Shown: positions 1-64,000 of the stretch, one piece after another
Layout: each line of letters opens with the position of its first letter
How positions within the stretch are numbered: the stretch's first letter is position 1
Assembly (NCBI GenBank): GCA_943333275.1
Contig: CALQSQ010000001.1
Location: 1 to 64,000 of the forward strand
Reading direction: 5' to 3'
From: Akkermansia muciniphila
GTDB taxonomy: Bacteria; Verrucomicrobiota; Verrucomicrobiia; Verrucomicrobiales; V1-33
DNA: 64,000 nucleotides
Program-made: the position numbers and the translations under genes
Notes under the pieces: model-generated
What the model was told of the DNA's origin: nothing
Seen by the model: only the letters and a program-made list of their open reading frames with translations
The model's database searches: none

Positions 1-1
1 A

Positions 2-526
2 AGCTGGCGTACGTCTCGCTGGCTGACCTCGCCGCCTCCGCCGCCGCCGCCCCCAACCAAAGTAGAGGAGCAGGAAACCAAGGTCGTGGAGACCGAGCCC
101 GAGCCGGATAAAGCAGAAACTCCGGATGAACCGCCACCAGAAGCCACGGGGTTGAAAGGCCCCGGTCCGGGAATTGCCGGACTGGGCCCCAAGGCTGGCA
201 AGGGAAATGGCAACAGCACCCTTGGTGGAAACCGCGGCGCAGGCAACAAATATGGCAGCTATTTCGCCAAAGTGAAATCGAAGATCACGGAAGCCCTCAA
301 GACTAACAGCAAAACCCGCAAGGCCAGTGGCACCGTGGAATTCAGCATCTGGCAGGACAGCACCGGACGCGTCACGAAGGCCGCCGTTCGCAAATCCACC
401 GGGGATGCCACTCTGGATAAAATCATCAAGGACGAAATCCTCACAGGCATGCAATTCGCCGAACCGCCCCCAAGCGACCTGAAAATGCCCGTCAGTCTGC
501 GCACCACGTTCAATCGGCCCAACTAA
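2..526 (+). CDS. TonB-like energy transducer, C-terminal part (5' end off window)
   Basis: The reading frame is open to the left edge, so the N-terminus is missing. A GTG at 86 is in frame but is probably internal, because the upstream frame encodes a run of eight prolines followed by an acidic Pro/Glu stretch, which is typical of the periplasm-spanning linker of TonB/TolA proteins. After a Gly/Asn-rich segment the last ~90 residues resemble a TonB C-terminal domain (VEFSIWQDSTGRVTKAAV, then STGDATLDKII). Such proteins couple the inner-membrane proton motive force, through ExbB/ExbD, to outer-membrane receptors. The porin gene starts 20 bases downstream on the same strand, so the two probably share a transcript with the adhesin genes that follow. 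The TonB assignment rests on this C-terminal pattern and the Pro-rich linker; the specific partner receptor is unknown. Confidence 0.7.
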   Translation, partial: SWRTSRWLTSPPPPPPPPTKVEEQETKVVETEPEPDKAETPDEPPPEATGLKGPGPGIAGLGPKAGKGNGNSTLGGNRGAGNKYGSYFAKVKSKITEALKTNSKTRKASGTVEFSIWQDSTGRVTKAAVRKSTGDATLDKIIKDEILTGMQFAEPPPSDLKMPVSLRTTFNRPN

Positions 527-546
527 TTTTGCCCATAACCCCAATC

Positions 547-2430
547 ATGCTCCCAGTTTTCCCTGCTCTTCGCTCGCGGCTTGCGCTCGTCCTGGTCTGC
601 ACATTCAGTGCTGCCATTGCCGAGCCCACTGACTCCGCAGATCCCTCGGCCGACGCTCCTCCGTTGGATAATTTACCCTCGATGGACCTCAACGAGCCGG
701 AGTCGGCACCCTCCGCTGAGTTGGTGACTCCGACGTCGACACCGTCACAGAATGCCATGACCAACCTGATCAATCTGCTTGTCGCCAAGGGCAACCTGAG
801 TGCGCAGGAAGGCAATGCACTGGTGGCTCAGGCGGAGGCCGATGCCGCCGCGGCCCGGGCCGCCGCTGCTGCGGATCCAGTGGAGGAAGGAGAAATGCGC
901 GTGCCCTACATTCCGGAAGTGGTCCGTGCCCGGATGCGTGACGAGATCAAGGACGACGTCATGGCTGCGGCCCGGGCAGAGAAATGGACGGCGCTGGGTT
1001 CCCAGCCCGACTGGGTCAACCGTTACAAACCCTTTGGTGACATCCGCCTGAGGTACGAATACCTGAGCTACCCCGTCGGCAACGACAATACCGGAGCCTT
1101 TCCAAATTTCAATGCGATCAATACCGGATCCCCCTTTGACATCAGTGGCACGCTCTTCTCGCCGCAATACAACGTGGATCAGGACCGTCAGCGGGTTCGC
1201 TTGAGAGCCCGCATGGGGTTGGACGTGAATCTGGAGGAGGGCTTCACCGGCGGATTGAGGATCGCCACCGGCGAGAACAACTCCCCCATCACCACCAATC
1301 AAAGCCTTGGTCTGGCAAGCGGAGGTCAGGGTGGCAACTTTAGCAAATACGCCCTCTGGGTGGACCGGGCGTTTCTTAAATTCGAATTGGGTGGAAAGCC
1401 CGATCAGAATCTCGCCCTGCTCTTCGGACGGTTCGACAATCCCTACATGTCCACCGACCTGATCTATGATGAGGACCTTGGATTTGATGGCGCGGCCATC
1501 GCGGCCCGGATCCCTTTGGGAAGCCGCCTCACGGCATTTGCAACGGGGAGTTTCTCGCCCATTTTCAACACCGATCTGAATTTCTCCACCAATCAGCCGA
1601 GCAAGTTCAAGAGCACCGACAAATGGCTTTATGGCGGCCAGGTTGGTCTTGATTGGAAAGTCACCAAGAAAGTGACGGCCAAGGCGGCCGTTGCCTACTA
1701 CGACTTTCACAATGCCGAGGGCAAATTGTCGGATCCCTATATTCCACTGACAGCCTTGGATGCAGGAAACACTGATAACACAAGGCCATCCTTTGCTCAA
1801 AAAGGAAACACCTACCGTCCTCTGCGCAATATCATCCCCAGTGCGCTGAACAATTTTGGCACCACCAACCAGTTCCAATATTTTGGTCTGGCCACTCCGT
1901 TTCAGGTTCTAACCTTTGATGGCCGGATTGATTTTAATAACTTCGAACCCTTCCAAATTTCACTGCTGGGTCAATATGCGAAGAACCTGGCCTTCGATGA
2001 CGTCGCCCTGCAAACCTATGCAGTGAACAACCGTGGACCGCAGGAAATCCCCAAACCCACCACTACAACCACGACGACGACAGCCGCCGATGGCGCGGCA
2101 GTAACGGAGCCCGCCCCCATTGGGAAATATGCCGGAGGCGACACGGCCTGGCTCATCAACATGCAATTTGGCAAGCCGGCCTTTGAGAAGCGCTGGGACT
2201 GGAATTTCCGGGTCGGCTACCGTTACGTGGAATCGGACGCAGTGATCGACGGATTCAATGACTCCGAGTTTGGTGGCGGGGGCACCAACGTGAAGGGTTT
2301 CACCGTGGGTGGTTCCCTGGCCCTGTCCAAGCGCGTCAAGCTCAACCTGCTTTGGATGAGCGGCGAACAGATCGCCGGCCCACCGTTGAAAACCGACATC
2401 ATCTCATTTGATATCTCCACCAAATTCTAA
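547..2430 (+). CDS. putative outer-membrane porin (Porin_5-like)
   Basis: A 627-residue protein from the ATG at 547; a TTG at 529 is in frame, but the ATG gives a clean signal peptide (MLPVFPALRSRL, hydrophobic core, cleavage near SAAIA-EP). Residues ~20-70 are acidic and Pro/Ser-rich. Residues ~71-110 form a helical segment (NLLVAKGNLSAQEGNALVAQ) of the kind found at the start of putative porins. From about residue 155 alternating aromatic/hydrophobic strands suggest a beta-barrel, ending in Phe (SFDISTKF) as outer-membrane proteins usually do. A Thr run near residues 504-512 probably lies in a surface loop. No POTRA domains are apparent, so it is not an obvious TpsB transporter. It sits between the TonB-like gene and a coiled-coil gene that starts one base after its stop. 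Likely role: outer-membrane channel or assembly partner in the adhesin operon. Confidence 0.75.
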   Translation: MLPVFPALRSRLALVLVCTFSAAIAEPTDSADPSADAPPLDNLPSMDLNEPESAPSAELVTPTSTPSQNAMTNLINLLVAKGNLSAQEGNALVAQAEADAAAARAAAAADPVEEGEMRVPYIPEVVRARMRDEIKDDVMAAARAEKWTALGSQPDWVNRYKPFGDIRLRYEYLSYPVGNDNTGAFPNFNAINTGSPFDISGTLFSPQYNVDQDRQRVRLRARMGLDVNLEEGFTGGLRIATGENNSPITTNQSLGLASGGQGGNFSKYALWVDRAFLKFELGGKPDQNLALLFGRFDNPYMSTDLIYDEDLGFDGAAIAARIPLGSRLTAFATGSFSPIFNTDLNFSTNQPSKFKSTDKWLYGGQVGLDWKVTKKVTAKAAVAYYDFHNAEGKLSDPYIPLTALDAGNTDNTRPSFAQKGNTYRPLRNIIPSALNNFGTTNQFQYFGLATPFQVLTFDGRIDFNNFEPFQISLLGQYAKNLAFDDVALQTYAVNNRGPQEIPKPTTTTTTTTAADGAAVTEPAPIGKYAGGDTAWLINMQFGKPAFEKRWDWNFRVGYRYVESDAVIDGFNDSEFGGGGTNVKGFTVGGSLALSKRVKLNLLWMSGEQIAGPPLKTDIISFDISTKF

Positions 2431-2431
2431 C

Positions 2432-3106
2432 ATGAAGTCCCTGACTCTTCTCTTCACATTGCTCATAGGAGTGGCCGCTGCCCAGCAGCCCCAGACCGAT
2501 CCTGCGCTCCAAAAAATGCGCGAATCGCTCAAGAATACCATGCTGCAGCTGCGCACCGAGCAGACCGAGAAAGCCGCTCTGCAGGCTGAAAAGGCTGAAT
2601 TGGAGGCCAAAGTAAAGGAACTCACCGCCACGGTCGCCAGCCAGGGACAGGCGCTTGAGGATAACAAAAAGAAGGCTGATAAATCCATCGCCGATCTCAC
2701 CGCAAAATCCGACACCCAGCAGAAACAAATCGCTCAAATAAACGAAGCCCTTGCCAAGTGGCAGGCTGGCTACAAGAAGGCCGAAGCGGTGGCGCAGGAT
2801 CTCGAGTCCAAGCGTTCGCGACTGGCGGACGAAGTGATCAAACTGGATCGCAAGGTGCAGGATCGGGAAACCAAGAACATTGAGCTCTACAAACTGGGCA
2901 AGGAAATCCTCACCCGCTACGAAAAGTTCGGCCTGGGCTCCGCCCTGCTGGCCCGCGAACCCTTCACCGGAATCGCCAAGGTGAAATTCGAAACCTTTGT
3001 CCAGGATTACTCCGACAAATTAACCGATCAAAAAATCAAACCGGAACCAGCCGCCAAGGCTGCAACTGGTGACAAACCCGCTTCAACCCCCACCCCAAAA
3101 TCATGA
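2432..3106 (+). CDS. periplasmic coiled-coil protein, unknown function
   Basis: A 224-residue protein with a short signal peptide (MKSLTLLFTLLIGVAAA-QQ). Residues ~25-150 are rich in Lys, Glu, Gln and Ala with heptad spacing, predicting a long coiled coil; the C-terminal ~35 residues are Lys/Pro/Ala-rich and probably unstructured. It starts one base after the porin stop and overlaps the following prolyl-isomerase gene by four bases (ATGA), so translation is probably coupled. No enzymatic motif is visible. By position and by analogy with Skp-like holdases it could be a periplasmic chaperone or tether for the adhesin or porin, but this is inference only. Confidence 0.75.
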   Translation: MKSLTLLFTLLIGVAAAQQPQTDPALQKMRESLKNTMLQLRTEQTEKAALQAEKAELEAKVKELTATVASQGQALEDNKKKADKSIADLTAKSDTQQKQIAQINEALAKWQAGYKKAEAVAQDLESKRSRLADEVIKLDRKVQDRETKNIELYKLGKEILTRYEKFGLGSALLAREPFTGIAKVKFETFVQDYSDKLTDQKIKPEPAAKAATGDKPASTPTPKS

Positions 3107-3984
3107 AATACACTGCATTATTTACGATCCTCCTGGCCGCCACCGGCATCGCCGCCGAGGGGGATGTCATTGGTAAAATTGGCGACATGGAAATCAATGT
3201 CGAGGACGTCCGCACGGCACTTGGCAAGCTTGGAGCCGCACAGGAGGCCGCCATCAGCAAGGATCCCTCCCTTCTCAATCAAGCCGTCCGAACTCTGCTG
3301 GTGCAGAAACTGCTGCTCAAGGAGGCCCGGAGCAAGAAATGGGAGGACGAAGCGGCGGTAAAGGCGCAATTGGAACGGGCCCGGGAAGCCGCGATTGGAG
3401 AGAGTTACCTGCAATCCATTTCCACTCCTCCGGACAACTATCCAAGCGATGCCGAACTCCAGGCCGCCTATGACAGCAACAAGGCCGCCCTGCTCATCCC
3501 CAAGCAATACCATCTGGCGCAAATTTTTATCGCCAATCCCAAGGACGCTGACAAGGCCACTGCGGATAAATCCAAGGCAAAGTTGGATGACGTACTCAAG
3601 CGGTTGAAGGCAAAGGAGGCCTTTGCGGTCCTCGCCAGTTCCCACAGCGAAGAGTCGCAGAGCGCCGGTCGCGGCGGTGAGATCGGATGGCTCACCGAGG
3701 CTCAGATCCAGCCGGAAATCAGGCAGTTGGTGCCGACGCTGGCGTTGAATGCGGTGTCTGATCCCATCAAATTGGAAGACGGTTGGCATATCGTCAAACT
3801 GCTCGATACCAAGGCTGCGAACACTCCGGCCTTGGATCAAATCAAGGATCAGTTGGTGCAACAGATGCGGGCCGAAAAGGCCAAAGCCAACAGCCAGGCC
3901 TACCTGGCTAAATTGCTCCAGGAGAATCCACTGGCGATCAATGAATTGGAACTCGCGAAGGTTCTGAAAAAGTCAGGCAAATGA
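3103..3984 (+). CDS. parvulin-type peptidyl-prolyl isomerase (SurA/PrsA-like)
   Basis: A 293-residue exported protein: signal peptide MKYTALFTILLAATGIAA, a helical SurA-like N-domain (~20-125), then a parvulin domain at ~133-228 with the hallmark run LAQIFIANP, AFAVLASSHSEESQSAGRGG, EIGWLTEAQIQPEI and DGWHIVKLLD. A Lys-rich helical tail follows. Its ATG overlaps the previous stop, and its own stop lies 14 bases before the giant adhesin gene. In Bordetella the periplasmic parvulin Par27 has been linked to export of filamentous haemagglutinin, so this isomerase probably escorts the adhesin or folds the porin; that link is inferred from position. Confidence 0.88.
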   Translation: MKYTALFTILLAATGIAAEGDVIGKIGDMEINVEDVRTALGKLGAAQEAAISKDPSLLNQAVRTLLVQKLLLKEARSKKWEDEAAVKAQLERAREAAIGESYLQSISTPPDNYPSDAELQAAYDSNKAALLIPKQYHLAQIFIANPKDADKATADKSKAKLDDVLKRLKAKEAFAVLASSHSEESQSAGRGGEIGWLTEAQIQPEIRQLVPTLALNAVSDPIKLEDGWHIVKLLDTKAANTPALDQIKDQLVQQMRAEKAKANSQAYLAKLLQENPLAINELELAKVLKKSGK

Positions 3985-3998
3985 GGCCCTAGTCCAAC

Positions 3999-6900
3999 AT
4001 GTTACCACCAGCTCAATTTTCGGTCGGGCGATCCCACCATCTGCAGATGGCAGGGCTTCCGTTTGTGCTGATGCTGAGTCTGGCCATGCAATCTGAAGCC
4101 GGGGACATTCTCCGCGGAGGTGCTCCCCAAAACTCCCCCCGGGCACCCGGCAACAGCGCCGCCACTGCCGCCGCCAGTGATGCGGCGCGCGCCAATGCCA
4201 GGGACGCGTTGTCTCGAACCGCGAAATCCATTCAGGCGGTTCAAAACCTGCAGAATCAGGCCCGGGATCTTTCCCGCAAAGGTCCGAACAATCTGGGGGC
4301 GGATCCCAATCATCCGGGAATGCAGCTTCCCAATGTGCCAAATGGTCTGGGGCCGGGTGGACTTGATTTCATCAATGCCACGGGACTGGATCCCACCAAT
4401 GCCGTGAAGCAGTCGCTGATCAATGGGCTGACGAATGTGACCGTCAAGCAGAAGGACCAGCAGGCTCTGATCAACTGGAAGACATTCAATGTCGGTCTCA
4501 ACACGCACCTGCATTTTGATCAAAGCGCGGGCGGGGAAAATGTCGGCCAATGGATTGCCTTCAATCGTGTGACCGATCCCTCAGGTTCGCCTTCCCAGAT
4601 TCTCGGATCCATCACGGCTCCCGGTCAGGTTTACGTCATCAATCAGAACGGAATTATTTTCGGAGGCACCAGCCAGGTCAACGTTCATACGCTGGTGGCC
4701 TCGTCCCTGCCGATTAATGAAAACTTGATCAACCGTGGATTGCTCAACAATCCTGACTCCCAATTTCTCTTCTCCTCGATTGCCCTGCCGCAGGGAAGCA
4801 AGGGGACGCCGGCCTTTACTCCTCCTGCCTCCTTTCTGCCGGGTGGTCGGGTCGGGGACGTGACGGTTCAGGCCGGAGCGGTGCTGGCGAGCCCGACCAG
4901 CGCTGAGAGGGTGGGGGGGCGCATCGCTCTGCTGGGAGCCAATGTGACCAATGAAGGAACCATTTCCACGCCCGATGGACAGACGATTCTCGCAGCGGGT
5001 CTGCAGGTTGGCTTCACGGCCCATGACAGCAAGGATCCCAGCCTGCGTGGACTGGATGTTTATATTGGCGCGGTCACTGATCCCGGCTCGGCGCTGGCTC
5101 CCTATGCCGGCACGGTGATCAATCGAGGATTGATTGAATCACCGCGCGGCAGCATCACGATTGCAGGCAAAAGTGTGAATCAGTTGGGTGTCCTCAACAG
5201 CAGCACTTCCGTTTCCTTGAATGGCCGCATCGACCTGATCGCCAGCTATGGCGCGCAAAGCAATCCGGCCTTCGATGCCACGGATTTGACCAAGGGGCCG
5301 CAATTTTTAAACCGGGAAACCGGCAGCATTGAACTCGGTCCGGGCAGCGTTATGCAGATCCTTCCCGAGTGGGCGAGCGTGGAGAGAGTGGCCGGCACGA
5401 AACTGCCCCTGAACTCGCAGATCAACGTGACGGGCAAAACCATTCACATGGCTTCGGATTCCATTCTGCTCGCACCCAATGCGGATGTCACATTCCGGGC
5501 TGGCGTCTGGCAGCCTTTCAATGGGCTGAGCCGGTTTACCTATTCGAATGGTCAGATTTACCTTGAACCCGGCGCCTTGATCAATGTGGCGGGGACCACG
5601 GATGCGTTGGCGCCGATGTCCGAGAACATTGTCAAAGTGCAGTTGCGCGGCTCGGAGTTGGCGGACTCTCCCTTGCAGCGCGAGGGCCTGCTGCGCGGTG
5701 TGGATCTGGTCATCGATTTGCGCAAGACGGGCGTTTACAACGGTGTGACGTGGTATGGCACGCCGCTGGCAGATGCCTCCGGATTTCTGAATCTGGTCCA
5801 GCGGACTGTCAGTGAACTGACCACGGCGGGTGGAACGGTGAAATTAAATTCCGGCAATTCTGTGGTCGTGCAGCAGGGGGCAAAAATCGATGTGAGCGGC
5901 GGGTGGATCAACTATGAGGGTGGGCAAATTCAGACGACGCGGGTATTGTCGAATGGTCACATCTTCGACATCTCCCAGGCGACACCCGACCTGGTTTATG
6001 ATGGGATTTACGATGGTCTCTTCAAAGATTCACATCCCAAGTGGGGGGTGACGGATACTTATGTGAACCCCTTCATTCTGGGGGCGCATTTTGAACCGGG
6101 ATACCAGTTTGGTGCTGCAGGCGGCACGCTGGGGGTTACAGCTCCTTCCATGGCGCTGGATGGCGATTTCTTTGGCAATACGATCAATGGACCACGTCAG
6201 CGTGAAGTGCTCGCCAAGGTTTCGGAACTCGCTCTGGCCTTCACCGGGGAGAAAAATGTCTCACCGTATCTGACGTTCTCACCCGCGCCCCCGGCCGTCA
6301 TTTTCCAGGATGGCTCGCTGCCGGCGGCAGGTCCATTCACAGTGGATGCCGGAGGCAATCCCGCGGCCCTGTCTGCGGCGCGGAGGGCCCGGGTGCTGCT
6401 TTCCCCGGAGTTGCTCACGACGAGGGGCTTCGGATCGCTTCGCATCGATAATCCGGACGGCGACATCACGGTGCCGGCGGGCACAGAGTTGACGGCCCCG
6501 GCGGGTGGCTCAATCACGCTGAACGGTGCAAACGTTCGCCTCCAGGGAAATGTCACCGTTCCGGGAGGGACGTTGAATTTGACTGCTTACAACATTTCCC
6601 CATCGGTGGCTGCGGGACTGGCTTTGCTGCCCGACGGGGAGCGTTTCAAACCTGCGCCCAATCCGGGGAGAGGCATTGTCAGCGTTGGCAGTGGGGTTTC
6701 CCTGAGCACTGCGGGATTGGTGGTGGATGACCGGCTGAGCGCCCCGAATCCGTTGGGACTGCCGTTGCTTACCAATGGAGGATCCATCAACATCACAGCC
6801 TATTCTGCTTCATTGCAGACGGGCAGTATTCTGGATGTTTCCGGCGGGGTGGCCATGAGCGCGCTTGGAAAAACCAAGTATGGCAACGGGGGCAGCATCA

Positions 6901-9900
6901 ATATCAAGACAGGGCAGGACCCAACTTTGCCAGAGGTTCTGGGCGGGCGTTTGGAGTTGGGCGCGACCCTCAAAGGGTTCGCCGGGGTCACCGCTCGCGG
7001 AGGCTCCCTTTCACTGCAAGCCTACATGATTCAAGTGGGCGGAAACGGTGGGTATCCTGGGGGATTGCTGCTCGAACCCGAGTTCTTCAACGAGGGTGGG
7101 TTTAGCAGTTTCACCATCAATGGCCTTGGAGCAGGAACGTCGGATCCGGAGAAATATCTGCCGGGATTGATGATTGCGTCGAATACAGTCATCGCACCGC
7201 AAGTGAAAAGTTCTTTGGCGGTTCCTTATCCGGGTGGCGACACGCTGGCTCTGGCCACGGCCCTTTATCCCCAATCGATGGTCGCCCCGGTGAGTCTGAC
7301 TTTTGGTTCCATCCAGGTGCGGGATAGCTTCGCAGGAAATGCTTTGATAGTCCGGGGCGATCTGGTGATGGGCGAGGGAGCCGTGATCCGGACCAACGCG
7401 CTTGGCAGCGTGACCCTGAAGGGGGACACGGTATCTGTTCTGGGATCCGTGATCGCTCCGGGTGGAAGAATCAATGTTACGGGTGCGAATTCCTTCCCAA
7501 GTAATCTCATCCTGACGCAGGCGCTCCCCACCGTTTACCTGGGTCCCAGGAGCCTGCTCTCCACGGCCGGGGAAGTGGTGCTGACGCCTGATGCCTTTGG
7601 TCGTCGTGTGGGCTCGGTGCTGCCTGGTGGGACCGTCAACGTGGCTGGCAACATCGTGGCCGTGGCTGGTGCGGTAATCGATGTGTCCGGAACCAGCGGC
7701 ATCCTTGATCTCCATCCAAATTACCTCGGCCTGGAAACCTCCCCGCTGGTCCTGCCATCCAGCGGTCTGACGACGCCCCGCTTCAGCCTGCTGAATGTGC
7801 CGACGCGCGTGGACAGCAATGGTGGCACCATCATCCTCAGCGGAGGTCAGGAACTGTTCATGGACGCGACGCTCAAGGGAGATGCCGGCGGACCGACCGC
7901 GACCGGGGGAACGTTGATCGTTGGATCCGGAAGCTTTTCTCCCGATGAACCGCCCACTCCGTTGACTCCAAATCTTTTCGTGACCCAGGGGGGGCGGACC
8001 ATTCCCACGGGGCAGGCGGGGATTGGGAAACCGGTGCTGGACATCCATGGCAATCCAGTGCCCGCCCTGGGGTATTTCACGGCGAACTCTTTCCTGCGTG
8101 GAGGATTTGATTCACTTATGCTGAAGGGCGTGGTGGAATTTTCCGGTCCTGTAAATATTGCCGCCCGGGGCAGTCTGATCGTTGGAACCGGAGGAGTGAT
8201 CTACGCGGACTCCGCGGTGGACCTGTCTGCTTCCTATGTGGCCCTGGGACAGGTCTTCCAAGCGCCTCAAGCCTCAGGCCAGGCGACCCCGCCCTTCCAG
8301 AATGCCGGCCAGCCGTTCTACTTTCCACCCACGTACGGACCCGGCAGCATCACGGTTCATGCGGAACACATTGATATCGGCAATCTCTCGCTGCAGGGGA
8401 TCGGCAAAGTCAATCTGATCGCCGATGGTGGGGATATCCGTGGCAATGGGACACTGGACCTGGCAGGCGATCTCTACCTCAGGGCGGCGCAGGTTTACCC
8501 TGCGGCGGCCACCACCTTTACCATGGCCGTTTACGATTACTTGAAGGACGGATTGCCACAACAGGGATCGATTACCGTGGCTGCCTCGGGGGTCCGTTCC
8601 CTGCCGCTGGAAGCGGGCGGAACGCTGCGGTTGTTTGCCTCAAGGATTGATCAGGGCGGCACACTGCGAGCGCCGCTGGGCCAGATTATCATCGGTTGGG
8701 ATGGAACCGGAACGCCTCCCGTCGATGCCATTGTCGGCCCGAACATTCTGACGAATACTAATTTCATTCCGCTGCCCACCGCCAGTCAGGTCACATTGCA
8801 GCCTGGCAGCATCACCTCTGTATCCGGGGTGGATCCCGTCACCGGACGACCGGTGCTATTCCCTTATGGCATCATGCTTAATGGGACGTCGTGGATTGAT
8901 CCTGCTGGAAACGATATCACCACGTCCGGCCCACCTGCGAAATTCATTTCCATCTCTGGCAGCAATGTGGATACGCGCGAGGGGTCGATCATTGATCTCA
9001 GCGGTGGAGGCGACCTCTACGCCTATCAATGGGTGCAGGGAACGGGCGGCTCGAAGGATATCCTGAAATCGAACACCAGTTTCGCGATTATTCCGGGGTA
9101 TCGAGGTGGGCTGGCACCTTTCGGAGCCTTCAATACCGACTCCAACATTACGAATTTCAATCAGGTCAAGACGGATGCCTCCACGCGGGATTTTGGTTAT
9201 GTAAACTCCACGCTCAATGTTGGCGACAGCATTTACCTCGACGCCAGTGCGGCTCTGCCCGCAGGCTACTACACCCTGCTGCCAGCCCGTTATGCCCTGA
9301 TGCCGGGGGCGGTGCTGGTGACTCCGCAATCCGGCATTCCTGTGGGTGATTTCCTTAAACCCGACGGCGCAAGCCTGGTAGGGGGATATCGCTACAACAA
9401 CCTTAACGGCAGCCGTGATTTGCCCGAAATTTTCTCACGCTTTGAAGTCGCGCCTTCCTCAGTGGTACGCGCCCGTGCGACCTACTTGGATTTCACGGCG
9501 AACGCCTTCTTCACAGATTATGCCAATTCGCATGAGGCAAATGTCCCCCGTCTACCGATTGATGCGGGTCAGCTGGTGCTGTCGGCCACGCTGGCGATGG
9601 CGGTCAATGGAAGTGTGATTTCCAACAAACCCATCGGGGGTCGCGGAAGCCTCATTGATATCAGTAGTCCAGTGGATATCATCATCAACGGACCGGGGGC
9701 AACTCCGGTGCCCGGCAGTCTGAATTTGGACGCAAGCAAGCTGAATGGATTCGGAGCGGACAGCCTGCTGATTGGTGGCGTGCGCACGGTGGGCCTCAAT
9801 GGCACGACCGTGAAGGTTAAGACCAACAACCTGACACTGAACAATGCCTCCGCGCCGCTCACCGGAGCCGATATCATTCTGGTTTCGAATCAAAATCTGA

Positions 9901-12900
9901 CTCTCTCACCAGGGGCGCAGATTTTATCGACCGCCGGATCCGCGGGTCAGGCCGATACCATCCTGATTGGCAATTCCACGATTCCCGGCAGTGGGGATGG
10001 ATTGCTGGTGCGGGTCAGCAGCGACCCTGCTGCGAAAGTCATCCGCAGCGGTATTAGTGCTTCCACGGTGCCCACCATGGTGGTCGGCGCAGGAAGCATT
10101 CTTTCCGGAGGAACCGTCACGCTGGACTCCACCTCCGCCACCTCCCTCGATCCTTCCGCCAGCCTGCTCGGGCAGACCATTAATTTGAACAGCGGTCAAA
10201 TCAGTCTGGCCCTGACGAACCCTGGATCGTTGCAACCGACGACCGGTCTGGTCCTTTCAGGAACGGCGCTGGCTTCGCTCCAGTCAGCCAGGGCACTTTC
10301 GCTCCTGAGCTATTCCTCGCTAGATATCTATGGCACAGGGCAGGTGGGTAGTGCCGCACTTGGGAATCTGGAATTGCATGCCGCAGAGATCCGTGGATTC
10401 AACACAGGCGGGGGAACGGTCACCTTCGCCGCGAACGATATTCTCCTGGATAACAGCTCAGGCCGGCCGGCACCGGGCATCATTGCGGCACCCACCGGCT
10501 CACTGGTGTTTAATGCCAACACGATTCGACTGGGCACCAACGGGGTGGCCATCGATCAGTATGCCGATGTGACCATGAATGCCACCGGGGGACTGCTCAT
10601 GCAGGGAACAGGCTCGACTCAGGTGGCGGGCAATCTGACCATCAGTGCTCCAATCATCACAGGGGCGGCGGGAGCGAGCCAAAACCTGACGGCGGGAGGG
10701 ACCATGAATTTGTTGAGCCCTTCCGGAAGTGGCGCGGGCACGGTGACCGGAGGCTTGGGAGCGAGTTTGAATTTCAAGGGAGCCTCGATTAATCAATCGG
10801 CAAACATTCTGCTACCATCCGGGTTGCTGACTCTGGAGAGCACCACCGGGGATCTGGTGGTGGCTGGAAAACTGAATGCGGGCGGCACCGCGCAATCGAT
10901 TCAGGATCTCGTGAAATATACCGATGGTGGTCAGGTGAAATTAATTTCAAGGCACGGCAATGTCACACTTGTGGCGGGGTCGATTGTTGATGTCGCGGCA
11001 AACGCGGGAGGAGGGAATGCCGGAACGCTTTCCATCAGCACTCCCGAGGGAGCTTTCACGCTTGATGGTACGGTTCTGGGGCAAAAGGGCGCGGGCGGCA
11101 GGGATGGATCCTTTGCGTTGGATGCCTCCACCATTCCAGGGCTGACCGCGCTGAACAGCCTGCTGAACACCACTGGCTTCACGGAGTCGCGTTCCTTCCG
11201 CGTGCGCACCGGAGACGTGCTGCTGGGAGGGACCAGTATTGCGAACCAGTTCAAGCTTTCAGCCGATGCGGGATCCATCAATGTCGTCGGCACCATCAAT
11301 GCCTCCGGCGTGAACGGGGGCACGATCAGTCTTGATGCTTCCAAGAATTTAACGCTTTCCTCGACGGCGATTCTGAATGCCTCCGGTCAGAAATTCAGCA
11401 ACGCCGGCAAGGGCGGAAGTGTCTGGCTGGGGACGCGCGGAGCTGGCGGTGGATTCATCGATCTGCAGACCGGATCGTTGATTGATCTCTCCGTGGCCAG
11501 CAACACGCCCGGAAGTGCCGCACTGGGGAATTTCACTGGCACCCTCCATCTGCGGGCACCGCAGAATGCTGCCAGCACCGACCTGGCGATCAATCCGATA
11601 AACGGCACCATTCTCAACGCGTCCAGCATCGTCGCTGAAGGATTCAAGGTGTTTGACCTCACCGGCGCGCCTGGTGCCAATGCCGTCATTACCGCTGCAA
11701 TTCAAAATAGCGTGAAGGCAAATGGCGAAGCCTTTCTGGGACTGGCGGGCACCACGACAGCCAATTACACGGCAATGCGCAATCGCCTCCTGGCCGGCAA
11801 TCCCGGATTGGATTCCGCGCTGTTCAGCATTCAGGCGGGTGCGGAAATCATCAATCGCACTGGGAATCTGACGCTGGGCACCACCGCTTCGACCTCGAGC
11901 AGTGATTGGAACCTTTCCGGCTATCGCTTCGGTCCCAACGGAGCGGCGGGCGACCTTACGCTGCGTGCGGCGGGCAACCTCACGTTCTTCAATGCTTTGA
12001 GCGACGGTTTTGCGAGCAGTGCCTACAACGCCGCCGTCATGGCCCAGAATACCGCGCTGCGCCCCAACAATCAGAGCTATTCCTACACCCTGACGTCCGG
12101 GGCGGATTTCAGTGCCGCCGATTCCCGCCAGGTCATGAGTCTCGATGCCTTGGGTAGCGGGTTGGGTTCATTGAAACTTGGGAAAAATGCCGGACTGAAC
12201 CTCGCCACTTCGCCGGGCAGCGGCGCCACGACGGCTTCCGCGGTGAATAATCGCTTCCAGGTCATCCGCACTGGCACCGGCGATATCACTATTTCCACGG
12301 GACGCGATGTGCAGTTGCTCAATCAATTTGCCACCATTTATACTGCCGGAGTAAAGGTTACGGATCCCACGCTGGGAGGAACCTTCGATACTCCCGTGAT
12401 CAATTTTTCGACAGGCGGCACGGGAACCCTGGGCTCCATTCAACAGCCCACCGCCTACCCCGCCCAATACACCTTGGGCGGTGGAAATGTGCTGATTCAA
12501 TCGCAGGGAAACCTGGAGCACCTGACGCTGGATAGCGGCGGTAATCTCGTGGCAGATTCATCCCGCGAACTGCCCAACAACTGGCTCTATCGCCGGGGAT
12601 ATGTGGACCCCCTGACCGGCAAATTCGGCAAATCTCGATTTGGCGAAGAGGCCTCGACAACGTGGTGGGTGGATTTCAGCAACTACTTTGAGGGTGTGGG
12701 GGCACTGGGTGGTGGAAATGTGACGTTGGTCGCCGGAGGCAGCATCAATAATGTCGATGCCGTGGTTCCCACCAATGCAAGAATGAGCAAGGGGATTCCC
12801 AATGCCGGCAATTTGGTTGAACTTGGCGGTGGCAACCTCACGGTCAAAGCAGGCGGCGATATCAATGGCGGGGTTTATTATGTGGAGCGTGGAAATGCTG

Positions 12901-15281
12901 CGTTGAATGCCGGGGGGAGCATCCTGACTAATGCCACGCGCACCCCATCCCGCGGCCGCATTATCAATGAGGCTCCCCTTGACCCAACCACCTGGCTGCC
13001 GACCACGCTGTTCCTCGGCAAGGGTAATCTGGATATTAAGAGCCGCGGTGATCTCACCATCGGTCCGGTGGTCAATCCGTTCCTCCTCCCCGGTGGTTAC
13101 AACAACTCCTACTGGTATAAATCGTATTTCTCAACCTACGATCCGGGTAATCAGGTCAATGTCGCGTCGTTGACTGGTGGCATTACTCTGCGGCAGGCCA
13201 CCACCCTGCCTGACAGCAGCGGTCAAACGAACATTCTGCAAGCCTGGCTGGGGAACATTGATCTATTGAGTCCCACGTCCGTCGCCTTCTACCAGCCCTG
13301 GCTGAGGCTGAATGAGACGAGCGTGGCGGTATTCACGACCGGCACCGGACTCATGCCGGCCGCCCTGCGGGCCACCGCCTTCGAAGGCGATATCAATGTG
13401 GTGGGGAATCTGACGCTTTCGCCTTCGCCCACCGGCACGCTGGACTTGCTGGCTGCGGGTGCCATCAATGGATTGCAAATCAACGGGGTCTCGAATCAAC
13501 TCGGGACTGATTCCTCGGTGCAACTGCGCGGATGGTCTGCGAGCACGATCAACGTTTCCGATGCGGATCCCTCCGCGATCTGGGGAGTGGGTTCACCCCT
13601 GGCTTACCAGACTGTGGCCGGCACCATTGCTGGCAGGGCCCAGGTCACGGGCGATCTCTTCCTCAAGCCGCTCGACGATCTGTTTGCCGAAACTGGGTCC
13701 ACCCAGGGAGTTCTCCAGACCAAGCAGGCGCTGCACGCGATTGGACTGTTGCACAAGAACGACACCATTCCGCTGCATCTCTACTCCGGCTCCGGAGACA
13801 TCTCAGGGCTGACACTCTTTTCGCCAAAGGCGGCCAGAATCACCGCCGGGCGGGATCTGACGGATATCTCGCTCTATATTCAAAATATCAGCGCCAACGA
13901 CGTGAGCCTGGTTTCCTCAGGTCGGGATATCATCGCCTACAATGCCAATGCACCCCTGCGGGTCAGCGCGCTATCAGCAGGAAATGCGCTGACTGCAGGC
14001 CAGAGTGCGCTGCCCGGAGACATTCAGATCAGCGGTCCCGGAACGCTCGAAGTTTTGGCTGGACGCAATCTGGATCTGGGCTCGGGAGATCCCAATCCGG
14101 ACGGCACCGGTGCGGGGATCACCAGCATCGGCAATGGTCGCAATCCCAGTCTGACTTTTGCTGGTGCGAATATCATTGCAGGCGCAGGACTGGGAAGTTC
14201 CCTGGGTTTGGAGAGTAACACCCTGGATTTCGATGGATTCATCGCCACCTATGTGACGCAGGATAACCTCACGAAATACCAGGCCGAATTGACGGGCAGC
14301 TTCCCGAATTTGGTGGCTGGGAATTTCACGAGCCTGCCCAAGGAGGAACAGCACCGTATTGCGCTGGAGGTCTTCTATCGTTTGCTGAGGGATGCGGGCC
14401 GGGATCATAATCTGGCCGGCAGTCCGACGTTTGGATCTTATGAGCCCGGGTTGGCCGCGATTGCTTCTCTGTTCTCGAAGGGGAATTACACGGGAGATAT
14501 TTCCACGCAGACCCGCAGCATCCGGACCGCCAGTGGCGGCTACATTTCCCTCTTCGCGCCAGGAGGAAAACTCTCCCTGGCCACCGCTCCCGTAGCCCCC
14601 GGCAGCGTGCCTCCCGGCATTGTTACAGAAGCCGGCGGTAACATTTCCATCTTTACCAATGGAGATGTGGATCTCGGCAATGCCCGGATCTTTACCCTGC
14701 GTGGTGGCAACGAAATCATTTGGTCGAGCACCGGTAATATTGCCGCTGGTTCGGCGGCGAAAACGGTCGCATCTGCGCCACCCACCCGGGTCATTATTGA
14801 TCCGCAAAGCGGAGACGTGAAGACTGACCTTGCCGGCCTCGCCACGGGTGGTGGCATCGGCGTGCTGAATACCGTGGCGGGAGTGGCGCCAGGAGACGTT
14901 GATTTGATCGCCGTCATTGGAAGCATTGATGCGGGCGACGCGGGTATTCGCTCCGCCGGGAATCTGACGCTGGCCGCCCCGGTTGTGCTCAATGCCAGTA
15001 ACATCGCCGCCACCGGAGGAACCACGGGAGCCCCCGCTGCGCCGGCCCCCACCGCTCCAAGCATCGGTTCCAGCCCCCCTCCGCCTCCACAACCCAAACA
15101 GACCACCCCCACGGATGCCAATCCCGGCACCAAACCCACCTCGGAGCAGGAACTCATGGACTCGCTGGTCACCGTGGAGGTGATTGGTTACGGCGGGGGG
15201 GGAGGGGAGGAGGACGAAGATGAGGAAGAGCGCAAAAAACGTGAACGCGAGAAACTCGAAGAACAACAGAATGCCCGGTAG
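3999..15281 (+). CDS. giant filamentous-haemagglutinin-family exoprotein (TpsA-like adhesin)
   Basis: A single uninterrupted 3760-residue frame. The N-terminus carries a signal-like hydrophobic stretch (MAGLPFVLMLSLAMQSEA); the ATG at 3999 gives a longer n-region and an in-frame ATG at 4047 is also possible. After an Ala-rich helical stretch, residues ~60-290 match the two-partner-secretion domain (INWKTFNVGLNTHLHFDQSA, then VYVINQNGIIFGGTSQVNVH around residue 214). The bulk is Gly/Ser/Thr/Asn-rich beta-helix repeats. From about residue 2640 there is a DUF3739-like region (TTWWVDFSNYFEGVGALGGG near 2886). The C-terminus is unusual: a Pro-rich linker, a glycine run, then a highly charged Glu/Asp and Lys/Arg tail. 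It closes a five-gene plus-strand run. Likely role: surface adhesion or biofilm matrix. No TpsB partner is seen in the window. Confidence 0.92.
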   Translation: MLPPAQFSVGRSHHLQMAGLPFVLMLSLAMQSEAGDILRGGAPQNSPRAPGNSAATAAASDAARANARDALSRTAKSIQAVQNLQNQARDLSRKGPNNLGADPNHPGMQLPNVPNGLGPGGLDFINATGLDPTNAVKQSLINGLTNVTVKQKDQQALINWKTFNVGLNTHLHFDQSAGGENVGQWIAFNRVTDPSGSPSQILGSITAPGQVYVINQNGIIFGGTSQVNVHTLVASSLPINENLINRGLLNNPDSQFLFSSIALPQGSKGTPAFTPPASFLPGGRVGDVTVQAGAVLASPTSAERVGGRIALLGANVTNEGTISTPDGQTILAAGLQVGFTAHDSKDPSLRGLDVYIGAVTDPGSALAPYAGTVINRGLIESPRGSITIAGKSVNQLGVLNSSTSVSLNGRIDLIASYGAQSNPAFDATDLTKGPQFLNRETGSIELGPGSVMQILPEWASVERVAGTKLPLNSQINVTGKTIHMASDSILLAPNADVTFRAGVWQPFNGLSRFTYSNGQIYLEPGALINVAGTTDALAPMSENIVKVQLRGSELADSPLQREGLLRGVDLVIDLRKTGVYNGVTWYGTPLADASGFLNLVQRTVSELTTAGGTVKLNSGNSVVVQQGAKIDVSGGWINYEGGQIQTTRVLSNGHIFDISQATPDLVYDGIYDGLFKDSHPKWGVTDTYVNPFILGAHFEPGYQFGAAGGTLGVTAPSMALDGDFFGNTINGPRQREVLAKVSELALAFTGEKNVSPYLTFSPAPPAVIFQDGSLPAAGPFTVDAGGNPAALSAARRARVLLSPELLTTRGFGSLRIDNPDGDITVPAGTELTAPAGGSITLNGANVRLQGNVTVPGGTLNLTAYNISPSVAAGLALLPDGERFKPAPNPGRGIVSVGSGVSLSTAGLVVDDRLSAPNPLGLPLLTNGGSINITAYSASLQTGSILDVSGGVAMSALGKTKYGNGGSINIKTGQDPTLPEVLGGRLELGATLKGFAGVTARGGSLSLQAYMIQVGGNGGYPGGLLLEPEFFNEGGFSSFTINGLGAGTSDPEKYLPGLMIASNTVIAPQVKSSLAVPYPGGDTLALATALYPQSMVAPVSLTFGSIQVRDSFAGNALIVRGDLVMGEGAVIRTNALGSVTLKGDTVSVLGSVIAPGGRINVTGANSFPSNLILTQALPTVYLGPRSLLSTAGEVVLTPDAFGRRVGSVLPGGTVNVAGNIVAVAGAVIDVSGTSGILDLHPNYLGLETSPLVLPSSGLTTPRFSLLNVPTRVDSNGGTIILSGGQELFMDATLKGDAGGPTATGGTLIVGSGSFSPDEPPTPLTPNLFVTQGGRTIPTGQAGIGKPVLDIHGNPVPALGYFTANSFLRGGFDSLMLKGVVEFSGPVNIAARGSLIVGTGGVIYADSAVDLSASYVALGQVFQAPQASGQATPPFQNAGQPFYFPPTYGPGSITVHAEHIDIGNLSLQGIGKVNLIADGGDIRGNGTLDLAGDLYLRAAQVYPAAATTFTMAVYDYLKDGLPQQGSITVAASGVRSLPLEAGGTLRLFASRIDQGGTLRAPLGQIIIGWDGTGTPPVDAIVGPNILTNTNFIPLPTASQVTLQPGSITSVSGVDPVTGRPVLFPYGIMLNGTSWIDPAGNDITTSGPPAKFISISGSNVDTREGSIIDLSGGGDLYAYQWVQGTGGSKDILKSNTSFAIIPGYRGGLAPFGAFNTDSNITNFNQVKTDASTRDFGYVNSTLNVGDSIYLDASAALPAGYYTLLPARYALMPGAVLVTPQSGIPVGDFLKPDGASLVGGYRYNNLNGSRDLPEIFSRFEVAPSSVVRARATYLDFTANAFFTDYANSHEANVPRLPIDAGQLVLSATLAMAVNGSVISNKPIGGRGSLIDISSPVDIIINGPGATPVPGSLNLDASKLNGFGADSLLIGGVRTVGLNGTTVKVKTNNLTLNNASAPLTGADIILVSNQNLTLSPGAQILSTAGSAGQADTILIGNSTIPGSGDGLLVRVSSDPAAKVIRSGISASTVPTMVVGAGSILSGGTVTLDSTSATSLDPSASLLGQTINLNSGQISLALTNPGSLQPTTGLVLSGTALASLQSARALSLLSYSSLDIYGTGQVGSAALGNLELHAAEIRGFNTGGGTVTFAANDILLDNSSGRPAPGIIAAPTGSLVFNANTIRLGTNGVAIDQYADVTMNATGGLLMQGTGSTQVAGNLTISAPIITGAAGASQNLTAGGTMNLLSPSGSGAGTVTGGLGASLNFKGASINQSANILLPSGLLTLESTTGDLVVAGKLNAGGTAQSIQDLVKYTDGGQVKLISRHGNVTLVAGSIVDVAANAGGGNAGTLSISTPEGAFTLDGTVLGQKGAGGRDGSFALDASTIPGLTALNSLLNTTGFTESRSFRVRTGDVLLGGTSIANQFKLSADAGSINVVGTINASGVNGGTISLDASKNLTLSSTAILNASGQKFSNAGKGGSVWLGTRGAGGGFIDLQTGSLIDLSVASNTPGSAALGNFTGTLHLRAPQNAASTDLAINPINGTILNASSIVAEGFKVFDLTGAPGANAVITAAIQNSVKANGEAFLGLAGTTTANYTAMRNRLLAGNPGLDSALFSIQAGAEIINRTGNLTLGTTASTSSSDWNLSGYRFGPNGAAGDLTLRAAGNLTFFNALSDGFASSAYNAAVMAQNTALRPNNQSYSYTLTSGADFSAADSRQVMSLDALGSGLGSLKLGKNAGLNLATSPGSGATTASAVNNRFQVIRTGTGDITISTGRDVQLLNQFATIYTAGVKVTDPTLGGTFDTPVINFSTGGTGTLGSIQQPTAYPAQYTLGGGNVLIQSQGNLEHLTLDSGGNLVADSSRELPNNWLYRRGYVDPLTGKFGKSRFGEEASTTWWVDFSNYFEGVGALGGGNVTLVAGGSINNVDAVVPTNARMSKGIPNAGNLVELGGGNLTVKAGGDINGGVYYVERGNAALNAGGSILTNATRTPSRGRIINEAPLDPTTWLPTTLFLGKGNLDIKSRGDLTIGPVVNPFLLPGGYNNSYWYKSYFSTYDPGNQVNVASLTGGITLRQATTLPDSSGQTNILQAWLGNIDLLSPTSVAFYQPWLRLNETSVAVFTTGTGLMPAALRATAFEGDINVVGNLTLSPSPTGTLDLLAAGAINGLQINGVSNQLGTDSSVQLRGWSASTINVSDADPSAIWGVGSPLAYQTVAGTIAGRAQVTGDLFLKPLDDLFAETGSTQGVLQTKQALHAIGLLHKNDTIPLHLYSGSGDISGLTLFSPKAARITAGRDLTDISLYIQNISANDVSLVSSGRDIIAYNANAPLRVSALSAGNALTAGQSALPGDIQISGPGTLEVLAGRNLDLGSGDPNPDGTGAGITSIGNGRNPSLTFAGANIIAGAGLGSSLGLESNTLDFDGFIATYVTQDNLTKYQAELTGSFPNLVAGNFTSLPKEEQHRIALEVFYRLLRDAGRDHNLAGSPTFGSYEPGLAAIASLFSKGNYTGDISTQTRSIRTASGGYISLFAPGGKLSLATAPVAPGSVPPGIVTEAGGNISIFTNGDVDLGNARIFTLRGGNEIIWSSTGNIAAGSAAKTVASAPPTRVIIDPQSGDVKTDLAGLATGGGIGVLNTVAGVAPGDVDLIAVIGSIDAGDAGIRSAGNLTLAAPVVLNASNIAATGGTTGAPAAPAPTAPSIGSSPPPPPQPKQTTPTDANPGTKPTSEQELMDSLVTVEVIGYGGGGGEEDEDEEERKKREREKLEEQQNAR

Positions 15282-15357
15282 AAGGTTTAAGCTTGTCCAA
15301 AGGCCGATTGGCACGAACTTGTCACATACTTTCACCTGCGGGCATCCGGAACCTCCT

Positions 15358-15363
15358 TACAAT
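15358..15363 (+). promoter_or_regulatory. possible -10 box of the response-regulator gene
   Basis: TACAAT, five of six matches to the consensus, ends eight bases before the ATG at 15372. No good -35 lies 16-18 bases upstream. If used, the mRNA would have a leader of only about two bases. Confidence 0.4.
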
Positions 15364-15371
15364 CAGCCTCA

Positions 15372-16052
15372 ATGCACACGGTATTAGTCGTCGAAGACGA
15401 AAAAGACATTTTGGAACTGGTAACTCTGAATTTACAGCGCCAGGGCTATAAAACCCTCACCGCGGCAAATGGAATCGAGGGGGTAGCCCAGGCCAAGGCA
15501 AGTGTGCCGGATCTGATCATCCTGGATATCATGATGCCGGGCAAGGATGGCTACGCCGTATTCAAGGATCTGAAGGAGGATGCCCGGACCAGAGGCATCC
15601 CCGTGCTGATGCTGACCGCCAAGGGGGATGTCGCCCATCGCATCGCGGGCCTTGAATTGGGGGTGGAAGATTACATGGGAAAACCTTTCAGCCCAAAGGA
15701 ACTGATGCTGCGGGTGAAGGGATTGTTGAAGCGCACGAAAAGCGTCGCCACCGATGCGAGCATTCGCGCCGGGGATTTTCTTTTGGAGCGGAATTCCCTG
15801 AAAGCCTTCGTCGCCGGTCAGCAGATTGATCTTACGGCCACGGAATTTAAACTCCTGCGGGTTCTCATCGAATCCGGCGGCACAGTGATGGAGCGCGATG
15901 CGCTGCTCAGGGAGGTGTGGGGGTTTTCTGACACCACCATGACCCGCACTCTGGATACGCATGTCAAAAGGCTTCGCGAAAAGCTCGGCAAACATGCGGT
16001 TTGTGTGCGGACGCTCCGAGGCGTCGGCTACCAGTTCAACCCGAACGTTTGA
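15372..16052 (+). CDS. response regulator, OmpR/PhoB family
   Basis: A 226-residue two-domain regulator. The receiver domain (1-~118) keeps the acidic pair E8/D9, the phospho-acceptor D52 in LIILDIMMPGKDG, T82 and K104 in GKPF. The C-terminal winged helix (~130-224) has the OmpR pattern (LTATEFKLLRVLIESGG, DTHVKRLREKLG, RTLRGVGYQF). It should be a phosphorylation-dependent DNA-binding regulator. The kinase-like gene follows after nine bases. A TACAAT box lies eight bases upstream of the ATG, without a convincing -35 element, which could mean an activated promoter. Target genes are unknown; the adjacent adhesin operon is a plausible candidate. Confidence 0.95.
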   Translation: MHTVLVVEDEKDILELVTLNLQRQGYKTLTAANGIEGVAQAKASVPDLIILDIMMPGKDGYAVFKDLKEDARTRGIPVLMLTAKGDVAHRIAGLELGVEDYMGKPFSPKELMLRVKGLLKRTKSVATDASIRAGDFLLERNSLKAFVAGQQIDLTATEFKLLRVLIESGGTVMERDALLREVWGFSDTTMTRTLDTHVKRLREKLGKHAVCVRTLRGVGYQFNPNV

Positions 16053-16061
16053 AGCGCTATC

Positions 16062-17204
16062 ATGAAGTCGCGTTTGCAGGTCAACAGTGTTCTCGTTTCC
16101 ATTTTGGATAGTCTGGGAGACGCCTGCCTGCTGTTGAACGACAAGCGTCAGATCATCCTCTACAATCAAAAGGCTCGGGAATTGTTTGCGCTGCCCGAGG
16201 GAAACAAGATTCTGGATTTAGAGGAGGTCATTAGCGAGCCAAAGTTTCTCGCTGCCTTGAAGTCGGCGCCATCCAGTTCTGATCGTTCACAACAGGAGTT
16301 CATTCTGGAGGAACCCATGGGCAGCCAGGGGGGGCGCCGGAGTCTGGCAGTCAGTGTGGGGCCGATTCACGCTACCGAGCCCGGATCGCCCTGCGTGAGA
16401 TTGCTGATTCGCGACGAAACCGACCGTCAGGTAAATGAGCAGTTGCGGAACGAGTTCGTATTCAGTGCCTCCCAGGAGCTGCGCACGCCCCTCACTATCA
16501 TCAACGGTTACCTTGAAAATCTTGTGGATGGTGTCGTCGACGAACCGTCCCAGGTTCACAAATGCCTGCTTACGATGCGCAGACATGGCGAAACCATTGC
16601 CCGCATCGTTGAGGACATGCTCACCCTTACCAAGTTCGAATCTGGACATGAGGAAACCGATCCGCGTCAGATGCGGAGGGCAAGGTTTTCCCTGGGTGAA
16701 TGCCTGAGCGATGTATTGGAACGCCTCCATCCTTCCATTGAAGCCAGCGCGGGTGCCCTGCAACTGGATATTGCAACGGATGCCGATTCCATAGCCGGAG
16801 ATCGATTCTACTGGGATCAGATATTATATAACATCCTAGAAAACGCGATCAAGCGCAATGGCCCGGGCCTCACCATCCAAGTCCGCGCCAGGCGGGAAAG
16901 TCATCAGCTGGTGCTGACCATTACCGATCATGGCAAGGTGATGCCCGCGCCGGAAGTGCCCTTTGTGCTGCATGGCCTCCATTCAGGAGACGGAATTCTG
17001 CCTCCGAACTTTGGGGGCGCGGGTCTTAGTCTTTTTGTGGCCCGCAGGGCAGTGGAGGCTCATGGTGGTAGTCTTTCGTTGGAAAGCATCCCCGGGGTGG
17101 AAACGACCTTTAAAATTGTGCTTCCGGATGTGGAGTTCGTTCCAGGCGCCGGTCATGGCAGCCATGAGGCCCCGGCCGCCAGATTGCAAACTGCCGGGCG
17201 TTAG
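16062..17204 (+). CDS. PAS-containing histidine-kinase-like protein lacking the phospho-acceptor His
   Basis: A 380-residue protein with no obvious membrane segment. An N-terminal PAS-like region (~8-120, ILDSLGDACLLLNDKRQIIL) is followed by a HisKA-type helical hairpin and a HATPase_c domain. The H-box reads SASQELRTPLTIINGY: Gln138 (codon CAG at 16473-16475) replaces the conserved His of SHELRTPL. The N-box (LYNILENAIKRNG, N261) is intact, but the G1 box is DHGKV instead of DxGxG. The G2-like GGAGLSLFV (318-325) is present. Families with these features normally autophosphorylate the H-box His; this one cannot do so at that position. It lies nine bases after a response regulator whose Asp is intact, so it may act as a phosphatase, scaffold or allosteric partner. 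The loss of His is directly seen; the functional outcome is inferred. Confidence 0.88.
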   Translation: MKSRLQVNSVLVSILDSLGDACLLLNDKRQIILYNQKARELFALPEGNKILDLEEVISEPKFLAALKSAPSSSDRSQQEFILEEPMGSQGGRRSLAVSVGPIHATEPGSPCVRLLIRDETDRQVNEQLRNEFVFSASQELRTPLTIINGYLENLVDGVVDEPSQVHKCLLTMRRHGETIARIVEDMLTLTKFESGHEETDPRQMRRARFSLGECLSDVLERLHPSIEASAGALQLDIATDADSIAGDRFYWDQILYNILENAIKRNGPGLTIQVRARRESHQLVLTITDHGKVMPAPEVPFVLHGLHSGDGILPPNFGGAGLSLFVARRAVEAHGGSLSLESIPGVETTFKIVLPDVEFVPGAGHGSHEAPAARLQTAGR

Positions 17205-17254
17205 GTTGGTCCTGAGTGGTTCGGCTGGTTGCGGGCAACGGCCAGCTTCAGAGG

Positions 17255-18175
17255 TCAGGGATGCTTGAGCAGTCCACGACTCATCATCCAATCCTCGACA
17301 CGTTTAGGCCAGGTGGTGACCGCCTCCTGGGTGGGGCGCAGTCCATACCCGTGGCCACCGGTGGGATAGATGTGGAGTTCCACCGGCACCTTGGCGTTTT
17401 TCAAAGCCAGGGTGTAAAAGAGGGCGGTTTCAACGCGAACGCCGTCATCGGCTGCCATGACGATGAAAGTCGGCGGAGTTTGCCCGCTAAGTTTTAATTC
17501 CGGAGAAATTTTATCGCCCTCCTCCTTCACGGTTAGATAAGCCGGGTAAACCAAAACGGTGAAGTCAGGGCGGCAACTTTCAGAGTCGGAATCATCAACT
17601 TTTGGATAGGTCCGTTGCTCGCAAATGACACTGGCCGCTGCGCTGAGGTGGCCGCCTGCAGAAAACCCCAAAATGCCAATGCGGGCGGGATCGATGCCAT
17701 ATTCACCCGCTCGGTGGCGGACCAGTCCCATCGCCCGCTGTGCATCCTGCAGGGCTGCGGTGTGTTTCTCCAGCCCCGCCCGACTGGGCACCCGGTATTT
17801 CAAAAGGATGCCGGTGACCCCGATCGAATTCAGCCATTCGCAAATCTCCGTTCCCTCCAAGTCCAGCGCGAGGATGGAATAACCCCCGCCCGGGCAGACC
17901 ACCACGGCCGCGCCCGTATCCTTGTCGACTGAGGGTTTGTAAATCGTCAGGGTGGGTTTGGAAACATTTGCCAGCCGGATGAGCGGTTTTCCCGCGACCA
18001 GTCCTTCGTTCGGTTTGCTCACGTCCTTCTCCTCCCCGATATCGCCTTTCTCTCCCGGAGCTCCAGCTGGCCACAGTTCAATGGGTTGGGATGGTTCTCC
18101 CGCAGGGAGTGTGACTGTGAGTTGAAAAACCAGGCCGAAACATGCGAGGGTGCGGGTAATCATGGGTGGGTTCAT
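17255..18175 (-). CDS. secreted alpha/beta-hydrolase, acetyl-esterase/lipase type
   Basis: A 306-residue protein with an N-terminal signal peptide (hydrophobic core LACFGLVFQLTVTL, then PAGEPSQP). The hydrolase core begins with VVVCPGGGYSILALDLEG (oxyanion-hole region), followed by the nucleophile elbow GILGFSAGGH, an acid residue in VMAADDGVRVE and the catalytic His in YPTGGHGYGLRP. This arrangement is typical of periplasmic BD-FAE/xylan-esterase-like enzymes of polysaccharide degraders. It is convergent with the kinase-like gene and divergent from the uronate-isomerase-like gene, suggesting a link to plant or algal polysaccharide use. The exact substrate is not deducible. Confidence 0.85.
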   Translation of the reverse strand: MNPPMITRTLACFGLVFQLTVTLPAGEPSQPIELWPAGAPGEKGDIGEEKDVSKPNEGLVAGKPLIRLANVSKPTLTIYKPSVDKDTGAAVVVCPGGGYSILALDLEGTEICEWLNSIGVTGILLKYRVPSRAGLEKHTAALQDAQRAMGLVRHRAGEYGIDPARIGILGFSAGGHLSAAASVICEQRTYPKVDDSDSESCRPDFTVLVYPAYLTVKEEGDKISPELKLSGQTPPTFIVMAADDGVRVETALFYTLALKNAKVPVELHIYPTGGHGYGLRPTQEAVTTWPKRVEDWMMSRGLLKHP

Positions 18176-18365
18176 TGGGACGATGGAGTCTGCAAATTGC
18201 TCTCACTCACAGGAACTGCAATCGCGATTCCCACAGGAGGTGTGAATTTGATGATCCGAATCAGAAAATTTTCAGCAGACAACCATGACGTTGGCGATAG
18301 GCTGTTCGGTGGATGGGGAATCCTCATCAGATTCACGAGTTAAATTTACCAACAAGCAATTTCCT

Positions 18366-19928
18366 ATGACTTGGGCGAGACCAGATACCATCCAAAGACT
18401 GTTTCAGGAGGCGTGCCGGATGCCGGTCGTGGATTCCCACACCCATGTGCAGGATGACCTCACGGGATTCGATGAGGCGCTCGCCTCACAAAATCTGGCC
18501 GGCACCCAGGCGGCGGTGAATGCCTATCCTGGTTATTTGATTCAGTCCGGGATTGCCCAGGGCAGACTGGTCCGTCGCACGATGATGGATGTGGCGCACG
18601 GATGTTTTTATTCGTGGTTCGCGGAGGTTGTGGAGGGTCGGCGCGGGAGATTGGATGGGATCACGCAGGCGGTGGGTGGAAATTCGGAAGCGGAGCGCCG
18701 GAAGGTGGGTGGGCTGCTGCTGCATGAATTGCAGGACGCGCGTTTCAGTGAATACGCCGAGTGGCTGCGTTTCATGTTTCGCCTCTATCCCGGGTTGGAG
18801 GCGCTTGATCCGTTGGATCCAGTGAACTTTGATACGGTGTATGAAGCCGTGAAAAAGCACCGCAGCGATCCTGCGTTCGCTGAACGCGTTCTGCGCGAGA
18901 ATCATATCCTTGGTTACGTGACGAGTATTGAGAACCGCGATCGCATTCCGCTGGATGCCCGCGAGGCACGCGTCGGTCAGGTGGACCTCGCCTACGCCAC
19001 GCATCCCGAGGCCTATCACATGTTCGATGCGAACTATCTGGTCTGGCCGCAGGGGGCGACGGATTTCGGACTGTTCACGGGCGGGTACAAATACGAAGCG
19101 GAGAGCTACCTGCTCAATCTGGAAATAATGACAGGCTGCATGTTTCACAGGGCGGGCGATCTCAGGGATGGAGTGAAGGCATTTTTCCTGCGCATCCTTT
19201 ACAGCCCCTCCCACAACCCCACGAGCCGCATCCGCTATACTGACCTTTTCCATCCGATCGACTACCGGTTTGGCTGCGCTTACGACCCGTCCGCCATCAA
19301 TACAATCCTGCGCTTCCGCAAAGCCAATGTCCGCGCGGAGGACCTGCCGCAGTTGATCGCGGTGGTGACGGAAGGGATGCTGGAGGCGCTGGAGGAAATC
19401 GGCAGGGACCTTCGCAATCATGGCGAGGAGTATGGTTCCTGTTTGCAGATTGCCATTGGGGTGACGTATTTCATGGATCAATCCCGCGAGATTCAAAGCT
19501 TTCCCATCTATGCCCCGGGCCTGCCGCAGGATGAATATCCGGTGTGGAGCAATTATCCCAACGTGCATTTCGAGTACATTGTCGCCCACCAGCAACTCTA
19601 TGAGGACCTGGCCAATGCAGCCAAACAGGTGGGCAATGTGGCGGTGGGGCCCTGGTGGCATTTTTTCCGCAAACACAAGATTGCCTCCATGATGTCGGAT
19701 CAATTGAGCATGGGGCCTGTGAGCGCCATCGCCAGCGGATTTACCGATGCCCGATTTGTAGAAATGCTGGCGGCCAAATATCAATCCGTCCGCTGGGCGG
19801 TGGCGGCGGCGCTGGCCAATCTGGTGGATGACCCCGCCTCAAGCCTCCGCGAGGATGCGGCCATGGGAGTGATGCGGGAAATCCTGCTGGTGAACCCCTG
19901 CAAGGTTCACCATTTGCCATTTGCCTGA
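18366..19928 (+). CDS. uronate-isomerase-like / amidohydrolase-superfamily protein
   Basis: A 520-residue protein from the ATG at 18366; an in-frame ATG at 18285 would add 27 residues without a signal peptide or recognised motif. The metal-binding start VVDSHTHVQDD (H25 and H27) is typical of amidohydrolases. The overall length and the C-terminal part (VGPWWHFFRKHKIASMMSDQ, then GFTDARFVEMLAAKYQSVRW) resemble the UxaC glucuronate-isomerase family. That family interconverts D-glucuronate and D-fructuronate. Similarity looks distant, so the true reaction may differ. No other uronate pathway genes are seen nearby; the divergent secreted esterase is the only carbohydrate-related neighbour. No Shine-Dalgarno sequence supports the chosen start. 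Confidence 0.6.
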   Translation: MTWARPDTIQRLFQEACRMPVVDSHTHVQDDLTGFDEALASQNLAGTQAAVNAYPGYLIQSGIAQGRLVRRTMMDVAHGCFYSWFAEVVEGRRGRLDGITQAVGGNSEAERRKVGGLLLHELQDARFSEYAEWLRFMFRLYPGLEALDPLDPVNFDTVYEAVKKHRSDPAFAERVLRENHILGYVTSIENRDRIPLDAREARVGQVDLAYATHPEAYHMFDANYLVWPQGATDFGLFTGGYKYEAESYLLNLEIMTGCMFHRAGDLRDGVKAFFLRILYSPSHNPTSRIRYTDLFHPIDYRFGCAYDPSAINTILRFRKANVRAEDLPQLIAVVTEGMLEALEEIGRDLRNHGEEYGSCLQIAIGVTYFMDQSREIQSFPIYAPGLPQDEYPVWSNYPNVHFEYIVAHQQLYEDLANAAKQVGNVAVGPWWHFFRKHKIASMMSDQLSMGPVSAIASGFTDARFVEMLAAKYQSVRWAVAAALANLVDDPASSLREDAAMGVMREILLVNPCKVHHLPFA

Positions 19929-19972
19929 GCGTGCTGACGCGTATCTGGGATCGGGATGGACTGGGAGAACCG

Positions 19973-20719
19973 TCAGGCGCGGGGCTGCTGACTGTTGCCG
20001 GCGACTGCCATCACGCTGGTGAGCAGTTCGAGCCGTTTGATCACGGTGTCGATTCCCATGACGTTGTCGAGCACCAGGGGTTCCTCCTCGTTGGGGAAGC
20101 GGAGGACAAGGCGCCCCGAACGGATGAAGGGGAGGTAGTGTTCAAAAACATCGGTCACTTCCTTGGTGTAGGTGAAGCCCGTGGTGGAATAGCGGCGGCG
20201 TTTGTCCATGATGCCTGCGACGACGATGATTTCATTCGATTCGAATCTCACGTAATGGAAGCTGACGTAAACGAGTCCCACGATCATGAGCAGGACCCAA
20301 ATGCTGAAGATGCAGAGGTAGAACTGGTAGTTGGCGATTGGTTTGAGGTGGTTCAGCCAACTGAAAAATTCGGGAAGAAACGGATGGAAAATATTGATGA
20401 TGAATAGGATCAATCCGACGATGACCACGCCCGAGATCCAGAGCAGCGCCCAGGTGAGTCCGATATCGAAGGTAAGTGTAAAAAGGCAGAGGGTGAGGGT
20501 GGTCAGAAAGACAAGACCCAGCGCTTGTTTCATATTTTCACTTTCGCCGCTGAACATGCCCACAATGCCACAGAGCAGGGCAATGAGAGCTGCGGGGTAA
20601 AGTACGGGCACCTTTGGCCAGAGCCGGACAATAAGAGCCGGAACGTGCCCCAGCGATTCCGGCTGCGGCGTATGGGGCTCTTCGGAGGGAGCGGTGGGAT
20701 TGAGTGGAGATTCGGACAT
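19973..20719 (-). CDS. membrane protein with cytosolic C-terminal domain, unknown function
   Basis: A 248-residue protein. The N-terminal ~35 residues are Pro/Glu/Ser-rich. Four hydrophobic segments follow (about 38-56, 64-84, 88-110 and 132-155). Residues ~155-235 form a soluble domain (YVRFESNEIIVVAGIMDKRR, then GRLVLRFPNEEEPLVLDNVM) that looks like a bacterial PH-type fold, judged only by pattern. It is the last of five closely spaced minus-strand genes headed by the MntR-type regulator, with 38 bases separating it from the ACT-domain gene. It is convergent with the uronate-isomerase-like gene. Function unknown. Confidence 0.75.
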   Translation of the reverse strand: MSESPLNPTAPSEEPHTPQPESLGHVPALIVRLWPKVPVLYPAALIALLCGIVGMFSGESENMKQALGLVFLTTLTLCLFTLTFDIGLTWALLWISGVVIVGLILFIINIFHPFLPEFFSWLNHLKPIANYQFYLCIFSIWVLLMIVGLVYVSFHYVRFESNEIIVVAGIMDKRRRYSTTGFTYTKEVTDVFEHYLPFIRSGRLVLRFPNEEEPLVLDNVMGIDTVIKRLELLTSVMAVAGNSQQPRA

Positions 20720-20757
20720 TGTAATGAAGCGGTGAGGGATGGAAGTGACAGGGGAAA

Positions 20758-21213
20758 CTAGCGGCTAAGATCCTTTTGGCGAAGGGTTTTAAATCCGTGA
20801 TTAGTCATGACCACTGCCCCGAGATCCGTGTCCTCAAGGTGCAGGGCAAGCAGGGCATGGCCTTCCGGACGGACGATCACGGGATAGGCGAAATGGATGT
20901 TGGTCTCGGCTTCCAGGAAAGCGCGGAAGCATTTGCTCAGGTCCTCCGGGCCTTTGCGGAGTTCCACGACGAGCAGATCGCACGTTCCATAGGGGATGCC
21001 GCGCTCCATGAACAACGTTTCCACCCCGTCCGGATCACTGACAATGAGCCGCACGATGGTGACATCCACTGAGTCGTGAATGCTCAGGGCGAGCACGTGG
21101 ATGCTGGCGTCTTCGAGCAATTTCACGACACCAAGGAGCGCGCCGGCACGATTGATAAGGAAAACAGAGAACTGTTTGACGTAATGGTCCTGAGTGGAGG
21201 ATTCGATGTCCAT
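20758..21213 (-). CDS. ACT-domain regulatory protein
   Basis: A 151-residue protein from the ATG at 21213; the frame is open further upstream but that part overlaps the next gene and lacks homology-like features. Residues ~10-75 form an ACT domain (VFLINRAGALLGVVKLLEDA, then SIHVLALSIHDSVDVTIVRL) and residues ~80-145 look like a second, diverged copy (HFAYPVIVRPEGHALLALHL). ACT domains bind amino acids or other small ligands and modulate enzymes or transcription. There is no fused catalytic domain. It lies inside the mntR-headed gene set, 28 bases after the secreted-protein gene. Ligand and target unknown. Confidence 0.8.
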   Translation of the reverse strand: MDIESSTQDHYVKQFSVFLINRAGALLGVVKLLEDASIHVLALSIHDSVDVTIVRLIVSDPDGVETLFMERGIPYGTCDLLVVELRKGPEDLSKCFRAFLEAETNIHFAYPVIVRPEGHALLALHLEDTDLGAVVMTNHGFKTLRQKDLSR

Positions 21214-21241
21214 GCGGTGCGGTCGGGGTTGGTTGGAAGGA

Positions 21242-22060
21242 TTAGCGGGGCTGGGCCGAGGCCGGAGCGGATGCTTTGGGCTCATCTTGGACGAGTTGCC
21301 CGATAAGTTCATCCAAAATTTCCTGGGTGGGCTGCAAACGGTCGGGGAGCGGTTGAGAGGGATCGTGGGGTTGCCAGAGCTTGACGAGGGCGGTGAGTTT
21401 TCTGGAAAGGAACCGAAGCTGGCGGTTGCTGTCGGGTTCGGCGATTTTACCGGCCACGGCGGAAATTTCCCCCAGCAGCTGCGGGCTGCCGATGGCCAGT
21501 TCGTGGTCGGGGAGTTTTTTGGCAATCACGACGGACGTGCATATTTGCCAGCAGCGCAGCCAGCGTCCAATATTTACCAACGAGGCGAGCGGAGCATCCC
21601 GCTGGTTGATGAGCAGTTCCTCCTGGCGGTCCTGAGCCTTCTCAATGAGTCTGCCCAGTGTGGGCCATTCATTGGCATCGGCGGTGGTGAGATAGCGCTG
21701 GCGGAAATTGCGCATTTTATCGGCCACACCGAGCAGTTTCTCCAGGGCTTCCTCATCCTGGACCAGGTTGCGGATCTGCTGTCCGTCGCGGGCCATCATG
21801 GCCAGGGAGAGGTCCGTCATGACGGCGCCTAGTGCGAGGGAGGCCTTCTCGCGATTCGTGACAATGCGTTCAATCTTGGTCCGGTATTGCTGGCGCCAGA
21901 GGGGCTTGGTTTCTCTGGAGAGACTTTCAAAAAGCTGCACAGGGGTGATGGACAAGGTTTCCCCCGGGGGGGGCTGGGGACTGTCCTGGGCACGCAGATG
22001 ATTCCCCAAGCCGGTAAGACCAAGGATGAGGAGAGTTAGGAAGGGGGAACGGGCATTCAT
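21242..22060 (-). CDS. secreted helical protein, unknown function
   Basis: A 272-residue protein with a signal peptide (MNARSPFLTLLILGLTGLGNHLRA-QD). The mature part is mostly helical and charged (SRETKPLWRQQYRTKIERIV, then GQQIRNLVQDEEALEKLLGV), with Pro-rich ends. I do not recognise the family. It lies 30 bases after the stop of the preceding gene on the same strand and 28 bases before the ACT-domain gene, so it is probably co-transcribed with them. No catalytic or metal motif can be seen. Confidence 0.7.
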   Translation of the reverse strand: MNARSPFLTLLILGLTGLGNHLRAQDSPQPPPGETLSITPVQLFESLSRETKPLWRQQYRTKIERIVTNREKASLALGAVMTDLSLAMMARDGQQIRNLVQDEEALEKLLGVADKMRNFRQRYLTTADANEWPTLGRLIEKAQDRQEELLINQRDAPLASLVNIGRWLRCWQICTSVVIAKKLPDHELAIGSPQLLGEISAVAGKIAEPDSNRQLRFLSRKLTALVKLWQPHDPSQPLPDRLQPTQEILDELIGQLVQDEPKASAPASAQPR

Positions 22061-22090
22061 GCCGCGGCAGGTGGGGGTCTGTGGAATAAA

Positions 22091-23263
22091 CTAGCGTATT
22101 GGATCTGTTGCAACGTCTAGAATTCTCACTTGGGAGGCGTCTGCTGTGGAGTCGCAGGCAAGTTGGAGGGTAAGGGTGATGGGCATTGCCCCCGTCGTGA
22201 CCTTCTGAAGTCGCTGAGCTGCCCTGGAGGTGCGTTCCACATAGCCGGTCAGGAACGGGCCCCGGCCTCTCCAGCGGAGTTCATAAGCCTGGAACTTGGT
22301 TTCATCCGCGTAAATGCCTGCATACGTTTTTCCCGGCAGGATTTCCACTGAGATGCGTTTGGGTTGGGTCGGGCGGATCTCACAGAAGTAGGTCCAGGGC
22401 ATCTCACCCGACCCGGCGAGGGCTTCCCAGTTGATTTTGAATCCGGAATTGGTTGCCTTCAACCGAAACACCGCGCCCGCAGTTGCCGGAGCACCTTTTT
22501 CGGCAAAAAGATACCAGATGTCCCCACCCACCGCCTCCCGACGGCCCGGAAGGGAGGCATCCCATTCGGGTTCGGTAAAATGCATGACTTCATAGTGCTC
22601 GCGAAGCTTCCCGCGAAGTCGTTCGGGTTCGAGGATGTGCGCCAATTTTCCTTCCCAGGATGGTTCACGCAGGTAGGCGGCGAGTGCCTCGCGTGCTTGG
22701 AGGGCCTCCTGCCCCTGTGACGCAGCGTCAGACGATTCCGCCGTGGCGGGCGACTGCCGCATCCTCTGAACAAGGAAAAAGGCCACAGACACGAGCAGGA
22801 CGGCCGCCAGACCGAAACGCAGAAATGAAGGCGCTGAAAGGATGCGCCTGGCAGGCAAGGCCGATATGGGCACAGAATCGGTTCGCGGAGCAGGAGGCAG
22901 TTCTGGCTGGGTGGGAGCCCCAGTCCCGACCAACCGCGCGGGATCAATCGTGATGCCGGACAACTCCTTCTCAAACTCCTTGGAATCGGGCAAGGCGGTG
23001 GCGCGGGTAAAGGATCGCGTGAAATGTTCGGCTCCGGCACGCTTTTTAGAGTCCAGTCGACCTGCTCCGCGCTGGTCCTTCTCCAGGGCAAATGCTGCGG
23101 GGTCCGGCTGTTTTTCGTTTTCCTGCGCCTTTTCCTTCTTGGTTTTGGGAACCACGGGAAGTAAAATCGGATCTTTTGGGCGCGTAAAAACCTTATCCAC
23201 ATCAAGTTCGAATTCGCCCTCTGACTCGGATGATCTGCGATTACTGTTTCGTGTTTCGTCCAT
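22091..23263 (-). CDS. single-pass membrane protein, unknown function
   Basis: A 390-residue protein from the ATG at 23263; a TTG at 23281 is in frame but less likely. Residues 1-~145 are a long, charged, low-complexity cytosolic region (Lys/Glu/Pro-rich). One transmembrane helix (about 147-165, FLRFGLAAVLLVSVAFFLV) is followed by an extracytoplasmic domain of ~220 residues with aromatic-rich strands (GGDIWYLFAEKGAPATAGAV, then WTYFCEIRPTQPKRISVEIL). I do not recognise this domain. It starts 23 bases after the mntR-like stop codon, so it is probably co-transcribed with it. It may be an envelope protein; a link to metals is not shown by the sequence. Confidence 0.7.
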   Translation of the reverse strand: MDETRNSNRRSSESEGEFELDVDKVFTRPKDPILLPVVPKTKKEKAQENEKQPDPAAFALEKDQRGAGRLDSKKRAGAEHFTRSFTRATALPDSKEFEKELSGITIDPARLVGTGAPTQPELPPAPRTDSVPISALPARRILSAPSFLRFGLAAVLLVSVAFFLVQRMRQSPATAESSDAASQGQEALQAREALAAYLREPSWEGKLAHILEPERLRGKLREHYEVMHFTEPEWDASLPGRREAVGGDIWYLFAEKGAPATAGAVFRLKATNSGFKINWEALAGSGEMPWTYFCEIRPTQPKRISVEILPGKTYAGIYADETKFQAYELRWRGRGPFLTGYVERTSRAAQRLQKVTTGAMPITLTLQLACDSTADASQVRILDVATDPIR

Positions 23264-23286
23264 GGGTCGGATTGCTGCCAACCGGG

Positions 23287-23769
23287 TTATTCGGTTACGC
23301 CATTAAGGGGGGGCTCAGCTGGGAGGCGAAGGCGCGCCAGACGCTGGCGGATACGTCGGGCCATCTGCGGATTATTTTCCAGTTCCTCAGTCAACATCTC
23401 AAGGGCGCGCTGGGTTGACTGGCTGATGTGGTGCTCCATGCCCTCCACATCAGCATAAATCGTGGCTTCATCCAATCCAAAATTCTGCAACAACTTTGTC
23501 AGCATGTCGTGCCGCTTGCGGATGTCCCGGCCTATCTTTTCTCCGGCGGGGGTGAGCACGGTGCCGCGGTATTTCTCGTAAATTACCAGGCCATTGGTAT
23601 CCAGCTTCTGGATCATGTTGGTCACGCTGGCCTGGGAAATGCCAAGGTTGGCCGCGATGTCCACCACCCGGGCGTAGCCTTTGGATTCGATCAGGGCATG
23701 GATTTGCTCCAGATAATCCTCCATGGCGGCGGATTCGAGTGAACGGGAGGATTCGGAACGAACGGGCAT
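23287..23769 (-). CDS. mntR: DtxR/MntR-family metal-dependent transcriptional regulator
   Basis: A 160-residue protein from the ATG at 23769; a longer in-frame start at 23811 would place the -35/-10 pair inside the gene. The winged helix is at ~15-75 (YLEQIHALIESKGYARVVDI, ISQASVTNMIQKLDTNGLV). The dimerisation and metal-binding part (~75-140) has the MntR-like residues RHDMLTKLL and DVEGMEHHIS. There is no SH3-like C-terminal domain, as in MntR rather than DtxR. It is divergent from the metal ABC transporter, which it most likely represses when Mn(II) is abundant. Four genes of unclear metal relevance follow on its own strand. Confidence 0.88.
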   Translation of the reverse strand: MPVRSESSRSLESAAMEDYLEQIHALIESKGYARVVDIAANLGISQASVTNMIQKLDTNGLVIYEKYRGTVLTPAGEKIGRDIRKRHDMLTKLLQNFGLDEATIYADVEGMEHHISQSTQRALEMLTEELENNPQMARRIRQRLARLRLPAEPPLNGVTE

Positions 23770-23776
23770 TGCCCCA

Positions 23777-23805
23777 ATGCTAGGAGGGATTGGCGCTGTT
23801 GGCAA
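23777..23805 (-). promoter_or_regulatory. putative mntR promoter (leaderless geometry)
   Basis: On the minus strand TTGCCA (23805-23800), a 17-base spacer and TAGCAT (23782-23777) lie with seven bases before the ATG at 23769. The predicted transcription start falls at or one base before the start codon. Confidence 0.55.
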
Positions 23806-23844
23806 CGGCAAATTCGCAACGACTATTAATATTTGTTATCTAAA

Positions 23845-23867
23845 TGAAAACTAGCGCTTGAAAACTA
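23845..23867. promoter_or_regulatory. direct repeats TGAAAACTA in the mntR/metal-transporter intergenic region
   Basis: TGAAAACTA occurs at 23845-23853 and again at 23859-23867, a period of 14 bases, between the divergent regulator and transporter genes. The second copy runs into the 9-base palindrome CTAAATTAG (23865-23873). This is the best candidate for a metal-regulator operator; it does not match the textbook MntR box closely. Confidence 0.45.
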
Positions 23868-23886
23868 AATTAGACGCGACTAACTC
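23858..23886 (+). promoter_or_regulatory. possible promoter of the metal ABC transporter operon
   Basis: TTGAAA (23858-23863), 17-base spacer, TAACTC (23881-23886), six bases before the ATG at 23893. The -10 is a poor match. An alternative -10 is TAAATT at 23866-23871. Either way the promoter overlaps the TGAAAACTA repeats. Confidence 0.35.
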
Positions 23887-23892
23887 TCGGGC

Positions 23893-24861
23893 ATGATCAC
23901 GTTTTTTGCTTCGCATTGCTCCCCCTTTCGCCAACTCCTTCCGTTTTTGGGTGTCCTGATGCTGGCCGGTTGCGGAAAGGCGCCGGTGGTCAATTCCGGT
24001 GCGGACGACAAGCCCCCCGTTATCGTGACCACCACAACGATGATCACGGATTTGGTAAAACAGGTAGGTGGCGATCTCTTCGAAATCAAGCCCCTCATGT
24101 CAGCCGGAGTGGACCCGCACCTGTACAAGCCGACCGCCGAGGACGTGAATAAGATCACGAAGGCCAAGGTAGTTATCTATGGAGGCCTGCACCTTGAAGG
24201 TCGGATGGTGGAAATTTTTGAGCGGTTAAATCCAGCCGAAAAGATCACGCTATCATTAGGCGATTCCCTGCCAGTGGATGTGAGGATACCCATTGCTGGC
24301 CTGCTCTATGATCCGCACATCTGGGGTGATGCCAAACTCTGGGCCCAGACGGTTCCGGCGCTGGTCGCGACGCTGGTTAAAGCCTCGCCCACACATAAGG
24401 AGGAAATTGAACTCCGTGGAAGGGAAGCGCAAAAAAGTCTGATGGGACTTCACAGTTGGTTGAAAATGAGGAGCGATCTTCTCGCCCCGGAGCAACGGGT
24501 TCTGGTTACGAGTCATGATGCGTTTCAATATTTCGGGCGCGCCTATGGATTTGAGGTTGTTGGCGTGCAGGGGATTTCGACGGACAGTGAGGCCGGATTG
24601 AAGGACATCGCCAGGGTGATTGATCTGGTGCGGGGGCGCAAAGTGAAGGCGATCTTTATCGAGAGCAGCGTCTCCCCAGCCGTCATTCAACGCATTGCCA
24701 AGGATTCCGGAGTGGCCATCGGAGGGGAGTTGTTCAGCGATGCCCTCGGGATTCCGGGTGCGATGGTGGATGTGGGGGATGAAGGGAAGGTGGACCAGGG
24801 AACGCTGGAGGGGATGCTCAAATCCAACATGACGACCATCATCAATGCCCTGAAGCCATGA
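23893..24861 (+). CDS. Mn/Zn ABC transporter substrate-binding lipoprotein
   Basis: A 322-residue lipoprotein precursor with lipobox LAGC (Cys27). It belongs to the cluster A-I metal-binding proteins (TroA/MntA/ZnuA): GVDPHLYKPTAEDVNKI carries the first metal His, DPHIWGD the second, and VTSHDAFQYFGRAYG, IFIESSVSP and ELFSDALG complete the typical site regions. It lacks the His-rich loop of classic ZnuA, and with the adjacent MntR-type regulator Mn(II) is the favoured substrate; Zn cannot be excluded. It is the first of four genes, and its stop overlaps the ATPase start (ATGA). Confidence 0.92.
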   Translation: MITFFASHCSPFRQLLPFLGVLMLAGCGKAPVVNSGADDKPPVIVTTTTMITDLVKQVGGDLFEIKPLMSAGVDPHLYKPTAEDVNKITKAKVVIYGGLHLEGRMVEIFERLNPAEKITLSLGDSLPVDVRIPIAGLLYDPHIWGDAKLWAQTVPALVATLVKASPTHKEEIELRGREAQKSLMGLHSWLKMRSDLLAPEQRVLVTSHDAFQYFGRAYGFEVVGVQGISTDSEAGLKDIARVIDLVRGRKVKAIFIESSVSPAVIQRIAKDSGVAIGGELFSDALGIPGAMVDVGDEGKVDQGTLEGMLKSNMTTIINALKP

Positions 24862-25640
24862 GCGCATCGCCGCCATCACCGTCGCCCTGGGCCATGGAAT
24901 GCCACGACCTTACGGTGACATATGACCGCAAGCCCGTGCTTTATGGCATCGATTGCTGCATTCCGGCGGGTTCCCTGGTTGGTGTGCTGGGTCCCAACGG
25001 AGCAGGTAAATCAACCCTGCTGAAGGCGGCGCTGGGACTGATTCCGGTGTCAGGGGGTTATGTGGAAATGTTTGGTCAGCCTCAGGGCAAGGTTTCCCGT
25101 CGGGTCGGTTATGTGCCGCAGCGTGAATCTGTGGATTGGGATTTTCCGGTCACGGTCATGGATGTCGTGCTGATGGGCCGCTATGGGCGACTGGGTTTGT
25201 TCCGGCGTCCCCGCAAGGCTGACCGGGAGATTGCCGAGCGGTCCCTGGAAAAAGTGCAGATGCTGGGATACGCCGACCGGCAGATTGGCCAGTTGAGTGG
25301 CGGCCAGCAACAGCGCGTATTCCTGGCCCGGGCGCTTGCGCAGGAATGCGATCTATACCTGATGGATGAACCCTTCGCGGCTGTCGATGCAGCGACGGAG
25401 CGCGCGGTCATCGGGCTGCTCCGGGAAATGCGGGAGAGCGGGAAAACCGTGCTGGTCGTCCATCACGATCTGATCACTGCTCCCACTTATTTCGACCGGT
25501 TGCTCCTGCTCAACCTGCGCTGCGTGGCCTATGGCCTGACATCGGAAGTGTGGACTCCTGAAAATTTACACCAAACCTACGGAGGCCAGATGACCGTCCT
25601 CAGTGAACTGGCGCTGCAATCCGTGGCCAAGGTCCATTAG
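24858..25640 (+). CDS. Mn/Zn ABC transporter ATP-binding protein
   Basis: A 260-residue ABC ATPase: Walker A GPNGAGKST near residue 45, Q-loop region YVPQRESVDWDFPVTV, signature LSGGQQQR near 146, Walker B LYLMDEPFAAVD near 169 and H-loop VVHHD. The sequence around the Q-loop is typical of metal-type transporters (MntB/ZnuC/TroB). It powers import through the two downstream permeases. It overlaps the binding-protein gene by four bases, and the first permease starts 13 bases after its stop. Confidence 0.95.
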   Translation: MSASPPSPSPWAMECHDLTVTYDRKPVLYGIDCCIPAGSLVGVLGPNGAGKSTLLKAALGLIPVSGGYVEMFGQPQGKVSRRVGYVPQRESVDWDFPVTVMDVVLMGRYGRLGLFRRPRKADREIAERSLEKVQMLGYADRQIGQLSGGQQQRVFLARALAQECDLYLMDEPFAAVDAATERAVIGLLREMRESGKTVLVVHHDLITAPTYFDRLLLLNLRCVAYGLTSEVWTPENLHQTYGGQMTVLSELALQSVAKVH

Positions 25641-25653
25641 CCAAAGCTGCGAT

Positions 25654-26955
25654 ATGGAATTCCTCCTGATTTGCGCCACCTGGATCGAAAATGCCGGAAG
25701 GTTTCTCACCTTGGAGGACGAGTTTGTGCGGGCCTCCGTGCTTGGTGCCGTTTTGCTGGGGCTGAACTGTGGTGCGTTAGGATCGTTTCTGGTGGTGCGC
25801 AGGATGTCACTGGTTGGGGATACCCTTTCCCATGCCGTGCTGCCGGGAATCGTGGGTGGCTATCTGTGGAATCAAACAAAAGATCCGGTGGCGATGCTCA
25901 TCGGGGCAATCATTGCCGGCGTGATCGGAACGATGCTGATGAATGCCATCACCTCCACGACGAAAATCAAGAGTGATGCGGCCCAGGGGATTATTCTTAC
26001 AGTCTTTTTTGCGATTGGGGTATGCCTCATCAGTCTGCTGCCACCTGGAAACAAGGGCGGCGTGGACCGCTTTTTGTTTGGTCAGCTGGCGGCGGTCAGC
26101 GCGCAGGACATTTCCTGGTTGAGCAAAGCCACGGCCATCACGGGGCTGAGTTGCCTGCTGGGATACCGTGGGCTGTTGGTGCTGAGTTTCGATCCTGTCT
26201 TTGGCCGGCTTTGCGGCCTGCCCATGCGTTTTCTCCACTATGGGCTCATGCTGCTGACCACGCTGGCCATCGTCGTGGCCATGGAATCGGTGGGAGTGGT
26301 GCTGGTGTCGGCAATGCTGGTGATCCCCGCATCGGCGGCCTCACTGCTCACGCAGCGCCTGCATTGGCTGATTCTGATGGCGGGGGCCTTTGGGGTGACG
26401 GCTGGATTGCTGGGGACATTTTTATCATTTGTTGGCGACCAGCCCACGGGGCCGATGGTGGTGATTGCAGCTTCGGGAATATTTGCCCTGGCCTTCGGTT
26501 TTAGTCCGCGCACGGGACTGGTCACCGGCTGGTGGTCGGCCTATAAATGGAACCGCCAGGTGGAGATGGAGAACGATCTGAAGTCCATTTACCGGCATTG
26601 GGAGGACCAGCATGGGGAAGAAAGCTCCGATGCCCAAGCCCATGCTTTTTCACCCAACGAATTTGTCCCTCTGAAAAAACTTCGCAGTCTTCAAAGCCAG
26701 GGGCTGGTGGAGGTGTCCGAACTCGGCGGCGACCGGTGGAAATTTACCACCAGGGGACTTGCCGCCGCACAGCGGGTCGTGCGGCATCACCGACTCTGGG
26801 AATTGTATTTATCCCGCCGCGCCAGCTATCCAGCGGATCACGTTCATGATGACGCGGAAAAGATCGAGCACCTGATGGACGATGATCAGGCTCGGCGACT
26901 CGCCGAGCAACTGGGCAATCCCACCTGCGATCCCCACGGTCGGCCCATCCCATGA
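25654..26955 (+). CDS. metal ABC transporter permease fused to a DtxR-like domain
   Basis: A 433-residue protein from the ATG at 25654; upstream codons in the frame overlap the ATPase gene. Residues ~20-290 are an ABC-3 family permease with about eight hydrophobic segments (GSFLVVRRMSLVGDTLSHAV, VLVSAMLVIPASAASLLTQR). Residues ~300-433 are cytosolic and resemble the second half of a DtxR/MntR protein: a partial winged helix (LKKLRSLQSQGLVEVSELGG) and a dimerisation/metal-binding segment (HHRLWELYL, then DHVHDDAEKIEHLMDDD). It is not a sequencing fusion with the separate mntR-like gene, which is intact and divergent. The domain may sense cytosolic metal and gate transport (inference). Its stop overlaps the second permease by four bases. 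Confidence 0.9.
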   Translation: MEFLLICATWIENAGRFLTLEDEFVRASVLGAVLLGLNCGALGSFLVVRRMSLVGDTLSHAVLPGIVGGYLWNQTKDPVAMLIGAIIAGVIGTMLMNAITSTTKIKSDAAQGIILTVFFAIGVCLISLLPPGNKGGVDRFLFGQLAAVSAQDISWLSKATAITGLSCLLGYRGLLVLSFDPVFGRLCGLPMRFLHYGLMLLTTLAIVVAMESVGVVLVSAMLVIPASAASLLTQRLHWLILMAGAFGVTAGLLGTFLSFVGDQPTGPMVVIAASGIFALAFGFSPRTGLVTGWWSAYKWNRQVEMENDLKSIYRHWEDQHGEESSDAQAHAFSPNEFVPLKKLRSLQSQGLVEVSELGGDRWKFTTRGLAAAQRVVRHHRLWELYLSRRASYPADHVHDDAEKIEHLMDDDQARRLAEQLGNPTCDPHGRPIP

Positions 26956-27878
26956 GTGCCATGATTCTCGCCGAAGGATTAATTCCACCCTTTCACCTCC
27001 AGAGGTTCCTTCGTGATCCCTGGGTGAATGGAGCCTGGGAGAACACGATGTGGATCCTGCTGCTCAGTGTGCTGATTGGTCTGTGCTGCGGGCTGGTGGG
27101 AAATTTTCTGCTGCTTCGCCGCATGGCACTCACAGGAGACGCCATCAGCCACAGTGTCCTTCCCGGACTGGTGCTGGGCTATGTGATTTTCGACAGTCTG
27201 GATCCCTGGGTGATGATTGGTGGGGCCGCGGTGGCCGGGGTGGGGGCGGTGATGCTGATTGAACTGCTGCATCAAAAATCGCGATTGAAAACGGATGCCG
27301 CCACCGGTGTGGCCTTCACCACCTTTTTTGCCCTGGGCGTCCTGCTCATCCGACGCTTCGCCAACCAGGTGCATTTGGACGTCGATTGCGTGCTCTTCGG
27401 CCGTCTCGAGTTTACGGTTTTCGACACAATGGACACACCGTTCGGCCCGATGCCGGTGTCCGTGGTGAAGTTGCTCTGGATCACCCTGGGCTGTCTGCTG
27501 CTGCTGGCGCTGTTTTACAAGGAACTGCTGATCACCTCCTTTGATGCCGGCCTGGCGAAGGCCCTGGGGCTGCCTTCCCGAGTCATCCATCTGGGATTGA
27601 TGACGGTGACTTCGGTGATCGTCGTGGCCTCATTGGAATCGGTGGGCGCCGTGCTGGTGGTGGGGATGATCATCGTCCCTCCGGCTACTGCACGTTTGAT
27701 GGCGGAAAGACTTCCGAGGCTCCTGATCCTCACCGCCGTGCTGGTCGTGATTGGATCATTGCTCGGCACCCATCTGGCGACGTGGCTGAATACGCCGCTG
27801 GCGGCCAGCATCATGGCTGCTTCCGGCGCGGTGTTTTTCCTGGTGTGGATGATCACATGGTTGAAAAAATTCCGATGA
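26952..27878 (+). CDS. metal ABC transporter permease, second subunit
   Basis: A 308-residue ABC-3 family permease, paralogous to the upstream permease but without the regulatory extension. Motifs shared by the family: GNFLLLRRMALTGDAISHSV near residue 50 and VGAVLVVGMIIVPPATARLM near 215-235. About eight membrane segments are expected. The two permeases probably form a heterodimeric pore. The ATG overlaps the preceding stop. The next gene begins 82 bases later, with no clear terminator between. Confidence 0.93.
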   Translation: MSAMILAEGLIPPFHLQRFLRDPWVNGAWENTMWILLLSVLIGLCCGLVGNFLLLRRMALTGDAISHSVLPGLVLGYVIFDSLDPWVMIGGAAVAGVGAVMLIELLHQKSRLKTDAATGVAFTTFFALGVLLIRRFANQVHLDVDCVLFGRLEFTVFDTMDTPFGPMPVSVVKLLWITLGCLLLLALFYKELLITSFDAGLAKALGLPSRVIHLGLMTVTSVIVVASLESVGAVLVVGMIIVPPATARLMAERLPRLLILTAVLVVIGSLLGTHLATWLNTPLAASIMAASGAVFFLVWMITWLKKFR

Positions 27879-27960
27879 TCCTCCGGATGCACGATCCAGA
27901 TTCTGCCCCAAAGGAAATAGTTGCCCCCGGGATCATTCAAGGCACGCTGCAACCCATCCT

Positions 27961-28416
27961 ATGAATGATTCAACCGACTCTCCGGCGCATTGCCGTTTCC
28001 CCCGCTCCGCCTACGATCGCACCTCCGGGTTGCTGTATTTCGCCAGGATGCTGGATAAAATCCGCCTGCATCATGCCGGACAACTTCCTGAGGAATATCA
28101 TCCCTTCCTGGGGCAGGGATTCGATGGAAGAATGTGTCGATTTTTAAAGGTGGAATACCCGGCTGTTCGCGAGCGGACCCTGGCCGGCGGGGAGGATGCA
28201 GAAGTTCTGGAATGGTGCTACGAGCACAGGCGGAATCCCTCCGATGAAGACGTGGAAATATTCAACAAATATCAATCCAAGTTTGGATGGCGGGACGAGG
28301 ACAATGGGGCGACGGGGCGGTTGGAAACCCACAAGGCGGCGGGAGGATTCGCGGATCGCACGGATATTCTCACGTTTTTCGACTTTTACGAGGCGGACGA
28401 AAAGCGCCGACCTTGA
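27961..28416 (+). CDS. DUF5069-type protein, unknown function
   Basis: A 151-residue soluble protein. It begins with a pattern I associate with DUF5069 (RSAYDRTSGLLYFARMLDKI, then LPEEYHPFLGQGFDGRMCRF). No signal peptide, membrane segment or catalytic motif is evident. It lies between the metal transporter operon and ileS on the same strand, 82 bases after the former. A second, more distant relative may be present at 53287-53793. The family assignment is from memory of its pattern. Confidence 0.7.
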   Translation: MNDSTDSPAHCRFPRSAYDRTSGLLYFARMLDKIRLHHAGQLPEEYHPFLGQGFDGRMCRFLKVEYPAVRERTLAGGEDAEVLEWCYEHRRNPSDEDVEIFNKYQSKFGWRDEDNGATGRLETHKAAGGFADRTDILTFFDFYEADEKRRP

Positions 28417-28429
28417 TTGCAGGGGGCAT

Positions 28430-28457
28430 TTGACCCCATCGCCGGGACGTGTATCCT
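28430..28457 (+). promoter_or_regulatory. putative ileS promoter
   Basis: TTGACC (28430-28435), 16-base spacer, TATCCT (28452-28457), 22 bases before the ileS ATG at 28480. This promoter would leave a normal short leader of about 15 bases. The -35 matches the consensus at five of six positions. Confidence 0.45.
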
Positions 28458-28479
28458 CCCCGCTCCCCAGAACAAGGCC

Positions 28480-31212
28480 ATGAGCAACGAAAAGAAAAAA
28501 GATCAACCCGGCAGTCAATACAAAGACACCGTCAACCTCCCCCGCACCGACTTTCCCATGAAGGCCGACCTCGTGCTTCGGGAACCCAAACGCCTGGAAC
28601 AATGGGAGGGGGCAAAACTTTACGAATCCATCCAAGCCAAGCGCAAAGCCGCCGGATCCCCGAAATTTCTCCTCCACGATGGACCGCCCTTCGCCAACGG
28701 GGATGTGCACATGGGCACGGCGCTCAACAAACTGCTGAAAGATTTGGTGCTGAAATCCAAGACCATGGCGGGGTATGAAACCCCCTATGTGCCCGGCTGG
28801 GATTGCCACGGCCTGCCGATTGAATTCAAGGTCGTGCGTGAAGCCGCCGGGCTGAGCCCGGTGGAAATCCGGACGCGTTCGGAGGCCTTTGCCAGAAAAT
28901 GGATCGATACCCAGCGCAACTCCTTTAAACGCCTTGGCGTCTTCGGCGATTGGGATAACCCCTATCTAACCCTGAGCGCCAGCTATGAGGCGGACATCAT
29001 TCGATTCTTCGCCACCGCCATCGACAAGCAAATGGTATACCGCAGCAAGCGTCCGGTGCTCTGGAGTTACGGTGCGCAAACGGCCCTGGCAGAGGCCGAG
29101 GTGGAATACAAGGAGAAGACTTCGCCGAGTGTGTTTGTGAAATTTCCCGCCATCGGCAGGAACTATTCCTTCGTGATCTGGACGACCACCCCGTGGACGC
29201 TCCCCGCCAACCTTGGCATCGCCGTTCATCCCAAATACGAATATGTCATCGGACAATTTGAGAATGAGGCGGCTTCTGAAAAATTAGTGATCGCCAAATC
29301 GCTCGTTGAATTGTTTGCCGCGCAGACGGGATGGAAACTTAATGAGGCCGGGGCTGTGATCGTTACGGGAGAATCCCTCAAAGGTCAGGAGGCGCAGCAT
29401 CCATTCCTGAAGCGATCCAGCAAAGTCATCACCGGCCAGTTTGTCACGAACGACGCCGGAACCGGCCAAGTGCACATCGCCCCTGGACACGGAATGGATG
29501 ACTACATCGCAGGACGCGAGCACGGTCTTGGCCTTATCTCCCCGGTCGATGATGCGGGGAAATTTACCGATGAGGTCGGCGTCCCCGAACTGGTGGGGGT
29601 GCATGTCTTTGAGGGCAACAAACGGATCATTGAAATCCTTTCAGAGCGCGGCGCATTGCTGGGCCAGGAGAAATACGTCCACCAATATCCTCACTGCTGG
29701 CGATCCAAGACGCCCATCATCTATCGCTCGCTGGAACAATTTTTCCTTCGCATCAACGACATTCGCGAAACCGCCCTGGCGGAAATCGACAAAGTGGAAT
29801 GGCATCCCCATTGGGGTCGGAATCGCATTTACGGCACGGTGGAAAGCCGTCCCGACTGGTGCATCAGCCGCCAGCGGACCTGGGGTGTTCCGCTGCCGGT
29901 CTTTTACACAGCAGAAGGCGAGGTCATTCTGGAGGCTTCGCTCGCCCGCAAAGTAGCGGACCTGATTTCCAAACACGGCACCAACTATTGGTTCTCCCAA
30001 TCGGACGCCGACCTGGCTGCTGAACTGGGACTCCCGCCGGGTTCCCGCAAGGGCCGGGATACGCTGGATGTGTGGATCGATTCCGGGTGCAGTTCGATTG
30101 CCGTGACGGAGCGTCATCCCGCGTTGGGAAATGGCGGCGTGGCGGACCTGTATCTTGAGGCCACGGACCAGCATCGTGGCTGGTTCCAGAGTTCGCTCAT
30201 GTGCAGCGTCATTCACCGCGGCACCGCCCCCTATAAAAAAGTGCTCACCCACGGGTTCGTGACCGACACCAGCGGCGAGAAGATCTCCAAGAGCGGCGAC
30301 AAGCCGATCAATGCGGAACATTTCTACAACACATTTGGAGCGGACATCGTGCGGCTGTGGGTCTCCAGCGTGGATTATTGCGATGACGTGCCGTTCTCCG
30401 AGGAGCTTTTCAAGCAAACCGCAGAGACCTACCGGCGGATTCGCAATACTTTCCGCATTCTTCTCGGAAATCTGTGTGACTTCGATTCCGCGAAGGATGC
30501 CGTGGCCGATGCGGCGCTCACGATGCTGGACCGCTGGATTCTCGAGCGATTGCACAACGTCACCAGGGAATGCACCGCGGCCTACGAGGCTCTCGATTTC
30601 CGCAAGGTTTACGGCACGCTGAATCAGTTCTGTGCGGTCGATCTCTCCGCGCTCTACGTGGATGCCACGAAGGACCGGATGTATTGCGATGCCGTGAATT
30701 CCCCCCGTCGCCGCAGCGCGCAAACTGCGATGCACCGGGTGCTCGAGTCGCTGTGCAAACTTGCCGCCCCCATTCTGGCCTTCACGGCGGACGAGGCGTG
30801 GGAATCGCTCAGCCGGAAGGAATCAGTGCATCTGGAAACCTTTCCTGCAGCGGATCCGGCATTTTCCGGCAATTCCGCCACCCATACGGTGGATGAACTG
30901 CTGAAACTGCGCGGAGTGCTCCAGCAGGAAATTGAAAAAGCCCGCCAGGAGAAAATCATTGGATCAAATCTGGAGGCAGATGTCACGCTGACCATTCCGC
31001 CTGCCGTCCAGTTGCCCGACCACCACGACGTTGTCGAGTTTTTCAATCTGAGCGAGATCGTGATTCACCGCAGTGAGCAGACCAGCGCGCATGCGACGGT
31101 GAAGAAAAGCCACGCTCAGAAATGCCTTCGTTGCTGGAAATTTTTGCCGAGTGTCGGATTCTCGGAAAAGCATCCGGCGCTTTGTGAACGATGCGCCGGA
31201 GTGGTCGGTTAG
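28480..31212 (+). CDS. ileS: isoleucyl-tRNA synthetase
   Basis: A 910-residue class I aminoacyl-tRNA synthetase that charges tRNA-Ile in the cytosol. The start at 28480 gives the usual N-terminus (YKDTVNLPRTDFPMKADLVL); an in-frame start at 28417 has no matching sequence. The HIGH-type motif is GPPFANGDVHMGTALNK (HMGT variant), the editing-domain region includes FVIWTTTPWTLPANLGIA, the KMSKS loop is KISKS in SGEKISKSGDKPI, and the C-terminus carries a CxxC...CxxC zinc motif (CLRCW and CERCAG). It is followed by an intrinsic terminator shared with the convergent FKBP gene. Confidence 0.97.
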   Translation: MSNEKKKDQPGSQYKDTVNLPRTDFPMKADLVLREPKRLEQWEGAKLYESIQAKRKAAGSPKFLLHDGPPFANGDVHMGTALNKLLKDLVLKSKTMAGYETPYVPGWDCHGLPIEFKVVREAAGLSPVEIRTRSEAFARKWIDTQRNSFKRLGVFGDWDNPYLTLSASYEADIIRFFATAIDKQMVYRSKRPVLWSYGAQTALAEAEVEYKEKTSPSVFVKFPAIGRNYSFVIWTTTPWTLPANLGIAVHPKYEYVIGQFENEAASEKLVIAKSLVELFAAQTGWKLNEAGAVIVTGESLKGQEAQHPFLKRSSKVITGQFVTNDAGTGQVHIAPGHGMDDYIAGREHGLGLISPVDDAGKFTDEVGVPELVGVHVFEGNKRIIEILSERGALLGQEKYVHQYPHCWRSKTPIIYRSLEQFFLRINDIRETALAEIDKVEWHPHWGRNRIYGTVESRPDWCISRQRTWGVPLPVFYTAEGEVILEASLARKVADLISKHGTNYWFSQSDADLAAELGLPPGSRKGRDTLDVWIDSGCSSIAVTERHPALGNGGVADLYLEATDQHRGWFQSSLMCSVIHRGTAPYKKVLTHGFVTDTSGEKISKSGDKPINAEHFYNTFGADIVRLWVSSVDYCDDVPFSEELFKQTAETYRRIRNTFRILLGNLCDFDSAKDAVADAALTMLDRWILERLHNVTRECTAAYEALDFRKVYGTLNQFCAVDLSALYVDATKDRMYCDAVNSPRRRSAQTAMHRVLESLCKLAAPILAFTADEAWESLSRKESVHLETFPAADPAFSGNSATHTVDELLKLRGVLQQEIEKARQEKIIGSNLEADVTLTIPPAVQLPDHHDVVEFFNLSEIVIHRSEQTSAHATVKKSHAQKCLRCWKFLPSVGFSEKHPALCERCAGVVG

Positions 31213-31238
31213 CTTAGGGGATATACTTTTCCGGCAAC

Positions 31239-31271
31239 AAAAAAACCGCTCCGGGAACCAGAGCGGCTTTT
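31239..31271. terminator. bidirectional intrinsic terminator between ileS and the FKBP gene
   Basis: The stem CCGCTC (31246-31251) pairs with GAGCGG (31261-31266) around a nine-base loop. It is flanked by an A-run (31239-31245) and a T-run (31268-31271), so it can stop transcription from both convergent genes. Confidence 0.8.
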
Positions 31272-31293
31272 CATGGGAATTGATGCGACCGGA

Positions 31294-31986
31294 CTATTTC
31301 TTGATTTCGAGCAGTTCGACCTCAAAAACGAGGGTAGAGCCACCGGGGATTTTGGGGCTGGGGGAGCTGTCTCCATAAGCGAGGTTGGCGGGGATGAAGA
31401 GTTTCCACTTTGAGCCAACGGGCATGAGTTGGAGTGCTTCGGTCCAGCCTTTGATGACCTGCGTGACGCCGAATTCGGCGGGTTCGCCGCGTTCCACGGA
31501 GCTGTCGAAGACGGAACCATCCGTCAGAGTACCGTGATAGTGAACGCTCACCTGGTCACTCGTGGCGGGCTTGGCTCCGTCGCCTTTTTTCATGATTTCA
31601 TACTGGAGACCGCTGGGCAGCGTCGTGACGCCATCCCGCTTGCCATTCTTTTCGAGGAATTCCTTGCCTGCGCCCGCTGCTGCGGAGGCTTTGGCAGTCT
31701 GGGCGGCCTGCATGCGGGTTTGGAATTCCGCCATGATGGCCTGGGCTTCCTCGTCCGTGAATTTGAGTTTGGCACCCGCGAGGGCGTCTTTCATGCCCTG
31801 AACAACAGCGGCGTGATCCACATCACCGGCCTTATCCTTGATGTTGCGGCCCACATTGGCACCGATGACATAGCCTGATTTTTGCTGGGGCGTAGTCAAG
31901 TCCGCGGAGGCGGCTTCATCGGCGGCAACAGCAAAGGAAACGCCGACGTAAGCCAGCCCGGTAAGAGTAAGGAATCTTTTTAACAT
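31294..31986 (-). CDS. FKBP-type peptidyl-prolyl isomerase (FkpA/Mip-like), exported
   Basis: A 230-residue precursor from the ATG at 31986 with a signal peptide (MLKRFLTLTGLAYVGVSFAVA). The N-terminal helical region (~25-115) matches the dimerisation domain of Mip/FkpA proteins (DLTTPQQKSGYVIGANVGRN). The FKBP domain (~130-230) has VHYHGTLTDGSVFDSSVERG, FGVTQVIKGWTEALQLMPVG, IPANLAYGD and GGSTLVFEVELLEI. It should accelerate prolyl isomerisation during folding of envelope proteins. A good promoter lies immediately before the ATG, so it need not depend on the upstream esterase gene. Confidence 0.95.
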   Translation of the reverse strand: MLKRFLTLTGLAYVGVSFAVAADEAASADLTTPQQKSGYVIGANVGRNIKDKAGDVDHAAVVQGMKDALAGAKLKFTDEEAQAIMAEFQTRMQAAQTAKASAAAGAGKEFLEKNGKRDGVTTLPSGLQYEIMKKGDGAKPATSDQVSVHYHGTLTDGSVFDSSVERGEPAEFGVTQVIKGWTEALQLMPVGSKWKLFIPANLAYGDSSPSPKIPGGSTLVFEVELLEIKK

Positions 31987-31993
31987 GGCGCGG

Positions 31994-32021
31994 ATGCTAA
32001 GCCCACCCCCCCTCCTGTCAA
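31994..32021 (-). promoter_or_regulatory. putative promoter of the FKBP gene (leaderless geometry)
   Basis: On the minus strand TTGACA (32021-32016), a 16-base spacer and TAGCAT (31999-31994) are followed by seven bases and the ATG at 31986. The predicted transcript starts at or just before the start codon. Confidence 0.65.
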
Positions 32022-32037
32022 AGTGAAAGTCTTTCAT

Positions 32038-32850
32038 TCATTTCCCCGTAGTCGCGGCGAAAAACCGCAGGGAATCGGCCAGATGTTCCCGCCAATAGTC
32101 CCACGTGTGCCCGCCCCGGAATTCCTCATAGGTATGGGGAATGCGGATGGCGTTCAGGGATTTGCTGAGGGATCGGCTCTTTTCCAACAGCACGTCCTCG
32201 GTTCCGCAATCGAAGCGGATCGGGGGCAGATTGTTTCGTGCTGAAAAAATCTGATCCAGCACGGAATGGGAACCGGTGATGCCGGCGAAATCCTCCCGCG
32301 ATTCGGTGACGAATTCGAACAGGTCGTCTAGCGAAGTGCTGGCGCTGTGGGCACTGACGGCGGCGAAATGGTCCCGACCGTATTTGGCCGCGAGTCGCAA
32401 GGCGCCGTAGCCGCCCATGCTCAGCCCGGCAAGAAAGAGCGGTCCTCCCTGGGTTTCCGGCACCACGCGCTGCACGGCGGCCGGGACATCCGCGACAATC
32501 CAGGCCTCGTAATCCGCACGGGTATGGGTGAGATAGGCGGTACCGTCACCCCATAATCCGTCGGAGGGCATGGCGAGCACCATCGGGGGAATTTCCCCGG
32601 TTGCGATCATGCGGGCCGCCGTCAAATGCGCGGCTCCCTTCATTGCCCAACCCCAAGAGCTGCCATAGATGCCGTGTAGCAGGATGGCGATGGGGACCTT
32701 TTGGCGGCCTGAAATTTCGGGGACATGCAGGACGATGTCCCCGCGACCGTGCAACTGGCCGGTCTTCACCGTCAGAAAACGCAGGCCCTCCCGTTCCCAT
32801 CGGGGATCGGAAATTTCCAATTTTGGCCAGTCAATGGAATGATGGATCAT
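32038..32850 (-). CDS. esterase, alpha/beta-hydrolase fold (esterase D / PF00756-like)
   Basis: A 270-residue protein without an obvious signal peptide. Motifs: VPIAILLHGIYGSSWGW (oxyanion-hole region), LFLAGLSMGGYGALRLAAKY with the nucleophile Ser, the acid residue in RFDCGTEDVLL and the catalytic His in FRGGHTWDYWREHL. This is the pattern of the putative esterase family that includes S-formylglutathione hydrolase and feruloyl/acetyl esterases. It lies 51 bases upstream of the FKBP gene on the same strand. Substrate unknown. Confidence 0.85.
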   Translation of the reverse strand: MIHHSIDWPKLEISDPRWEREGLRFLTVKTGQLHGRGDIVLHVPEISGRQKVPIAILLHGIYGSSWGWAMKGAAHLTAARMIATGEIPPMVLAMPSDGLWGDGTAYLTHTRADYEAWIVADVPAAVQRVVPETQGGPLFLAGLSMGGYGALRLAAKYGRDHFAAVSAHSASTSLDDLFEFVTESREDFAGITGSHSVLDQIFSARNNLPPIRFDCGTEDVLLEKSRSLSKSLNAIRIPHTYEEFRGGHTWDYWREHLADSLRFFAATTGK

Positions 32851-33003
32851 GCTCGCGGAGCAATGGATGGAAACGGGGGCTTTGTCGAGTCCGGGAAATC
32901 GGGGAAGGGATTTGTGTTCCTTGCAGAAGATTCCACCGGATGGAATAGGAAAAAGTGATCTAACTGGCCCGACCCTTCGTTATTTCCATTACATCCCCTT
33001 TCA

Positions 33004-33630
33004 ATGTCCTCCCCCGTTCCCCTCACCCTTCCCAAGTCCATTCCGGTCATGGTGCTTTCAGGATGCACGCTTTTTCCACATTCGATGATGCCTCTCTACC
33101 TGTTCGAACCAAGGTATCGGGAGATGCTGAGCTATGCCCTCAGAACGCACCGCATGTTTGGGCTGGCGAATCTGGCCACCTCAGGCAGCTGGCAGGAGGA
33201 GGACGAGACGGATGATAAAATCAGCAAGTGCATGACCGCCGGAGTGGTGCGGGCCTGCGTGGGGCAGCCGGACGGCACCAGCCGACTGATGCTGCAGGGG
33301 ATCAGCCGCGTGCGCATCACGGGATGGGAGCAAAAGAAGCCCTTCCGCATCGCCATCATTGAACCCATCCCGACGGTGAAGGGAAATGTGGCGGAAAATG
33401 CCCAGTTGTCGGCGCGCCTGCTGCGCATCGTGCTGGAAATTATTCAGGGCAGCGGGCCCTCCGCGGCGCCGCTGGCGGATCAACTCAAAGGCCTGAAGGA
33501 TCCGGAGGTGCTGTCCGATTTTGTGGCGGCCAATTTCCTGCGCGATCCGGGTGAGCGCCAGCAGTCGCTGGAACTTGGTGAACTTGGACCACGGCTGCAT
33601 TTTTTGCTGGGCAGACTTGGCCAGTCCTGA
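33004..33630 (+). CDS. Lon N-terminal (substrate-binding) domain protein
   Basis: A 208-residue protein made of a single Lon-N domain: IPVMVLSGCTLFPHSMMPLY, LFEPRYREMLSYAL, and later TAGVVRACVGQPDGTSRLML and GISRVRITGW. It lacks the Lon AAA+ and protease domains, as many stand-alone Lon-N proteins do. Their role is poorly defined; they are assumed to bind proteins or peptides. It is divergent from the esterase gene and convergent with the AI-2E family permease gene, 22 bases away. A TACATC box lies eight bases before the ATG but has no -35. Confidence 0.88.
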   Translation: MSSPVPLTLPKSIPVMVLSGCTLFPHSMMPLYLFEPRYREMLSYALRTHRMFGLANLATSGSWQEEDETDDKISKCMTAGVVRACVGQPDGTSRLMLQGISRVRITGWEQKKPFRIAIIEPIPTVKGNVAENAQLSARLLRIVLEIIQGSGPSAAPLADQLKGLKDPEVLSDFVAANFLRDPGERQQSLELGELGPRLHFLLGRLGQS

Positions 33631-33652
33631 TGACGGACTGAGAATGTCCCGG

Positions 33653-34735
33653 CTAGAGTGATTCCGTTTCGGTGGACGTTCTGGCTAGCGGTGGGGGCGC
33701 TTTCCAGAGAGCGGTGAGCAGCGTGAAACTGATGGCCATGATGACCGGGCCCATGAGGATTCCGAGCAGACCGAAATATTTCAATCCACCCAGGACCGAG
33801 AAAAAGATCACCAATTCGTGCAGCCGTGCCTTCTGCCCCACCAGAAAGGGCCGCAGGAAACCATCAATGGTGCTGATCACGAATTGTCCGACGAGCGCCA
33901 GGATGATGGCTTTGGCATAGTGTTCATTGAGGGCCAGACCGATCGATGCCGGCACCCATACCACCCAGGCGCCGACGATCGGCAGGGTGCAGAGCAGGGT
34001 CATGACCACCGCCCAGGTGGCAGGCGATTTCAGGCCGAGCGCCCAGAAGGTGATGCCCCCCAGCGCTCCCTGCACGGCAGCCACCATCAGCACTCCGTAA
34101 ACACAGGCGGACAGCACTTCCTCCGTCCGTTTCGCCAGTTCCAGCGATTGCTCCCGGGGCAATGGCAGCACCTCCAGCAGGCGGCGACTCAGCATAGGGC
34201 CGTCCCGAAAAAGGAAAAAGACCACGAAGAGCAGAAAAACAAATTTAACGGCAAATCCAACAAGCCCACCGACCACACTAAACGTGCCGCTCAGCACATT
34301 GCCGGGAAGTTCCGACATGGATTCCTTGAGCTTGTCCGGTTGGAGTGCCTCGTCCAGATGGAGCATTTCCTTGAGGGACTTCAGCCAGCCATCGTGGGTG
34401 CTGGCGGCATCCCATTTGTGGCGCAGGCTTTCCAGACCATCCCGAACCACCTCGACGGCCCCCGGAAGTTCCTTGGCCAGTACCCAGGAAACAAAAGTGA
34501 AGGGGACGGCAATCACCAGCAGCGTGAACAAGGTGCTCAGACCGGCACTGAGTACCGACCGTTTGCCGGTCCACCGCAGAAACCGGGCATGCACCGGATT
34601 GAAGATGATGGCCAGGGCGATCCCCAGAATCAGGACATCGATAAACGGCTCGAGCACTTTCCAGGAGAGGTAAAGGCCGATTCCAGTCACTACCAGCAGG
34701 GCGACCCACCGATTGATGCGCGATTGATTGGACAT
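33653..34735 (-). CDS. AI-2E family transporter (PerM/YdgG-type membrane protein)
   Basis: A 360-residue membrane protein from the ATG at 34735. Hydrophobic pairs near the N-terminus (VALLVVTGIGLYLSWKVLEP, DVLILGIALAIIFNP) precede a soluble periplasmic insert (~85-155) and five to six further segments, with the signature region GALGGITFWALGLKSPATWA and LRPFLVGQKARLHELVIFFS. Family members have been linked to AI-2 export, Na+/H+ antiport or general permease functions, so no substrate can be assigned. It is divergent from ffh. Confidence 0.88.
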   Translation of the reverse strand: MSNQSRINRWVALLVVTGIGLYLSWKVLEPFIDVLILGIALAIIFNPVHARFLRWTGKRSVLSAGLSTLFTLLVIAVPFTFVSWVLAKELPGAVEVVRDGLESLRHKWDAASTHDGWLKSLKEMLHLDEALQPDKLKESMSELPGNVLSGTFSVVGGLVGFAVKFVFLLFVVFFLFRDGPMLSRRLLEVLPLPREQSLELAKRTEEVLSACVYGVLMVAAVQGALGGITFWALGLKSPATWAVVMTLLCTLPIVGAWVVWVPASIGLALNEHYAKAIILALVGQFVISTIDGFLRPFLVGQKARLHELVIFFSVLGGLKYFGLLGILMGPVIMAISFTLLTALWKAPPPLARTSTETESL

Positions 34736-34776
34736 GCGAGAACCTTGCCTGATTGGAAATCTTGCGCAACTCCCCA

Positions 34777-34805
34777 TTGAAGAATTTCCACCCCACGCCA
34801 TGATC
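34777..34805 (+). promoter_or_regulatory. possible ffh promoter (leaderless geometry)
   Basis: TTGAAG (34777-34782), 17-base spacer, ATGATC (34800-34805), seven bases before the ATG at 34813. The -10 match is weak; the geometry equals that of the mntR and FKBP promoters. Confidence 0.35.
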
Positions 34806-34812
34806 AGCCGGT

Positions 34813-36252
34813 ATGTTCGCCAATCTTTCCGATAAATTAGAGGGTGTCTTCCGCAAGCTGCGTGGCTTGGGGAAGATCAGTGAGTCCAATGTTTCCGAGG
34901 CCCTCGTCGAGGTGCGCATGGCCCTGCTGGAGGCGGATGTGGACTTCACCGTGGCCAAGGAATTCATCGCCCGGGTGCGGGAAAAGGCGCTCGGCGCGGA
35001 GGTGATCAAAAGCATCACCCCCGGGCAGCAGATCGTGAAAATTTTCAATGATGAGCTGACCGAGTTGCTGGGGGGCGATGCCGCGCCGCTGGATCTGAGT
35101 GCACCGGGTCGCATCCTTATGGTGGGCTTGAATGGTGCGGGCAAGACCACGAGTTCAGCCAAGCTGGCGCTGCTGCTCAAGAAACAGGGCCGCAAGCCCG
35201 CGCTGATCGCTTGTGACTTGTATCGTCCCGCCGCCATTGAGCAACTGGCCACGCTGGCGCGGGAAATTGATGTCCCCATGTTCCGGCCCGAACCAGGCGA
35301 GACGAATGTTCTCAAGGTGGTCAAAGCCGCCCAGAAATGGCTCGAAACCCAGACCGCCAACATCGTCATCTATGACACCGCCGGCCGCCAGGAGGTGGAC
35401 GAGGCGCTGATCAAGGAATTGAAGGAGGTGCGGAATTTTCTGGCTCCGAAGGAAATCCTTCTAGTGGTAGATGCCGCCACTGGCCAGCAGTCCGTGCAGG
35501 TCGCCAAGACCTTCCAGGAGGCCGTGGGCATCACCGGACTCATTCTTACGAAATTGGATGGCGATGCCCGTGGTGGTGCCGCATTGTCCATGCGCAGTGT
35601 GACACAGCGTCCCATCAAATTCATGGGGGTGGGGGAGAAGATGGATCAATTCGAGGCCTTCGTGCCCGACCGCATGGCCCAGCGGATCCTCGGCATGGGC
35701 GACATTGTCGGCCTCGTTGAGAAGGCGGCTGCGGCCATTGAGGAGGAGGATGCCATGCGCATGGCGGCGCGGATGGATCAGAACAAATTCGATTTCACTG
35801 ACTTCCTCCAGCAGATGAAAATGATGAAAAAGATCGCCGGCGGTGGTGGTCTGGGCGGGCTGCTGGGACTGCTCCCAGGGGTCGGCAGTCAGTTGAAAAA
35901 TATGCCGCCCATCGATGACCAAAAGTTGAAACGCACCGAGGCCATTGTCCTCAGCATGACACTGGAGGAACGTGGCAAACCGGAATTGCTCAATCCCAAA
36001 CGGCGTCAGCGCATCGCCTCGGGCAGCGGAAATTCCATTGTTGAGGTAAATCAATTTCTCAAGCAATTCGGCCAGATGCGCGACATGATGCGCGATAAGG
36101 GCAAGATGATGAAAATGATGAAGAACATGGGCGGAATGCCTGGGATGGGTGACCTCGGAGGCCTGGCAGGGAAAATGCCCTCGATGCCAAATTTCGGTGG
36201 CGGTGGTAAAAAACCGCCCGGGGCCGGCGGCTTCCGGATCCGGCGCAAGTAG
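34813..36252 (+). CDS. ffh: signal recognition particle GTPase Ffh
   Basis: A 479-residue protein, about the usual length plus a short Gly/Pro-rich tail. It has the N-domain (~1-85), then the G-domain with P-loop GLNGAGKTTSSAKLA (~106), DTAGRQEVDEALI (G3), TKLDGDARGGAALS (G4) and the closing loop KFMGVGEKMDQFE. The Met-rich M-domain (~310-450) ends with MRDMMRDKGKMMKMMKNMGG. It binds 4.5S RNA and signal sequences and targets nascent membrane proteins to FtsY. It is convergent with the O-antigen-ligase-like gene, only 12 bases apart. Confidence 0.97.
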   Translation: MFANLSDKLEGVFRKLRGLGKISESNVSEALVEVRMALLEADVDFTVAKEFIARVREKALGAEVIKSITPGQQIVKIFNDELTELLGGDAAPLDLSAPGRILMVGLNGAGKTTSSAKLALLLKKQGRKPALIACDLYRPAAIEQLATLAREIDVPMFRPEPGETNVLKVVKAAQKWLETQTANIVIYDTAGRQEVDEALIKELKEVRNFLAPKEILLVVDAATGQQSVQVAKTFQEAVGITGLILTKLDGDARGGAALSMRSVTQRPIKFMGVGEKMDQFEAFVPDRMAQRILGMGDIVGLVEKAAAAIEEEDAMRMAARMDQNKFDFTDFLQQMKMMKKIAGGGGLGGLLGLLPGVGSQLKNMPPIDDQKLKRTEAIVLSMTLEERGKPELLNPKRRQRIASGSGNSIVEVNQFLKQFGQMRDMMRDKGKMMKMMKNMGGMPGMGDLGGLAGKMPSMPNFGGGGKKPPGAGGFRIRRK

Positions 36253-36264
36253 CAGCGGTGGCGG

Positions 36265-37659
36265 TTACTCCGGCGAAGTCTGAGGAGCTTTGGATTGTCC
36301 CCGGTGGTAATATATCGCCGAGGCTGCGGCCAGTGGGAACCAAAGAATGAGGGTTTCAAACTTTGGATTGCTGGTCAGCGAGCAGATGGTTTGTCCGTCA
36401 AAGATCAATCCGCCACAGCCAAAAGCGATAAGCGCAAACCAGACGGGGTCTCCTTCCTTGGCGAGAATTCGCGCACGGTTGAAGCCGATGCCGATGACCG
36501 TGAAGATCAGGATCAGCCCGATGGCCCCACCATGAACAAACGTGGCCAGAAATGCACTGTGCAAATGGCCCAGCACGAGATCATTTTCAGGGGAAAGCTG
36601 GCTGAACCACCGCTCGCGGGTGCCCCACTGACCGACACCCATGACACGTTCCGGCACGGTTCCCAAGGTGCTGAGGCCGGCTTTGTAAATCTCCAGACGT
36701 CCGGCGTCTCCACGATGCAGAAGATCCAGCACCGGGCGGGCCACCTCCGAAGGCATCGCCAGCGTTGAAGGATCGGGGACACGGGATTTGGCCTGCATTT
36801 CCCACAAATGGCCAATCAGCGGCGAAGCCGCAACATAGACGCCGGCCACCGCCAGAGAGAGCGCACAGGGAGCCCAGGACTGCCGCCATCCGCGGGCGAT
36901 CAGCAGGCCGGCATGACCGCAGACTAGGGCAATCAGCGCCCCGCGGCTGGTGGTCAGAAAACAAGCCAGCAGCAGCACGGTCACGGTCGCCATTTTCCAG
37001 GCACGCGTGCGCCAGGTGGGTTCGTCGTGCCACAGCGTGTTCATCCAGAGTGCAGCAAAGGCAAAGACCAGTCCCGTGCACACGGGATGCAGCCCGCCAT
37101 GAACGATCACATTCTGGAGGCGTTCCCCCCAGTGGTGGTCCGGGAGCAGGCAGTAAAACGTAATGATACTGATCAACGCCACGCCACACGCGACAGAGCC
37201 GTGAATAACCCCCGTCCGGCTGAGCGATTCCCTGCTTGCACCATGCAGCCAGATCATGACCAACAGGAGTGCCAGAGTCACCACCCCCACAAGTCCCAGG
37301 GCACCATCCTTCATGGCATCATAGCTGCCGGGCCATTCCATAAACCGGGAGCGCCACGTCATCCAGCCAAGGAACAGGGCGCTGAAGATCATGAATTTGT
37401 CCCGCATCAGCCGCGGAAGGATCGGCTGCCAGTCGATCAGCAGCAGGGCGGGCAGTCCGATGGCTAGCAGCCAGCAGACCTGGACCCAGACGTTGTACAT
37501 GCACACATAGCCAATGAGAAAGCCATGCAGAGCCAGAGCGATGAAGCTTGCGGCATTGCTGGAAATGGCGCGGGCCAGACGACTCACGGAATCATCAAAC
37601 CATGGCGGTGAGCTGATGAAAGAGGCGTCGGCGCTCGCGCGATGTTGATCGCTCGGCAT
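36265..37659 (-). CDS. O-antigen ligase/polymerase-like membrane protein
   Basis: A 464-residue integral membrane protein with roughly 11-12 hydrophobic segments. A large hydrophilic loop (~275-370) precedes the last two segments, and an Arg-containing motif (LLLACFLTTSRGALIALVCG) resembles the Wzy_C/O-antigen-ligase signature. Proteins of this type transfer or polymerise glycan chains at the periplasmic face of the inner membrane. No glycosyltransferase genes are nearby. Its 3' end lies 12 bases from the convergent ffh stop. Confidence 0.75.
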   Translation of the reverse strand: MPSDQHRASADASFISSPPWFDDSVSRLARAISSNAASFIALALHGFLIGYVCMYNVWVQVCWLLAIGLPALLLIDWQPILPRLMRDKFMIFSALFLGWMTWRSRFMEWPGSYDAMKDGALGLVGVVTLALLLVMIWLHGASRESLSRTGVIHGSVACGVALISIITFYCLLPDHHWGERLQNVIVHGGLHPVCTGLVFAFAALWMNTLWHDEPTWRTRAWKMATVTVLLLACFLTTSRGALIALVCGHAGLLIARGWRQSWAPCALSLAVAGVYVAASPLIGHLWEMQAKSRVPDPSTLAMPSEVARPVLDLLHRGDAGRLEIYKAGLSTLGTVPERVMGVGQWGTRERWFSQLSPENDLVLGHLHSAFLATFVHGGAIGLILIFTVIGIGFNRARILAKEGDPVWFALIAFGCGGLIFDGQTICSLTSNPKFETLILWFPLAAASAIYYHRGQSKAPQTSPE

Positions 37660-37806
37660 GTGATTGGGAAAACTAGCCCTATCTCTCCGCCCGCCTCAGC
37701 CACCCGCAAGTGGAAAATAGCCCGGTTGGGGTAAGGGGCCCCAGCTCAGGGCCGCGCCGTAAATACGCTCTTGCAGCAGGGCACGACATCCGCAGGTTGA
37801 ACCCCT

Positions 37807-38376
37807 ATGCCCCCTTCCGTTCGACCTCCTTCCGCCAAAGAGCGTCTGCTGGACCTGTTCATGCCGTTGGAGTTTTTCTACGGCCAGCGCACCCAGCCCA
37901 TGCCCGCACCCGCGTTGATTCCAGGAGAGCAAATGCCGGAGCCCTACCGTTATTTGCTGGTGCATGAGAGCGACATGACGCCTCGGCTGAGGGAACACCA
38001 CGGGGCGCAGATCGGGTTGGAGGTTATCGAGCGGCAGGTGAGTGAAAATTTCATCATGCGGCTGGTGGTGCTGCATCGGGAGGACACGGGTAAGCCCGTG
38101 GAGATCGGAGCCATCGGGATTCAACTGGAGGGCTTTGATGCACAGACGCGCACAGCCATTTTGGAGGGCAAAACTCCGCTCGGAGGAATTTTGGAAACTG
38201 CGGCCATTTTGCACGAGAGCCATCCCAAAGCTTATTTTTCGCTGGAGGCGGACGCCTATCTCGCCGGTCTGCTGCACCAACCCATCGGCACGAGGCTCCA
38301 CGGTCGCTGCAATGCGCTCTCCCATCACGATGGTCTGGTCTTTGCCGATATCGTCGAGATTCTCCCCCATGTCTGA
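37807..38376 (+). CDS. chorismate-lyase-fold-like protein, function uncertain
   Basis: A 189-residue soluble protein. The middle resembles the UbiC/UTRA (chorismate lyase) fold by pattern: YLLVHESDMTPRLREHHG, LEVIERQVSENFIMRLVVL, VEIGAIGIQLEGF and ILEGKTPLGGILE. Such proteins can form 4-hydroxybenzoate from chorismate or act as ligand-binding domains. Without an alignment it cannot be decided whether the active-site Arg and Glu are kept. It overlaps the following cysteine-cluster gene by eight bases, so the two are probably translationally coupled. Confidence 0.5.
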   Translation: MPPSVRPPSAKERLLDLFMPLEFFYGQRTQPMPAPALIPGEQMPEPYRYLLVHESDMTPRLREHHGAQIGLEVIERQVSENFIMRLVVLHREDTGKPVEIGAIGIQLEGFDAQTRTAILEGKTPLGGILETAAILHESHPKAYFSLEADAYLAGLLHQPIGTRLHGRCNALSHHDGLVFADIVEILPHV

Positions 38377-38803
38377 CAGGACGCCAGCCGCCGCGGAAAT
38401 CGCAGCCGAGGTGCAGGCCATCTACCGCGAACTGGCCGCGCGTCCTCTCGCCCGGCAGTGCACGGGGATCTCGGAATGCTGTCAATTTGGCCGCACCGGC
38501 CGCACGCCATTTATCACGAAAGGCGAGGCCCTCGTTGCCAGCCAGGGGCTCCGGGCGAGTGGTCGCAGGAACCTGCCTCCAAGTGTGGAGGGAGCCTGCC
38601 CCATGTTGAAATCCGACGGGAAATGCATGATTTATCAACACCGCCCTTTTGGATGCCGAACGCATTTCTGCAAAGCCGCCGGAGGACCGGCTCCGCGCGA
38701 AATGGTCCGCGACCTCATTCAGCGACTGGAGGCCATCGATGCGCGTCTGGGGGGCTCCGGCGGGGTGAATCTGCCTGCGGCCATGAAATCCAGTCTGGGA
38801 TAG
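38369..38803 (+). CDS. YkgJ-type cysteine-cluster protein
   Basis: A 144-residue protein from the ATG at 38369, overlapping the previous gene by eight bases. Cysteines are spaced as in the YkgJ family that binds an Fe-S cluster or zinc: CTGISECCQFG near residue 30, then CPMLKSDGKCMIYQHRPFGC and THFC. Function is unknown for this family. This is one of three such proteins in the window and is clearly shorter than the two around the Hcp genes. Confidence 0.75.
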   Translation: MSDRTPAAAEIAAEVQAIYRELAARPLARQCTGISECCQFGRTGRTPFITKGEALVASQGLRASGRRNLPPSVEGACPMLKSDGKCMIYQHRPFGCRTHFCKAAGGPAPREMVRDLIQRLEAIDARLGGSGGVNLPAAMKSSLG

Positions 38804-38863
38804 GCCGGGAATCTCCGGGAAATTCTTCTGCTGGCATTCATCAAGGCCGTGCTATGATGAACT

Positions 38864-40192
38864 GTGTTTGAGATTCGTGAAAAACCCCAATTGGTCGAAA
38901 AGGTCCTGCTGATCGGCGCCTATTTCGACCGTCGTGAAGAAGTGGATGCCGCCAGCCTCCTCGAGGAACTGCGTGAACTGGTCACCACCCTGGGACTGCC
39001 CATCGCCGATGCCATTCTGGTGCGCGTTAGCGAGGGCAACGCCCGCTATCTCATGGGCAAGGGCAAGGCCAAGGAACTGATCGATCTGGCAAAATCGCTC
39101 GGTTGTGATTGCATCATTTTCGACAATCCGCTCACGCCCGTTCAGCAGCGGATCTGGGAGGAGGATTCCGGCATGGCGGTCATCGATCGCGAGGAAGTCA
39201 TTTTGGACATTTTCAACATGCGGGCCAAGACCCGCGAGGCACGCCTGCAGGTGGATCTGGCACGCATGACGTATTCGCTCCCCCGACTGTCCCGGATGTG
39301 GGGGCACCTGGATCGTCAGGGTGGTGGCGGAGGAGGTGGAAGTTCTCCTGCTGCACGTGGTGAGGGTGAGAGCCAGTTGGAAATCGACCGTCGTCTCGCC
39401 CGCAAACGCATCGACATCGCCAAGCGCGAACTGATCGAGGTGAAGACCCGGCGGGAAACGCAGCGCAAGGAACGCATGCGCGATCCCATGCCGCATGGGG
39501 CCATCGTGGGTTATACGAATGCCGGCAAGAGCACCCTGCTCAATGCCCTGACCGGCGCGGACGTCCTCGCCGAGAATAAACTTTTCGCCACCCTGGATAC
39601 CACCACCCGCAAGTTGCAGCTGCCCGATGGCCAACAACTGCTGGTCACGGATACCGTGGGATTCATCCGAAAATTGCCGCACCGCCTCGTCGAATCCTTT
39701 AAGGCCACGCTCGAGGAGGCCACCATGGCTGATTTTCTCATCCACGTCATCGATGCCAGCGGACCACGCGCCCTCGAATTCTACGAAACCACCATGGCGG
39801 TGTTGAACGAACTCGGCGCTGACACCAAAAAAATGCTCGTCGTCCTCAACAAGATCGACCTCGTGCCGGACCAGACCAAACTGCAGGAGCTCACCTCCCA
39901 TTTTCACAACCCGGTCCTGCTCTCGCTGCGCACTGGCGAGGGCATGGACGATCTGATGCACAAACTCAGCGTCATGCTCCTGGACAAGGCCGTCCGTCTC
40001 CAACTCCGCCTCCCCCAGGCCCGCATGGACCTCGTGGCCCTCATCCATCGCGAGGGTAAACTCATCTCCCAGGAATATGACGACAACGACCTCCTCATCA
40101 CCACCACCGTTCCCAAACGCTGGGAATCCAAATTCACCCCCTACCGCGTGGATGAAGCGGGGGTTGCTTCATTGGGAATAAGAAGTTGCTGA
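38864..40192 (+). CDS. hflX: ribosome-associated GTPase HflX
   Basis: A 442-residue GTPase starting at a GTG (38864); an in-frame TGA at 38858 excludes a longer form. The N-terminal HflX domain includes LMGKGKAKELIDLAKSLGCD and a Gly-rich linker preceding GEGESQLEIDRRLARKRI. The G-domain has GYTNAGKSTLLNALTGADVL (~216), DTVGFIRKLPHRLVESFKAT and LNKIDLVPD. HflX splits stalled or hibernating 70S ribosomes under stress. Its last 24 bases overlap the 3' end of the convergent NRPS gene. Confidence 0.96.
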   Translation: MFEIREKPQLVEKVLLIGAYFDRREEVDAASLLEELRELVTTLGLPIADAILVRVSEGNARYLMGKGKAKELIDLAKSLGCDCIIFDNPLTPVQQRIWEEDSGMAVIDREEVILDIFNMRAKTREARLQVDLARMTYSLPRLSRMWGHLDRQGGGGGGGSSPAARGEGESQLEIDRRLARKRIDIAKRELIEVKTRRETQRKERMRDPMPHGAIVGYTNAGKSTLLNALTGADVLAENKLFATLDTTTRKLQLPDGQQLLVTDTVGFIRKLPHRLVESFKATLEEATMADFLIHVIDASGPRALEFYETTMAVLNELGADTKKMLVVLNKIDLVPDQTKLQELTSHFHNPVLLSLRTGEGMDDLMHKLSVMLLDKAVRLQLRLPQARMDLVALIHREGKLISQEYDDNDLLITTTVPKRWESKFTPYRVDEAGVASLGIRSC

Positions 40193-43100
40193 TCCAAGTG
40201 CAATGGCTGCCGTGGCAGCGTGATCGCGAATGTAGCTGTGATGCGTGCCCGGAACTGGGTGAAGAACCGGATCTGATACTGCCAGTCGGCTCCATGATCC
40301 AATGACATCACCCCGACTGCGAATTTCCTCGGAAAGAATAAGATGCAATGGAAAAGGCAGCGCACGGGGCTTCCAACCTAATAGCAGCCGGTAATATCGC
40401 CGGACGGGAATAGGAAGATCATCCATTGGATGCGGGGCGGATGAGTTGCGGAACCGTTTCAGCACGGTTGCCAGCGGGCTGTCACGAAGAATGCGGTGTT
40501 TCAAATAGCCGCCAATGGAAGGCACGAGGGTATCGAGAATGATTAACCGATCCACATCCCAACCTGATGCATTGGCCAGCAGCGCGATTTCGGCGGCCAC
40601 GACCCCAGCGATACATTCGCCAGCAATGGTAAGGTTGCCCGATGGTTGGTGTTGCCTCATTTCCATGAGGATTTTCATAGCATGGTGATGGAGCGTAGCT
40701 GAAGGCCCTTCCGGGTTGTCCATCACTCGTGAACGCACCCCGATCACGGTCCGATCCATGGGGATTCCAGCCAAAAGTCCGGCGAACACCAAGAGTTCGT
40801 TTTCCCCGCCATATCCGCCCGGAACAAGAAAGAGTGGAGGTTCACCATTCCCATGGCGGATGACCATGAGGAATCCATCCTCGCCATGGGGCGCGAAATC
40901 GCACGCCGCCAGGGCCAATGGAGTTGGGTGTTCGAATAAAATGCGCACTGGAACCTCCGTTTCCCACTCTGCTTCAAGTTTGGCGATGAGCTGCAGCGCC
41001 AGCAGGGAGTGACCGCCGATTCGGAAAAAATGATCATCGCGTCGAATCGACGCTCGTCCAAGGACTTCAGAGAAACAGCGAATCACTGTCAATTCGCGAA
41101 GATTTTGGGCATCCCCTCCCGCCATTTCCGCATCTTGGAGAGGGGTGTCGATCAGGAGTTGCTTATTCACCTTTCCGTTTGAGCTTAGAGGCAAACTTTC
41201 AATCAGATGAATTCTGGCCGGCCACATGTAGTTCGGTAGCCTTGACTCCAGATATTGCTTTGCGGCAAGGGGGACGGATGCGTCGCCCGTAATTTTTGCA
41301 GTCACCCACGCACAAAGCTCCAGCGTGCCGTCGCGACCCGGGCGCGCGGCCACTGCGGCATCTGCGACCGTGGGACCTTGAGTAAGCGCGTTTTCAATTT
41401 CCCCCAGTTCGATCCTAAATCCCCTCACTTTCACCTGATCATCACTGCGTCCATGAAATTCCAGAGTTCCGTCCGCCAGCATCCTTCCCAAGTCGCCGGA
41501 GCGATACCAGCGGTGCCCATCCATCCAGACGAAGCGCTCATCCGTCAGCCTTGGACGGTCAGCATATCCCAATGCGAGGCAGTGGCCGCCAATCCATATC
41601 TCCCCCATGGTTCCACGTGGTTCCGTCCGGCCATTTTCATCTGCCACCATAATTTCAACCCCATCAATGGGCGTCCCCAGTGACGGGAGGCTGGGCCAGC
41701 TGGCGGGGGGGCCGATCAATTCGTATTCCGTAACCACATGGGTTTCGGTGGGTCCGTACTGATTGCGCAGGTGAATTTTATTCAATCGCCCAAAGAACTC
41801 GCGCATCGCCGGGGTGATGTGCAGTTGCTCGCCGGCAGTATTAATTTCGCGAAGACAGGAGGGAATGCGATTTTTGCGTGTTCCCGTCTCGGCCAGGTGT
41901 TTCAATGCAACGAATGGCAGGAAGAGTCGCGTGATTTGGTGCCGTTCCAAATGGTTAAGCAGGCGGGAGGGGTCCAGTCGGCGATCTTCCTCGACCAAAA
42001 CCACCGCTCCGCCGGAAAGCCATGTGGAGAAAAATTCCTGGAACGCCACGTCGAAATTTAGCGAGGCGAACTGCAGCGTTCTGGAGGCATTGGATCCGGA
42101 ACGTGCGCATTGCCAGTCCATCAGGTTGCAAATCGGTTGGTGCGGCATTTCCACACCCTTGGGCATCCCGGTGCTGCCGGACGTATAGAGAACGTAGAGG
42201 GGAGCGTCACCGGTGAGCTCTGCGGGTACTGCAAAGATGCCGACCTCGTCAGTCTGGATCCAGATGATTTCTTCACCGAATTTCCACGCTGGCAAATTCG
42301 TTCCGATGACTGCGAAACGCAGTGCAGCTTCCTGGCATATCGTCCTCAGCCGCACATCAGGATAACCGGGGTCAAGTGGCACGCAGGCAGCCCCAGTTCT
42401 CAGCACCGCCAGCAGGGCGATACCGACGTCAAATCCGCGCTCCAGAAAGATGCCTACCCGGTCGCCGGGCCTCACCCCGCGTGCTTGCAATGCCCCGGCA
42501 AGGCAGGCCGACCGATCGATGAGTTCACCATAGGAAATGGATTTTTTCCCGAAGATCATCGCCGGCGCCGGCAGCCAGTTGGACGATTGCGCGAGAATTC
42601 TTTCCTCGATACGCAGGCCCTGACTTCGGACAGGAGGGCCGAGTGCACGGGATGGCGCAGCAGGTGATGGTAAAGCATCAGGATCGGACAGGGCTTTGGA
42701 GGCAATTGCCAGCAAATCGATGGCCATAGTCTCCACGTCCTGTGATTCAAACAGGTCCGTGTTGTAAATCAGCGAAAGGTCGAGGCCCTCTGCTTGTTCG
42801 TAAAAATGCACCTCCAGATCAAACCGCACCCGTTGAATTTTTGTCGGCGACCAATCCGCCTGAAGTGCCTGAAAGCGTGGCGGATTCATTTCCGCGCTCT
42901 GCAACGCGAAGAGAATTTGAAATAATGGATTGCGGCTGAGGTCTCTGGGAAGCTGCAACTGGTCCACCAGCAAGTCGAAGGGCATGGCACTGTGGGATAG
43001 CGCGGGGATGACGCATTCCCGAACGCGGGATAGCAACTGGCGGAAGCTAATTCCGCTCCCAACGTCCAATGGCAGCGCGACCATGTTGACGAAAAATCCA

Positions 43101-46100
43101 ATGAGATTCTCCGCGCCGGAAATGGTGCGGTTGGCATGGGGGGTTCCAATGACAAATTGATCCCGGTCAATCTGGCGTCGCATCCATTGAGCGAACATGC
43201 TCAGCAGGACCATGAAGGGTGTAGATTTTTCTTCCGAGGCAAGCTCTCTAACCCGTGTGGCAATTTCCTTTGTCCATTTGGTTCGGACCACCGAACCCAC
43301 AAAGGTTGCCAGGGCCGGACGAGGTTTGACAAATGGAAGGTCGAAAGGGTTGACGTTGCGAAGCGCGTGCCTCCAGAATGAGGTCATGGAAATGCATTCC
43401 CGGCTGTCGAGCCAGGCCCGTTGTGAGCGGGCATAGTCCGCGTAACTCAGGGTGAGAGGGGGCAGTGGCATGCCATCGTAGAAAGCCGCCAATTCCTTGG
43501 CGAATACCCCCACTGACCAGCCATCTGCGACAATGTGGTGGAAAGTCACTTGGAGAACATATTCCGATTCACCTCGCTGCTCAAGGCAGGCGCGAATAAG
43601 GGGTGTGGTGGAAAGTTCAAAGGGCCTGAGCGCTTCCTCATCCAGGCTTCCGATTGCGGTGCTTAATTCCAAGGCGGCGGCAGGTTGAACCTGCGGCACC
43701 GGGCGACCGGAGATGGAAATTATGCCTGTGCGCAGGACGGGATGTCGATCCAGAATCTCATTCAGTGCCCTGTTCAAACGTGGCACATCAAGATCCCCCC
43801 TTAAAACCAAACGGCATGGAATATTGTAGGCTTCCTTGGTGGTGATTAATTTATCGACGAACCACAACCGTTGTTGAGCGAGTGAAATGGCCGGGGGCAG
43901 TGAGCGATCGGGGAGTGGAAGCGCTTCCGAAGCATTTGCCGCCATGATTGCTGCCAGACGTCGGGGAGTGGGTGCCTGAAACATCCATTTCACGGGAACG
44001 GACCGTTGCAGTTGTTTCTCTAAATCCAAGGCGATCCTGACGGCAAGTAGCGAGGTGCCCCCGAGGCCAAAAAAATCGTCATCCAGGCAAACATTCCGGC
44101 AGAGGAATTCAGCGATTGTCTCCCGCACCGATTTCTCCAGAGAGGACATCGGCTCATCCAAGGGGGGGCGTTGGTTTCGTGTCACTGGCAACTGGCTGCG
44201 CAGAAGCTTTCCTGAAGGGCTGAAGGGGAATTGCGAGGCCAGGAAAATTTCACTGGGCACCATGTAATCGGGTAATACCGTTCCCAGGTTCTTTCGAAGG
44301 GCGGCAGGCCATTCCGTTTCCAGACGTGCAGCCATCGGATTGTTGATCTCTGGTTCCAGACACCAGGAAGGCAGGGAGGCATGGCTTTCCCCATCCATTT
44401 CATTGTGGCAGCCAATTTCCTGCTCAAGCCTCTCCTGACCTGCACCGGTAGTTTCAAAGTTCTGGAGTGGCACGCCGGATTTCCCTAGCACAGCCTGGTA
44501 GCGATACTTCATGAGTTCATTTTTGCCCCGGCCCTCCTTTGCATCCACTCGCTGCAGCACCAAGCCGAGCGAGGGTGCTGTTCTTGCAAACCATTTGGGG
44601 GAGATACACAGCTCCCTCTCCAGGAACACGGCTCGGCGCGTCCGCTCCCGCCATTCACTCAGGCTGAGTGACGGAGTTCGAAGCCGTTCACGCACGGCGT
44701 GAAAAACTGGCAGCAGGGCCATGCTGCGGATGTCTCCCAGGAAAATTTTCCCATCCGGCGTCAGGATCGTGGCGGCCCGCTTCAAAACCTGCTCAAGGAA
44801 GCTGGCGCTGGGGAAATACTGAACCACTGAATTCAGAATGACGAGATCAAATTCTCCAGCGGTGAATGAGGACAAATCTTCTGCCTCCGTTTTGAGGATC
44901 CTAACGTGATGCCACTGCTGGTGATCGGCAAATCTGCGGGCGGCTGAAATGGCGGCGGTGGAGAAATCAGTCCCGATATAGTGACTGACATGGGGGGCGA
45001 TTCGGCTCATGATCAAACCGGAGCCGCATCCAATTTCCAACACGCGGGTGGGCTGCAATCGCAGTATTTGGCACTCTGCATCCTCCAGCCATTCCATCAT
45101 TTCGTTCTCCGGGATGGGTGTTCCGGTGAAGCTGTCCATCCATCCGGAAAAGTCCGGTTCGTCGGATTCAGTCTGCGGATATGCCGCCTCGTAGAGTTCC
45201 CGCCATTCGGCCAACTGGGCTTGTGCGAACTGTTGGGCGGCATTTTCCGAAGGTTGGACCCATGCGAAGATTCGCTCCCCGCGTGCATCCGCAGCGGCGA
45301 GATGAACCCCGGGCATGGTCAGGAGCGCAGATTCAATTTCACCAAGTTCGATGCGGAATCCACGGACTTTGACCTGTTGATCCATCCTGCCAAGAAATTG
45401 CAATTCTCCTCCGGGGAGTCGGCGGACATTGTCACCGGTTCGATACAATCTTGGCCCGGGTAGTGCCTCGTAAGGGTTGGGAACGAAACGATTTCTGGTC
45501 AAAGTTTCCTGATTCCAATAACCACGGGCCAGGCCCGGCCCGGCGAGCAGCAGTTCGCCACTGCCAAAGATGGGGGAGAGATTGCCGTGCGTATCCACAA
45601 CGACCGTTCCCATGTTGGGAATCGCCCTGCCAATGGTGGGCGGGAGGTCGGACGGCTGGCATTCTTTGACTGTTGCCCAGACGGTTGCCTCGGTCGGTCC
45701 GTAGGCATTGAAGAAGCGGCGCCCCGGCGCCCATTGTCCGGGGAGTTCAGCCGGACACGGTTCACCAGCCACGATGATGACTTGCAATTCGGGCAATGGT
45801 TGTTGCGGGACCAATTGCAGGGCGCCCGGTGGGAGTGTCACATTGGAAATTTTGCGCTCCAAAAGAAAATTACCCAGCGGATACCCTGGCATCAAATCCT
45901 CGCGCGAGGCCATGATGAGTGCGGCACCGGCGCGCCAAGCCATGGTGATTTCAAAAATGGAGGCATCAAAGCTAATCGTCGCAAATTGCAGGACCCGGTC
46001 ACGTTCGGTCGCTGCAAATACTGCCTGTTGCGCCTCCGCCAGATTCAGGAGGCCTGCGTGCGTTACGGCTACGCCCTTTGGCTGGCCCGTCGAGCCCGAG

Positions 46101-47875
46101 GTATAGAGGATGTAGGCAACCGAATTCTTCTGGTTTTCAAGCGCAGGCGCTGATGCCATGGCCACTGCCTGTTGTACGAAATCACGATCCACCGTCAGAG
46201 TCGCCCCGCTGTCCTGCCGCATCCAATGGAGCCGTGACGCGGGCAATAGTGGGTCCAGCGGAACATAGGTTGCGCCAGCGCGCAGGATTCCCAGCAAGCC
46301 GATAATCAATTCAGGGCATCGTTCCATTTCCAATGCCGCAATTTGGTCCACACCCAATCCCTGATTCCGCAGACGATGGGCGACTCCATTTGCCTGGGTT
46401 GTCAATGCAGCATAGGTGATGCGTTCCGACTCCCATTCGATGGCTGTGCGATCCGGAAATTTCCGGGCCGTCTCCGCCACCATTTCATCCCAGCGTTGAA
46501 AATTTGATGGAGAGCCCAGGGGAGCATCACTGAGCAGCAACTCATTCTCCGCGGCGGTAAGAAATGGAGCCGTGGCGAGGCTGAGGTCCGGATTTTGGGC
46601 CATGGAAGCCGCCAGCAGAGAAAAATGCCTGCTCATTTGCGCGGCCAGGGCAGGATCAAATAAATCGGAGGCGAAGATGAAAAATCCCTCCACTCCGCTG
46701 TCCTTCTCCCAGAGATGAGTTTCCCAGTCCACGCGGGTTGTGACCCGGCCTGATTGTTCGTGTTTTACTTTCCAGCCGGGGACCTTCCATGATTCGGCCT
46801 CGGAATTATGCAGCGCGACCATTACTTGGAAAATCGGGTTGCGGCTGAGATCGCGATCAGGCTGGATTTCTTCAACCAGTCGTTCGAAGGGGAGATCCTG
46901 ATGAGCATAGGCATCCAGGCAACTCTTGCGGATACGCCTCAAGAGTTCCCGGAAAGTGGGTTTTCCTTCCAGGCTGGTTCTCAGCACCAGACTGTTCACG
47001 AAGAATCCGATGAGCGATTCAGTTTCCCGAAGCTGGCGGTTTGCAATGGGGGATCCGACAATCATGTCCTCCTGCCCGGTGTAGCGATGCACCATGGTGA
47101 GAAACACTCCCAGCATGGCCATGAAGGGCGTGGCATCTTCCCGGGCAGCGAGCAGTTTCAGCCTTGTCCAATCGTCCGCCGCAATGCGGATGGGCTCCAA
47201 ACCGCCTTCAAAGGAAAGTTGCGGGGGGCGTGGCTTGGTGCGTGGGAATTCGAATTGTTCATATCCCTCCAGTGTCCTCCTCCAGAAGCGCACATGGGAC
47301 TCATAAGTTTCACCCACCAACTCCTCCCTCTGCCAGGCAGCAAAATCCGGATATTGAATTTCAAGTGAAATCAACGCGGGCGGTTCGCCCCGGCTCTCCG
47401 CCTGATATAGTTCGGAAAGCTCTCTGGTGAATACCTCCATGGACCAGCCATCCGCCACCAGATGGTGGATGGTGAAGAGCAGCCCCCATTCGTCTGCGGA
47501 AAGTTGCAAAAGGCGTGCACGCCACAACTGGGCCCCCCCCAAAGGGATCGGTGCCTGGCGTTCCTCCTCCTTCAATCGCTGAACGTCCTCCTCAAGTGCC
47601 TGCAGAACCGGAAGTTTGACGGATACATGTTCGACAACTCGAAGCCTGGGTTTGCCATCACGTTCAATCATGGAGGCCCTGAGCATTTCCTGGCGATGCA
47701 CCAATTTTTTCAACGCAGCCTCCAACCATCCAGGGTTGACGGCTCCCTGAATCCGCCAGCAACGGCAGATGTTGTAAAACGGATTCCCAGGTATTAGTTG
47801 ATGCAGAAACCAGAGACGTTCCTGGGCAAAGGATGGATCAAATTCGAAACAAGGGGATGGCGTTGGATCATCCAT
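40169..47875 (-). CDS. NRPS: C-A-[N-MT]-T-C-A-T-TE (modules 3 and 4)
   Basis: A 2568-residue synthetase. Order: condensation domain (HHLVADG near 135-142), adenylation (YTSGSTGQPKG near 590) interrupted after its A8 motif by an N-methyltransferase (DFSGWMDSFTGTPIPENEM, VLEIGCGSGLIMSRIAPHVS near 945), carrier (GGTSL near 1272), condensation (HHIVADG near 1445), adenylation (YTSGSTGMPKG near 1900), carrier (GGHSLL near 2288) and thioesterase (GECIAG, Cys2421; GTHHSY near 2540). Binding-pocket residues read by eye: DAFTIAAVW (aromatic type) and DVQFNAQVV (closest to Pro codes I know). No epimerase is seen, so an all-L tetrapeptide with an N-methylated third residue is expected. The start lies three bases after the upstream synthetase stop. 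The TE nucleophile is Cys, not Ser. Confidence 0.93.
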   Translation of the reverse strand: MDDPTPSPCFEFDPSFAQERLWFLHQLIPGNPFYNICRCWRIQGAVNPGWLEAALKKLVHRQEMLRASMIERDGKPRLRVVEHVSVKLPVLQALEEDVQRLKEEERQAPIPLGGAQLWRARLLQLSADEWGLLFTIHHLVADGWSMEVFTRELSELYQAESRGEPPALISLEIQYPDFAAWQREELVGETYESHVRFWRRTLEGYEQFEFPRTKPRPPQLSFEGGLEPIRIAADDWTRLKLLAAREDATPFMAMLGVFLTMVHRYTGQEDMIVGSPIANRQLRETESLIGFFVNSLVLRTSLEGKPTFRELLRRIRKSCLDAYAHQDLPFERLVEEIQPDRDLSRNPIFQVMVALHNSEAESWKVPGWKVKHEQSGRVTTRVDWETHLWEKDSGVEGFFIFASDLFDPALAAQMSRHFSLLAASMAQNPDLSLATAPFLTAAENELLLSDAPLGSPSNFQRWDEMVAETARKFPDRTAIEWESERITYAALTTQANGVAHRLRNQGLGVDQIAALEMERCPELIIGLLGILRAGATYVPLDPLLPASRLHWMRQDSGATLTVDRDFVQQAVAMASAPALENQKNSVAYILYTSGSTGQPKGVAVTHAGLLNLAEAQQAVFAATERDRVLQFATISFDASIFEITMAWRAGAALIMASREDLMPGYPLGNFLLERKISNVTLPPGALQLVPQQPLPELQVIIVAGEPCPAELPGQWAPGRRFFNAYGPTEATVWATVKECQPSDLPPTIGRAIPNMGTVVVDTHGNLSPIFGSGELLLAGPGLARGYWNQETLTRNRFVPNPYEALPGPRLYRTGDNVRRLPGGELQFLGRMDQQVKVRGFRIELGEIESALLTMPGVHLAAADARGERIFAWVQPSENAAQQFAQAQLAEWRELYEAAYPQTESDEPDFSGWMDSFTGTPIPENEMMEWLEDAECQILRLQPTRVLEIGCGSGLIMSRIAPHVSHYIGTDFSTAAISAARRFADHQQWHHVRILKTEAEDLSSFTAGEFDLVILNSVVQYFPSASFLEQVLKRAATILTPDGKIFLGDIRSMALLPVFHAVRERLRTPSLSLSEWRERTRRAVFLERELCISPKWFARTAPSLGLVLQRVDAKEGRGKNELMKYRYQAVLGKSGVPLQNFETTGAGQERLEQEIGCHNEMDGESHASLPSWCLEPEINNPMAARLETEWPAALRKNLGTVLPDYMVPSEIFLASQFPFSPSGKLLRSQLPVTRNQRPPLDEPMSSLEKSVRETIAEFLCRNVCLDDDFFGLGGTSLLAVRIALDLEKQLQRSVPVKWMFQAPTPRRLAAIMAANASEALPLPDRSLPPAISLAQQRLWFVDKLITTKEAYNIPCRLVLRGDLDVPRLNRALNEILDRHPVLRTGIISISGRPVPQVQPAAALELSTAIGSLDEEALRPFELSTTPLIRACLEQRGESEYVLQVTFHHIVADGWSVGVFAKELAAFYDGMPLPPLTLSYADYARSQRAWLDSRECISMTSFWRHALRNVNPFDLPFVKPRPALATFVGSVVRTKWTKEIATRVRELASEEKSTPFMVLLSMFAQWMRRQIDRDQFVIGTPHANRTISGAENLIGFFVNMVALPLDVGSGISFRQLLSRVRECVIPALSHSAMPFDLLVDQLQLPRDLSRNPLFQILFALQSAEMNPPRFQALQADWSPTKIQRVRFDLEVHFYEQAEGLDLSLIYNTDLFESQDVETMAIDLLAIASKALSDPDALPSPAAPSRALGPPVRSQGLRIEERILAQSSNWLPAPAMIFGKKSISYGELIDRSACLAGALQARGVRPGDRVGIFLERGFDVGIALLAVLRTGAACVPLDPGYPDVRLRTICQEAALRFAVIGTNLPAWKFGEEIIWIQTDEVGIFAVPAELTGDAPLYVLYTSGSTGMPKGVEMPHQPICNLMDWQCARSGSNASRTLQFASLNFDVAFQEFFSTWLSGGAVVLVEEDRRLDPSRLLNHLERHQITRLFLPFVALKHLAETGTRKNRIPSCLREINTAGEQLHITPAMREFFGRLNKIHLRNQYGPTETHVVTEYELIGPPASWPSLPSLGTPIDGVEIMVADENGRTEPRGTMGEIWIGGHCLALGYADRPRLTDERFVWMDGHRWYRSGDLGRMLADGTLEFHGRSDDQVKVRGFRIELGEIENALTQGPTVADAAVAARPGRDGTLELCAWVTAKITGDASVPLAAKQYLESRLPNYMWPARIHLIESLPLSSNGKVNKQLLIDTPLQDAEMAGGDAQNLRELTVIRCFSEVLGRASIRRDDHFFRIGGHSLLALQLIAKLEAEWETEVPVRILFEHPTPLALAACDFAPHGEDGFLMVIRHGNGEPPLFLVPGGYGGENELLVFAGLLAGIPMDRTVIGVRSRVMDNPEGPSATLHHHAMKILMEMRQHQPSGNLTIAGECIAGVVAAEIALLANASGWDVDRLIILDTLVPSIGGYLKHRILRDSPLATVLKRFRNSSAPHPMDDLPIPVRRYYRLLLGWKPRALPFPLHLILSEEIRSRGDVIGSWSRLAVSDPVLHPVPGTHHSYIRDHAATAAIALGSATSYSQ

Positions 47876-47878
47876 GAT

Positions 47879-50800
47879 TCAGACAGCCTGTCGTGGCAAT
47901 CTTCGAATGCGGCGGCTTTCGCTGGCCTGCGATAATAAACGAGCAACCGCAGCCACGGAGGACTGCTTCATGACTTGTGCAAGTGACAGGTCCGTCCCTG
48001 TCTCCGCGCGCAAGCGCGCCACCCCGCGGGTCAGGAGCAATGAGTGACCACCCGCCTGAAAAAAAGTATCGTGTCTTCCAATCCATTTTAATCCCAGTAA
48101 CTCCATCCAGATTGCTGCGACAAGAATCTCCCGTTCGCCCATGGGTGGATCGCTGGTTGTCGGGGCATCAGGGTTGGGAGAGGGCAGGGCGGATCGATCT
48201 AGTTTCCCATTCTGATTCAGAGGCAATTGGTCCATCGCGACAATATGTGCAGGCAGCATGTAAGCGGGTAATTTTTCGTGCAGCCATTTCTGAACGGAAT
48301 CGAGGAGGACATGCGGGGCAATCCAGGCGACAAGGCATTCCTTGACGAGTCCCACCACGGCCTGGCGGATTTGTGGATGTTGCAACAGCACGGATTCGAT
48401 CTCCCCGGGTTCAATGCGGAATCCGCGAATTTTCAGCTGAGTGTCTGTGCGGCCGAGGAATTCAAGCAGTCCATCTGAGCGCCAGCGAACCATGTCTCCG
48501 GTGCGATAGAGTCGCTGTGGCCGATGGAAAATAAGGGTGTGCATGTGGAATTTATCCGCGGTCAGTTCAGGGTCATTCAGGTAGCCAAGCCCCAATCCCT
48601 CTCCGCCCAGGTGCAATTCGCCTGGTTGACCGATGGAACACATTTGCAGCCTTTCATCCAGGACCACGGCCTGGGTGGCTTTGAGCGGCCTTCCGATGGG
48701 GATTGACGCCCAATTTTCTGGCAGGGGTCTGGGGATTTCATAACAAGCGGCAAAGGTGGTGCATTCGGTCGGTCCATAGCCGTTGACGATGGTTGCATCC
48801 GGGAACAAATTCTGCGCCTTGATGATGTGTGGAACGGACAAGGCTTCACCTCCGGTTAGTATTTTAACGACGCCCGTCAGTATCTCCGGAGCGGTGTCCA
48901 CGACCTGATTGAAAAGGGCGGCGGTAAGCCAGCACGTCGATACCTTTCCCTCCCGGATCGTGTCCCCAAGCAGTTTATAATCTGGAAGCACGTCACGATG
49001 AATCACCACACAGCCACCGTGCAATAATGCCCCCCAAATTTCGAAAGTCGATGCATCAAAGGAAAGGGCGGCGAAATGGAGGATGCGTTCACTGGGCCCA
49101 AGCAAACCTTCTGGAAGGCCGAGGACAAGTCGGAGGATGGCCCGGTGTGGAATCACTACCCCCTTGGGGATTCCCGTGGAACCTGAAGTGAAAAGCACGT
49201 AGGCCGGACTTTCTGCATTGATGGTGACGGGGGGCGTGGGGCCTTCATGCTCGGGGATCGGACCTGCTATGATCAGCTTGACCGCAGCAGTTTTGGTCAG
49301 GAGATCCTTGCGCGCAGTCGGCCAGTCCGGATCCATCGGCAAATAAGCCGCCCCTGCTTTTAAAATGCCCAGCATCGCCACGATCGTCTCCATCCCCCTT
49401 TGCATGGCGAGGCCGACAAACTCCCCGGATTGCACGCCTTGATCGCGAATCCAACGGGCGGCGCCGTTTGAGCGTTGATCCAATTCCGCATAGGTCATGG
49501 TGCGCCCATCCTGCCAGAGCGCTGGTTCTTCAGGGTGAATGTTCGCAATCCGCTGGAAAAGGGCGGGGACTGTTGGAGGTGGATTGTTTGGAAGTGAACC
49601 TCCCTCAAGCCATTCGGTCGGGGGTGGCTCCGCAAGGGAGAGATTTCTCCAAGCAGCTTGCGGTGAATTCAGGCTCGCCTGAGCGAGGTTGAGAAACTGT
49701 CGGCTCATTCGTTGGCCTGACTCCGCAGAGAAGACGGTCGTATTGTATTCCCAGAGCATTTCCAGGGGAGTGGCCTGCCCGGGAATGACCAGCAGGACGA
49801 TGTCGAATTTGCAGGTTCCAGCCCCCAGGCCGTGCGTAGCGGTCACTTTTAAGTCGGAAAGTGAACTGGTGGGAAAGGGTTGATCATACAAATCAAAAAA
49901 CACCGTGAAGAGCTTGCGATCGGAGCCAAGCCGGTGGATGACCCTGTCATACGGAGCATGCTGGTGATCTGAGGCCTCCAGCGAGGCGGTTTTTGCCAAG
50001 GCCAGCAAATCGGCAAAAGTTTCCGCCGCGGTTACGTCGACCCTCAGGGCCACCGTGTTGATGGCCATGCCAAGCATGCGTTGGAAATTGGCGCCCGGGC
50101 GATTTTGAAATCCCGCCCCGATTACGACGTCATTCTCGCCGGTCAGGCGTTGCATGAATGCCTGAAATACTCCCAGCAGCCACATGAAAGGAGTGACACG
50201 GAACTCGCTGCTGTGGGCTTGCAATTGATGGCAGAAGTGGTCATCGAGAGGAATGCGCAACTGAGCACCTGCGTAGGGGTCAGACTGGGATCGGGGGAAA
50301 TCGCAGGGCAGTTGTGGCGGCGTTGCAACGGAATTGAGCTTATCCACCCAATAGGAAATGTCCTCCTCCCAGAGCTTTAATTGGGAGCGCTCCCATCTGC
50401 AAAATTCGAGAAACTGCGGTGCGGGCGGCAGATGCAAATCTTCCCCCCGCTGGCTTGCATCGTAAAGGGCAAACATCTCATCAAGAAAAATCCCGTATCC
50501 CCATCCGTCATGGAGCAGGTGGTGTTCGGTATGGAGCATCCAGGTCTCGGCAGGGGCAATCTGGTAGAAAAACCATTTGGCCAGCGGGCCCTTTTCAACA
50601 TCGAAGGGAATGCTGAGTACCTCTTGAATATGGTGCTCGGCTTCACGCACGGTGCATGGGATGCAAACCACTGGAAAGGGCTCATAAGACTGCACGCGCT
50701 GTTCCACGGTCCCACTGATGGAGAGAAATACCGTGCGGAGCACTTCATGTCGCTTCACCATCTGATTCAATGCGCGTTCCATCGCCACGGGATCAAAGGC

Positions 50801-52669
50801 CCCCGTGAACTTAAAGAGTGACTGAAAGCGATAGGCATTGTTGCCGGGGTGCAGTTGCTCCAGGAAACATACCCTTTCCTGCGCGAACGACAGCGGATTT
50901 CCTTCAGCACATGACAGTGGCTTCGATGAAACCGCCGTGCCGCTTCGGCTTTGGATGGCCTTGGCAAAGGCCCTGACGGTGGGCAATGCGAACATTTGTG
51001 TGTAGGGGATCGATACCCCAAAGGCTCCCTGAATTCGCCACGCCAGCTGGGCCAGGGCCAGGGAATGAAAGCCTGCCTGCAACAGATCATCAGACGGTCC
51101 CAAGCCGGGGAACGCAAGGATTTCGCTGCAAAATTGGAGAAGGGTTCTTTCCTCAGGAGTCTCGCCCGGCTCGGTTGTGTGGGCGATGAAGACCTCTGGC
51201 TTGGGCAGAGCCTCCCGATCCAGCTTTCCATTGGCATTGAGGGGCCATTTCCGAACGAGGGTGAATCCTGCCGGCATCATGTAGTCCGGCAAACGTTCGG
51301 AAATAAATTCGCGCAGGATTTGCGGAGTTGGCGTCAGTGCGCCCGTCGCTATGAAATATGTCCAGAGTCGCGTCTGCTGCAGGGCATCGAGATCCGCGAT
51401 GACGACGCACGATCCGACTCCCGGATGCTGGCTCAGGATGAATTCGATCTCGCCTAATTCCACGCGAAAGCCGCGGATCTTCACCTGGAAATCCATGCGT
51501 CCGAGGTATTCGAAATTGCCGTCCTCAAGCTGGCGGGCACGATCTCCGGATCGGTAAACGCGATGGAGCGATCCGTTGATTGAAAGCTCAATGAATTTCT
51601 CGCGCGTCAACGCTTCACGACGGAGGTATTCGCGACCAAGGCAGGAACCGCCAATGAGCAGTTCTCCGCTCTGCCCGCGTTCCACCATTTGAAGGTCTTC
51701 ACCAACAATATACAAATCCACTCCGGGGGTGGCTTTGCCGATGGGAGGATTGTCAGGATATGGAGGGTCCCCGGCTTCCCAGATGGTTTGATAAATGGTC
51801 GTTTCCGTAGGGCCATACGCGTTAAAAAATCGTCGGCCGCCCGTTTTCCACTTGGTGATGATGCTTCCGGTAAGTTTCTCTGTTCCGGCCACGATCACTC
51901 TGAGTTTTGGCAGGCCCTCAGCAGGCAGGATCTGCAGGACGGACGGCGAGAGCAGCGCGATGGTTACCTGCTGTTCAAGCAGCAATTCCGCCAGCGACGG
52001 CCCCGGCATCACCTGATCGCGTGTGCCGATGACTAAAGTCGCCCCTGATGCCAGGGCGACGAAAATTTCCCAAATGGAGGCATCAAATCCAAAGGACGCG
52101 AATTGGAGAATGCGATCCTCCGGCCCGATGGCCATTTGCTGACATGCATGTGGAATCAGAGCCAGCAATCCCGCGTGCGGAAGCGATACCCCTTTGGGCT
52201 GGCCGGTGGAACCGGAGGTGTAAATGACATAGGCAAGGTCCGAGGGATCTGTTTCGATCTCAGGACCTGTGGCTTCGAGGGCGTCGGTCATCGCCTGAAG
52301 TTCAACTGCAGCCCCAAGACGGTTCGCCATTTCCAGATGATGCGGGTGGGCAACGATGACTGGCAGTTGAGCGTCCTTGACCATGAATCGGAGGCGTTCC
52401 TCCGGTAGTTCAGGGCTGAGTGGGACGTATGCCGCCCCGGCCTTGAGAATTCCCAAAATTCCTGCCACCATTTCCATGGAACGAGGGGCAAGGAGACCGA
52501 CCAACTGACCTCTCCGGATCCTGCTCCCTGAGAGTTCTTTGGCGAGATGATTCGCCCTGCCATCAAGTTCGCCGTAGGTCCACCGGCTCGATCCCTGGAC
52601 TACCGCGACAGCGTCGGGGGACAGTGAAGCTTGGAGTTCGAAGAGGCGATGGATTCCAGTCGGATGCAC
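47879..52669 (-). CDS. NRPS: A-T-C-A-T (loading module and module 2)
   Basis: A 1596-residue synthetase beginning directly with an adenylation domain, so it should start the assembly line. Order: A1 (YTSGSTGQPKG near 150, NANGKLDREALP near 478), carrier (QAGFHSLALAQ near 535, with GFHSL instead of the usual GGHSL), condensation (HHLLHDG near 717), A2 (FTSGSTGIPKG near 1163) and carrier (FFQAGGHSLLL near 1540). Pocket residues read by eye: A1 DAWLIAAIY, similar to the GrsA Phe code; A2 DAFWLGGTF, a typical Val code. It starts with GTG whose G is shared with the TAG stop of the upstream gene, so translation is coupled. No MbtH, epimerase or 4'-phosphopantetheinyl transferase is seen nearby. Confidence 0.93.
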   Translation of the reverse strand: MHPTGIHRLFELQASLSPDAVAVVQGSSRWTYGELDGRANHLAKELSGSRIRRGQLVGLLAPRSMEMVAGILGILKAGAAYVPLSPELPEERLRFMVKDAQLPVIVAHPHHLEMANRLGAAVELQAMTDALEATGPEIETDPSDLAYVIYTSGSTGQPKGVSLPHAGLLALIPHACQQMAIGPEDRILQFASFGFDASIWEIFVALASGATLVIGTRDQVMPGPSLAELLLEQQVTIALLSPSVLQILPAEGLPKLRVIVAGTEKLTGSIITKWKTGGRRFFNAYGPTETTIYQTIWEAGDPPYPDNPPIGKATPGVDLYIVGEDLQMVERGQSGELLIGGSCLGREYLRREALTREKFIELSINGSLHRVYRSGDRARQLEDGNFEYLGRMDFQVKIRGFRVELGEIEFILSQHPGVGSCVVIADLDALQQTRLWTYFIATGALTPTPQILREFISERLPDYMMPAGFTLVRKWPLNANGKLDREALPKPEVFIAHTTEPGETPEERTLLQFCSEILAFPGLGPSDDLLQAGFHSLALAQLAWRIQGAFGVSIPYTQMFALPTVRAFAKAIQSRSGTAVSSKPLSCAEGNPLSFAQERVCFLEQLHPGNNAYRFQSLFKFTGAFDPVAMERALNQMVKRHEVLRTVFLSISGTVEQRVQSYEPFPVVCIPCTVREAEHHIQEVLSIPFDVEKGPLAKWFFYQIAPAETWMLHTEHHLLHDGWGYGIFLDEMFALYDASQRGEDLHLPPAPQFLEFCRWERSQLKLWEEDISYWVDKLNSVATPPQLPCDFPRSQSDPYAGAQLRIPLDDHFCHQLQAHSSEFRVTPFMWLLGVFQAFMQRLTGENDVVIGAGFQNRPGANFQRMLGMAINTVALRVDVTAAETFADLLALAKTASLEASDHQHAPYDRVIHRLGSDRKLFTVFFDLYDQPFPTSSLSDLKVTATHGLGAGTCKFDIVLLVIPGQATPLEMLWEYNTTVFSAESGQRMSRQFLNLAQASLNSPQAAWRNLSLAEPPPTEWLEGGSLPNNPPPTVPALFQRIANIHPEEPALWQDGRTMTYAELDQRSNGAARWIRDQGVQSGEFVGLAMQRGMETIVAMLGILKAGAAYLPMDPDWPTARKDLLTKTAAVKLIIAGPIPEHEGPTPPVTINAESPAYVLFTSGSTGIPKGVVIPHRAILRLVLGLPEGLLGPSERILHFAALSFDASTFEIWGALLHGGCVVIHRDVLPDYKLLGDTIREGKVSTCWLTAALFNQVVDTAPEILTGVVKILTGGEALSVPHIIKAQNLFPDATIVNGYGPTECTTFAACYEIPRPLPENWASIPIGRPLKATQAVVLDERLQMCSIGQPGELHLGGEGLGLGYLNDPELTADKFHMHTLIFHRPQRLYRTGDMVRWRSDGLLEFLGRTDTQLKIRGFRIEPGEIESVLLQHPQIRQAVVGLVKECLVAWIAPHVLLDSVQKWLHEKLPAYMLPAHIVAMDQLPLNQNGKLDRSALPSPNPDAPTTSDPPMGEREILVAAIWMELLGLKWIGRHDTFFQAGGHSLLLTRGVARLRAETGTDLSLAQVMKQSSVAAVARLLSQASESRRIRRLPRQAV

Positions 52670-53154
52670 TAGAGCAATTCAGCGATCTGAATTCGGGGAG
52701 GAGTAAGGTATTTAAATCCTCCGTGCGAATGCGGTATATTTAGCATGAAATAGGTGACGGGCTTTCCTGTATCCGAATTTACAAGCTGGCCATGGAAAAC
52801 TCTGCGATGATCGGCCGCCCGATCCTTATATTCGACAGAGAGGAAAAAGAGCTCCCTCAGGGTTTTCTCCAGTCGCAAACCGAGGTCTGAGAGCAGGGAT
52901 GCCACGGGAGTCCACATTTCCTCAAGAGAGTCCATGTAGGCGGGATTTGGCGACCAAGTGGGAGTCTCGCCCTCCCCGCGTGGACCGACGGCGGATGCGT
53001 AGAATCCAGCCTCCGAGGAGCGATCAAACAGCTTCGCATAATGAGCCACCTTGGCCTCGTCACCGATGATTGCCGCACATGACTGGCTGAGAATTGAATT
53101 CGTGGTATGTTGCAGCTTTGCAATATCGAGGGGTGTTCGGGTGGCTAGTTCCAT
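52669..53154 (-). CDS. unknown protein heading the NRPS operon
   Basis: A 161-residue soluble protein of unknown family: helical N-terminus (LDIAKLQHTTNSILSQSCAA), a middle with Gly/Glu/Pro (GPRGEGETPTWSPNPAYM) and a C-terminus with a His-containing pattern (HRRVFHGQLVNSDTGKPVTY, FMLNIPHSHGG). It is not MbtH (no NxExQxSxWP motif) and not an obvious phosphopantetheinyl transferase. The stop shares one base with the NRPS start, so its product is made with the synthetase. It may tailor, release or regulate the peptide, but nothing in the sequence decides this. A strong -35 and a -10 lie directly before its ATG. Confidence 0.75.
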   Translation of the reverse strand: MELATRTPLDIAKLQHTTNSILSQSCAAIIGDEAKVAHYAKLFDRSSEAGFYASAVGPRGEGETPTWSPNPAYMDSLEEMWTPVASLLSDLGLRLEKTLRELFFLSVEYKDRAADHRRVFHGQLVNSDTGKPVTYFMLNIPHSHGGFKYLTPPRIQIAELL

Positions 53155-53160
53155 CCTAAA

Positions 53161-53189
53161 TTACTAGAGGGCGAACCCTAGCTTGTCAA
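53161..53189 (-). promoter_or_regulatory. putative NRPS-operon promoter with internal inverted repeat
   Basis: On the minus strand a perfect TTGACA (53189-53184), a 17-base spacer and TAGTAA (53166-53161) end six bases before the ATG at 53154. The spacer holds a small inverted repeat (AGGG at 53168-53171, CCCT at 53176-53179) inside CTAG-flanked sequence (53164-53181), a possible operator. The start site predicted from the -10 is the start codon itself. Confidence 0.65.
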
Positions 53190-53286
53190 TTGTAAGAAAC
53201 AGAGGCGTCGAGGGCTGTTGAGTCTTGAAAATGGCATGCGTAATCAAAAATCAAAATCTCGAAGCCGCGGTCAAAGGGCTAGGCCT

Positions 53287-53793
53287 TCACATGCTCCGGA
53301 CATAATCCAGCACCGGAGCGATGTCGTCCCCGGCCCGCCTGACGGTTTCCAGGAAATCGGCGAGGTGGAGATTGTGTTTGGAAATGAAATTGCGGTCTCC
53401 TCCGCAGCCATACATGAGGTCCGGATGGAGTTCGCCGCGCAGCTTGGCCTTTGCCTTTTCGAGGATGCGGGGCAGCCAGGCGATTCCCTCAAGCTGGGCT
53501 TCACGCAAGGGCAGTTGGTCTGCGGTCAGCACGCGGGAGCTTGGTTTGCGTCCCTGCTCGTTGAGGAAAAAAGACCGGCGCAGCGCGGCCACTAGGAGGG
53601 CGGTGGTGAGCGGGAGTTCCGGACAGTGGTCTTCGATGAAATCGAAAAATTCGCGTGGCTGGCAACCGATGCTGGAGAGGAAAGCCAGGTCAGTCGATGA
53701 GTAATAGGTGGGGAAATCGGTATTGCCGCGCGTGTATTCCGCCAGGCAGCGGGTGTAGAGGGCGGAGAAGGTTTCGTTCCAGGGAGGAGTCAT
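53287..53793 (-). CDS. DUF5069-like protein, unknown function
   Basis: A 168-residue soluble protein. The C-terminal half has GIAWLPRILEKAKAKLRGEL and DLMYGCGGDRNFISKHNLHL, which resembles DUF5069 proteins as I remember them; the N-terminal half (FPTYYSSTDLAFLSSIGCQP) is less conserved. No catalytic site is recognised. It starts six bases after the aquaporin stop on the same strand and is probably co-transcribed with it. Confidence 0.65.
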   Translation of the reverse strand: MTPPWNETFSALYTRCLAEYTRGNTDFPTYYSSTDLAFLSSIGCQPREFFDFIEDHCPELPLTTALLVAALRRSFFLNEQGRKPSSRVLTADQLPLREAQLEGIAWLPRILEKAKAKLRGELHPDLMYGCGGDRNFISKHNLHLADFLETVRRAGDDIAPVLDYVRSM

Positions 53794-53799
53794 GATGAT

Positions 53800-54456
53800 T
53801 TAAGAGTCGGAGGGTTTGGAAATGGGTTCAGCGTTTTGTGGCCCATCGGCTCTGGTCTGGAGCAGGTTGACAACGTAGGCTGCGGCAAAGGCACCGATGG
53901 TGGAACCGATCAGGCAGGTAATGATCACCATGCCATAACCCGTGCCCGAGAGGGCCTGGGTCAGGGCCACCGCTGGATTGAAGGCTGCACCGGAAAACGT
54001 GCTGATCATGGCGAAGAAAGCAAGGCCGGCGGCGGCACCATAAATGCTATTTCCCTCCAAGGGGCGGGTTGTGGCCAAATTCAGGATGACATAGGTCAGG
54101 GCAAAGGTGCCGAGAATCTCCCCGCAGAGCGCTCTGGAAAACAGTTTGAAAGTGAAATCACCCATGACAGGAGCGGAATCCCGCCAAATCAAAAACAGGA
54201 TGACCGCCACCATCGCCGCGGCGCCCTGGGCAATCAGGTATTGAATCCCCTCGGCCTTGGAAATCCTCCCGCGCAGAAAAAACGCCGCGGTAACCGCCGG
54301 ATTGAAATGCCCGCCGGAGATGGGACCGCCGGCGTAGACCATGATCATCAGTGTGACACCCGCGGCGAGCGCATTGCCGCTTAGGACTACGACAAGACAG
54401 AGAAACAGGGTGCCGATGAATTCGACAATCAACTTGGGATTCGTGAGGGAAGGCAT
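53800..54456 (-). CDS. aquaporin/MIP-family channel with atypical second NPA box
   Basis: A 218-residue membrane protein from the ATG at 54456; a TTG at 54489 is in frame but would add 11 non-hydrophobic residues before the first helix. Six hydrophobic segments and two NPA loops are present: HFNPAVT (52-54) and AFNPAVALTQ (160-162). In most aquaporins the second NPA is followed by the selectivity-filter Arg; here it is Val163. That widens or neutralises the filter, so the solute may not be water or glycerol (inference). It is co-directional with, and six bases before, the DUF5069-like gene. Confidence 0.88.
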   Translation of the reverse strand: MPSLTNPKLIVEFIGTLFLCLVVVLSGNALAAGVTLMIMVYAGGPISGGHFNPAVTAAFFLRGRISKAEGIQYLIAQGAAAMVAVILFLIWRDSAPVMGDFTFKLFSRALCGEILGTFALTYVILNLATTRPLEGNSIYGAAAGLAFFAMISTFSGAAFNPAVALTQALSGTGYGMVIITCLIGSTIGAFAAAYVVNLLQTRADGPQNAEPISKPSDS

Positions 54457-54461
54457 CGGGG

Positions 54462-54489
54462 ACGCTATCTTTGCAATGTCAGTGGGCAA
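54462..54489 (-). promoter_or_regulatory. possible aquaporin promoter
   Basis: On the minus strand TTGCCC (54489-54484), a 16-base spacer and TAGCGT (54467-54462) lie five bases before the ATG at 54456. The -35 overlaps the first arm of an inverted-repeat array. Confidence 0.4.
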
Positions 54490-54520
54490 GCAGATTCTGC
54501 CCGTTTGAATCGACCGGGCA
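54484..54520. promoter_or_regulatory. three-armed inverted repeat upstream of the aquaporin gene
   Basis: GGGCA (54484-54488), TGCCCG (54498-54503) and CGGGCA (54515-54520) form two alternative hairpins that share the middle arm. The array overlaps the putative -35, so it may be a repressor or activator site rather than an RNA structure. Confidence 0.45.
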
Positions 54521-54627
54521 TCAGCTCGATCGATGCAAGCTTAAAGAAATTTTGTTCCCTCTATCCTGATTTAAGAGATGTTGAAAAACTCAATCCCCAA
54601 TTCCACAACTTGTAAGAATGGGCCCAT

Positions 54628-54650
54628 TAAAATGCCACACTAAAATGCCA
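54628..54650. repeat. direct repeat TAAAATGCCA x2
   Basis: TAAAATGCCA is present at 54628-54637 and 54641-54650, a 13-base period, in the 231-base gap between the aquaporin and ABM-domain genes. No gene or clear promoter is seen around it. Confidence 0.5.
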
Positions 54651-54687
54651 AACAGGCAGTCGGATCAGGTAAAGCGTGGGTGGCTTT

Positions 54688-54981
54688 TCACCCATCGATC
54701 ACCTCGCCACAGACGGCGGATTTTCCCAGGATCAAGCCATCTGCAGCTCTCTCCTTGAAGAGCAGAAAGTGAGGAGTTTGGCGGTGCGCTTCCAGGGCTG
54801 CAGGGTCGTCGTAAAATTCAGCGAGCGTAAAGACATTGGGTTTTTCCAAACTGCGGCTGACGCGGAATCCCCGGCATCCTGGCTCCTTGGTGCGGGCATC
54901 CTCGGCCTCTTCGGTGATGTAACTGACGAATTCGTCAACGCGGTCTGGATGGATTTCGAGGGTAATGAGTAGGGAGATCAT
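54688..54981 (-). CDS. antibiotic-biosynthesis-monooxygenase (ABM) domain protein
   Basis: A 97-residue protein forming one ABM dimeric alpha/beta barrel: LLITLEIHPDRVDEFVSYIT, EPGCRGFRVSRSLEKPNVFT, LAEFYDDPAALEAHRQTPHF. Members act as small monooxygenases, isomerases or haem-binding proteins; many have unknown substrates. A GATAAC -10-like box is six bases before the ATG, without a -35. Despite the family name there is no specific link to the NRPS locus, which is 1.5 kb away and separated by the aquaporin pair. Confidence 0.85.
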   Translation of the reverse strand: MISLLITLEIHPDRVDEFVSYITEEAEDARTKEPGCRGFRVSRSLEKPNVFTLAEFYDDPAALEAHRQTPHFLLFKERAADGLILGKSAVCGEVIDG

Positions 54982-55055
54982 GCGGAGGTTATCATGGGAA
55001 AGGGAGTGGGACCTCCAGGCAGCGTGATAAAGGGCTTGTTGCGATACTCAACGGC

Positions 55056-56315
55056 TCACGCGAAAAGTCCCAGCGGCTTTTGTATTTTATAGCCGGGGAG
55101 CACGGCGGCGAGCTGGTCCTTGAGCAGGCCGTTGTGGGTGAGAACTTCGGAGAGGACGCCGCGGTAGTCGGTGGTTACGGCGAGGTCGGCGCTGTCGTCG
55201 AGTTTCTCAGTGGCGAGGCCGGGCCATTGTCCGAGGAGTCGGCCCCCTTTGACCTGGCCCCCAAGGACAAGGCAGAGTCCACCGAGGCCATGATCGGTGC
55301 CGGAACTTTCGTTGGATTTCACCCGGCGGCCGAATTCACTGACGACGACCACAGTGAGGCGTTGGTGGAATGCGGCTACATCATTCCAGAAACCGTGCAG
55401 GCTCTGGGACAATTCGGTGAGCAGATTGGGCAGGGTGTTGGGTTGGTTCTCATGGGTGTCGAAGCCGCCCATTTCCACGGTGGCGACTTCCAGTCCGACA
55501 TCCATTTTGAGCAGTTGGGCGAGCGATTTGAGTGACGCGCCGAGGCCGTTGTTGCCGTCGTTGGGGTAGTTGGCGTTTTTCTCAGGCTCATACGGTCTGG
55601 GGTTGCCATTTTCATCACGGGGCAGTTTGGAGCGCACGGCCTTGAGGGCTTTCAGGGCTCCCTGGCCGCACTTCTCCACGGATCCGTCGCTTTGATGGAA
55701 ACTCCTGAGGAGCGACTCCAGCTCCTCACCCGCCGAGAGTGCGAAATCCTGCGGGCTGGACAAACTATACGCCCAGGGACTTCCCAGCAGCGAGGTCGGC
55801 AAATTTCCGCCAATCGCCGCACCGGGAATGATCGAGTGCGATTCGTTCACTGCGAGATAACGCGCCAGCCAACCCGTGGCCAGATGCTTGTCCTTCATGT
55901 CGGCGACGCCGCGTTCCATTAGGTCCATGGCTTCAAAATGGCTGCGTGTTCCATTGGTCAGTCCGCAAGCGTGAATCATCCCGAGGTGTTTCTGCTGATA
56001 CAATTCAAACAACGGGGCGGCTGCGGGATGGAGCATGAACGACTGACCATCCCATTTCCCCAAATCCAGCCCCTTCTGATCCCCGTCCTCCGCGATGCGC
56101 AATTCATTGGGCCGCGCGGCGATATAGTCGGCATCTCCCGCGGGTCCGACCAGGTTCAAGGAGTCCAATCCACCGCGCAGCGAAATAATCACGAGCGTCT
56201 GAGGTGTCCTGCTGACCTTCGGGCCGGCCAAGACGACGTTTATAAGGCGGCTGGTGGCCAGGGCGGACAGGCATCCGGTGCAGCGGGTGATGAATTGGCG
56301 TCGGCTGGTTTTCAT
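55056..56315 (-). CDS. DUF1501 family exported protein
   Basis: A 419-residue protein with a twin-arginine-like N-terminus (MKTSRRQFITRCTGCLSALA). The body matches DUF1501: LVIISLRGGLDSLNLVGPAG, LATGWLARYLAV, VVVSEFGRRVKSNESSGTDH and GLGGLCLVLGGQVKGG. DUF1501 proteins are sulfatase/phosphatase-superfamily-like, are abundant in planctomycetes and verrucomicrobia, and are almost always beside a DUF1800 gene, as here (44 bases downstream). The biochemical role is not established. Confidence 0.92.
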   Translation of the reverse strand: MKTSRRQFITRCTGCLSALATSRLINVVLAGPKVSRTPQTLVIISLRGGLDSLNLVGPAGDADYIAARPNELRIAEDGDQKGLDLGKWDGQSFMLHPAAAPLFELYQQKHLGMIHACGLTNGTRSHFEAMDLMERGVADMKDKHLATGWLARYLAVNESHSIIPGAAIGGNLPTSLLGSPWAYSLSSPQDFALSAGEELESLLRSFHQSDGSVEKCGQGALKALKAVRSKLPRDENGNPRPYEPEKNANYPNDGNNGLGASLKSLAQLLKMDVGLEVATVEMGGFDTHENQPNTLPNLLTELSQSLHGFWNDVAAFHQRLTVVVVSEFGRRVKSNESSGTDHGLGGLCLVLGGQVKGGRLLGQWPGLATEKLDDSADLAVTTDYRGVLSEVLTHNGLLKDQLAAVLPGYKIQKPLGLFA

Positions 56316-56359
56316 AAATTAGGATGCGGTTGCCATGGTGGATTTCTGCAGAAGAAATA

Positions 56360-57952
56360 TCAGCGTCGCTGGAAACCCGGTGCGCTTGCGAGCAGGGCCA
56401 CGGCTTGAGAGCCAGCCTGCCGCGATTCCATGGCCAGCGGGTCCATGGGCTCATCAAATGGGAAATCCGCGAAACATTTCTCCAGAAACTTTTTCTCCTC
56501 CTCAGGCCTGGCCAGAACCGACGTGACGCCAAACTGGTTCGCCCAGAATTTGGCAAAGGCCCGCGGGCTGACGGCTTCGGCTTTCTGGGCGACGGCGAGC
56601 ACGTCGATTTTCCCCGAATCCATTTCGCCGCGGGTCAAATCCCAGAGGAGATTCCAGCGATTGATGATGAACCGGCTGCTGAGCCAGTATGTCGCCATAT
56701 CCGGAAATCCCGTGGGGGTCAGCCAGCCAAACAAAGGGTGTCCACAATTTTCGAGGGCTTGATGGAAGGGATCGCCCGGGCGAAATTCCGCAGCGGTGGC
56801 ACGGAGAAAGGAGACCGCCAGTTCGAACGGGCGTTTCACCTTTGTTTCGGGCAGGGATTTCATATCCGCACACATGAGGATTACCTTGAGAACCTGTGCA
56901 ATCTGGTCCGGGGCCTTCACGGTTTCCAGCCAGGTCATGGCCACGTGGTCGATCAGGGCCTGCGGGGGATCATCCGCGAGCAGGCGGCGGCAAAGTTTCG
57001 TGGCCAGATGTCGCGCCGTCGCCGGATGTGCTGCCACCACATCCAACACCGCGCGACCATCCGTCAGCGGTGGTTGATTGGCATCCAATTCAACTGCCAG
57101 GACCCTTTTCTGGTAAGGATCATGCCAGTTCGCAGCGTAATAGAATCGTCCGGTCTGGGGAAATTTCGAACCATGTCCGTCATCATCGCCATTGCCAATC
57201 GTCCAGCCAGTGAACGCCCGCGCGGCTTCATAGACGTCCTGATCAATGTAGCCTTCCGGCTGCCCCTTGATCGCCCCCGGTACCTCTCGCCAGCGGTTAT
57301 ACAAATGATTCAGATAGGCATCCGCCCCCAGCGTGTGCAGTTCAAACAACTCCCGTGCATAATTCTCATTCGCTGGACTGGCCTTGGAGGAGGCGTTGTT
57401 CAGATAGCGGAGCATGGGAACACTCTGCGCCACGGATTCCAGCATCGTCCGGAAATTTCCCAGCGCATGGGCGCGAATCGTCTCCCGGTCATAGACCGGA
57501 AAGACCACCTGCATGGTCTCGTCCTCCCAGGGATAAACATTGAAATGGTTGTGCCAGAAATCGGCCATGAGTTCCAGCACCTGCCATTGGCTGTAAACGG
57601 CCCGCAGCGAAGTCGCCGCCCGCACTTCATGGATGGGGCGTGGCCGTTCATTTCCAGGGGAGCCCTCATCAAGCAGTTTCCATAACTCAGCTTCGGAGGC
57701 ATGCAGCATTTTGAGGCCGCGATATTCCTTTACTGCCGGTCGCCCGTTATCCTCCCCATACTCGATTTTTAATGCCGTGCGTGCCATGCGGGGAAGCAGC
57801 TCCGGGTCATCCTTTGGGTCGGGCTGCAACTGCCATTGCACATAAGCCTCCCAACCCTTTGACCTCAGTTGCTCCAACGACCGGTTGGAAATACCAAAGC
57901 CTGCACGTCCCAGTAGGCGTCTTTCTTCAGCGGTTGCAACCAGGTTGGCCAT
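56360..57952 (-). CDS. DUF1800 family protein
   Basis: A 530-residue protein with DUF1800 features: RRLLGRAGFGISNRSLEQLR at the N-terminus, MADFWHNHFNVYPW, the typical ANENYARELFELHTLG near the middle, ARAFTGWTIGNGDDDG, and near the C-terminus HPLFGWLTPTGFPDMATYWL. No obvious signal peptide is seen from this start. It is the first gene of the DUF1800-DUF1501 pair; the partner starts 44 bases later. The pair is thought to act together outside the cytoplasm, but the function is unknown. Confidence 0.92.
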   Translation of the reverse strand: MANLVATAEERRLLGRAGFGISNRSLEQLRSKGWEAYVQWQLQPDPKDDPELLPRMARTALKIEYGEDNGRPAVKEYRGLKMLHASEAELWKLLDEGSPGNERPRPIHEVRAATSLRAVYSQWQVLELMADFWHNHFNVYPWEDETMQVVFPVYDRETIRAHALGNFRTMLESVAQSVPMLRYLNNASSKASPANENYARELFELHTLGADAYLNHLYNRWREVPGAIKGQPEGYIDQDVYEAARAFTGWTIGNGDDDGHGSKFPQTGRFYYAANWHDPYQKRVLAVELDANQPPLTDGRAVLDVVAAHPATARHLATKLCRRLLADDPPQALIDHVAMTWLETVKAPDQIAQVLKVILMCADMKSLPETKVKRPFELAVSFLRATAAEFRPGDPFHQALENCGHPLFGWLTPTGFPDMATYWLSSRFIINRWNLLWDLTRGEMDSGKIDVLAVAQKAEAVSPRAFAKFWANQFGVTSVLARPEEEKKFLEKCFADFPFDEPMDPLAMESRQAGSQAVALLASAPGFQRR

Positions 57953-58130
57953 GATTGCTTTCTACAGATTTCTCATTGGGAAGCAAGCAAATCCTTCTCC
58001 CCGTGCAGGACGTTTTGGCGGGCTGGAAATCGGCCGATGGGGAACGCGCAATTTAAAATTCAGAGGCCCCGTATTTCCTTGTGATCGACGGAAATGCAAC
58101 CATGGATGCCACCATCGTTTGGAGATTCTC

Positions 58131-58901
58131 ATGACCCAGCCATCCAATGACCCCGAAGCAACCCGAAGCGTTCAGTTTACTGTTGAGGGCGATCATTTCA
58201 AACTACAGGCGCAGGTTACTGTTCCCTGCGGTCCAATCCATGTGAGCGACCTATTGCCTTTGGCACGGGGGCTCTCGGACCAGATCGTTGGTGAATCCGT
58301 CAAGGCTGTCGGGGAAGCGGGCTTGAAAATTTCCTGTAAAATGGGCTGCGGGGCCTGTTGTCGGAACCTTGTCGCCATCTCCGAAGTGGAGGCCCGCTGC
58401 ATTGGGAACGTCGTCGAGGAACTGCCAGAGCCACGGCGCTCGGAAGTTCGCACACGGTTTGCAGCGGCCCGCCAGCGCCTTGAAGAGGCGGGATTGCTCG
58501 ATCGATTGCGGCAGTCGGAGGCATGGACGGAGGCGGAATATATGGAATTGATCGCCGCTTATTTTCCTCTGGGCATCCCGTGTCCCTTTTTGGAGGCGGA
58601 GTCCTGTTCCATTTATGCGGAGCGCCCCGTCACTTGCCGGGAGTTTCTCGTGGTTTCGCCGCCGGAGCATTGCGCCCAACCCGGTTCCAGGGAAGTCCAG
58701 GCGGTGCGGTTGCCGCTCCGGGTCTTCAATGCCCTCGCCCGAATGCATGCTCCCTGGGACAGGCCGGGAAGTGAACGTGCGGTGCCTTTGATCTTGGCTC
58801 CCGAATGGGCCGAAGCGCACGCTGACGAGCCGCCCGCGCAGCCGGGACCGGACCTGTTGCGGGATCTGCTGCGCCACCTGAGCATGAAGCCGGAAGACTA
58901 A
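58131..58901 (+). CDS. YkgJ-type cysteine-cluster protein, paralogue A
   Basis: A 256-residue protein from the ATG at 58131, supported by GGAG at 58121-58124 (a rare clear Shine-Dalgarno here); the frame is open further upstream without recognisable sequence. Residues ~10-55 may form a beta/alpha N-domain, then ISCKMGCGACCRNLVAISEV carries the CxxCC cluster and CPFLEAESCSIYAERPVTCR plus PPEHC the remaining cysteines. These ligands suggest an Fe-S or zinc site. A closely related protein lies on the far side of the two Hcp genes in opposite orientation. A TAAAAT box is at 58054-58059. An intrinsic terminator follows the stop. Confidence 0.8.
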   Translation: MTQPSNDPEATRSVQFTVEGDHFKLQAQVTVPCGPIHVSDLLPLARGLSDQIVGESVKAVGEAGLKISCKMGCGACCRNLVAISEVEARCIGNVVEELPEPRRSEVRTRFAAARQRLEEAGLLDRLRQSEAWTEAEYMELIAAYFPLGIPCPFLEAESCSIYAERPVTCREFLVVSPPEHCAQPGSREVQAVRLPLRVFNALARMHAPWDRPGSERAVPLILAPEWAEAHADEPPAQPGPDLLRDLLRHLSMKPED

Positions 58902-58931
58902 TTCGTGCAGTTTGGGAATCCGGCGGATCGC

Positions 58932-58960
58932 ACATTTTCATGTGGAAATGTCTTTTCTTT
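58932..58960 (+). terminator. intrinsic terminator after cysteine-cluster paralogue A
   Basis: ACATTTTC (58932-58939) pairs with GGAAATGT (58944-58951), eight pairs including one G-T wobble, around the loop ATGT, followed by CTTTTCTTT. This separates the gene from the downstream Hcp pair. Confidence 0.75.
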
Positions 58961-59023
58961 GGTCTCAGAAATGATACCCTGCCGACAGTAAATCATTCGT
59001 GTAGTTACGTTTTAACCTGTTTT

Positions 59024-59035
59024 GCCCCAAGGGGC
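59024..59035. repeat. short palindrome in the Hcp gene leader region
   Basis: GCCCC-AA-GGGGC lies 104 bases before the first Hcp start. It is preceded by T-rich sequence but has no T-run after it, so it is not a terminator for the plus strand; role unclear. Confidence 0.35.
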
Positions 59036-59139
59036 TTCGCGGGTGCCGGTCTCCACTGGGGTCGATCTTTCGATGCTGTGTGCAGATGCTCATTCCGCAG
59101 GTCCCCCGATTCGATACCCAACCCAGTCCCACCCGAGCC

Positions 59140-59685
59140 ATGAAAAAAAGCATTCTTTCCGCAGCTGCAGCTGCCTTTCTGCTCAGTGCCCCCAATCTTC
59201 TCGCCGCCTCTGACTACCTCCTGGAAATAGAGGGAATCAAGGGCGAATCCAGGGACGACGTTTACCCGGAAAGCATCGAACTTGAGTCCTTCAGTTGGGG
59301 CGTTACTAACACTCCGTCCCTCAGTGGAGGAGGTGGAGCCGGGAAGGTTAGCTTCCAGGATTTGCATTTCACTACAAATCTCAGCAAGGCATCCCCGCAG
59401 TTGATGCTGGCCTGTGCCACAGGCAAGCACATCCCCAAGGCCGTGCTTCATGTTCGCAAGGCAGGAGGTGACCCTGTCGAATATTATACAGTGACGTTCA
59501 CGGATATTCTCATCAGCAGCGTTCAGACAAGGGCGCCGGGAGCGACCGGGGGCGCGACGGGCGCACCAAACCCTGTTCCCACCGAGTCGCTTTCCCTGAA
59601 TTTCACCAAAATCGAATTTAAATACACGGAGGCAGACGGGACCGTAACCCAGTCGGAGGTCACCCTTTCGCCTGGCGCTCCGTAG
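59140..59685 (+). CDS. Hcp1-family protein with Sec signal peptide
   Basis: A 181-residue precursor from the ATG at 59140. The signal peptide is MKKSILSAAAAAFLLSAPNL then LA-AS. The mature part is a near-canonical Hcp1 domain: YLLEIEGIKGESRDDVYPES, ELESFSWGVTNTPS, GAGKVSFQDLHFTTNLSKAS, PQLMLACATGKHIPKAVLHV and PTESLSLNFTKIEFKY. Classical Hcp is cytosolic and forms the type VI secretion tube; an export signal is not expected, so this protein is probably folded in the periplasm or outside. No other type VI genes are in the window. The second Hcp-like gene follows after 19 bases. Confidence 0.9.
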   Translation: MKKSILSAAAAAFLLSAPNLLAASDYLLEIEGIKGESRDDVYPESIELESFSWGVTNTPSLSGGGGAGKVSFQDLHFTTNLSKASPQLMLACATGKHIPKAVLHVRKAGGDPVEYYTVTFTDILISSVQTRAPGATGGATGAPNPVPTESLSLNFTKIEFKYTEADGTVTQSEVTLSPGAP

Positions 59686-59704
59686 GGCTGAGACAATTGC
59701 AACC

Positions 59705-60487
59705 ATGAAAAGTGACCACCTACGGGCTTGTTCAACGCTCCGCCAGAGTTGGGCGTGGGCACTGTTGGTGGGTCTCCTCGCGTTGGCCACCTCTGCAAGG
59801 AGTATGGCGGCGGTTGATATCTATATGAAATTCGAGGGAGTTGAGGGCGAGGCGACGGAAGCGCGGTTTCTGGGCTGGTCAAAGTTGGTCGATGTCACGA
59901 GTGAGGTCCAGACACCCGCCCCAGCGGATCCGGGGAGCCCTCCGGCGGCGGCGCTGAAGCTTCAGATTTCCAAGAGGATCGACAAGAGCAGCCCACTGCT
60001 GGCGAAAGCCTGCGGGGATGGTTCCGTAACCCCCAGGGTCACCTTCGTCTGGGCAGAAGGGGGTTCGGTTTTTTTCAAAGTCATTCTGGAAAATGTTCTC
60101 GTCTCTTCCTTCACCTGCTCGGCTGAACCTGATGCCCTTCCGATGGAGTCCCTCTCCTTTACCTACCAAAAGATTGAATGGTCGTGTCTGACTGACCTTG
60201 GTCCGGATGGGGGACTCGCTGCCAAGTTCGATTCCGCGACCCAGGAGGGAGTTTTGAGAGTGCGTCCTCTGTTTCGTGCCGAACTCCTCCGCCGGGCTGG
60301 CCAGGTGGGCCTGCATCTCACATGCCCTGTCGAGGCCGGACATCGCTATCGCATTTCCGGAAATAATTCACTCTCGGGTCCATGGCTGCCCATTCAGGAA
60401 TTCACCGCCACGGATGATGGAATTGCCGAACAATTTCTTCTGGAAGGAGTGGGGCCGTTTTTCCTGCGCGTGGAAGCTCTGGATTGA
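59705..60487 (+). CDS. diverged Hcp-like protein with signal peptide and C-terminal extension
   Basis: A 260-residue precursor: signal sequence core WAWALLVGLLALATSARSMA, then a diverged Hcp1-like domain (IYMKFEGVEGEATEARFLGW, LQISKRIDKSSPLLAKACGD, LPMESLSFTYQKIEWSC). Residues ~190-260 form a beta-rich module (LHLTCPVEAGHRYRISGNNS, then FLLEGVGPFFLRVEALD) like those at the C-terminus of many verrucomicrobial surface proteins. It probably works with the preceding Hcp. A hairpin follows the stop. Confidence 0.8.
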   Translation: MKSDHLRACSTLRQSWAWALLVGLLALATSARSMAAVDIYMKFEGVEGEATEARFLGWSKLVDVTSEVQTPAPADPGSPPAAALKLQISKRIDKSSPLLAKACGDGSVTPRVTFVWAEGGSVFFKVILENVLVSSFTCSAEPDALPMESLSFTYQKIEWSCLTDLGPDGGLAAKFDSATQEGVLRVRPLFRAELLRRAGQVGLHLTCPVEAGHRYRISGNNSLSGPWLPIQEFTATDDGIAEQFLLEGVGPFFLRVEALD

Positions 60488-60507
60488 CTTCGTTTGAAGC
60501 GGTTCAT

Positions 60508-60540
60508 CGATGATTCATTCTGAATCGTCGGCCTAATTTT
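60508..60540 (+). terminator. putative terminator after the Hcp pair
   Basis: CGATGATTC (60508-60516) pairs with GAATCGTCG (60522-60530) in nine pairs with one wobble, followed by GCCTAATTTT. The T-run is short and offset, so efficiency may be moderate. Confidence 0.5.
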
Positions 60541-61279
60541 CCTCCCCGCGGTCCGCCATGCCTTGAATTTCCCTGAGAAATGCCTCCACGTGCTGCGGAC
60601 CCGTGCGCTCTTGCTCTGGTGCCGGATGGGCTTCCGTATAGGCAAGTGACTCTATCAGTGGCATCCACTTGAGTTTCCTATCCAGCGTAGAACTTCGCCC
60701 GAAAGCAGCCCAGACCTGTATCGGAACACTCACCTTTCGGACCTGGCCTGAACCCAATACCGCACAGCCAGCAGGAGGAGACGTTACTAAATATTCCCGA
60801 CACACCAGGGGTCGATCCGCATGGATCGAACAGCTTTCATCCTCCAAAAAAGGACAGGCCACCCCATTTTTGAAATAGGCCAGACCATACTTGCGGTAAG
60901 CCGCCTTGTCCTCGTCCGGATGGCCGTAGGGTTGAAGTCCAGTCGCCGACATGATGGCCTGCGCGGTTGCGAACCGCTCTCGTACCTGAAGGGACTTGTC
61001 CGGAGGCATTTTCTCAACCAAGGCCGCGAGATGCTGCGCTTCCGATGGGGTCACGGGGGCCATTTGCCGGCAGCAGGCTCCACAACCTTTGGAACACGAA
61101 ATTTTCAACCCCCGCGCCTTCACCTTTGATTCGGCATAATTGGTTATCTGGTCGGCGAAACGCTGCACATCCGGAAGCATCGAAAGGGGAGAATATTTAC
61201 CGATCGGAACAGTAAAGCCAACATCGAGCACTGACTCGCCGATCCTCAGTTTACCTTCTCCGCTGATGGTCTCGGTCAT
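60533..61279 (-). CDS. YkgJ-type cysteine-cluster protein, paralogue B
   Basis: A 248-residue protein. It shares with paralogue A the pattern GLKISCSKGCGACCRQMAPV and CPFLEDESCSIHADRPLVCR with PPAGC. Cysteine spacing is identical, so the same Fe-S or zinc cluster is expected. N-terminal residues 1-60 form a matching domain (FTVPIGKYSPLSMLPDVQRF). It is convergent with the second Hcp-like gene, so the two Hcp genes are bracketed by these paralogues. Confidence 0.8.
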   Translation of the reverse strand: MTETISGEGKLRIGESVLDVGFTVPIGKYSPLSMLPDVQRFADQITNYAESKVKARGLKISCSKGCGACCRQMAPVTPSEAQHLAALVEKMPPDKSLQVRERFATAQAIMSATGLQPYGHPDEDKAAYRKYGLAYFKNGVACPFLEDESCSIHADRPLVCREYLVTSPPAGCAVLGSGQVRKVSVPIQVWAAFGRSSTLDRKLKWMPLIESLAYTEAHPAPEQERTGPQHVEAFLREIQGMADRGEEN

Positions 61280-61353
61280 GGTGCAGGTTGCTTCGGTTGA
61301 TAAAATCTGCCAGTCATAAAAAGGCTTTCACACCCCGGTCTGGGAGGCCAGTC

Positions 61354-62145
61354 TTATTTGCTCGTCGTCACGGGAAGTGTGACCTCCAGATCGAAGGGGA
61401 TTTCCTCCTTTTTGGCATCCTGCCAGATGTCCCCCTCAAGGATGACACTGGCGGCCTTGCCCTTGATGGAGTAGCTCTTGCTGTAGGTTTTTTTGCCCCC
61501 GAAGCCAAATGATCCGCTGCCATTGTTGTCCGATTCGAGTTTGGTATTGCCTTCTCCGATAAAACGCACTGCGGCGAGAGCCTCCAGTGCATCCGAAGTC
61601 TCGATGGTTAGCTTCACACCATCGCTGTCGGTATCGAGGTCGGAGATTTTGAAATTGATTTTGCCCAGCGCGAAGGCCGCGCCTTTTTTCAGGGCGATGA
61701 CCTTGGTCCGCTCCGTTTTCTTGGTCGATGCCGTGGTGACTGCGATCTTGCCCGTGGCAATGACCTTGGTGGCGCCTTCGGCGGGCAGCTTGGAGGAGGT
61801 CACCGAAATCAACCCAATTTTGCCATCATCGCTCTTTCTGGGAAAGGATCCGAAGCCCTGACGTCCGAATTCCTTCACGATCAAATTGGTTCCCTTGTCA
61901 TCGGTAAATTTCGTGAGCACGGATTTGTCCTCATCAATTTCTATGATGCCGGAATCCTTCACGGAAAAGCCCAGCGCGATTTCCAGGCCGGTCTTGAAGG
62001 AGTTGAACGGCACCAGCTTGTTATTGTCCGAGCCATAAGCTTTCTGAATGATTTGGACGCCAACGACTTCGACGGGGGACTCAGCGCGGATTGCGGTAGT
62101 CGAGGTGAGAGTGCACGCTAAAATGAGGTGGGAGAGAATTTTCAT
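61354..62145 (-). CDS. secreted protein of unknown family
   Basis: A 263-residue precursor from the ATG at 62145 (signal MKILSHLILACTLTSTTAIR, then AESP). The mature protein is rich in beta-prone Val, Ile, Thr and Lys: GLEIALGFSVKDSGIIEIDE, NFKISDLDTDSDGVKLTIET, TYSKSYSIKGKAASVILEGD. The repeated Asp/Lys pattern suggests a metal-binding or bacterial Ig-like beta-sandwich, but I do not recognise it. A promoter-like pair lies six bases before the ATG. It is divergent from the sigma-factor gene. Confidence 0.7.
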   Translation of the reverse strand: MKILSHLILACTLTSTTAIRAESPVEVVGVQIIQKAYGSDNNKLVPFNSFKTGLEIALGFSVKDSGIIEIDEDKSVLTKFTDDKGTNLIVKEFGRQGFGSFPRKSDDGKIGLISVTSSKLPAEGATKVIATGKIAVTTASTKKTERTKVIALKKGAAFALGKINFKISDLDTDSDGVKLTIETSDALEALAAVRFIGEGNTKLESDNNGSGSFGFGGKKTYSKSYSIKGKAASVILEGDIWQDAKKEEIPFDLEVTLPVTTSK

Positions 62146-62151
62146 AACACA

Positions 62152-62180
62152 AAGATGAGCGGAGAGACCCGGAATTGCAA
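62152..62180 (-). promoter_or_regulatory. possible promoter of the secreted-protein gene (leaderless geometry)
   Basis: On the minus strand TTGCAA (62180-62175), a 17-base spacer and CATCTT (62157-62152) lie six bases before the ATG at 62145. The -10 is weak. Confidence 0.4.
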
Positions 62181-62353
62181 CGATTTCCTCGCTCCCATGC
62201 CAGCGGATCAACGCATCGGCTTGCATCGCTAGAGTGTCCTATCTTGGTTGATGCATCACGCGCATGCGAGGGCTGCCCGGGACTTCGCCCAAAAGTTTCT
62301 GAAAGATTTCATCGCTTCAATCAGAAGAGTCTGGTGAAATCCCCTGTGTTGCC

Positions 62354-62983
62354 ATGACCGATCAGACCGATTCCCTCCTGCCCACCCGCAGCAGCCTCCT
62401 CTCCAGGCTGCGGCACGCATCCGATGCGGCCAGCTGGCAGCATTTTTTCGATAACTACGGGCGCTTGATCTACCAGGTCTGCCGCCGGGCCGGATTGGAT
62501 GCGCAGGAGGCCGACGAAGTGGCGCAGGAAACGATCGTCTCCGTCTCCCAGGAACTTCCCAAGTTCAAATTTGACCGCAGCAAGGGCAGCTTCAAGGGCT
62601 GGCTCTGGCGGGTGACGCGAAATCATGTGGCGGATTTCCTCAAGAAAAAATACCGCGACGGAGCCAGGCGCGCCGAACTACCGGAACCCAAGCCCGGAGA
62701 GGTCGCACCCATCGAGAAATTCGCCGACACCCAGGACGATCTCGATGCCATGTGGGAGGCGGAATGGAAATCCAACCTGCTCGACTGCGCCCTCAAGCGC
62801 GTCCGCAACCAAGTCTCCGCCAGAAGCTTCCAGATCTTCCATCTCAGCACAGTCCAGGGATGGACCGTGGATCAAATCAAGGCTGCACTGCGCACCGGAA
62901 CCACCCAAATTTACCTTGCACGGCACCGGGTCGGACGACTTGTGAAAAAGGAAATCGCGGCGCTCCGCAAGGAGTCGGAATAG
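62354..62983 (+). CDS. RNA polymerase sigma factor, ECF type
   Basis: A 209-residue sigma-70-family factor with region 2 at ~22-95 (WQHFFDNYGRLIYQVCRRAG, EADEVAQETIVSVSQELPKF, FKGWLWRVTRNHVADFLKKK) and region 4 at ~145-195 (ARSFQIFHLSTVQGWTVDQI, TTQIYLARHRVGRLVKKE). Regions 1 and 3 are absent as usual for ECF factors. No anti-sigma gene is adjacent on either side. The next gene downstream encodes a secreted lectin-like protein and may be a target, but this is only positional. Confidence 0.9.
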   Translation: MTDQTDSLLPTRSSLLSRLRHASDAASWQHFFDNYGRLIYQVCRRAGLDAQEADEVAQETIVSVSQELPKFKFDRSKGSFKGWLWRVTRNHVADFLKKKYRDGARRAELPEPKPGEVAPIEKFADTQDDLDAMWEAEWKSNLLDCALKRVRNQVSARSFQIFHLSTVQGWTVDQIKAALRTGTTQIYLARHRVGRLVKKEIAALRKESE

Positions 62984-63087
62984 GCGGTTCTTTTCCTCCA
63001 GGAGGTGATTAGTAAAAAATTTGAAAATAACTGATAAGCGACCGGGGCTGCCAGGGAAGAGCAGGGTGAACACCAACTCACCGTCCC

Positions 63088-64000
63088 ATGAAAACCTCCT
63101 CATCCCTCATTCGTCGCTTAGCGCTTCTGCTGTCCCTGCTGAACATTGATTCAAACGCCCTCCAGGCTGCAGGTCCCTATGCCCATTACGTCGCGGCCGA
63201 TAATGGTGGTATCTACGCCGTGGGGGACGACGGGGGCTTGTCTTATTTCCGGCACCAGCCTGAGAATGGATTTCCGGCATGGAGTCAGGATATATTTAGC
63301 AATGCGGGTTGGGGAGTCGATCACCTTTTCTACAGCGGAAACGGGGTGCTCTACGTTGCAAATCTCAAGGGTGAACTCGTTTACTACCGGGACAGCATTG
63401 TGGGAAACAGCCACACCTTTCTCAACTCACCCACCAAGGTGAGTCTTGGAAACGGATGGGCCGCATATCGATGGCTGCTGGGCGATGGTGGCGGCCGCAT
63501 CTACGCCATTGATGAGGGCGGAGAGTTGTATTTTTACCAGCACAGCGAGCAACCTGATCTCAACTGGCCGGTGCCGAATGCCCAGCATATTGGATCGGGA
63601 TGGCAGAATTACAAATGGGTGATCGCTGGACGCGATGGCATCATTTACGCGGTGAATCACGCGGGGCAAATGTTCTATTATCGTGATCTCGCCCGCGACG
63701 GCACGGTCAACTGGCAATTCGGAGGACTGCCGCTGTTTATCGGTGATGGTTGGAATCGTATGCAGCATGTGGTTTCCTCGGGAAATGGAAATCTTTACGG
63801 CATCGATCCTAATGGGAACGTTTATTACTATCACATCAGCGTGAACAACGCCGGCGAGGCGGACTACACTGGCAGCAATCCCGCAACCCATATTAATCCC
63901 GGTGCTCCGGTTGAACCGCACCTTTACAAGGGGGTCTATTGCTGGCCGCTGTCGGGAGCACCGGGGGATGGAATTGATTTCAAAATTTCGCTGGAAGGAC
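63088..64000 (+). CDS. secreted tachylectin-like beta-propeller protein (3' end off window)
   Basis: An open frame from the ATG at 63088 to the right edge (304 complete codons). Signal peptide: SLIRRLALLLSLLNIDSNAL then QAA. Residues ~34-275 hold five similar blades of ~45-50 residues with a GxIYAVxxxGxLxYYRH core (GGIYAVGDDGGLSYFRH; GRIYAIDEGGELYFYQH; GIIYAVNHAGQMFYYRD; GNLYGIDPNGNVYYYHI). This matches five-bladed tachylectin-2-like sugar-binding propellers. After it, VYCWPLSGAPGDGIDFKISL may begin a second domain; its pattern resembles the start of N,N-dimethylformamidase-like regions, but too little is present to be sure. Likely role: cell-surface or extracellular glycan binding. Confidence 0.85.
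   Translation, partial: MKTSSSLIRRLALLLSLLNIDSNALQAAGPYAHYVAADNGGIYAVGDDGGLSYFRHQPENGFPAWSQDIFSNAGWGVDHLFYSGNGVLYVANLKGELVYYRDSIVGNSHTFLNSPTKVSLGNGWAAYRWLLGDGGGRIYAIDEGGELYFYQHSEQPDLNWPVPNAQHIGSGWQNYKWVIAGRDGIIYAVNHAGQMFYYRDLARDGTVNWQFGGLPLFIGDGWNRMQHVVSSGNGNLYGIDPNGNVYYYHISVNNAGEADYTGSNPATHINPGAPVEPHLYKGVYCWPLSGAPGDGIDFKISLEG

Follow-up and report, generated by a model that had tools for sequence, protein, structure and literature searches.

The 64,000-nucleotide stretch of Akkermansia muciniphila DNA examined here (the window; contig CALQSQ010000001.1 of assembly GCA_943333275.1) encodes a PhoR-type histidine kinase homologue that is well supported, by the state of its motifs, as a predicted pseudokinase: glutamine stands in place of the phospho-accepting histidine, and the motifs of the ATP pocket are altered as well. 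Few histidine pseudokinases have been studied, and this locus brings together a PhoR-type pseudokinase beside an intact PhoB, a likely working kinase elsewhere in the genome, and conserved stubs of the same protein type in sister genera.

The window protein is a genuine histidine kinase homologue, because HisKA (50.5 bits, E 2e-13, cut-off 26.9), HATPase_c (63.7 bits, E 3e-17, cut-off 26.4) and PAS all match it in Pfam. Its gene follows that of the regulator after a gap of 9 bases, and a filamentous-haemagglutinin-type gene ends 90 bases upstream of the regulator (Table 1). A promoter/terminator scan of positions 15100-17350 found no terminator-like site, and its 2 promoter-like matches, against 0.9 expected, are uninformative. 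Read by eye, several relatives carry an N-terminal membrane segment and the window kinase has none; this is not diagnostic, because the relatives in G004, G006 and G029 are also without one.

Table 1. Features of the pseudokinase locus and of the secretion locus upstream of it (window positions).
Feature	Position	Strand	Remarks
TonB-like gene, secretion locus	86-526	+	
Porin_5 gene, secretion locus	529-2430	+	
Coiled-coil gene, secretion locus	2423-3106	+	
PPIC-type PPIase gene, secretion locus	3103-3984	+	
Filamentous-haemagglutinin-type protein with DUF3739, 3760 aa	3999..15281	+	
PhoB-type response regulator, 226 aa, receiver and OmpR/PhoB winged helix	15372..16052	+	Active site intact
PhoR-type histidine pseudokinase (predicted), 380 aa, PAS, DHp and degenerate CA	16062..17204	+	
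PAS domain, residues 12-103	16095..16370	+	Pfam, E 1e-4
DHp/HisKA domain, residues 129-195	16446..16646	+	On average 66% identical to intact relatives in the family
Codon 138, CAG, Gln replacing phospho-accepting His	16473..16475	+	Sequence context FVFSASQELRTPLTIINGYLEN
ELRT, residues 139-142, phosphatase motif E..T kept	16476..16487	+	Motif role from the accessible part of PMC5727384
CA/HATPase_c domain, residues 252-356	16815..17129	+	Family match retained (Pfam)
G1 box, DHGKVMP	16926..16946	+	Versus DNGxGIP
F-box region, FVLHGLHSG	16962..16988	+	Versus F[IV]FKRF[YF]R[VG]
G2 box, GGAGLSLFVA	17013..17042	+	Versus KGTGLGLSIV

An earlier note, made from the letters alone, had reported Gln at the phospho-acceptor site and an altered G1 box, and both observations hold: Gln138 lies within SASQELRTPL, and the G1 box departs from the consensus as tabulated. 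A kinase search of 57 genomes (the own genome and 56 others) gave matches in every one, and in an alignment of the best match per genome from 29 of them (L002-L030, 34-45% identical, with stops in matches shown as X) the column of Gln138 is His in 29 of 29 relatives. The earlier note had held that homologues with His would speak against its reading; His is what the homologues carry, and this does not refute the pseudokinase reading, given that catalytic motifs beyond the H-box have gone as well. The full F-box string reads PFVLHGLHSG, as compared with PFIFKRFYRV in the family, and the N of the NAIK motif is kept. The protein thus has no H-box His and altered G1, F and G2 boxes, and lacks what marks an active HisKA kinase.

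The pseudokinase call of the earlier note is borne out by the distribution of these changes. Among 58 columns invariant in 27 intact kinases the window protein alters 17, whereas the same test applied to those kinases one by one gives just 0-3. The altered columns are concentrated in the H138, G1-F and G2 regions (13 of 20 columns there, 4 of 38 in the rest of the protein; Fisher p 3e-5, with region borders set by the analyst and alignment columns that are not independent). When its identity is averaged over nine intact relatives, the window protein reaches only 24% in G1-F and 37% in G2, where the intact kinases of its own genus reach 79-82% and 74-81%; in DHp helix 2 it reaches 67% (own-genus intact kinases 59-66%) and in the CA tail 56% (51-64%). 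In helix 1 the part after the lost His (residues 139-157) agrees with the family consensus at 16 of 19 positions, and by sequence the DHp surface is retained; the half preceding the His is altered, with 7 of 12 consensus residues kept, which speaks against full retention. The AlphaFold model of the window protein (mean pLDDT 53.6) is too poor to show retained folding.

A box without His is rare in the material that we searched. Within the own genome, 17 of the 19 HisKA matches carry His, the exceptions being the window protein and a locus on another contig (L051, G000:C160). The latter has Ile at the position, and its HisKA match is under the family cut-off. When 384 genomes of the class were scanned with a DNA pattern of the box with Gln, which would miss other degenerate boxes, 14 of them gave 18 sites in all, and after translation the window's site alone falls within a histidine kinase. 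Gln138 is known from one sequence, and no second genome carries the window kinase gene; a scan of genome contigs gave three relatives, the best of them 37% identical and from a Prosthecobacter MAG.

The regulator, as the earlier note had stated, lies nine bases upstream and keeps the phosphorylatable D52 together with E8/D9, T82 and K104. It is 64-70% identical to its family orthologues and present in 11 of the 12 other family genomes, the orthologue being missing from G012, a 68% complete genome. The second-best regulator in the own genome is 39% identical, and the window regulator is thus its sole close PhoB-type one. It alters 11 of 106 otherwise invariant columns, including T103G and V102M near the active site, as compared with 9 of 115 for the orthologue in G001 (this alignment and its counts lack the regulators of G006 and G044 as well as the second regulator of G029).

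In all ten of these genomes that lie outside the window's genus (G002-G011) the regulator is paired with a His-bearing kinase. G001, the only further genome from the genus, has the regulator alone, with an intact kinase on a different contig. The intact kinase is likewise apart from the regulator in the own genome, where an intact PhoR-like kinase, unlinked to the window regulator, lies on contig C45; it is 65% identical to the G001 kinase and about 50-53% identical to the paired kinases in other family genera. No regulator was seen beside it on that contig, which starts about 1.4 kb upstream of the kinase. Because the window regulator is the sole close one and an intact unlinked kinase is present in the same genome, we infer that the window PhoB is served by the C45 kinase. 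The suggestion of the earlier note that another kinase feeds the regulator has thereby gained a candidate, by sequence only, together with a parallel in G001.

PhoR and PhoB are the best NCBIfam matches of the pair, at scores that fall short of equivalog status. Against TIGR02966 (PhoR) the window kinase scores 154.8 bits and the C45 kinase 231.8, both below the equivalog cut-off of 334.2; against TIGR02154 (PhoB) the window regulator scores 219.3 and the G001 orthologue 225.5, both below 296.2; the intact relatives tested were also sub-equivalog. Contig C34 of the own genome carries the pst operon, with no such kinase or regulator adjoining. Pho boxes numbered 3, versus 4.5 expected from shuffles, for an E. 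coli-type consensus that may not be that of this phylum.

In a kinase tree the window protein falls inside a clade of the family plus G044 (support 99/97), on the longest branch of the tree (2.54, versus 0.45 for the intact pair from its genus). A single clade of the window, C45 and C82 kinases, as a within-genus duplication would give, was not rejected (AU test p 0.299). This tree does not include the G009 kinase, which is partial, and X characters were stripped from the outgroup rows, among which one listed match, L013, holds one stop.

Related to the window protein are short PhoR derivatives of about 200-220 aa, which comprise PAS and DHp and stop where the CA domain should start. They occur in 8 of the 13 family genomes, in genera g2 and g3, with two loci in G003. 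The box is without His in 9 of the 9 loci read (IQLRGPL, IQLKNPL and similar), and the E..T phosphatase motif is also changed. The loci are L131-L138 and L149 (G003:C48), an example being L143:6042-6665(-). A search across 112 genomes of the order, of which 99 do not belong to the family, showed no more of them; two other matches with ORFs shorter than 300 aa (G425, G443) are weak and partial. The short derivatives are under purifying selection in g2 and g3, with dN/dS values of 0.04-0.15 (seven pairs among eight loci, several with saturated dS) and of 0.17 in a full-length comparison of one of the seven pairs. A free tree, built without out_L021, out_L025 and the G003:C48 stub, separates the window protein from the short derivatives. 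It suggests an independent origin, which we do not claim, as one clade for both is unrejected (p-AU 0.195).

Several of these derivatives lie at haemagglutinin secretion loci, as the window protein does. The window contig begins inside such a locus, with its visible part at 86-15281, so that genes for TpsB and ExbB are not seen there. In G002, G011 and G012 a short derivative heads a TpsB-ExbB-TonB-porin run, which continues with coil and PPIase genes in G002 and G012 and then with a DUF3739 haemagglutinin in G012; from TonB onward, the stub-headed run shares its gene order with the genes that come before the window pair (L170, L145, L143). As for the remaining loci, the short derivative at G003:C51 has a haemagglutinin gene at a distance of about 4.4 kb, those at G003:C48 and in G008 are divergent from pstS, those in G005 and G007 have neither neighbour in the flanking DNA examined, and that of G009 is followed almost at once by the end of its contig. 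In Pseudomonas aeruginosa, where pdtA, pdtB, exbB2, exbD2, tonB4 and a putative porin form a comparable set, pdtA expression needs PhoB, according to the accessible part of the report (PMC7035377). The Pdt/VreI locus joins a TPS exoprotein to exbB-exbD-tonB and a putative porin and resembles the secretion locus of the window; it differs in involving the sigma factor VreI, and no pseudo-PhoR is described in that part of the source (PMC7035377). A PhoB-dependent Pdt set gives the association of pseudo-PhoR with secretion loci biological sense, as a resemblance and not as a test. It is a tentative and somewhat improbable extension that the haemagglutinin secretion loci of the family acquired their own non-catalytic PhoR-derived partners, as a full-length pseudokinase or as PAS-DHp stubs, which would serve each locus as a decoy or brake tuning the PhoB phosphate signal; the window protein could then be a full-length intermediate of the stub lineage. 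Any control of the secretion locus by the window protein is likewise putative.

Our preferred reading, on whose correctness we are evenly divided, is that the window protein is a PhoR-type pseudokinase which binds PhoB and/or PhoR and tunes the PhoB circuit. Having no acceptor His and a disrupted ATP pocket, it is predicted from its sequence to be unable to autophosphorylate, while it would retain the PAS domain and the surface of the DHp four-helix bundle. The adjoining PhoB would most likely be phosphorylated by the intact, unlinked C45 kinase, and the window protein would dock PhoB and/or form mixed dimers with PhoR, setting the available PhoB~P. Binding to PhoB and/or the C45 kinase is what we consider most likely; the direction of the effect we infer. 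The earlier note had named phosphatase activity, scaffolding and nucleotide sensing as possible roles. The last is disfavoured by the loss of G1 together with the F-box and G2. Either of the first two may apply, since E139/T142 and the docking half of helix 1 are kept.

A retained non-catalytic role is favoured because the changes concentrate in the catalytic motifs. The most serious competitor, though an unlikely one in our judgement, is that the protein is a slowly decaying, functionless remnant, the in-place copy having become redundant once C45 had gained a second, intact PhoR. Such an intact copy does exist, the G001 regulator has no adjoining kinase, and the very long branch of the window protein is what relaxed constraint would also give. 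Decay would, however, be expected to spread its changes instead of clustering them in catalytic motifs, and it fits poorly with a DHp helix 2 as well conserved as that of the genus's intact kinases and with a codon-position G+C of 63/42/62%, which is still gene-like. The open frame alone is indecisive, because its weight depends on how many changes followed the loss: in a neutral simulation the probability of no stop was 0.55, 0.29, 0.10 and 0.01 after 17, 30, 60 and 100 amino-acid changes, so that an intact ORF is unsurprising after only 17-30 neutral changes, but one of 380 codons is improbable after 60-100. A sequencing or assembly artefact is very improbable indeed. The genome is a 215-contig draft and CAG is one base off CAC, but a single-base error is rejected as insufficient because the F-box and G2 are broken along with G1; all three carry many substitutions in a frame that stays open, and G+C is even, at 56-60%, across window positions 1-30000.

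The protein might instead be a phosphatase-only PhoR that removes PhoB~P by means of E139/T142 and so opposes the C45 kinase, which the retention of both residues would allow but which we think doubtful. The nucleotide pocket, often a cofactor site, is broken in the window protein, and the short derivatives of sister genera have changed the phosphatase motif too. For EnvZ, the accessible part of one report describes H243A as abolishing kinase activity and T247A as abolishing phosphatase activity, but also implicates the conserved His in dephosphorylation (PMC5727384). In the comparable case of DivL, phosphatase activity was absent in the part of the source available (PMC4211667).

The window pair resembles PhoR/PhoB in its best NCBIfam matches, in its PAS-DHp-CA architecture and in the pairing of close relatives of the kinase with the regulator; it differs by the lost His and ATP pocket, and has no pst genes adjoining. 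DivL of Caulobacter has Tyr, not Gln, at the site, possesses several PAS domains and belongs to a different pathway, and its regulator is not known to be encoded beside it. The likeness lies in the non-His residue at the phospho-acceptor site and the retained regulator-docking surface, and DivL is described, in the accessible part of the paper, as still docking its regulator although it acts neither as kinase nor as phosphatase (PMC4211667). The RocA protein of group A Streptococcus, from what is available of the report, is likewise kinase-like with a degenerate CA domain and acts on another kinase, modulating its circuit (PMC7028121); RocA, however, keeps a dispensable His and is proposed there to act via a membrane-spanning region, which the window protein is without. 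In Corynebacterium glutamicum, as far as the accessible text goes, an inactive ChrS leaves its regulator to a paralogous kinase; the pseudokinase is proposed to boost phosphotransfer from that paralogue, and the native proteins form heterodimers (PMC9491836). That ChrS variant differs in having arisen by frameshift in laboratory evolution, with its His kept. Searches of the open-licence literature at listing level found no degenerate or pseudo histidine kinase of the window type and no truncated DHp-only PhoR; nothing on point appeared for the phylum with haemagglutinin and Pho, and for PhoR/PhoB/histidine kinase pseudokinases reviews alone surfaced.

Intact kinase, full-length pseudokinase and DHp-only stub form a natural series within one bacterial family, which lets one test how a kinase becomes a modulator.

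Elsewhere in the window, positions 23287-26955 hold genes named by eye as a DtxR/MntR-like regulator, a metal-binding ABC lipoprotein, an ATPase and a permease ORF, the C-terminal part of the last resembling, by eye, a DtxR-type domain. A 547-aa ORF at 18285-19928 has a DSHTH motif and looks amidohydrolase-like by eye, with no Pfam family above cut-off.

Follow-up and report, generated by a model that had tools for sequence, protein, structure and literature searches.

The window, the whole 64,000-nucleotide stretch of Akkermansia muciniphila DNA that was analysed, contains three uninterrupted ORFs arranged in tight series on the minus strand at 40169-53154, as identified by ORF analysis. These encode a 161-aa protein and two NRPSs, here called NRPS1 and NRPS2 (Table 1). 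In the junction sequence TAGTG, the stop codon of the 161-aa gene and the GTG start codon of NRPS1 overlap, and NRPS2 starts 3 bases past the stop of NRPS1, so the three genes probably form one translationally coupled operon. A preliminary description of this DNA had given coordinates that already spanned the 161-aa gene, which it left undescribed.

Table 1 Genes and domains of the operon, in order of transcription
Feature	Position	Strand	Evidence
161-aa gene, first in operon	52669..53154	-	ORF; sub-threshold PF19486; coding score; junction
NRPS1, 1596 aa, A1-T1-C1-A2-T2	47879..52669	-	ORF, Pfam, motifs
A1, code DAWLIAAIY, aromatic-like, uncertain	51197..52654	-	Pfam, alignment
T1 carrier domain, Ser536, AGFHSL	50954..51145	-	Pfam, motif, carrier scan
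C1 condensation domain, HHLLHDG	49628..50896	-	condensation scan, motif, tree
A2, code DAFWLGGTF (Val)	48185..49594	-	Pfam, alignment, published code
T2 carrier domain, Ser1543	47933..48121	-	motif, carrier scan
NRPS2, 2568 aa, C2-A3(nMT)-T3-C3-A4-T4-TE	40169..47875	-	ORF, Pfam, motifs
C2 condensation domain, HHLVADG	46532..47833	-	condensation scan, motif
A3, code DAFTIAAVW, aromatic-like, methyltransferase between A8 and A10	44192..46477	-	Pfam, alignment, motifs
Embedded N-methyltransferase core, VLEIGCGSG	44684..45058	-	Methyltransf_12 E 1.4e-16
T3 carrier domain, Ser1275	43949..44128	-	motif, carrier scan
C3 condensation domain, HHIVADG	42674..43888	-	condensation scan, motif
A4, code DVQFNAQVV, Pro-like	41147..42553	-	alignment, published code
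T4 carrier domain, Ser2290	40901..41086	-	motif, carrier scan
Thioesterase, GECIAG, Cys nucleophile	40220..40837	-	PF00975 E 8.8e-9; alignment to solved TEs

Domain order and specificity codes

Pfam searches of NRPS1 and NRPS2 detected three condensation (C), four AMP-binding (A) and four carrier (T) domains, one methyltransferase within the third A domain, plus a thioesterase (TE) at the C-terminal end. All matches were highly significant, that of the TE being the weakest, and the E-values of the AMP-binding matches (1e-136 to 1e-151) rule out chance matches. In genome-wide condensation and carrier scans, the number of domains at 40169-53154 was likewise exactly three for C and four for T. 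Core motifs A3, A5, A7 and A8 are present in the A domains, HHxxxDG is present in all three C domains, and the carrier serines lie at residues 536 and 1543 of NRPS1 and 1275 and 2290 of NRPS2. The sole motif irregularity is in T1, where AGFHSL replaces GGxSL with the attachment serine kept. The proteins thus have the repeated A, T and C modules and intact catalytic motifs of a modular NRPS, and the order A-T / C-A-T / C-A(N-MT)-T / C-A-T-TE given in the preliminary description was upheld by Pfam, genome-wide scans and motifs alike.

In NRPS2, motif A8 lies at residue 829, the methyltransferase at 940-1064 and motif A10 at 1218. An insertion between A8 and A10 that carries the SAM-binding motif VLEIGCGSG defines an N-methylating A domain, and no difference was seen between the third A domain and others of this kind in insertion place or SAM motif; together with the Methyltransf_12 match, this bears out the embedded N-methyltransferase proposed earlier. 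The best PDB match of NRPS1 is LgrA (linear gramicidin synthase subunit A), which also has two A-T units joined via a C domain. LgrA carries a formylation domain at its start, whereas NRPS1 starts straight with an A domain; the predicted residues also differ, and the similarity is moderate only.

The pocket codes were re-derived by aligning the four A domains with LgrA and with one another, using the established GrsA pocket positions, and all four matched those previously read by eye (Table 1). The codes of A1 and A3 resemble those of aromatic residues; of the earlier Phe-like (A1) and aromatic (A3) assignments the codes stand, and the residues are called from this resemblance only. A literature search gave no match to the exact codes other than that for Val, and the predictions for residues 1 and 3, whose codes have no exact published counterpart, are weak. 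The A2 code is identical to a published Val code, in agreement with the earlier Val assignment (PMC9113097). The A4 code had been described as Pro-like with two changes; it is indeed Pro-like, and differs by one change from the published Pro code DVQFVAQVV (PMC9113097), so that the predicted Pro-like specificity is better supported than the earlier wording implied. The change is Asn for Val at position 299, which could alter specificity.

All three condensation-family matches in the window are C-type by position and motif, and none is E-type. In a small tree limited to the condensation-family domains of this genome, with low support values near the domains of the window, these three C domains were placed apart from the C domain directly following an E domain, which weakly supports an all-L chain. 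Elsewhere in the genome, a 4760-residue NRPS frame (contig C32, L049 2762-17041) has two closely similar condensation domains with only a carrier domain between them.

Genomic context and distribution

Downstream of the operon lies a convergent hflX gene (38864-40192) that overlaps the end of NRPS2 by 24 bases, and upstream lie a DUF5069 gene and an aquaporin gene (Pfam). In a genome of the same family (G003), hflX lies about 3 kb from the aquaporin-DUF5069 pair, and the interval holds no NRPS operon; in one of the same genus (G001), they are on separate contigs, with no NRPS homologs in the stretches read. Because these relatives carry the flanking genes without the operon, those genes are not part of the cluster. 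The operon was either inserted at this site or lost in the relatives. Its GC3 (0.56-0.62) is below that of most flanking genes (about 0.70), which is no decisive mark of acquisition, since another NRPS gene of the genome (0.614) and some other genes of the window are equally low.

Two minus-strand ORFs were rejected as continuations of the operon, both without a family match: 38852-40048 is antisense to hflX, and 37696-38421 overlaps an ORF on the opposite strand that is likewise without a match. Farther away in the window are a Porin_5 putative porin gene (529-2430) upstream of a gene for a 3760-aa protein with a C-terminal filamentous-haemagglutinin DUF3739 domain (3999-15281), and a single ORF (25603-26955) that fuses an ABC-3 metal-transport permease (PF00950) with an iron-dependent-repressor C-terminal domain (PF02742).

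Genome-wide searches confirmed that the window holds no epimerase, MbtH or PPTase gene, as reported earlier. The genome has an MbtH gene on contig C32, next to a different NRPS cluster, and contig C49 carries one Sfp-type PPTase (243 aa) and one AcpS, typed from sequence length and motifs. Since the genome encodes both MbtH and PPTase in trans, their absence from the window should be no obstacle to function and does not imply a defective cluster. Among the genes examined, no exporter, resistance gene or regulator adjoins the operon, consistent with the previous statement that a dedicated exporter is lacking.

When 142 genomes of the order were searched with NRPS1, the best match apart from itself was a 1894-aa A-T-C-A-T-TE NRPS (G281, contig C243). 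Its 32% identity extends over almost the whole of NRPS1, and like the operon it has a C-terminal TE. It differs from the operon in having two modules only, a Ser-type TE (GYSFGG) and its own adjoining PPTase gene, and no N-methyltransferase was found in it. Plasmid NRPSs were 32-37% identical to NRPS2, the best among the matches listed. No relative of NRPS2 was found in the genome_contigs collection by six exact peptide patterns, which make only close relatives visible. With no orthologous cluster found across the 142 genomes of the order, genome_contigs and plasmids, the cluster appears to be an orphan within the collections searched.

The first gene was examined separately. Its frame has the highest coding score (codon bias) of the six frames, and its product matches Pfam PF19486 (DUF6022) over profile positions 46-132 of 155 at 23.2 bits (E 6.5e-5), below the gathering cut-off of 25. 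Relatives of the protein were found neither in 57 relatives nor in plasmids, genome_contigs, viral contigs or PHROGs; its Pfam family was not found in 388 genomes of the phylum, and a literature search gave no paper naming DUF6022. A single-sequence structure model reached a pLDDT of 69, and SnoaL/ketosteroid-isomerase-like proteins account for several of the top PDB matches, none with an E better than 0.04 and with a TM of about 0.3, so that an NTF2-like or SnoaL-like fold is only a lead from modelling. Our best guess is that it acts in tailoring or assists release. It seems unlikely that it is a small accessory enzyme of a type new to NRPSs, such as an NTF2-like tailoring or release enzyme, that gives the tetrapeptide an undescribed modification.

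Thioesterase and predicted product

The GECIAG elbow of the TE identifies Cys2421 as the nucleophile, a feature that the preliminary description had missed, and alignment to solved TEs gives Asp2448 and His2545 or 2546 as its triad partners. By its sequence, the domain is a Cys-nucleophile type I TE with a GxCxG-type elbow and the triad Asp and His. The conserved Asp lies 27 residues past the Cys and aligns with the standard position I after beta-6. In SulM and ObiF, Cys TEs that form a beta-lactam and a beta-lactone, the triad Asp follows beta-7, whereas in AB3403, an uncharacterised protein, it follows beta-6, its usual place (PMC11298585). AB3403 (4zxh, from Acinetobacter baumannii), one of the few PDB matches of the TE, shares both the Cys nucleophile and the position I Asp with it, whereas SulM and ObiF share the Cys but not their position II Asp, although the similarity to Cys-nucleophile TEs is low (E 1e-4).

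Other TEs of the phylum have Cys elbows as well (GYCLGG, GECQAS), as does an 863-aa AMP-ligase/carrier/thioesterase protein of the same genome (GECGAG; contig C12, L045 6085-8676), so a Cys nucleophile is not unusual here. The gene for the 863-aa protein adjoins a sulfatase gene, and its TE is among those closest to the TE of the window; an 852-aa frame in another genome (G015, L038) also has a similar TE, with the elbow GECQAS.

Taken together, we consider it likely that the product of the three-gene operon is a small N-methylated tetrapeptide, assembled in the ordinary collinear way. NRPS1 would load residue 1 with a free amine, there being no starter C domain, and couple it to Val; NRPS2 would add an aromatic-like residue, which its embedded methyltransferase would methylate, followed by a Pro-like residue. 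We infer that methylation falls on N rather than on C or O. The carriers would be activated by the Sfp-type PPTase encoded on another contig, and the TE would take the chain on Cys2421 and release it by hydrolysis or head-to-tail closure. The most likely product, as predicted from the sequence, is an all-L X-Val-N-Me-X-Pro tetrapeptide, either linear or cyclised on release. The domain order, the embedded N-methyltransferase and the codes thus support the X-Val-N-Me-X-(Pro-like) product of the preliminary description.

Within this collinear assembly, the release step alone would differ if the TE released a cyclic tetrapeptide or a truncated diketopiperazine. The N-methylated residue 3, the Pro-like residue 4 and the free amino terminus would favour turns and head-to-tail closure, but the TE sequence holds no predictor of cyclisation and AB3403, the nearest solved Cys TE to share its triad layout, has yet to be characterised (PMC11298585). 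Twelve-membered all-L rings are moreover strained, and we regard such release as possible, though less probable than not cyclising. The Cys nucleophile might also suggest a small strained ring, a beta-lactone or beta-lactam as with ObiF or SulM. We rejected a TE of that type, since the conserved Asp aligns with position I and not with position II, and the match to the AB3403 layout gives no indication of small-ring formation; position 4 lacks a predicted beta-hydroxy or diamino residue and Cys TEs recur in NRPSs of the phylum, which makes this outcome very improbable.

We also think it quite unlikely that the operon has become an inactive relic or lies silent. No sigma-70-like promoter was found upstream, no regulator or exporter is adjacent, and the T1 motif is unusual; however, the promoter scan covered the sigma-70 consensus only, and the uninterrupted frames over about 13 kb with intact catalytic motifs argue for recent selection.

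Ordinary in its machinery, the operon is a fresh orphan example of a well-known kind of NRPS, and existing knowledge of how NRPSs work is unchanged by it. It gives a DUF6022-like gene that is uncharacterised a firm genetic setting. It also offers a compact (13 kb), complete and apparently species-restricted peptide pathway, of a size that suits direct heterologous expression.
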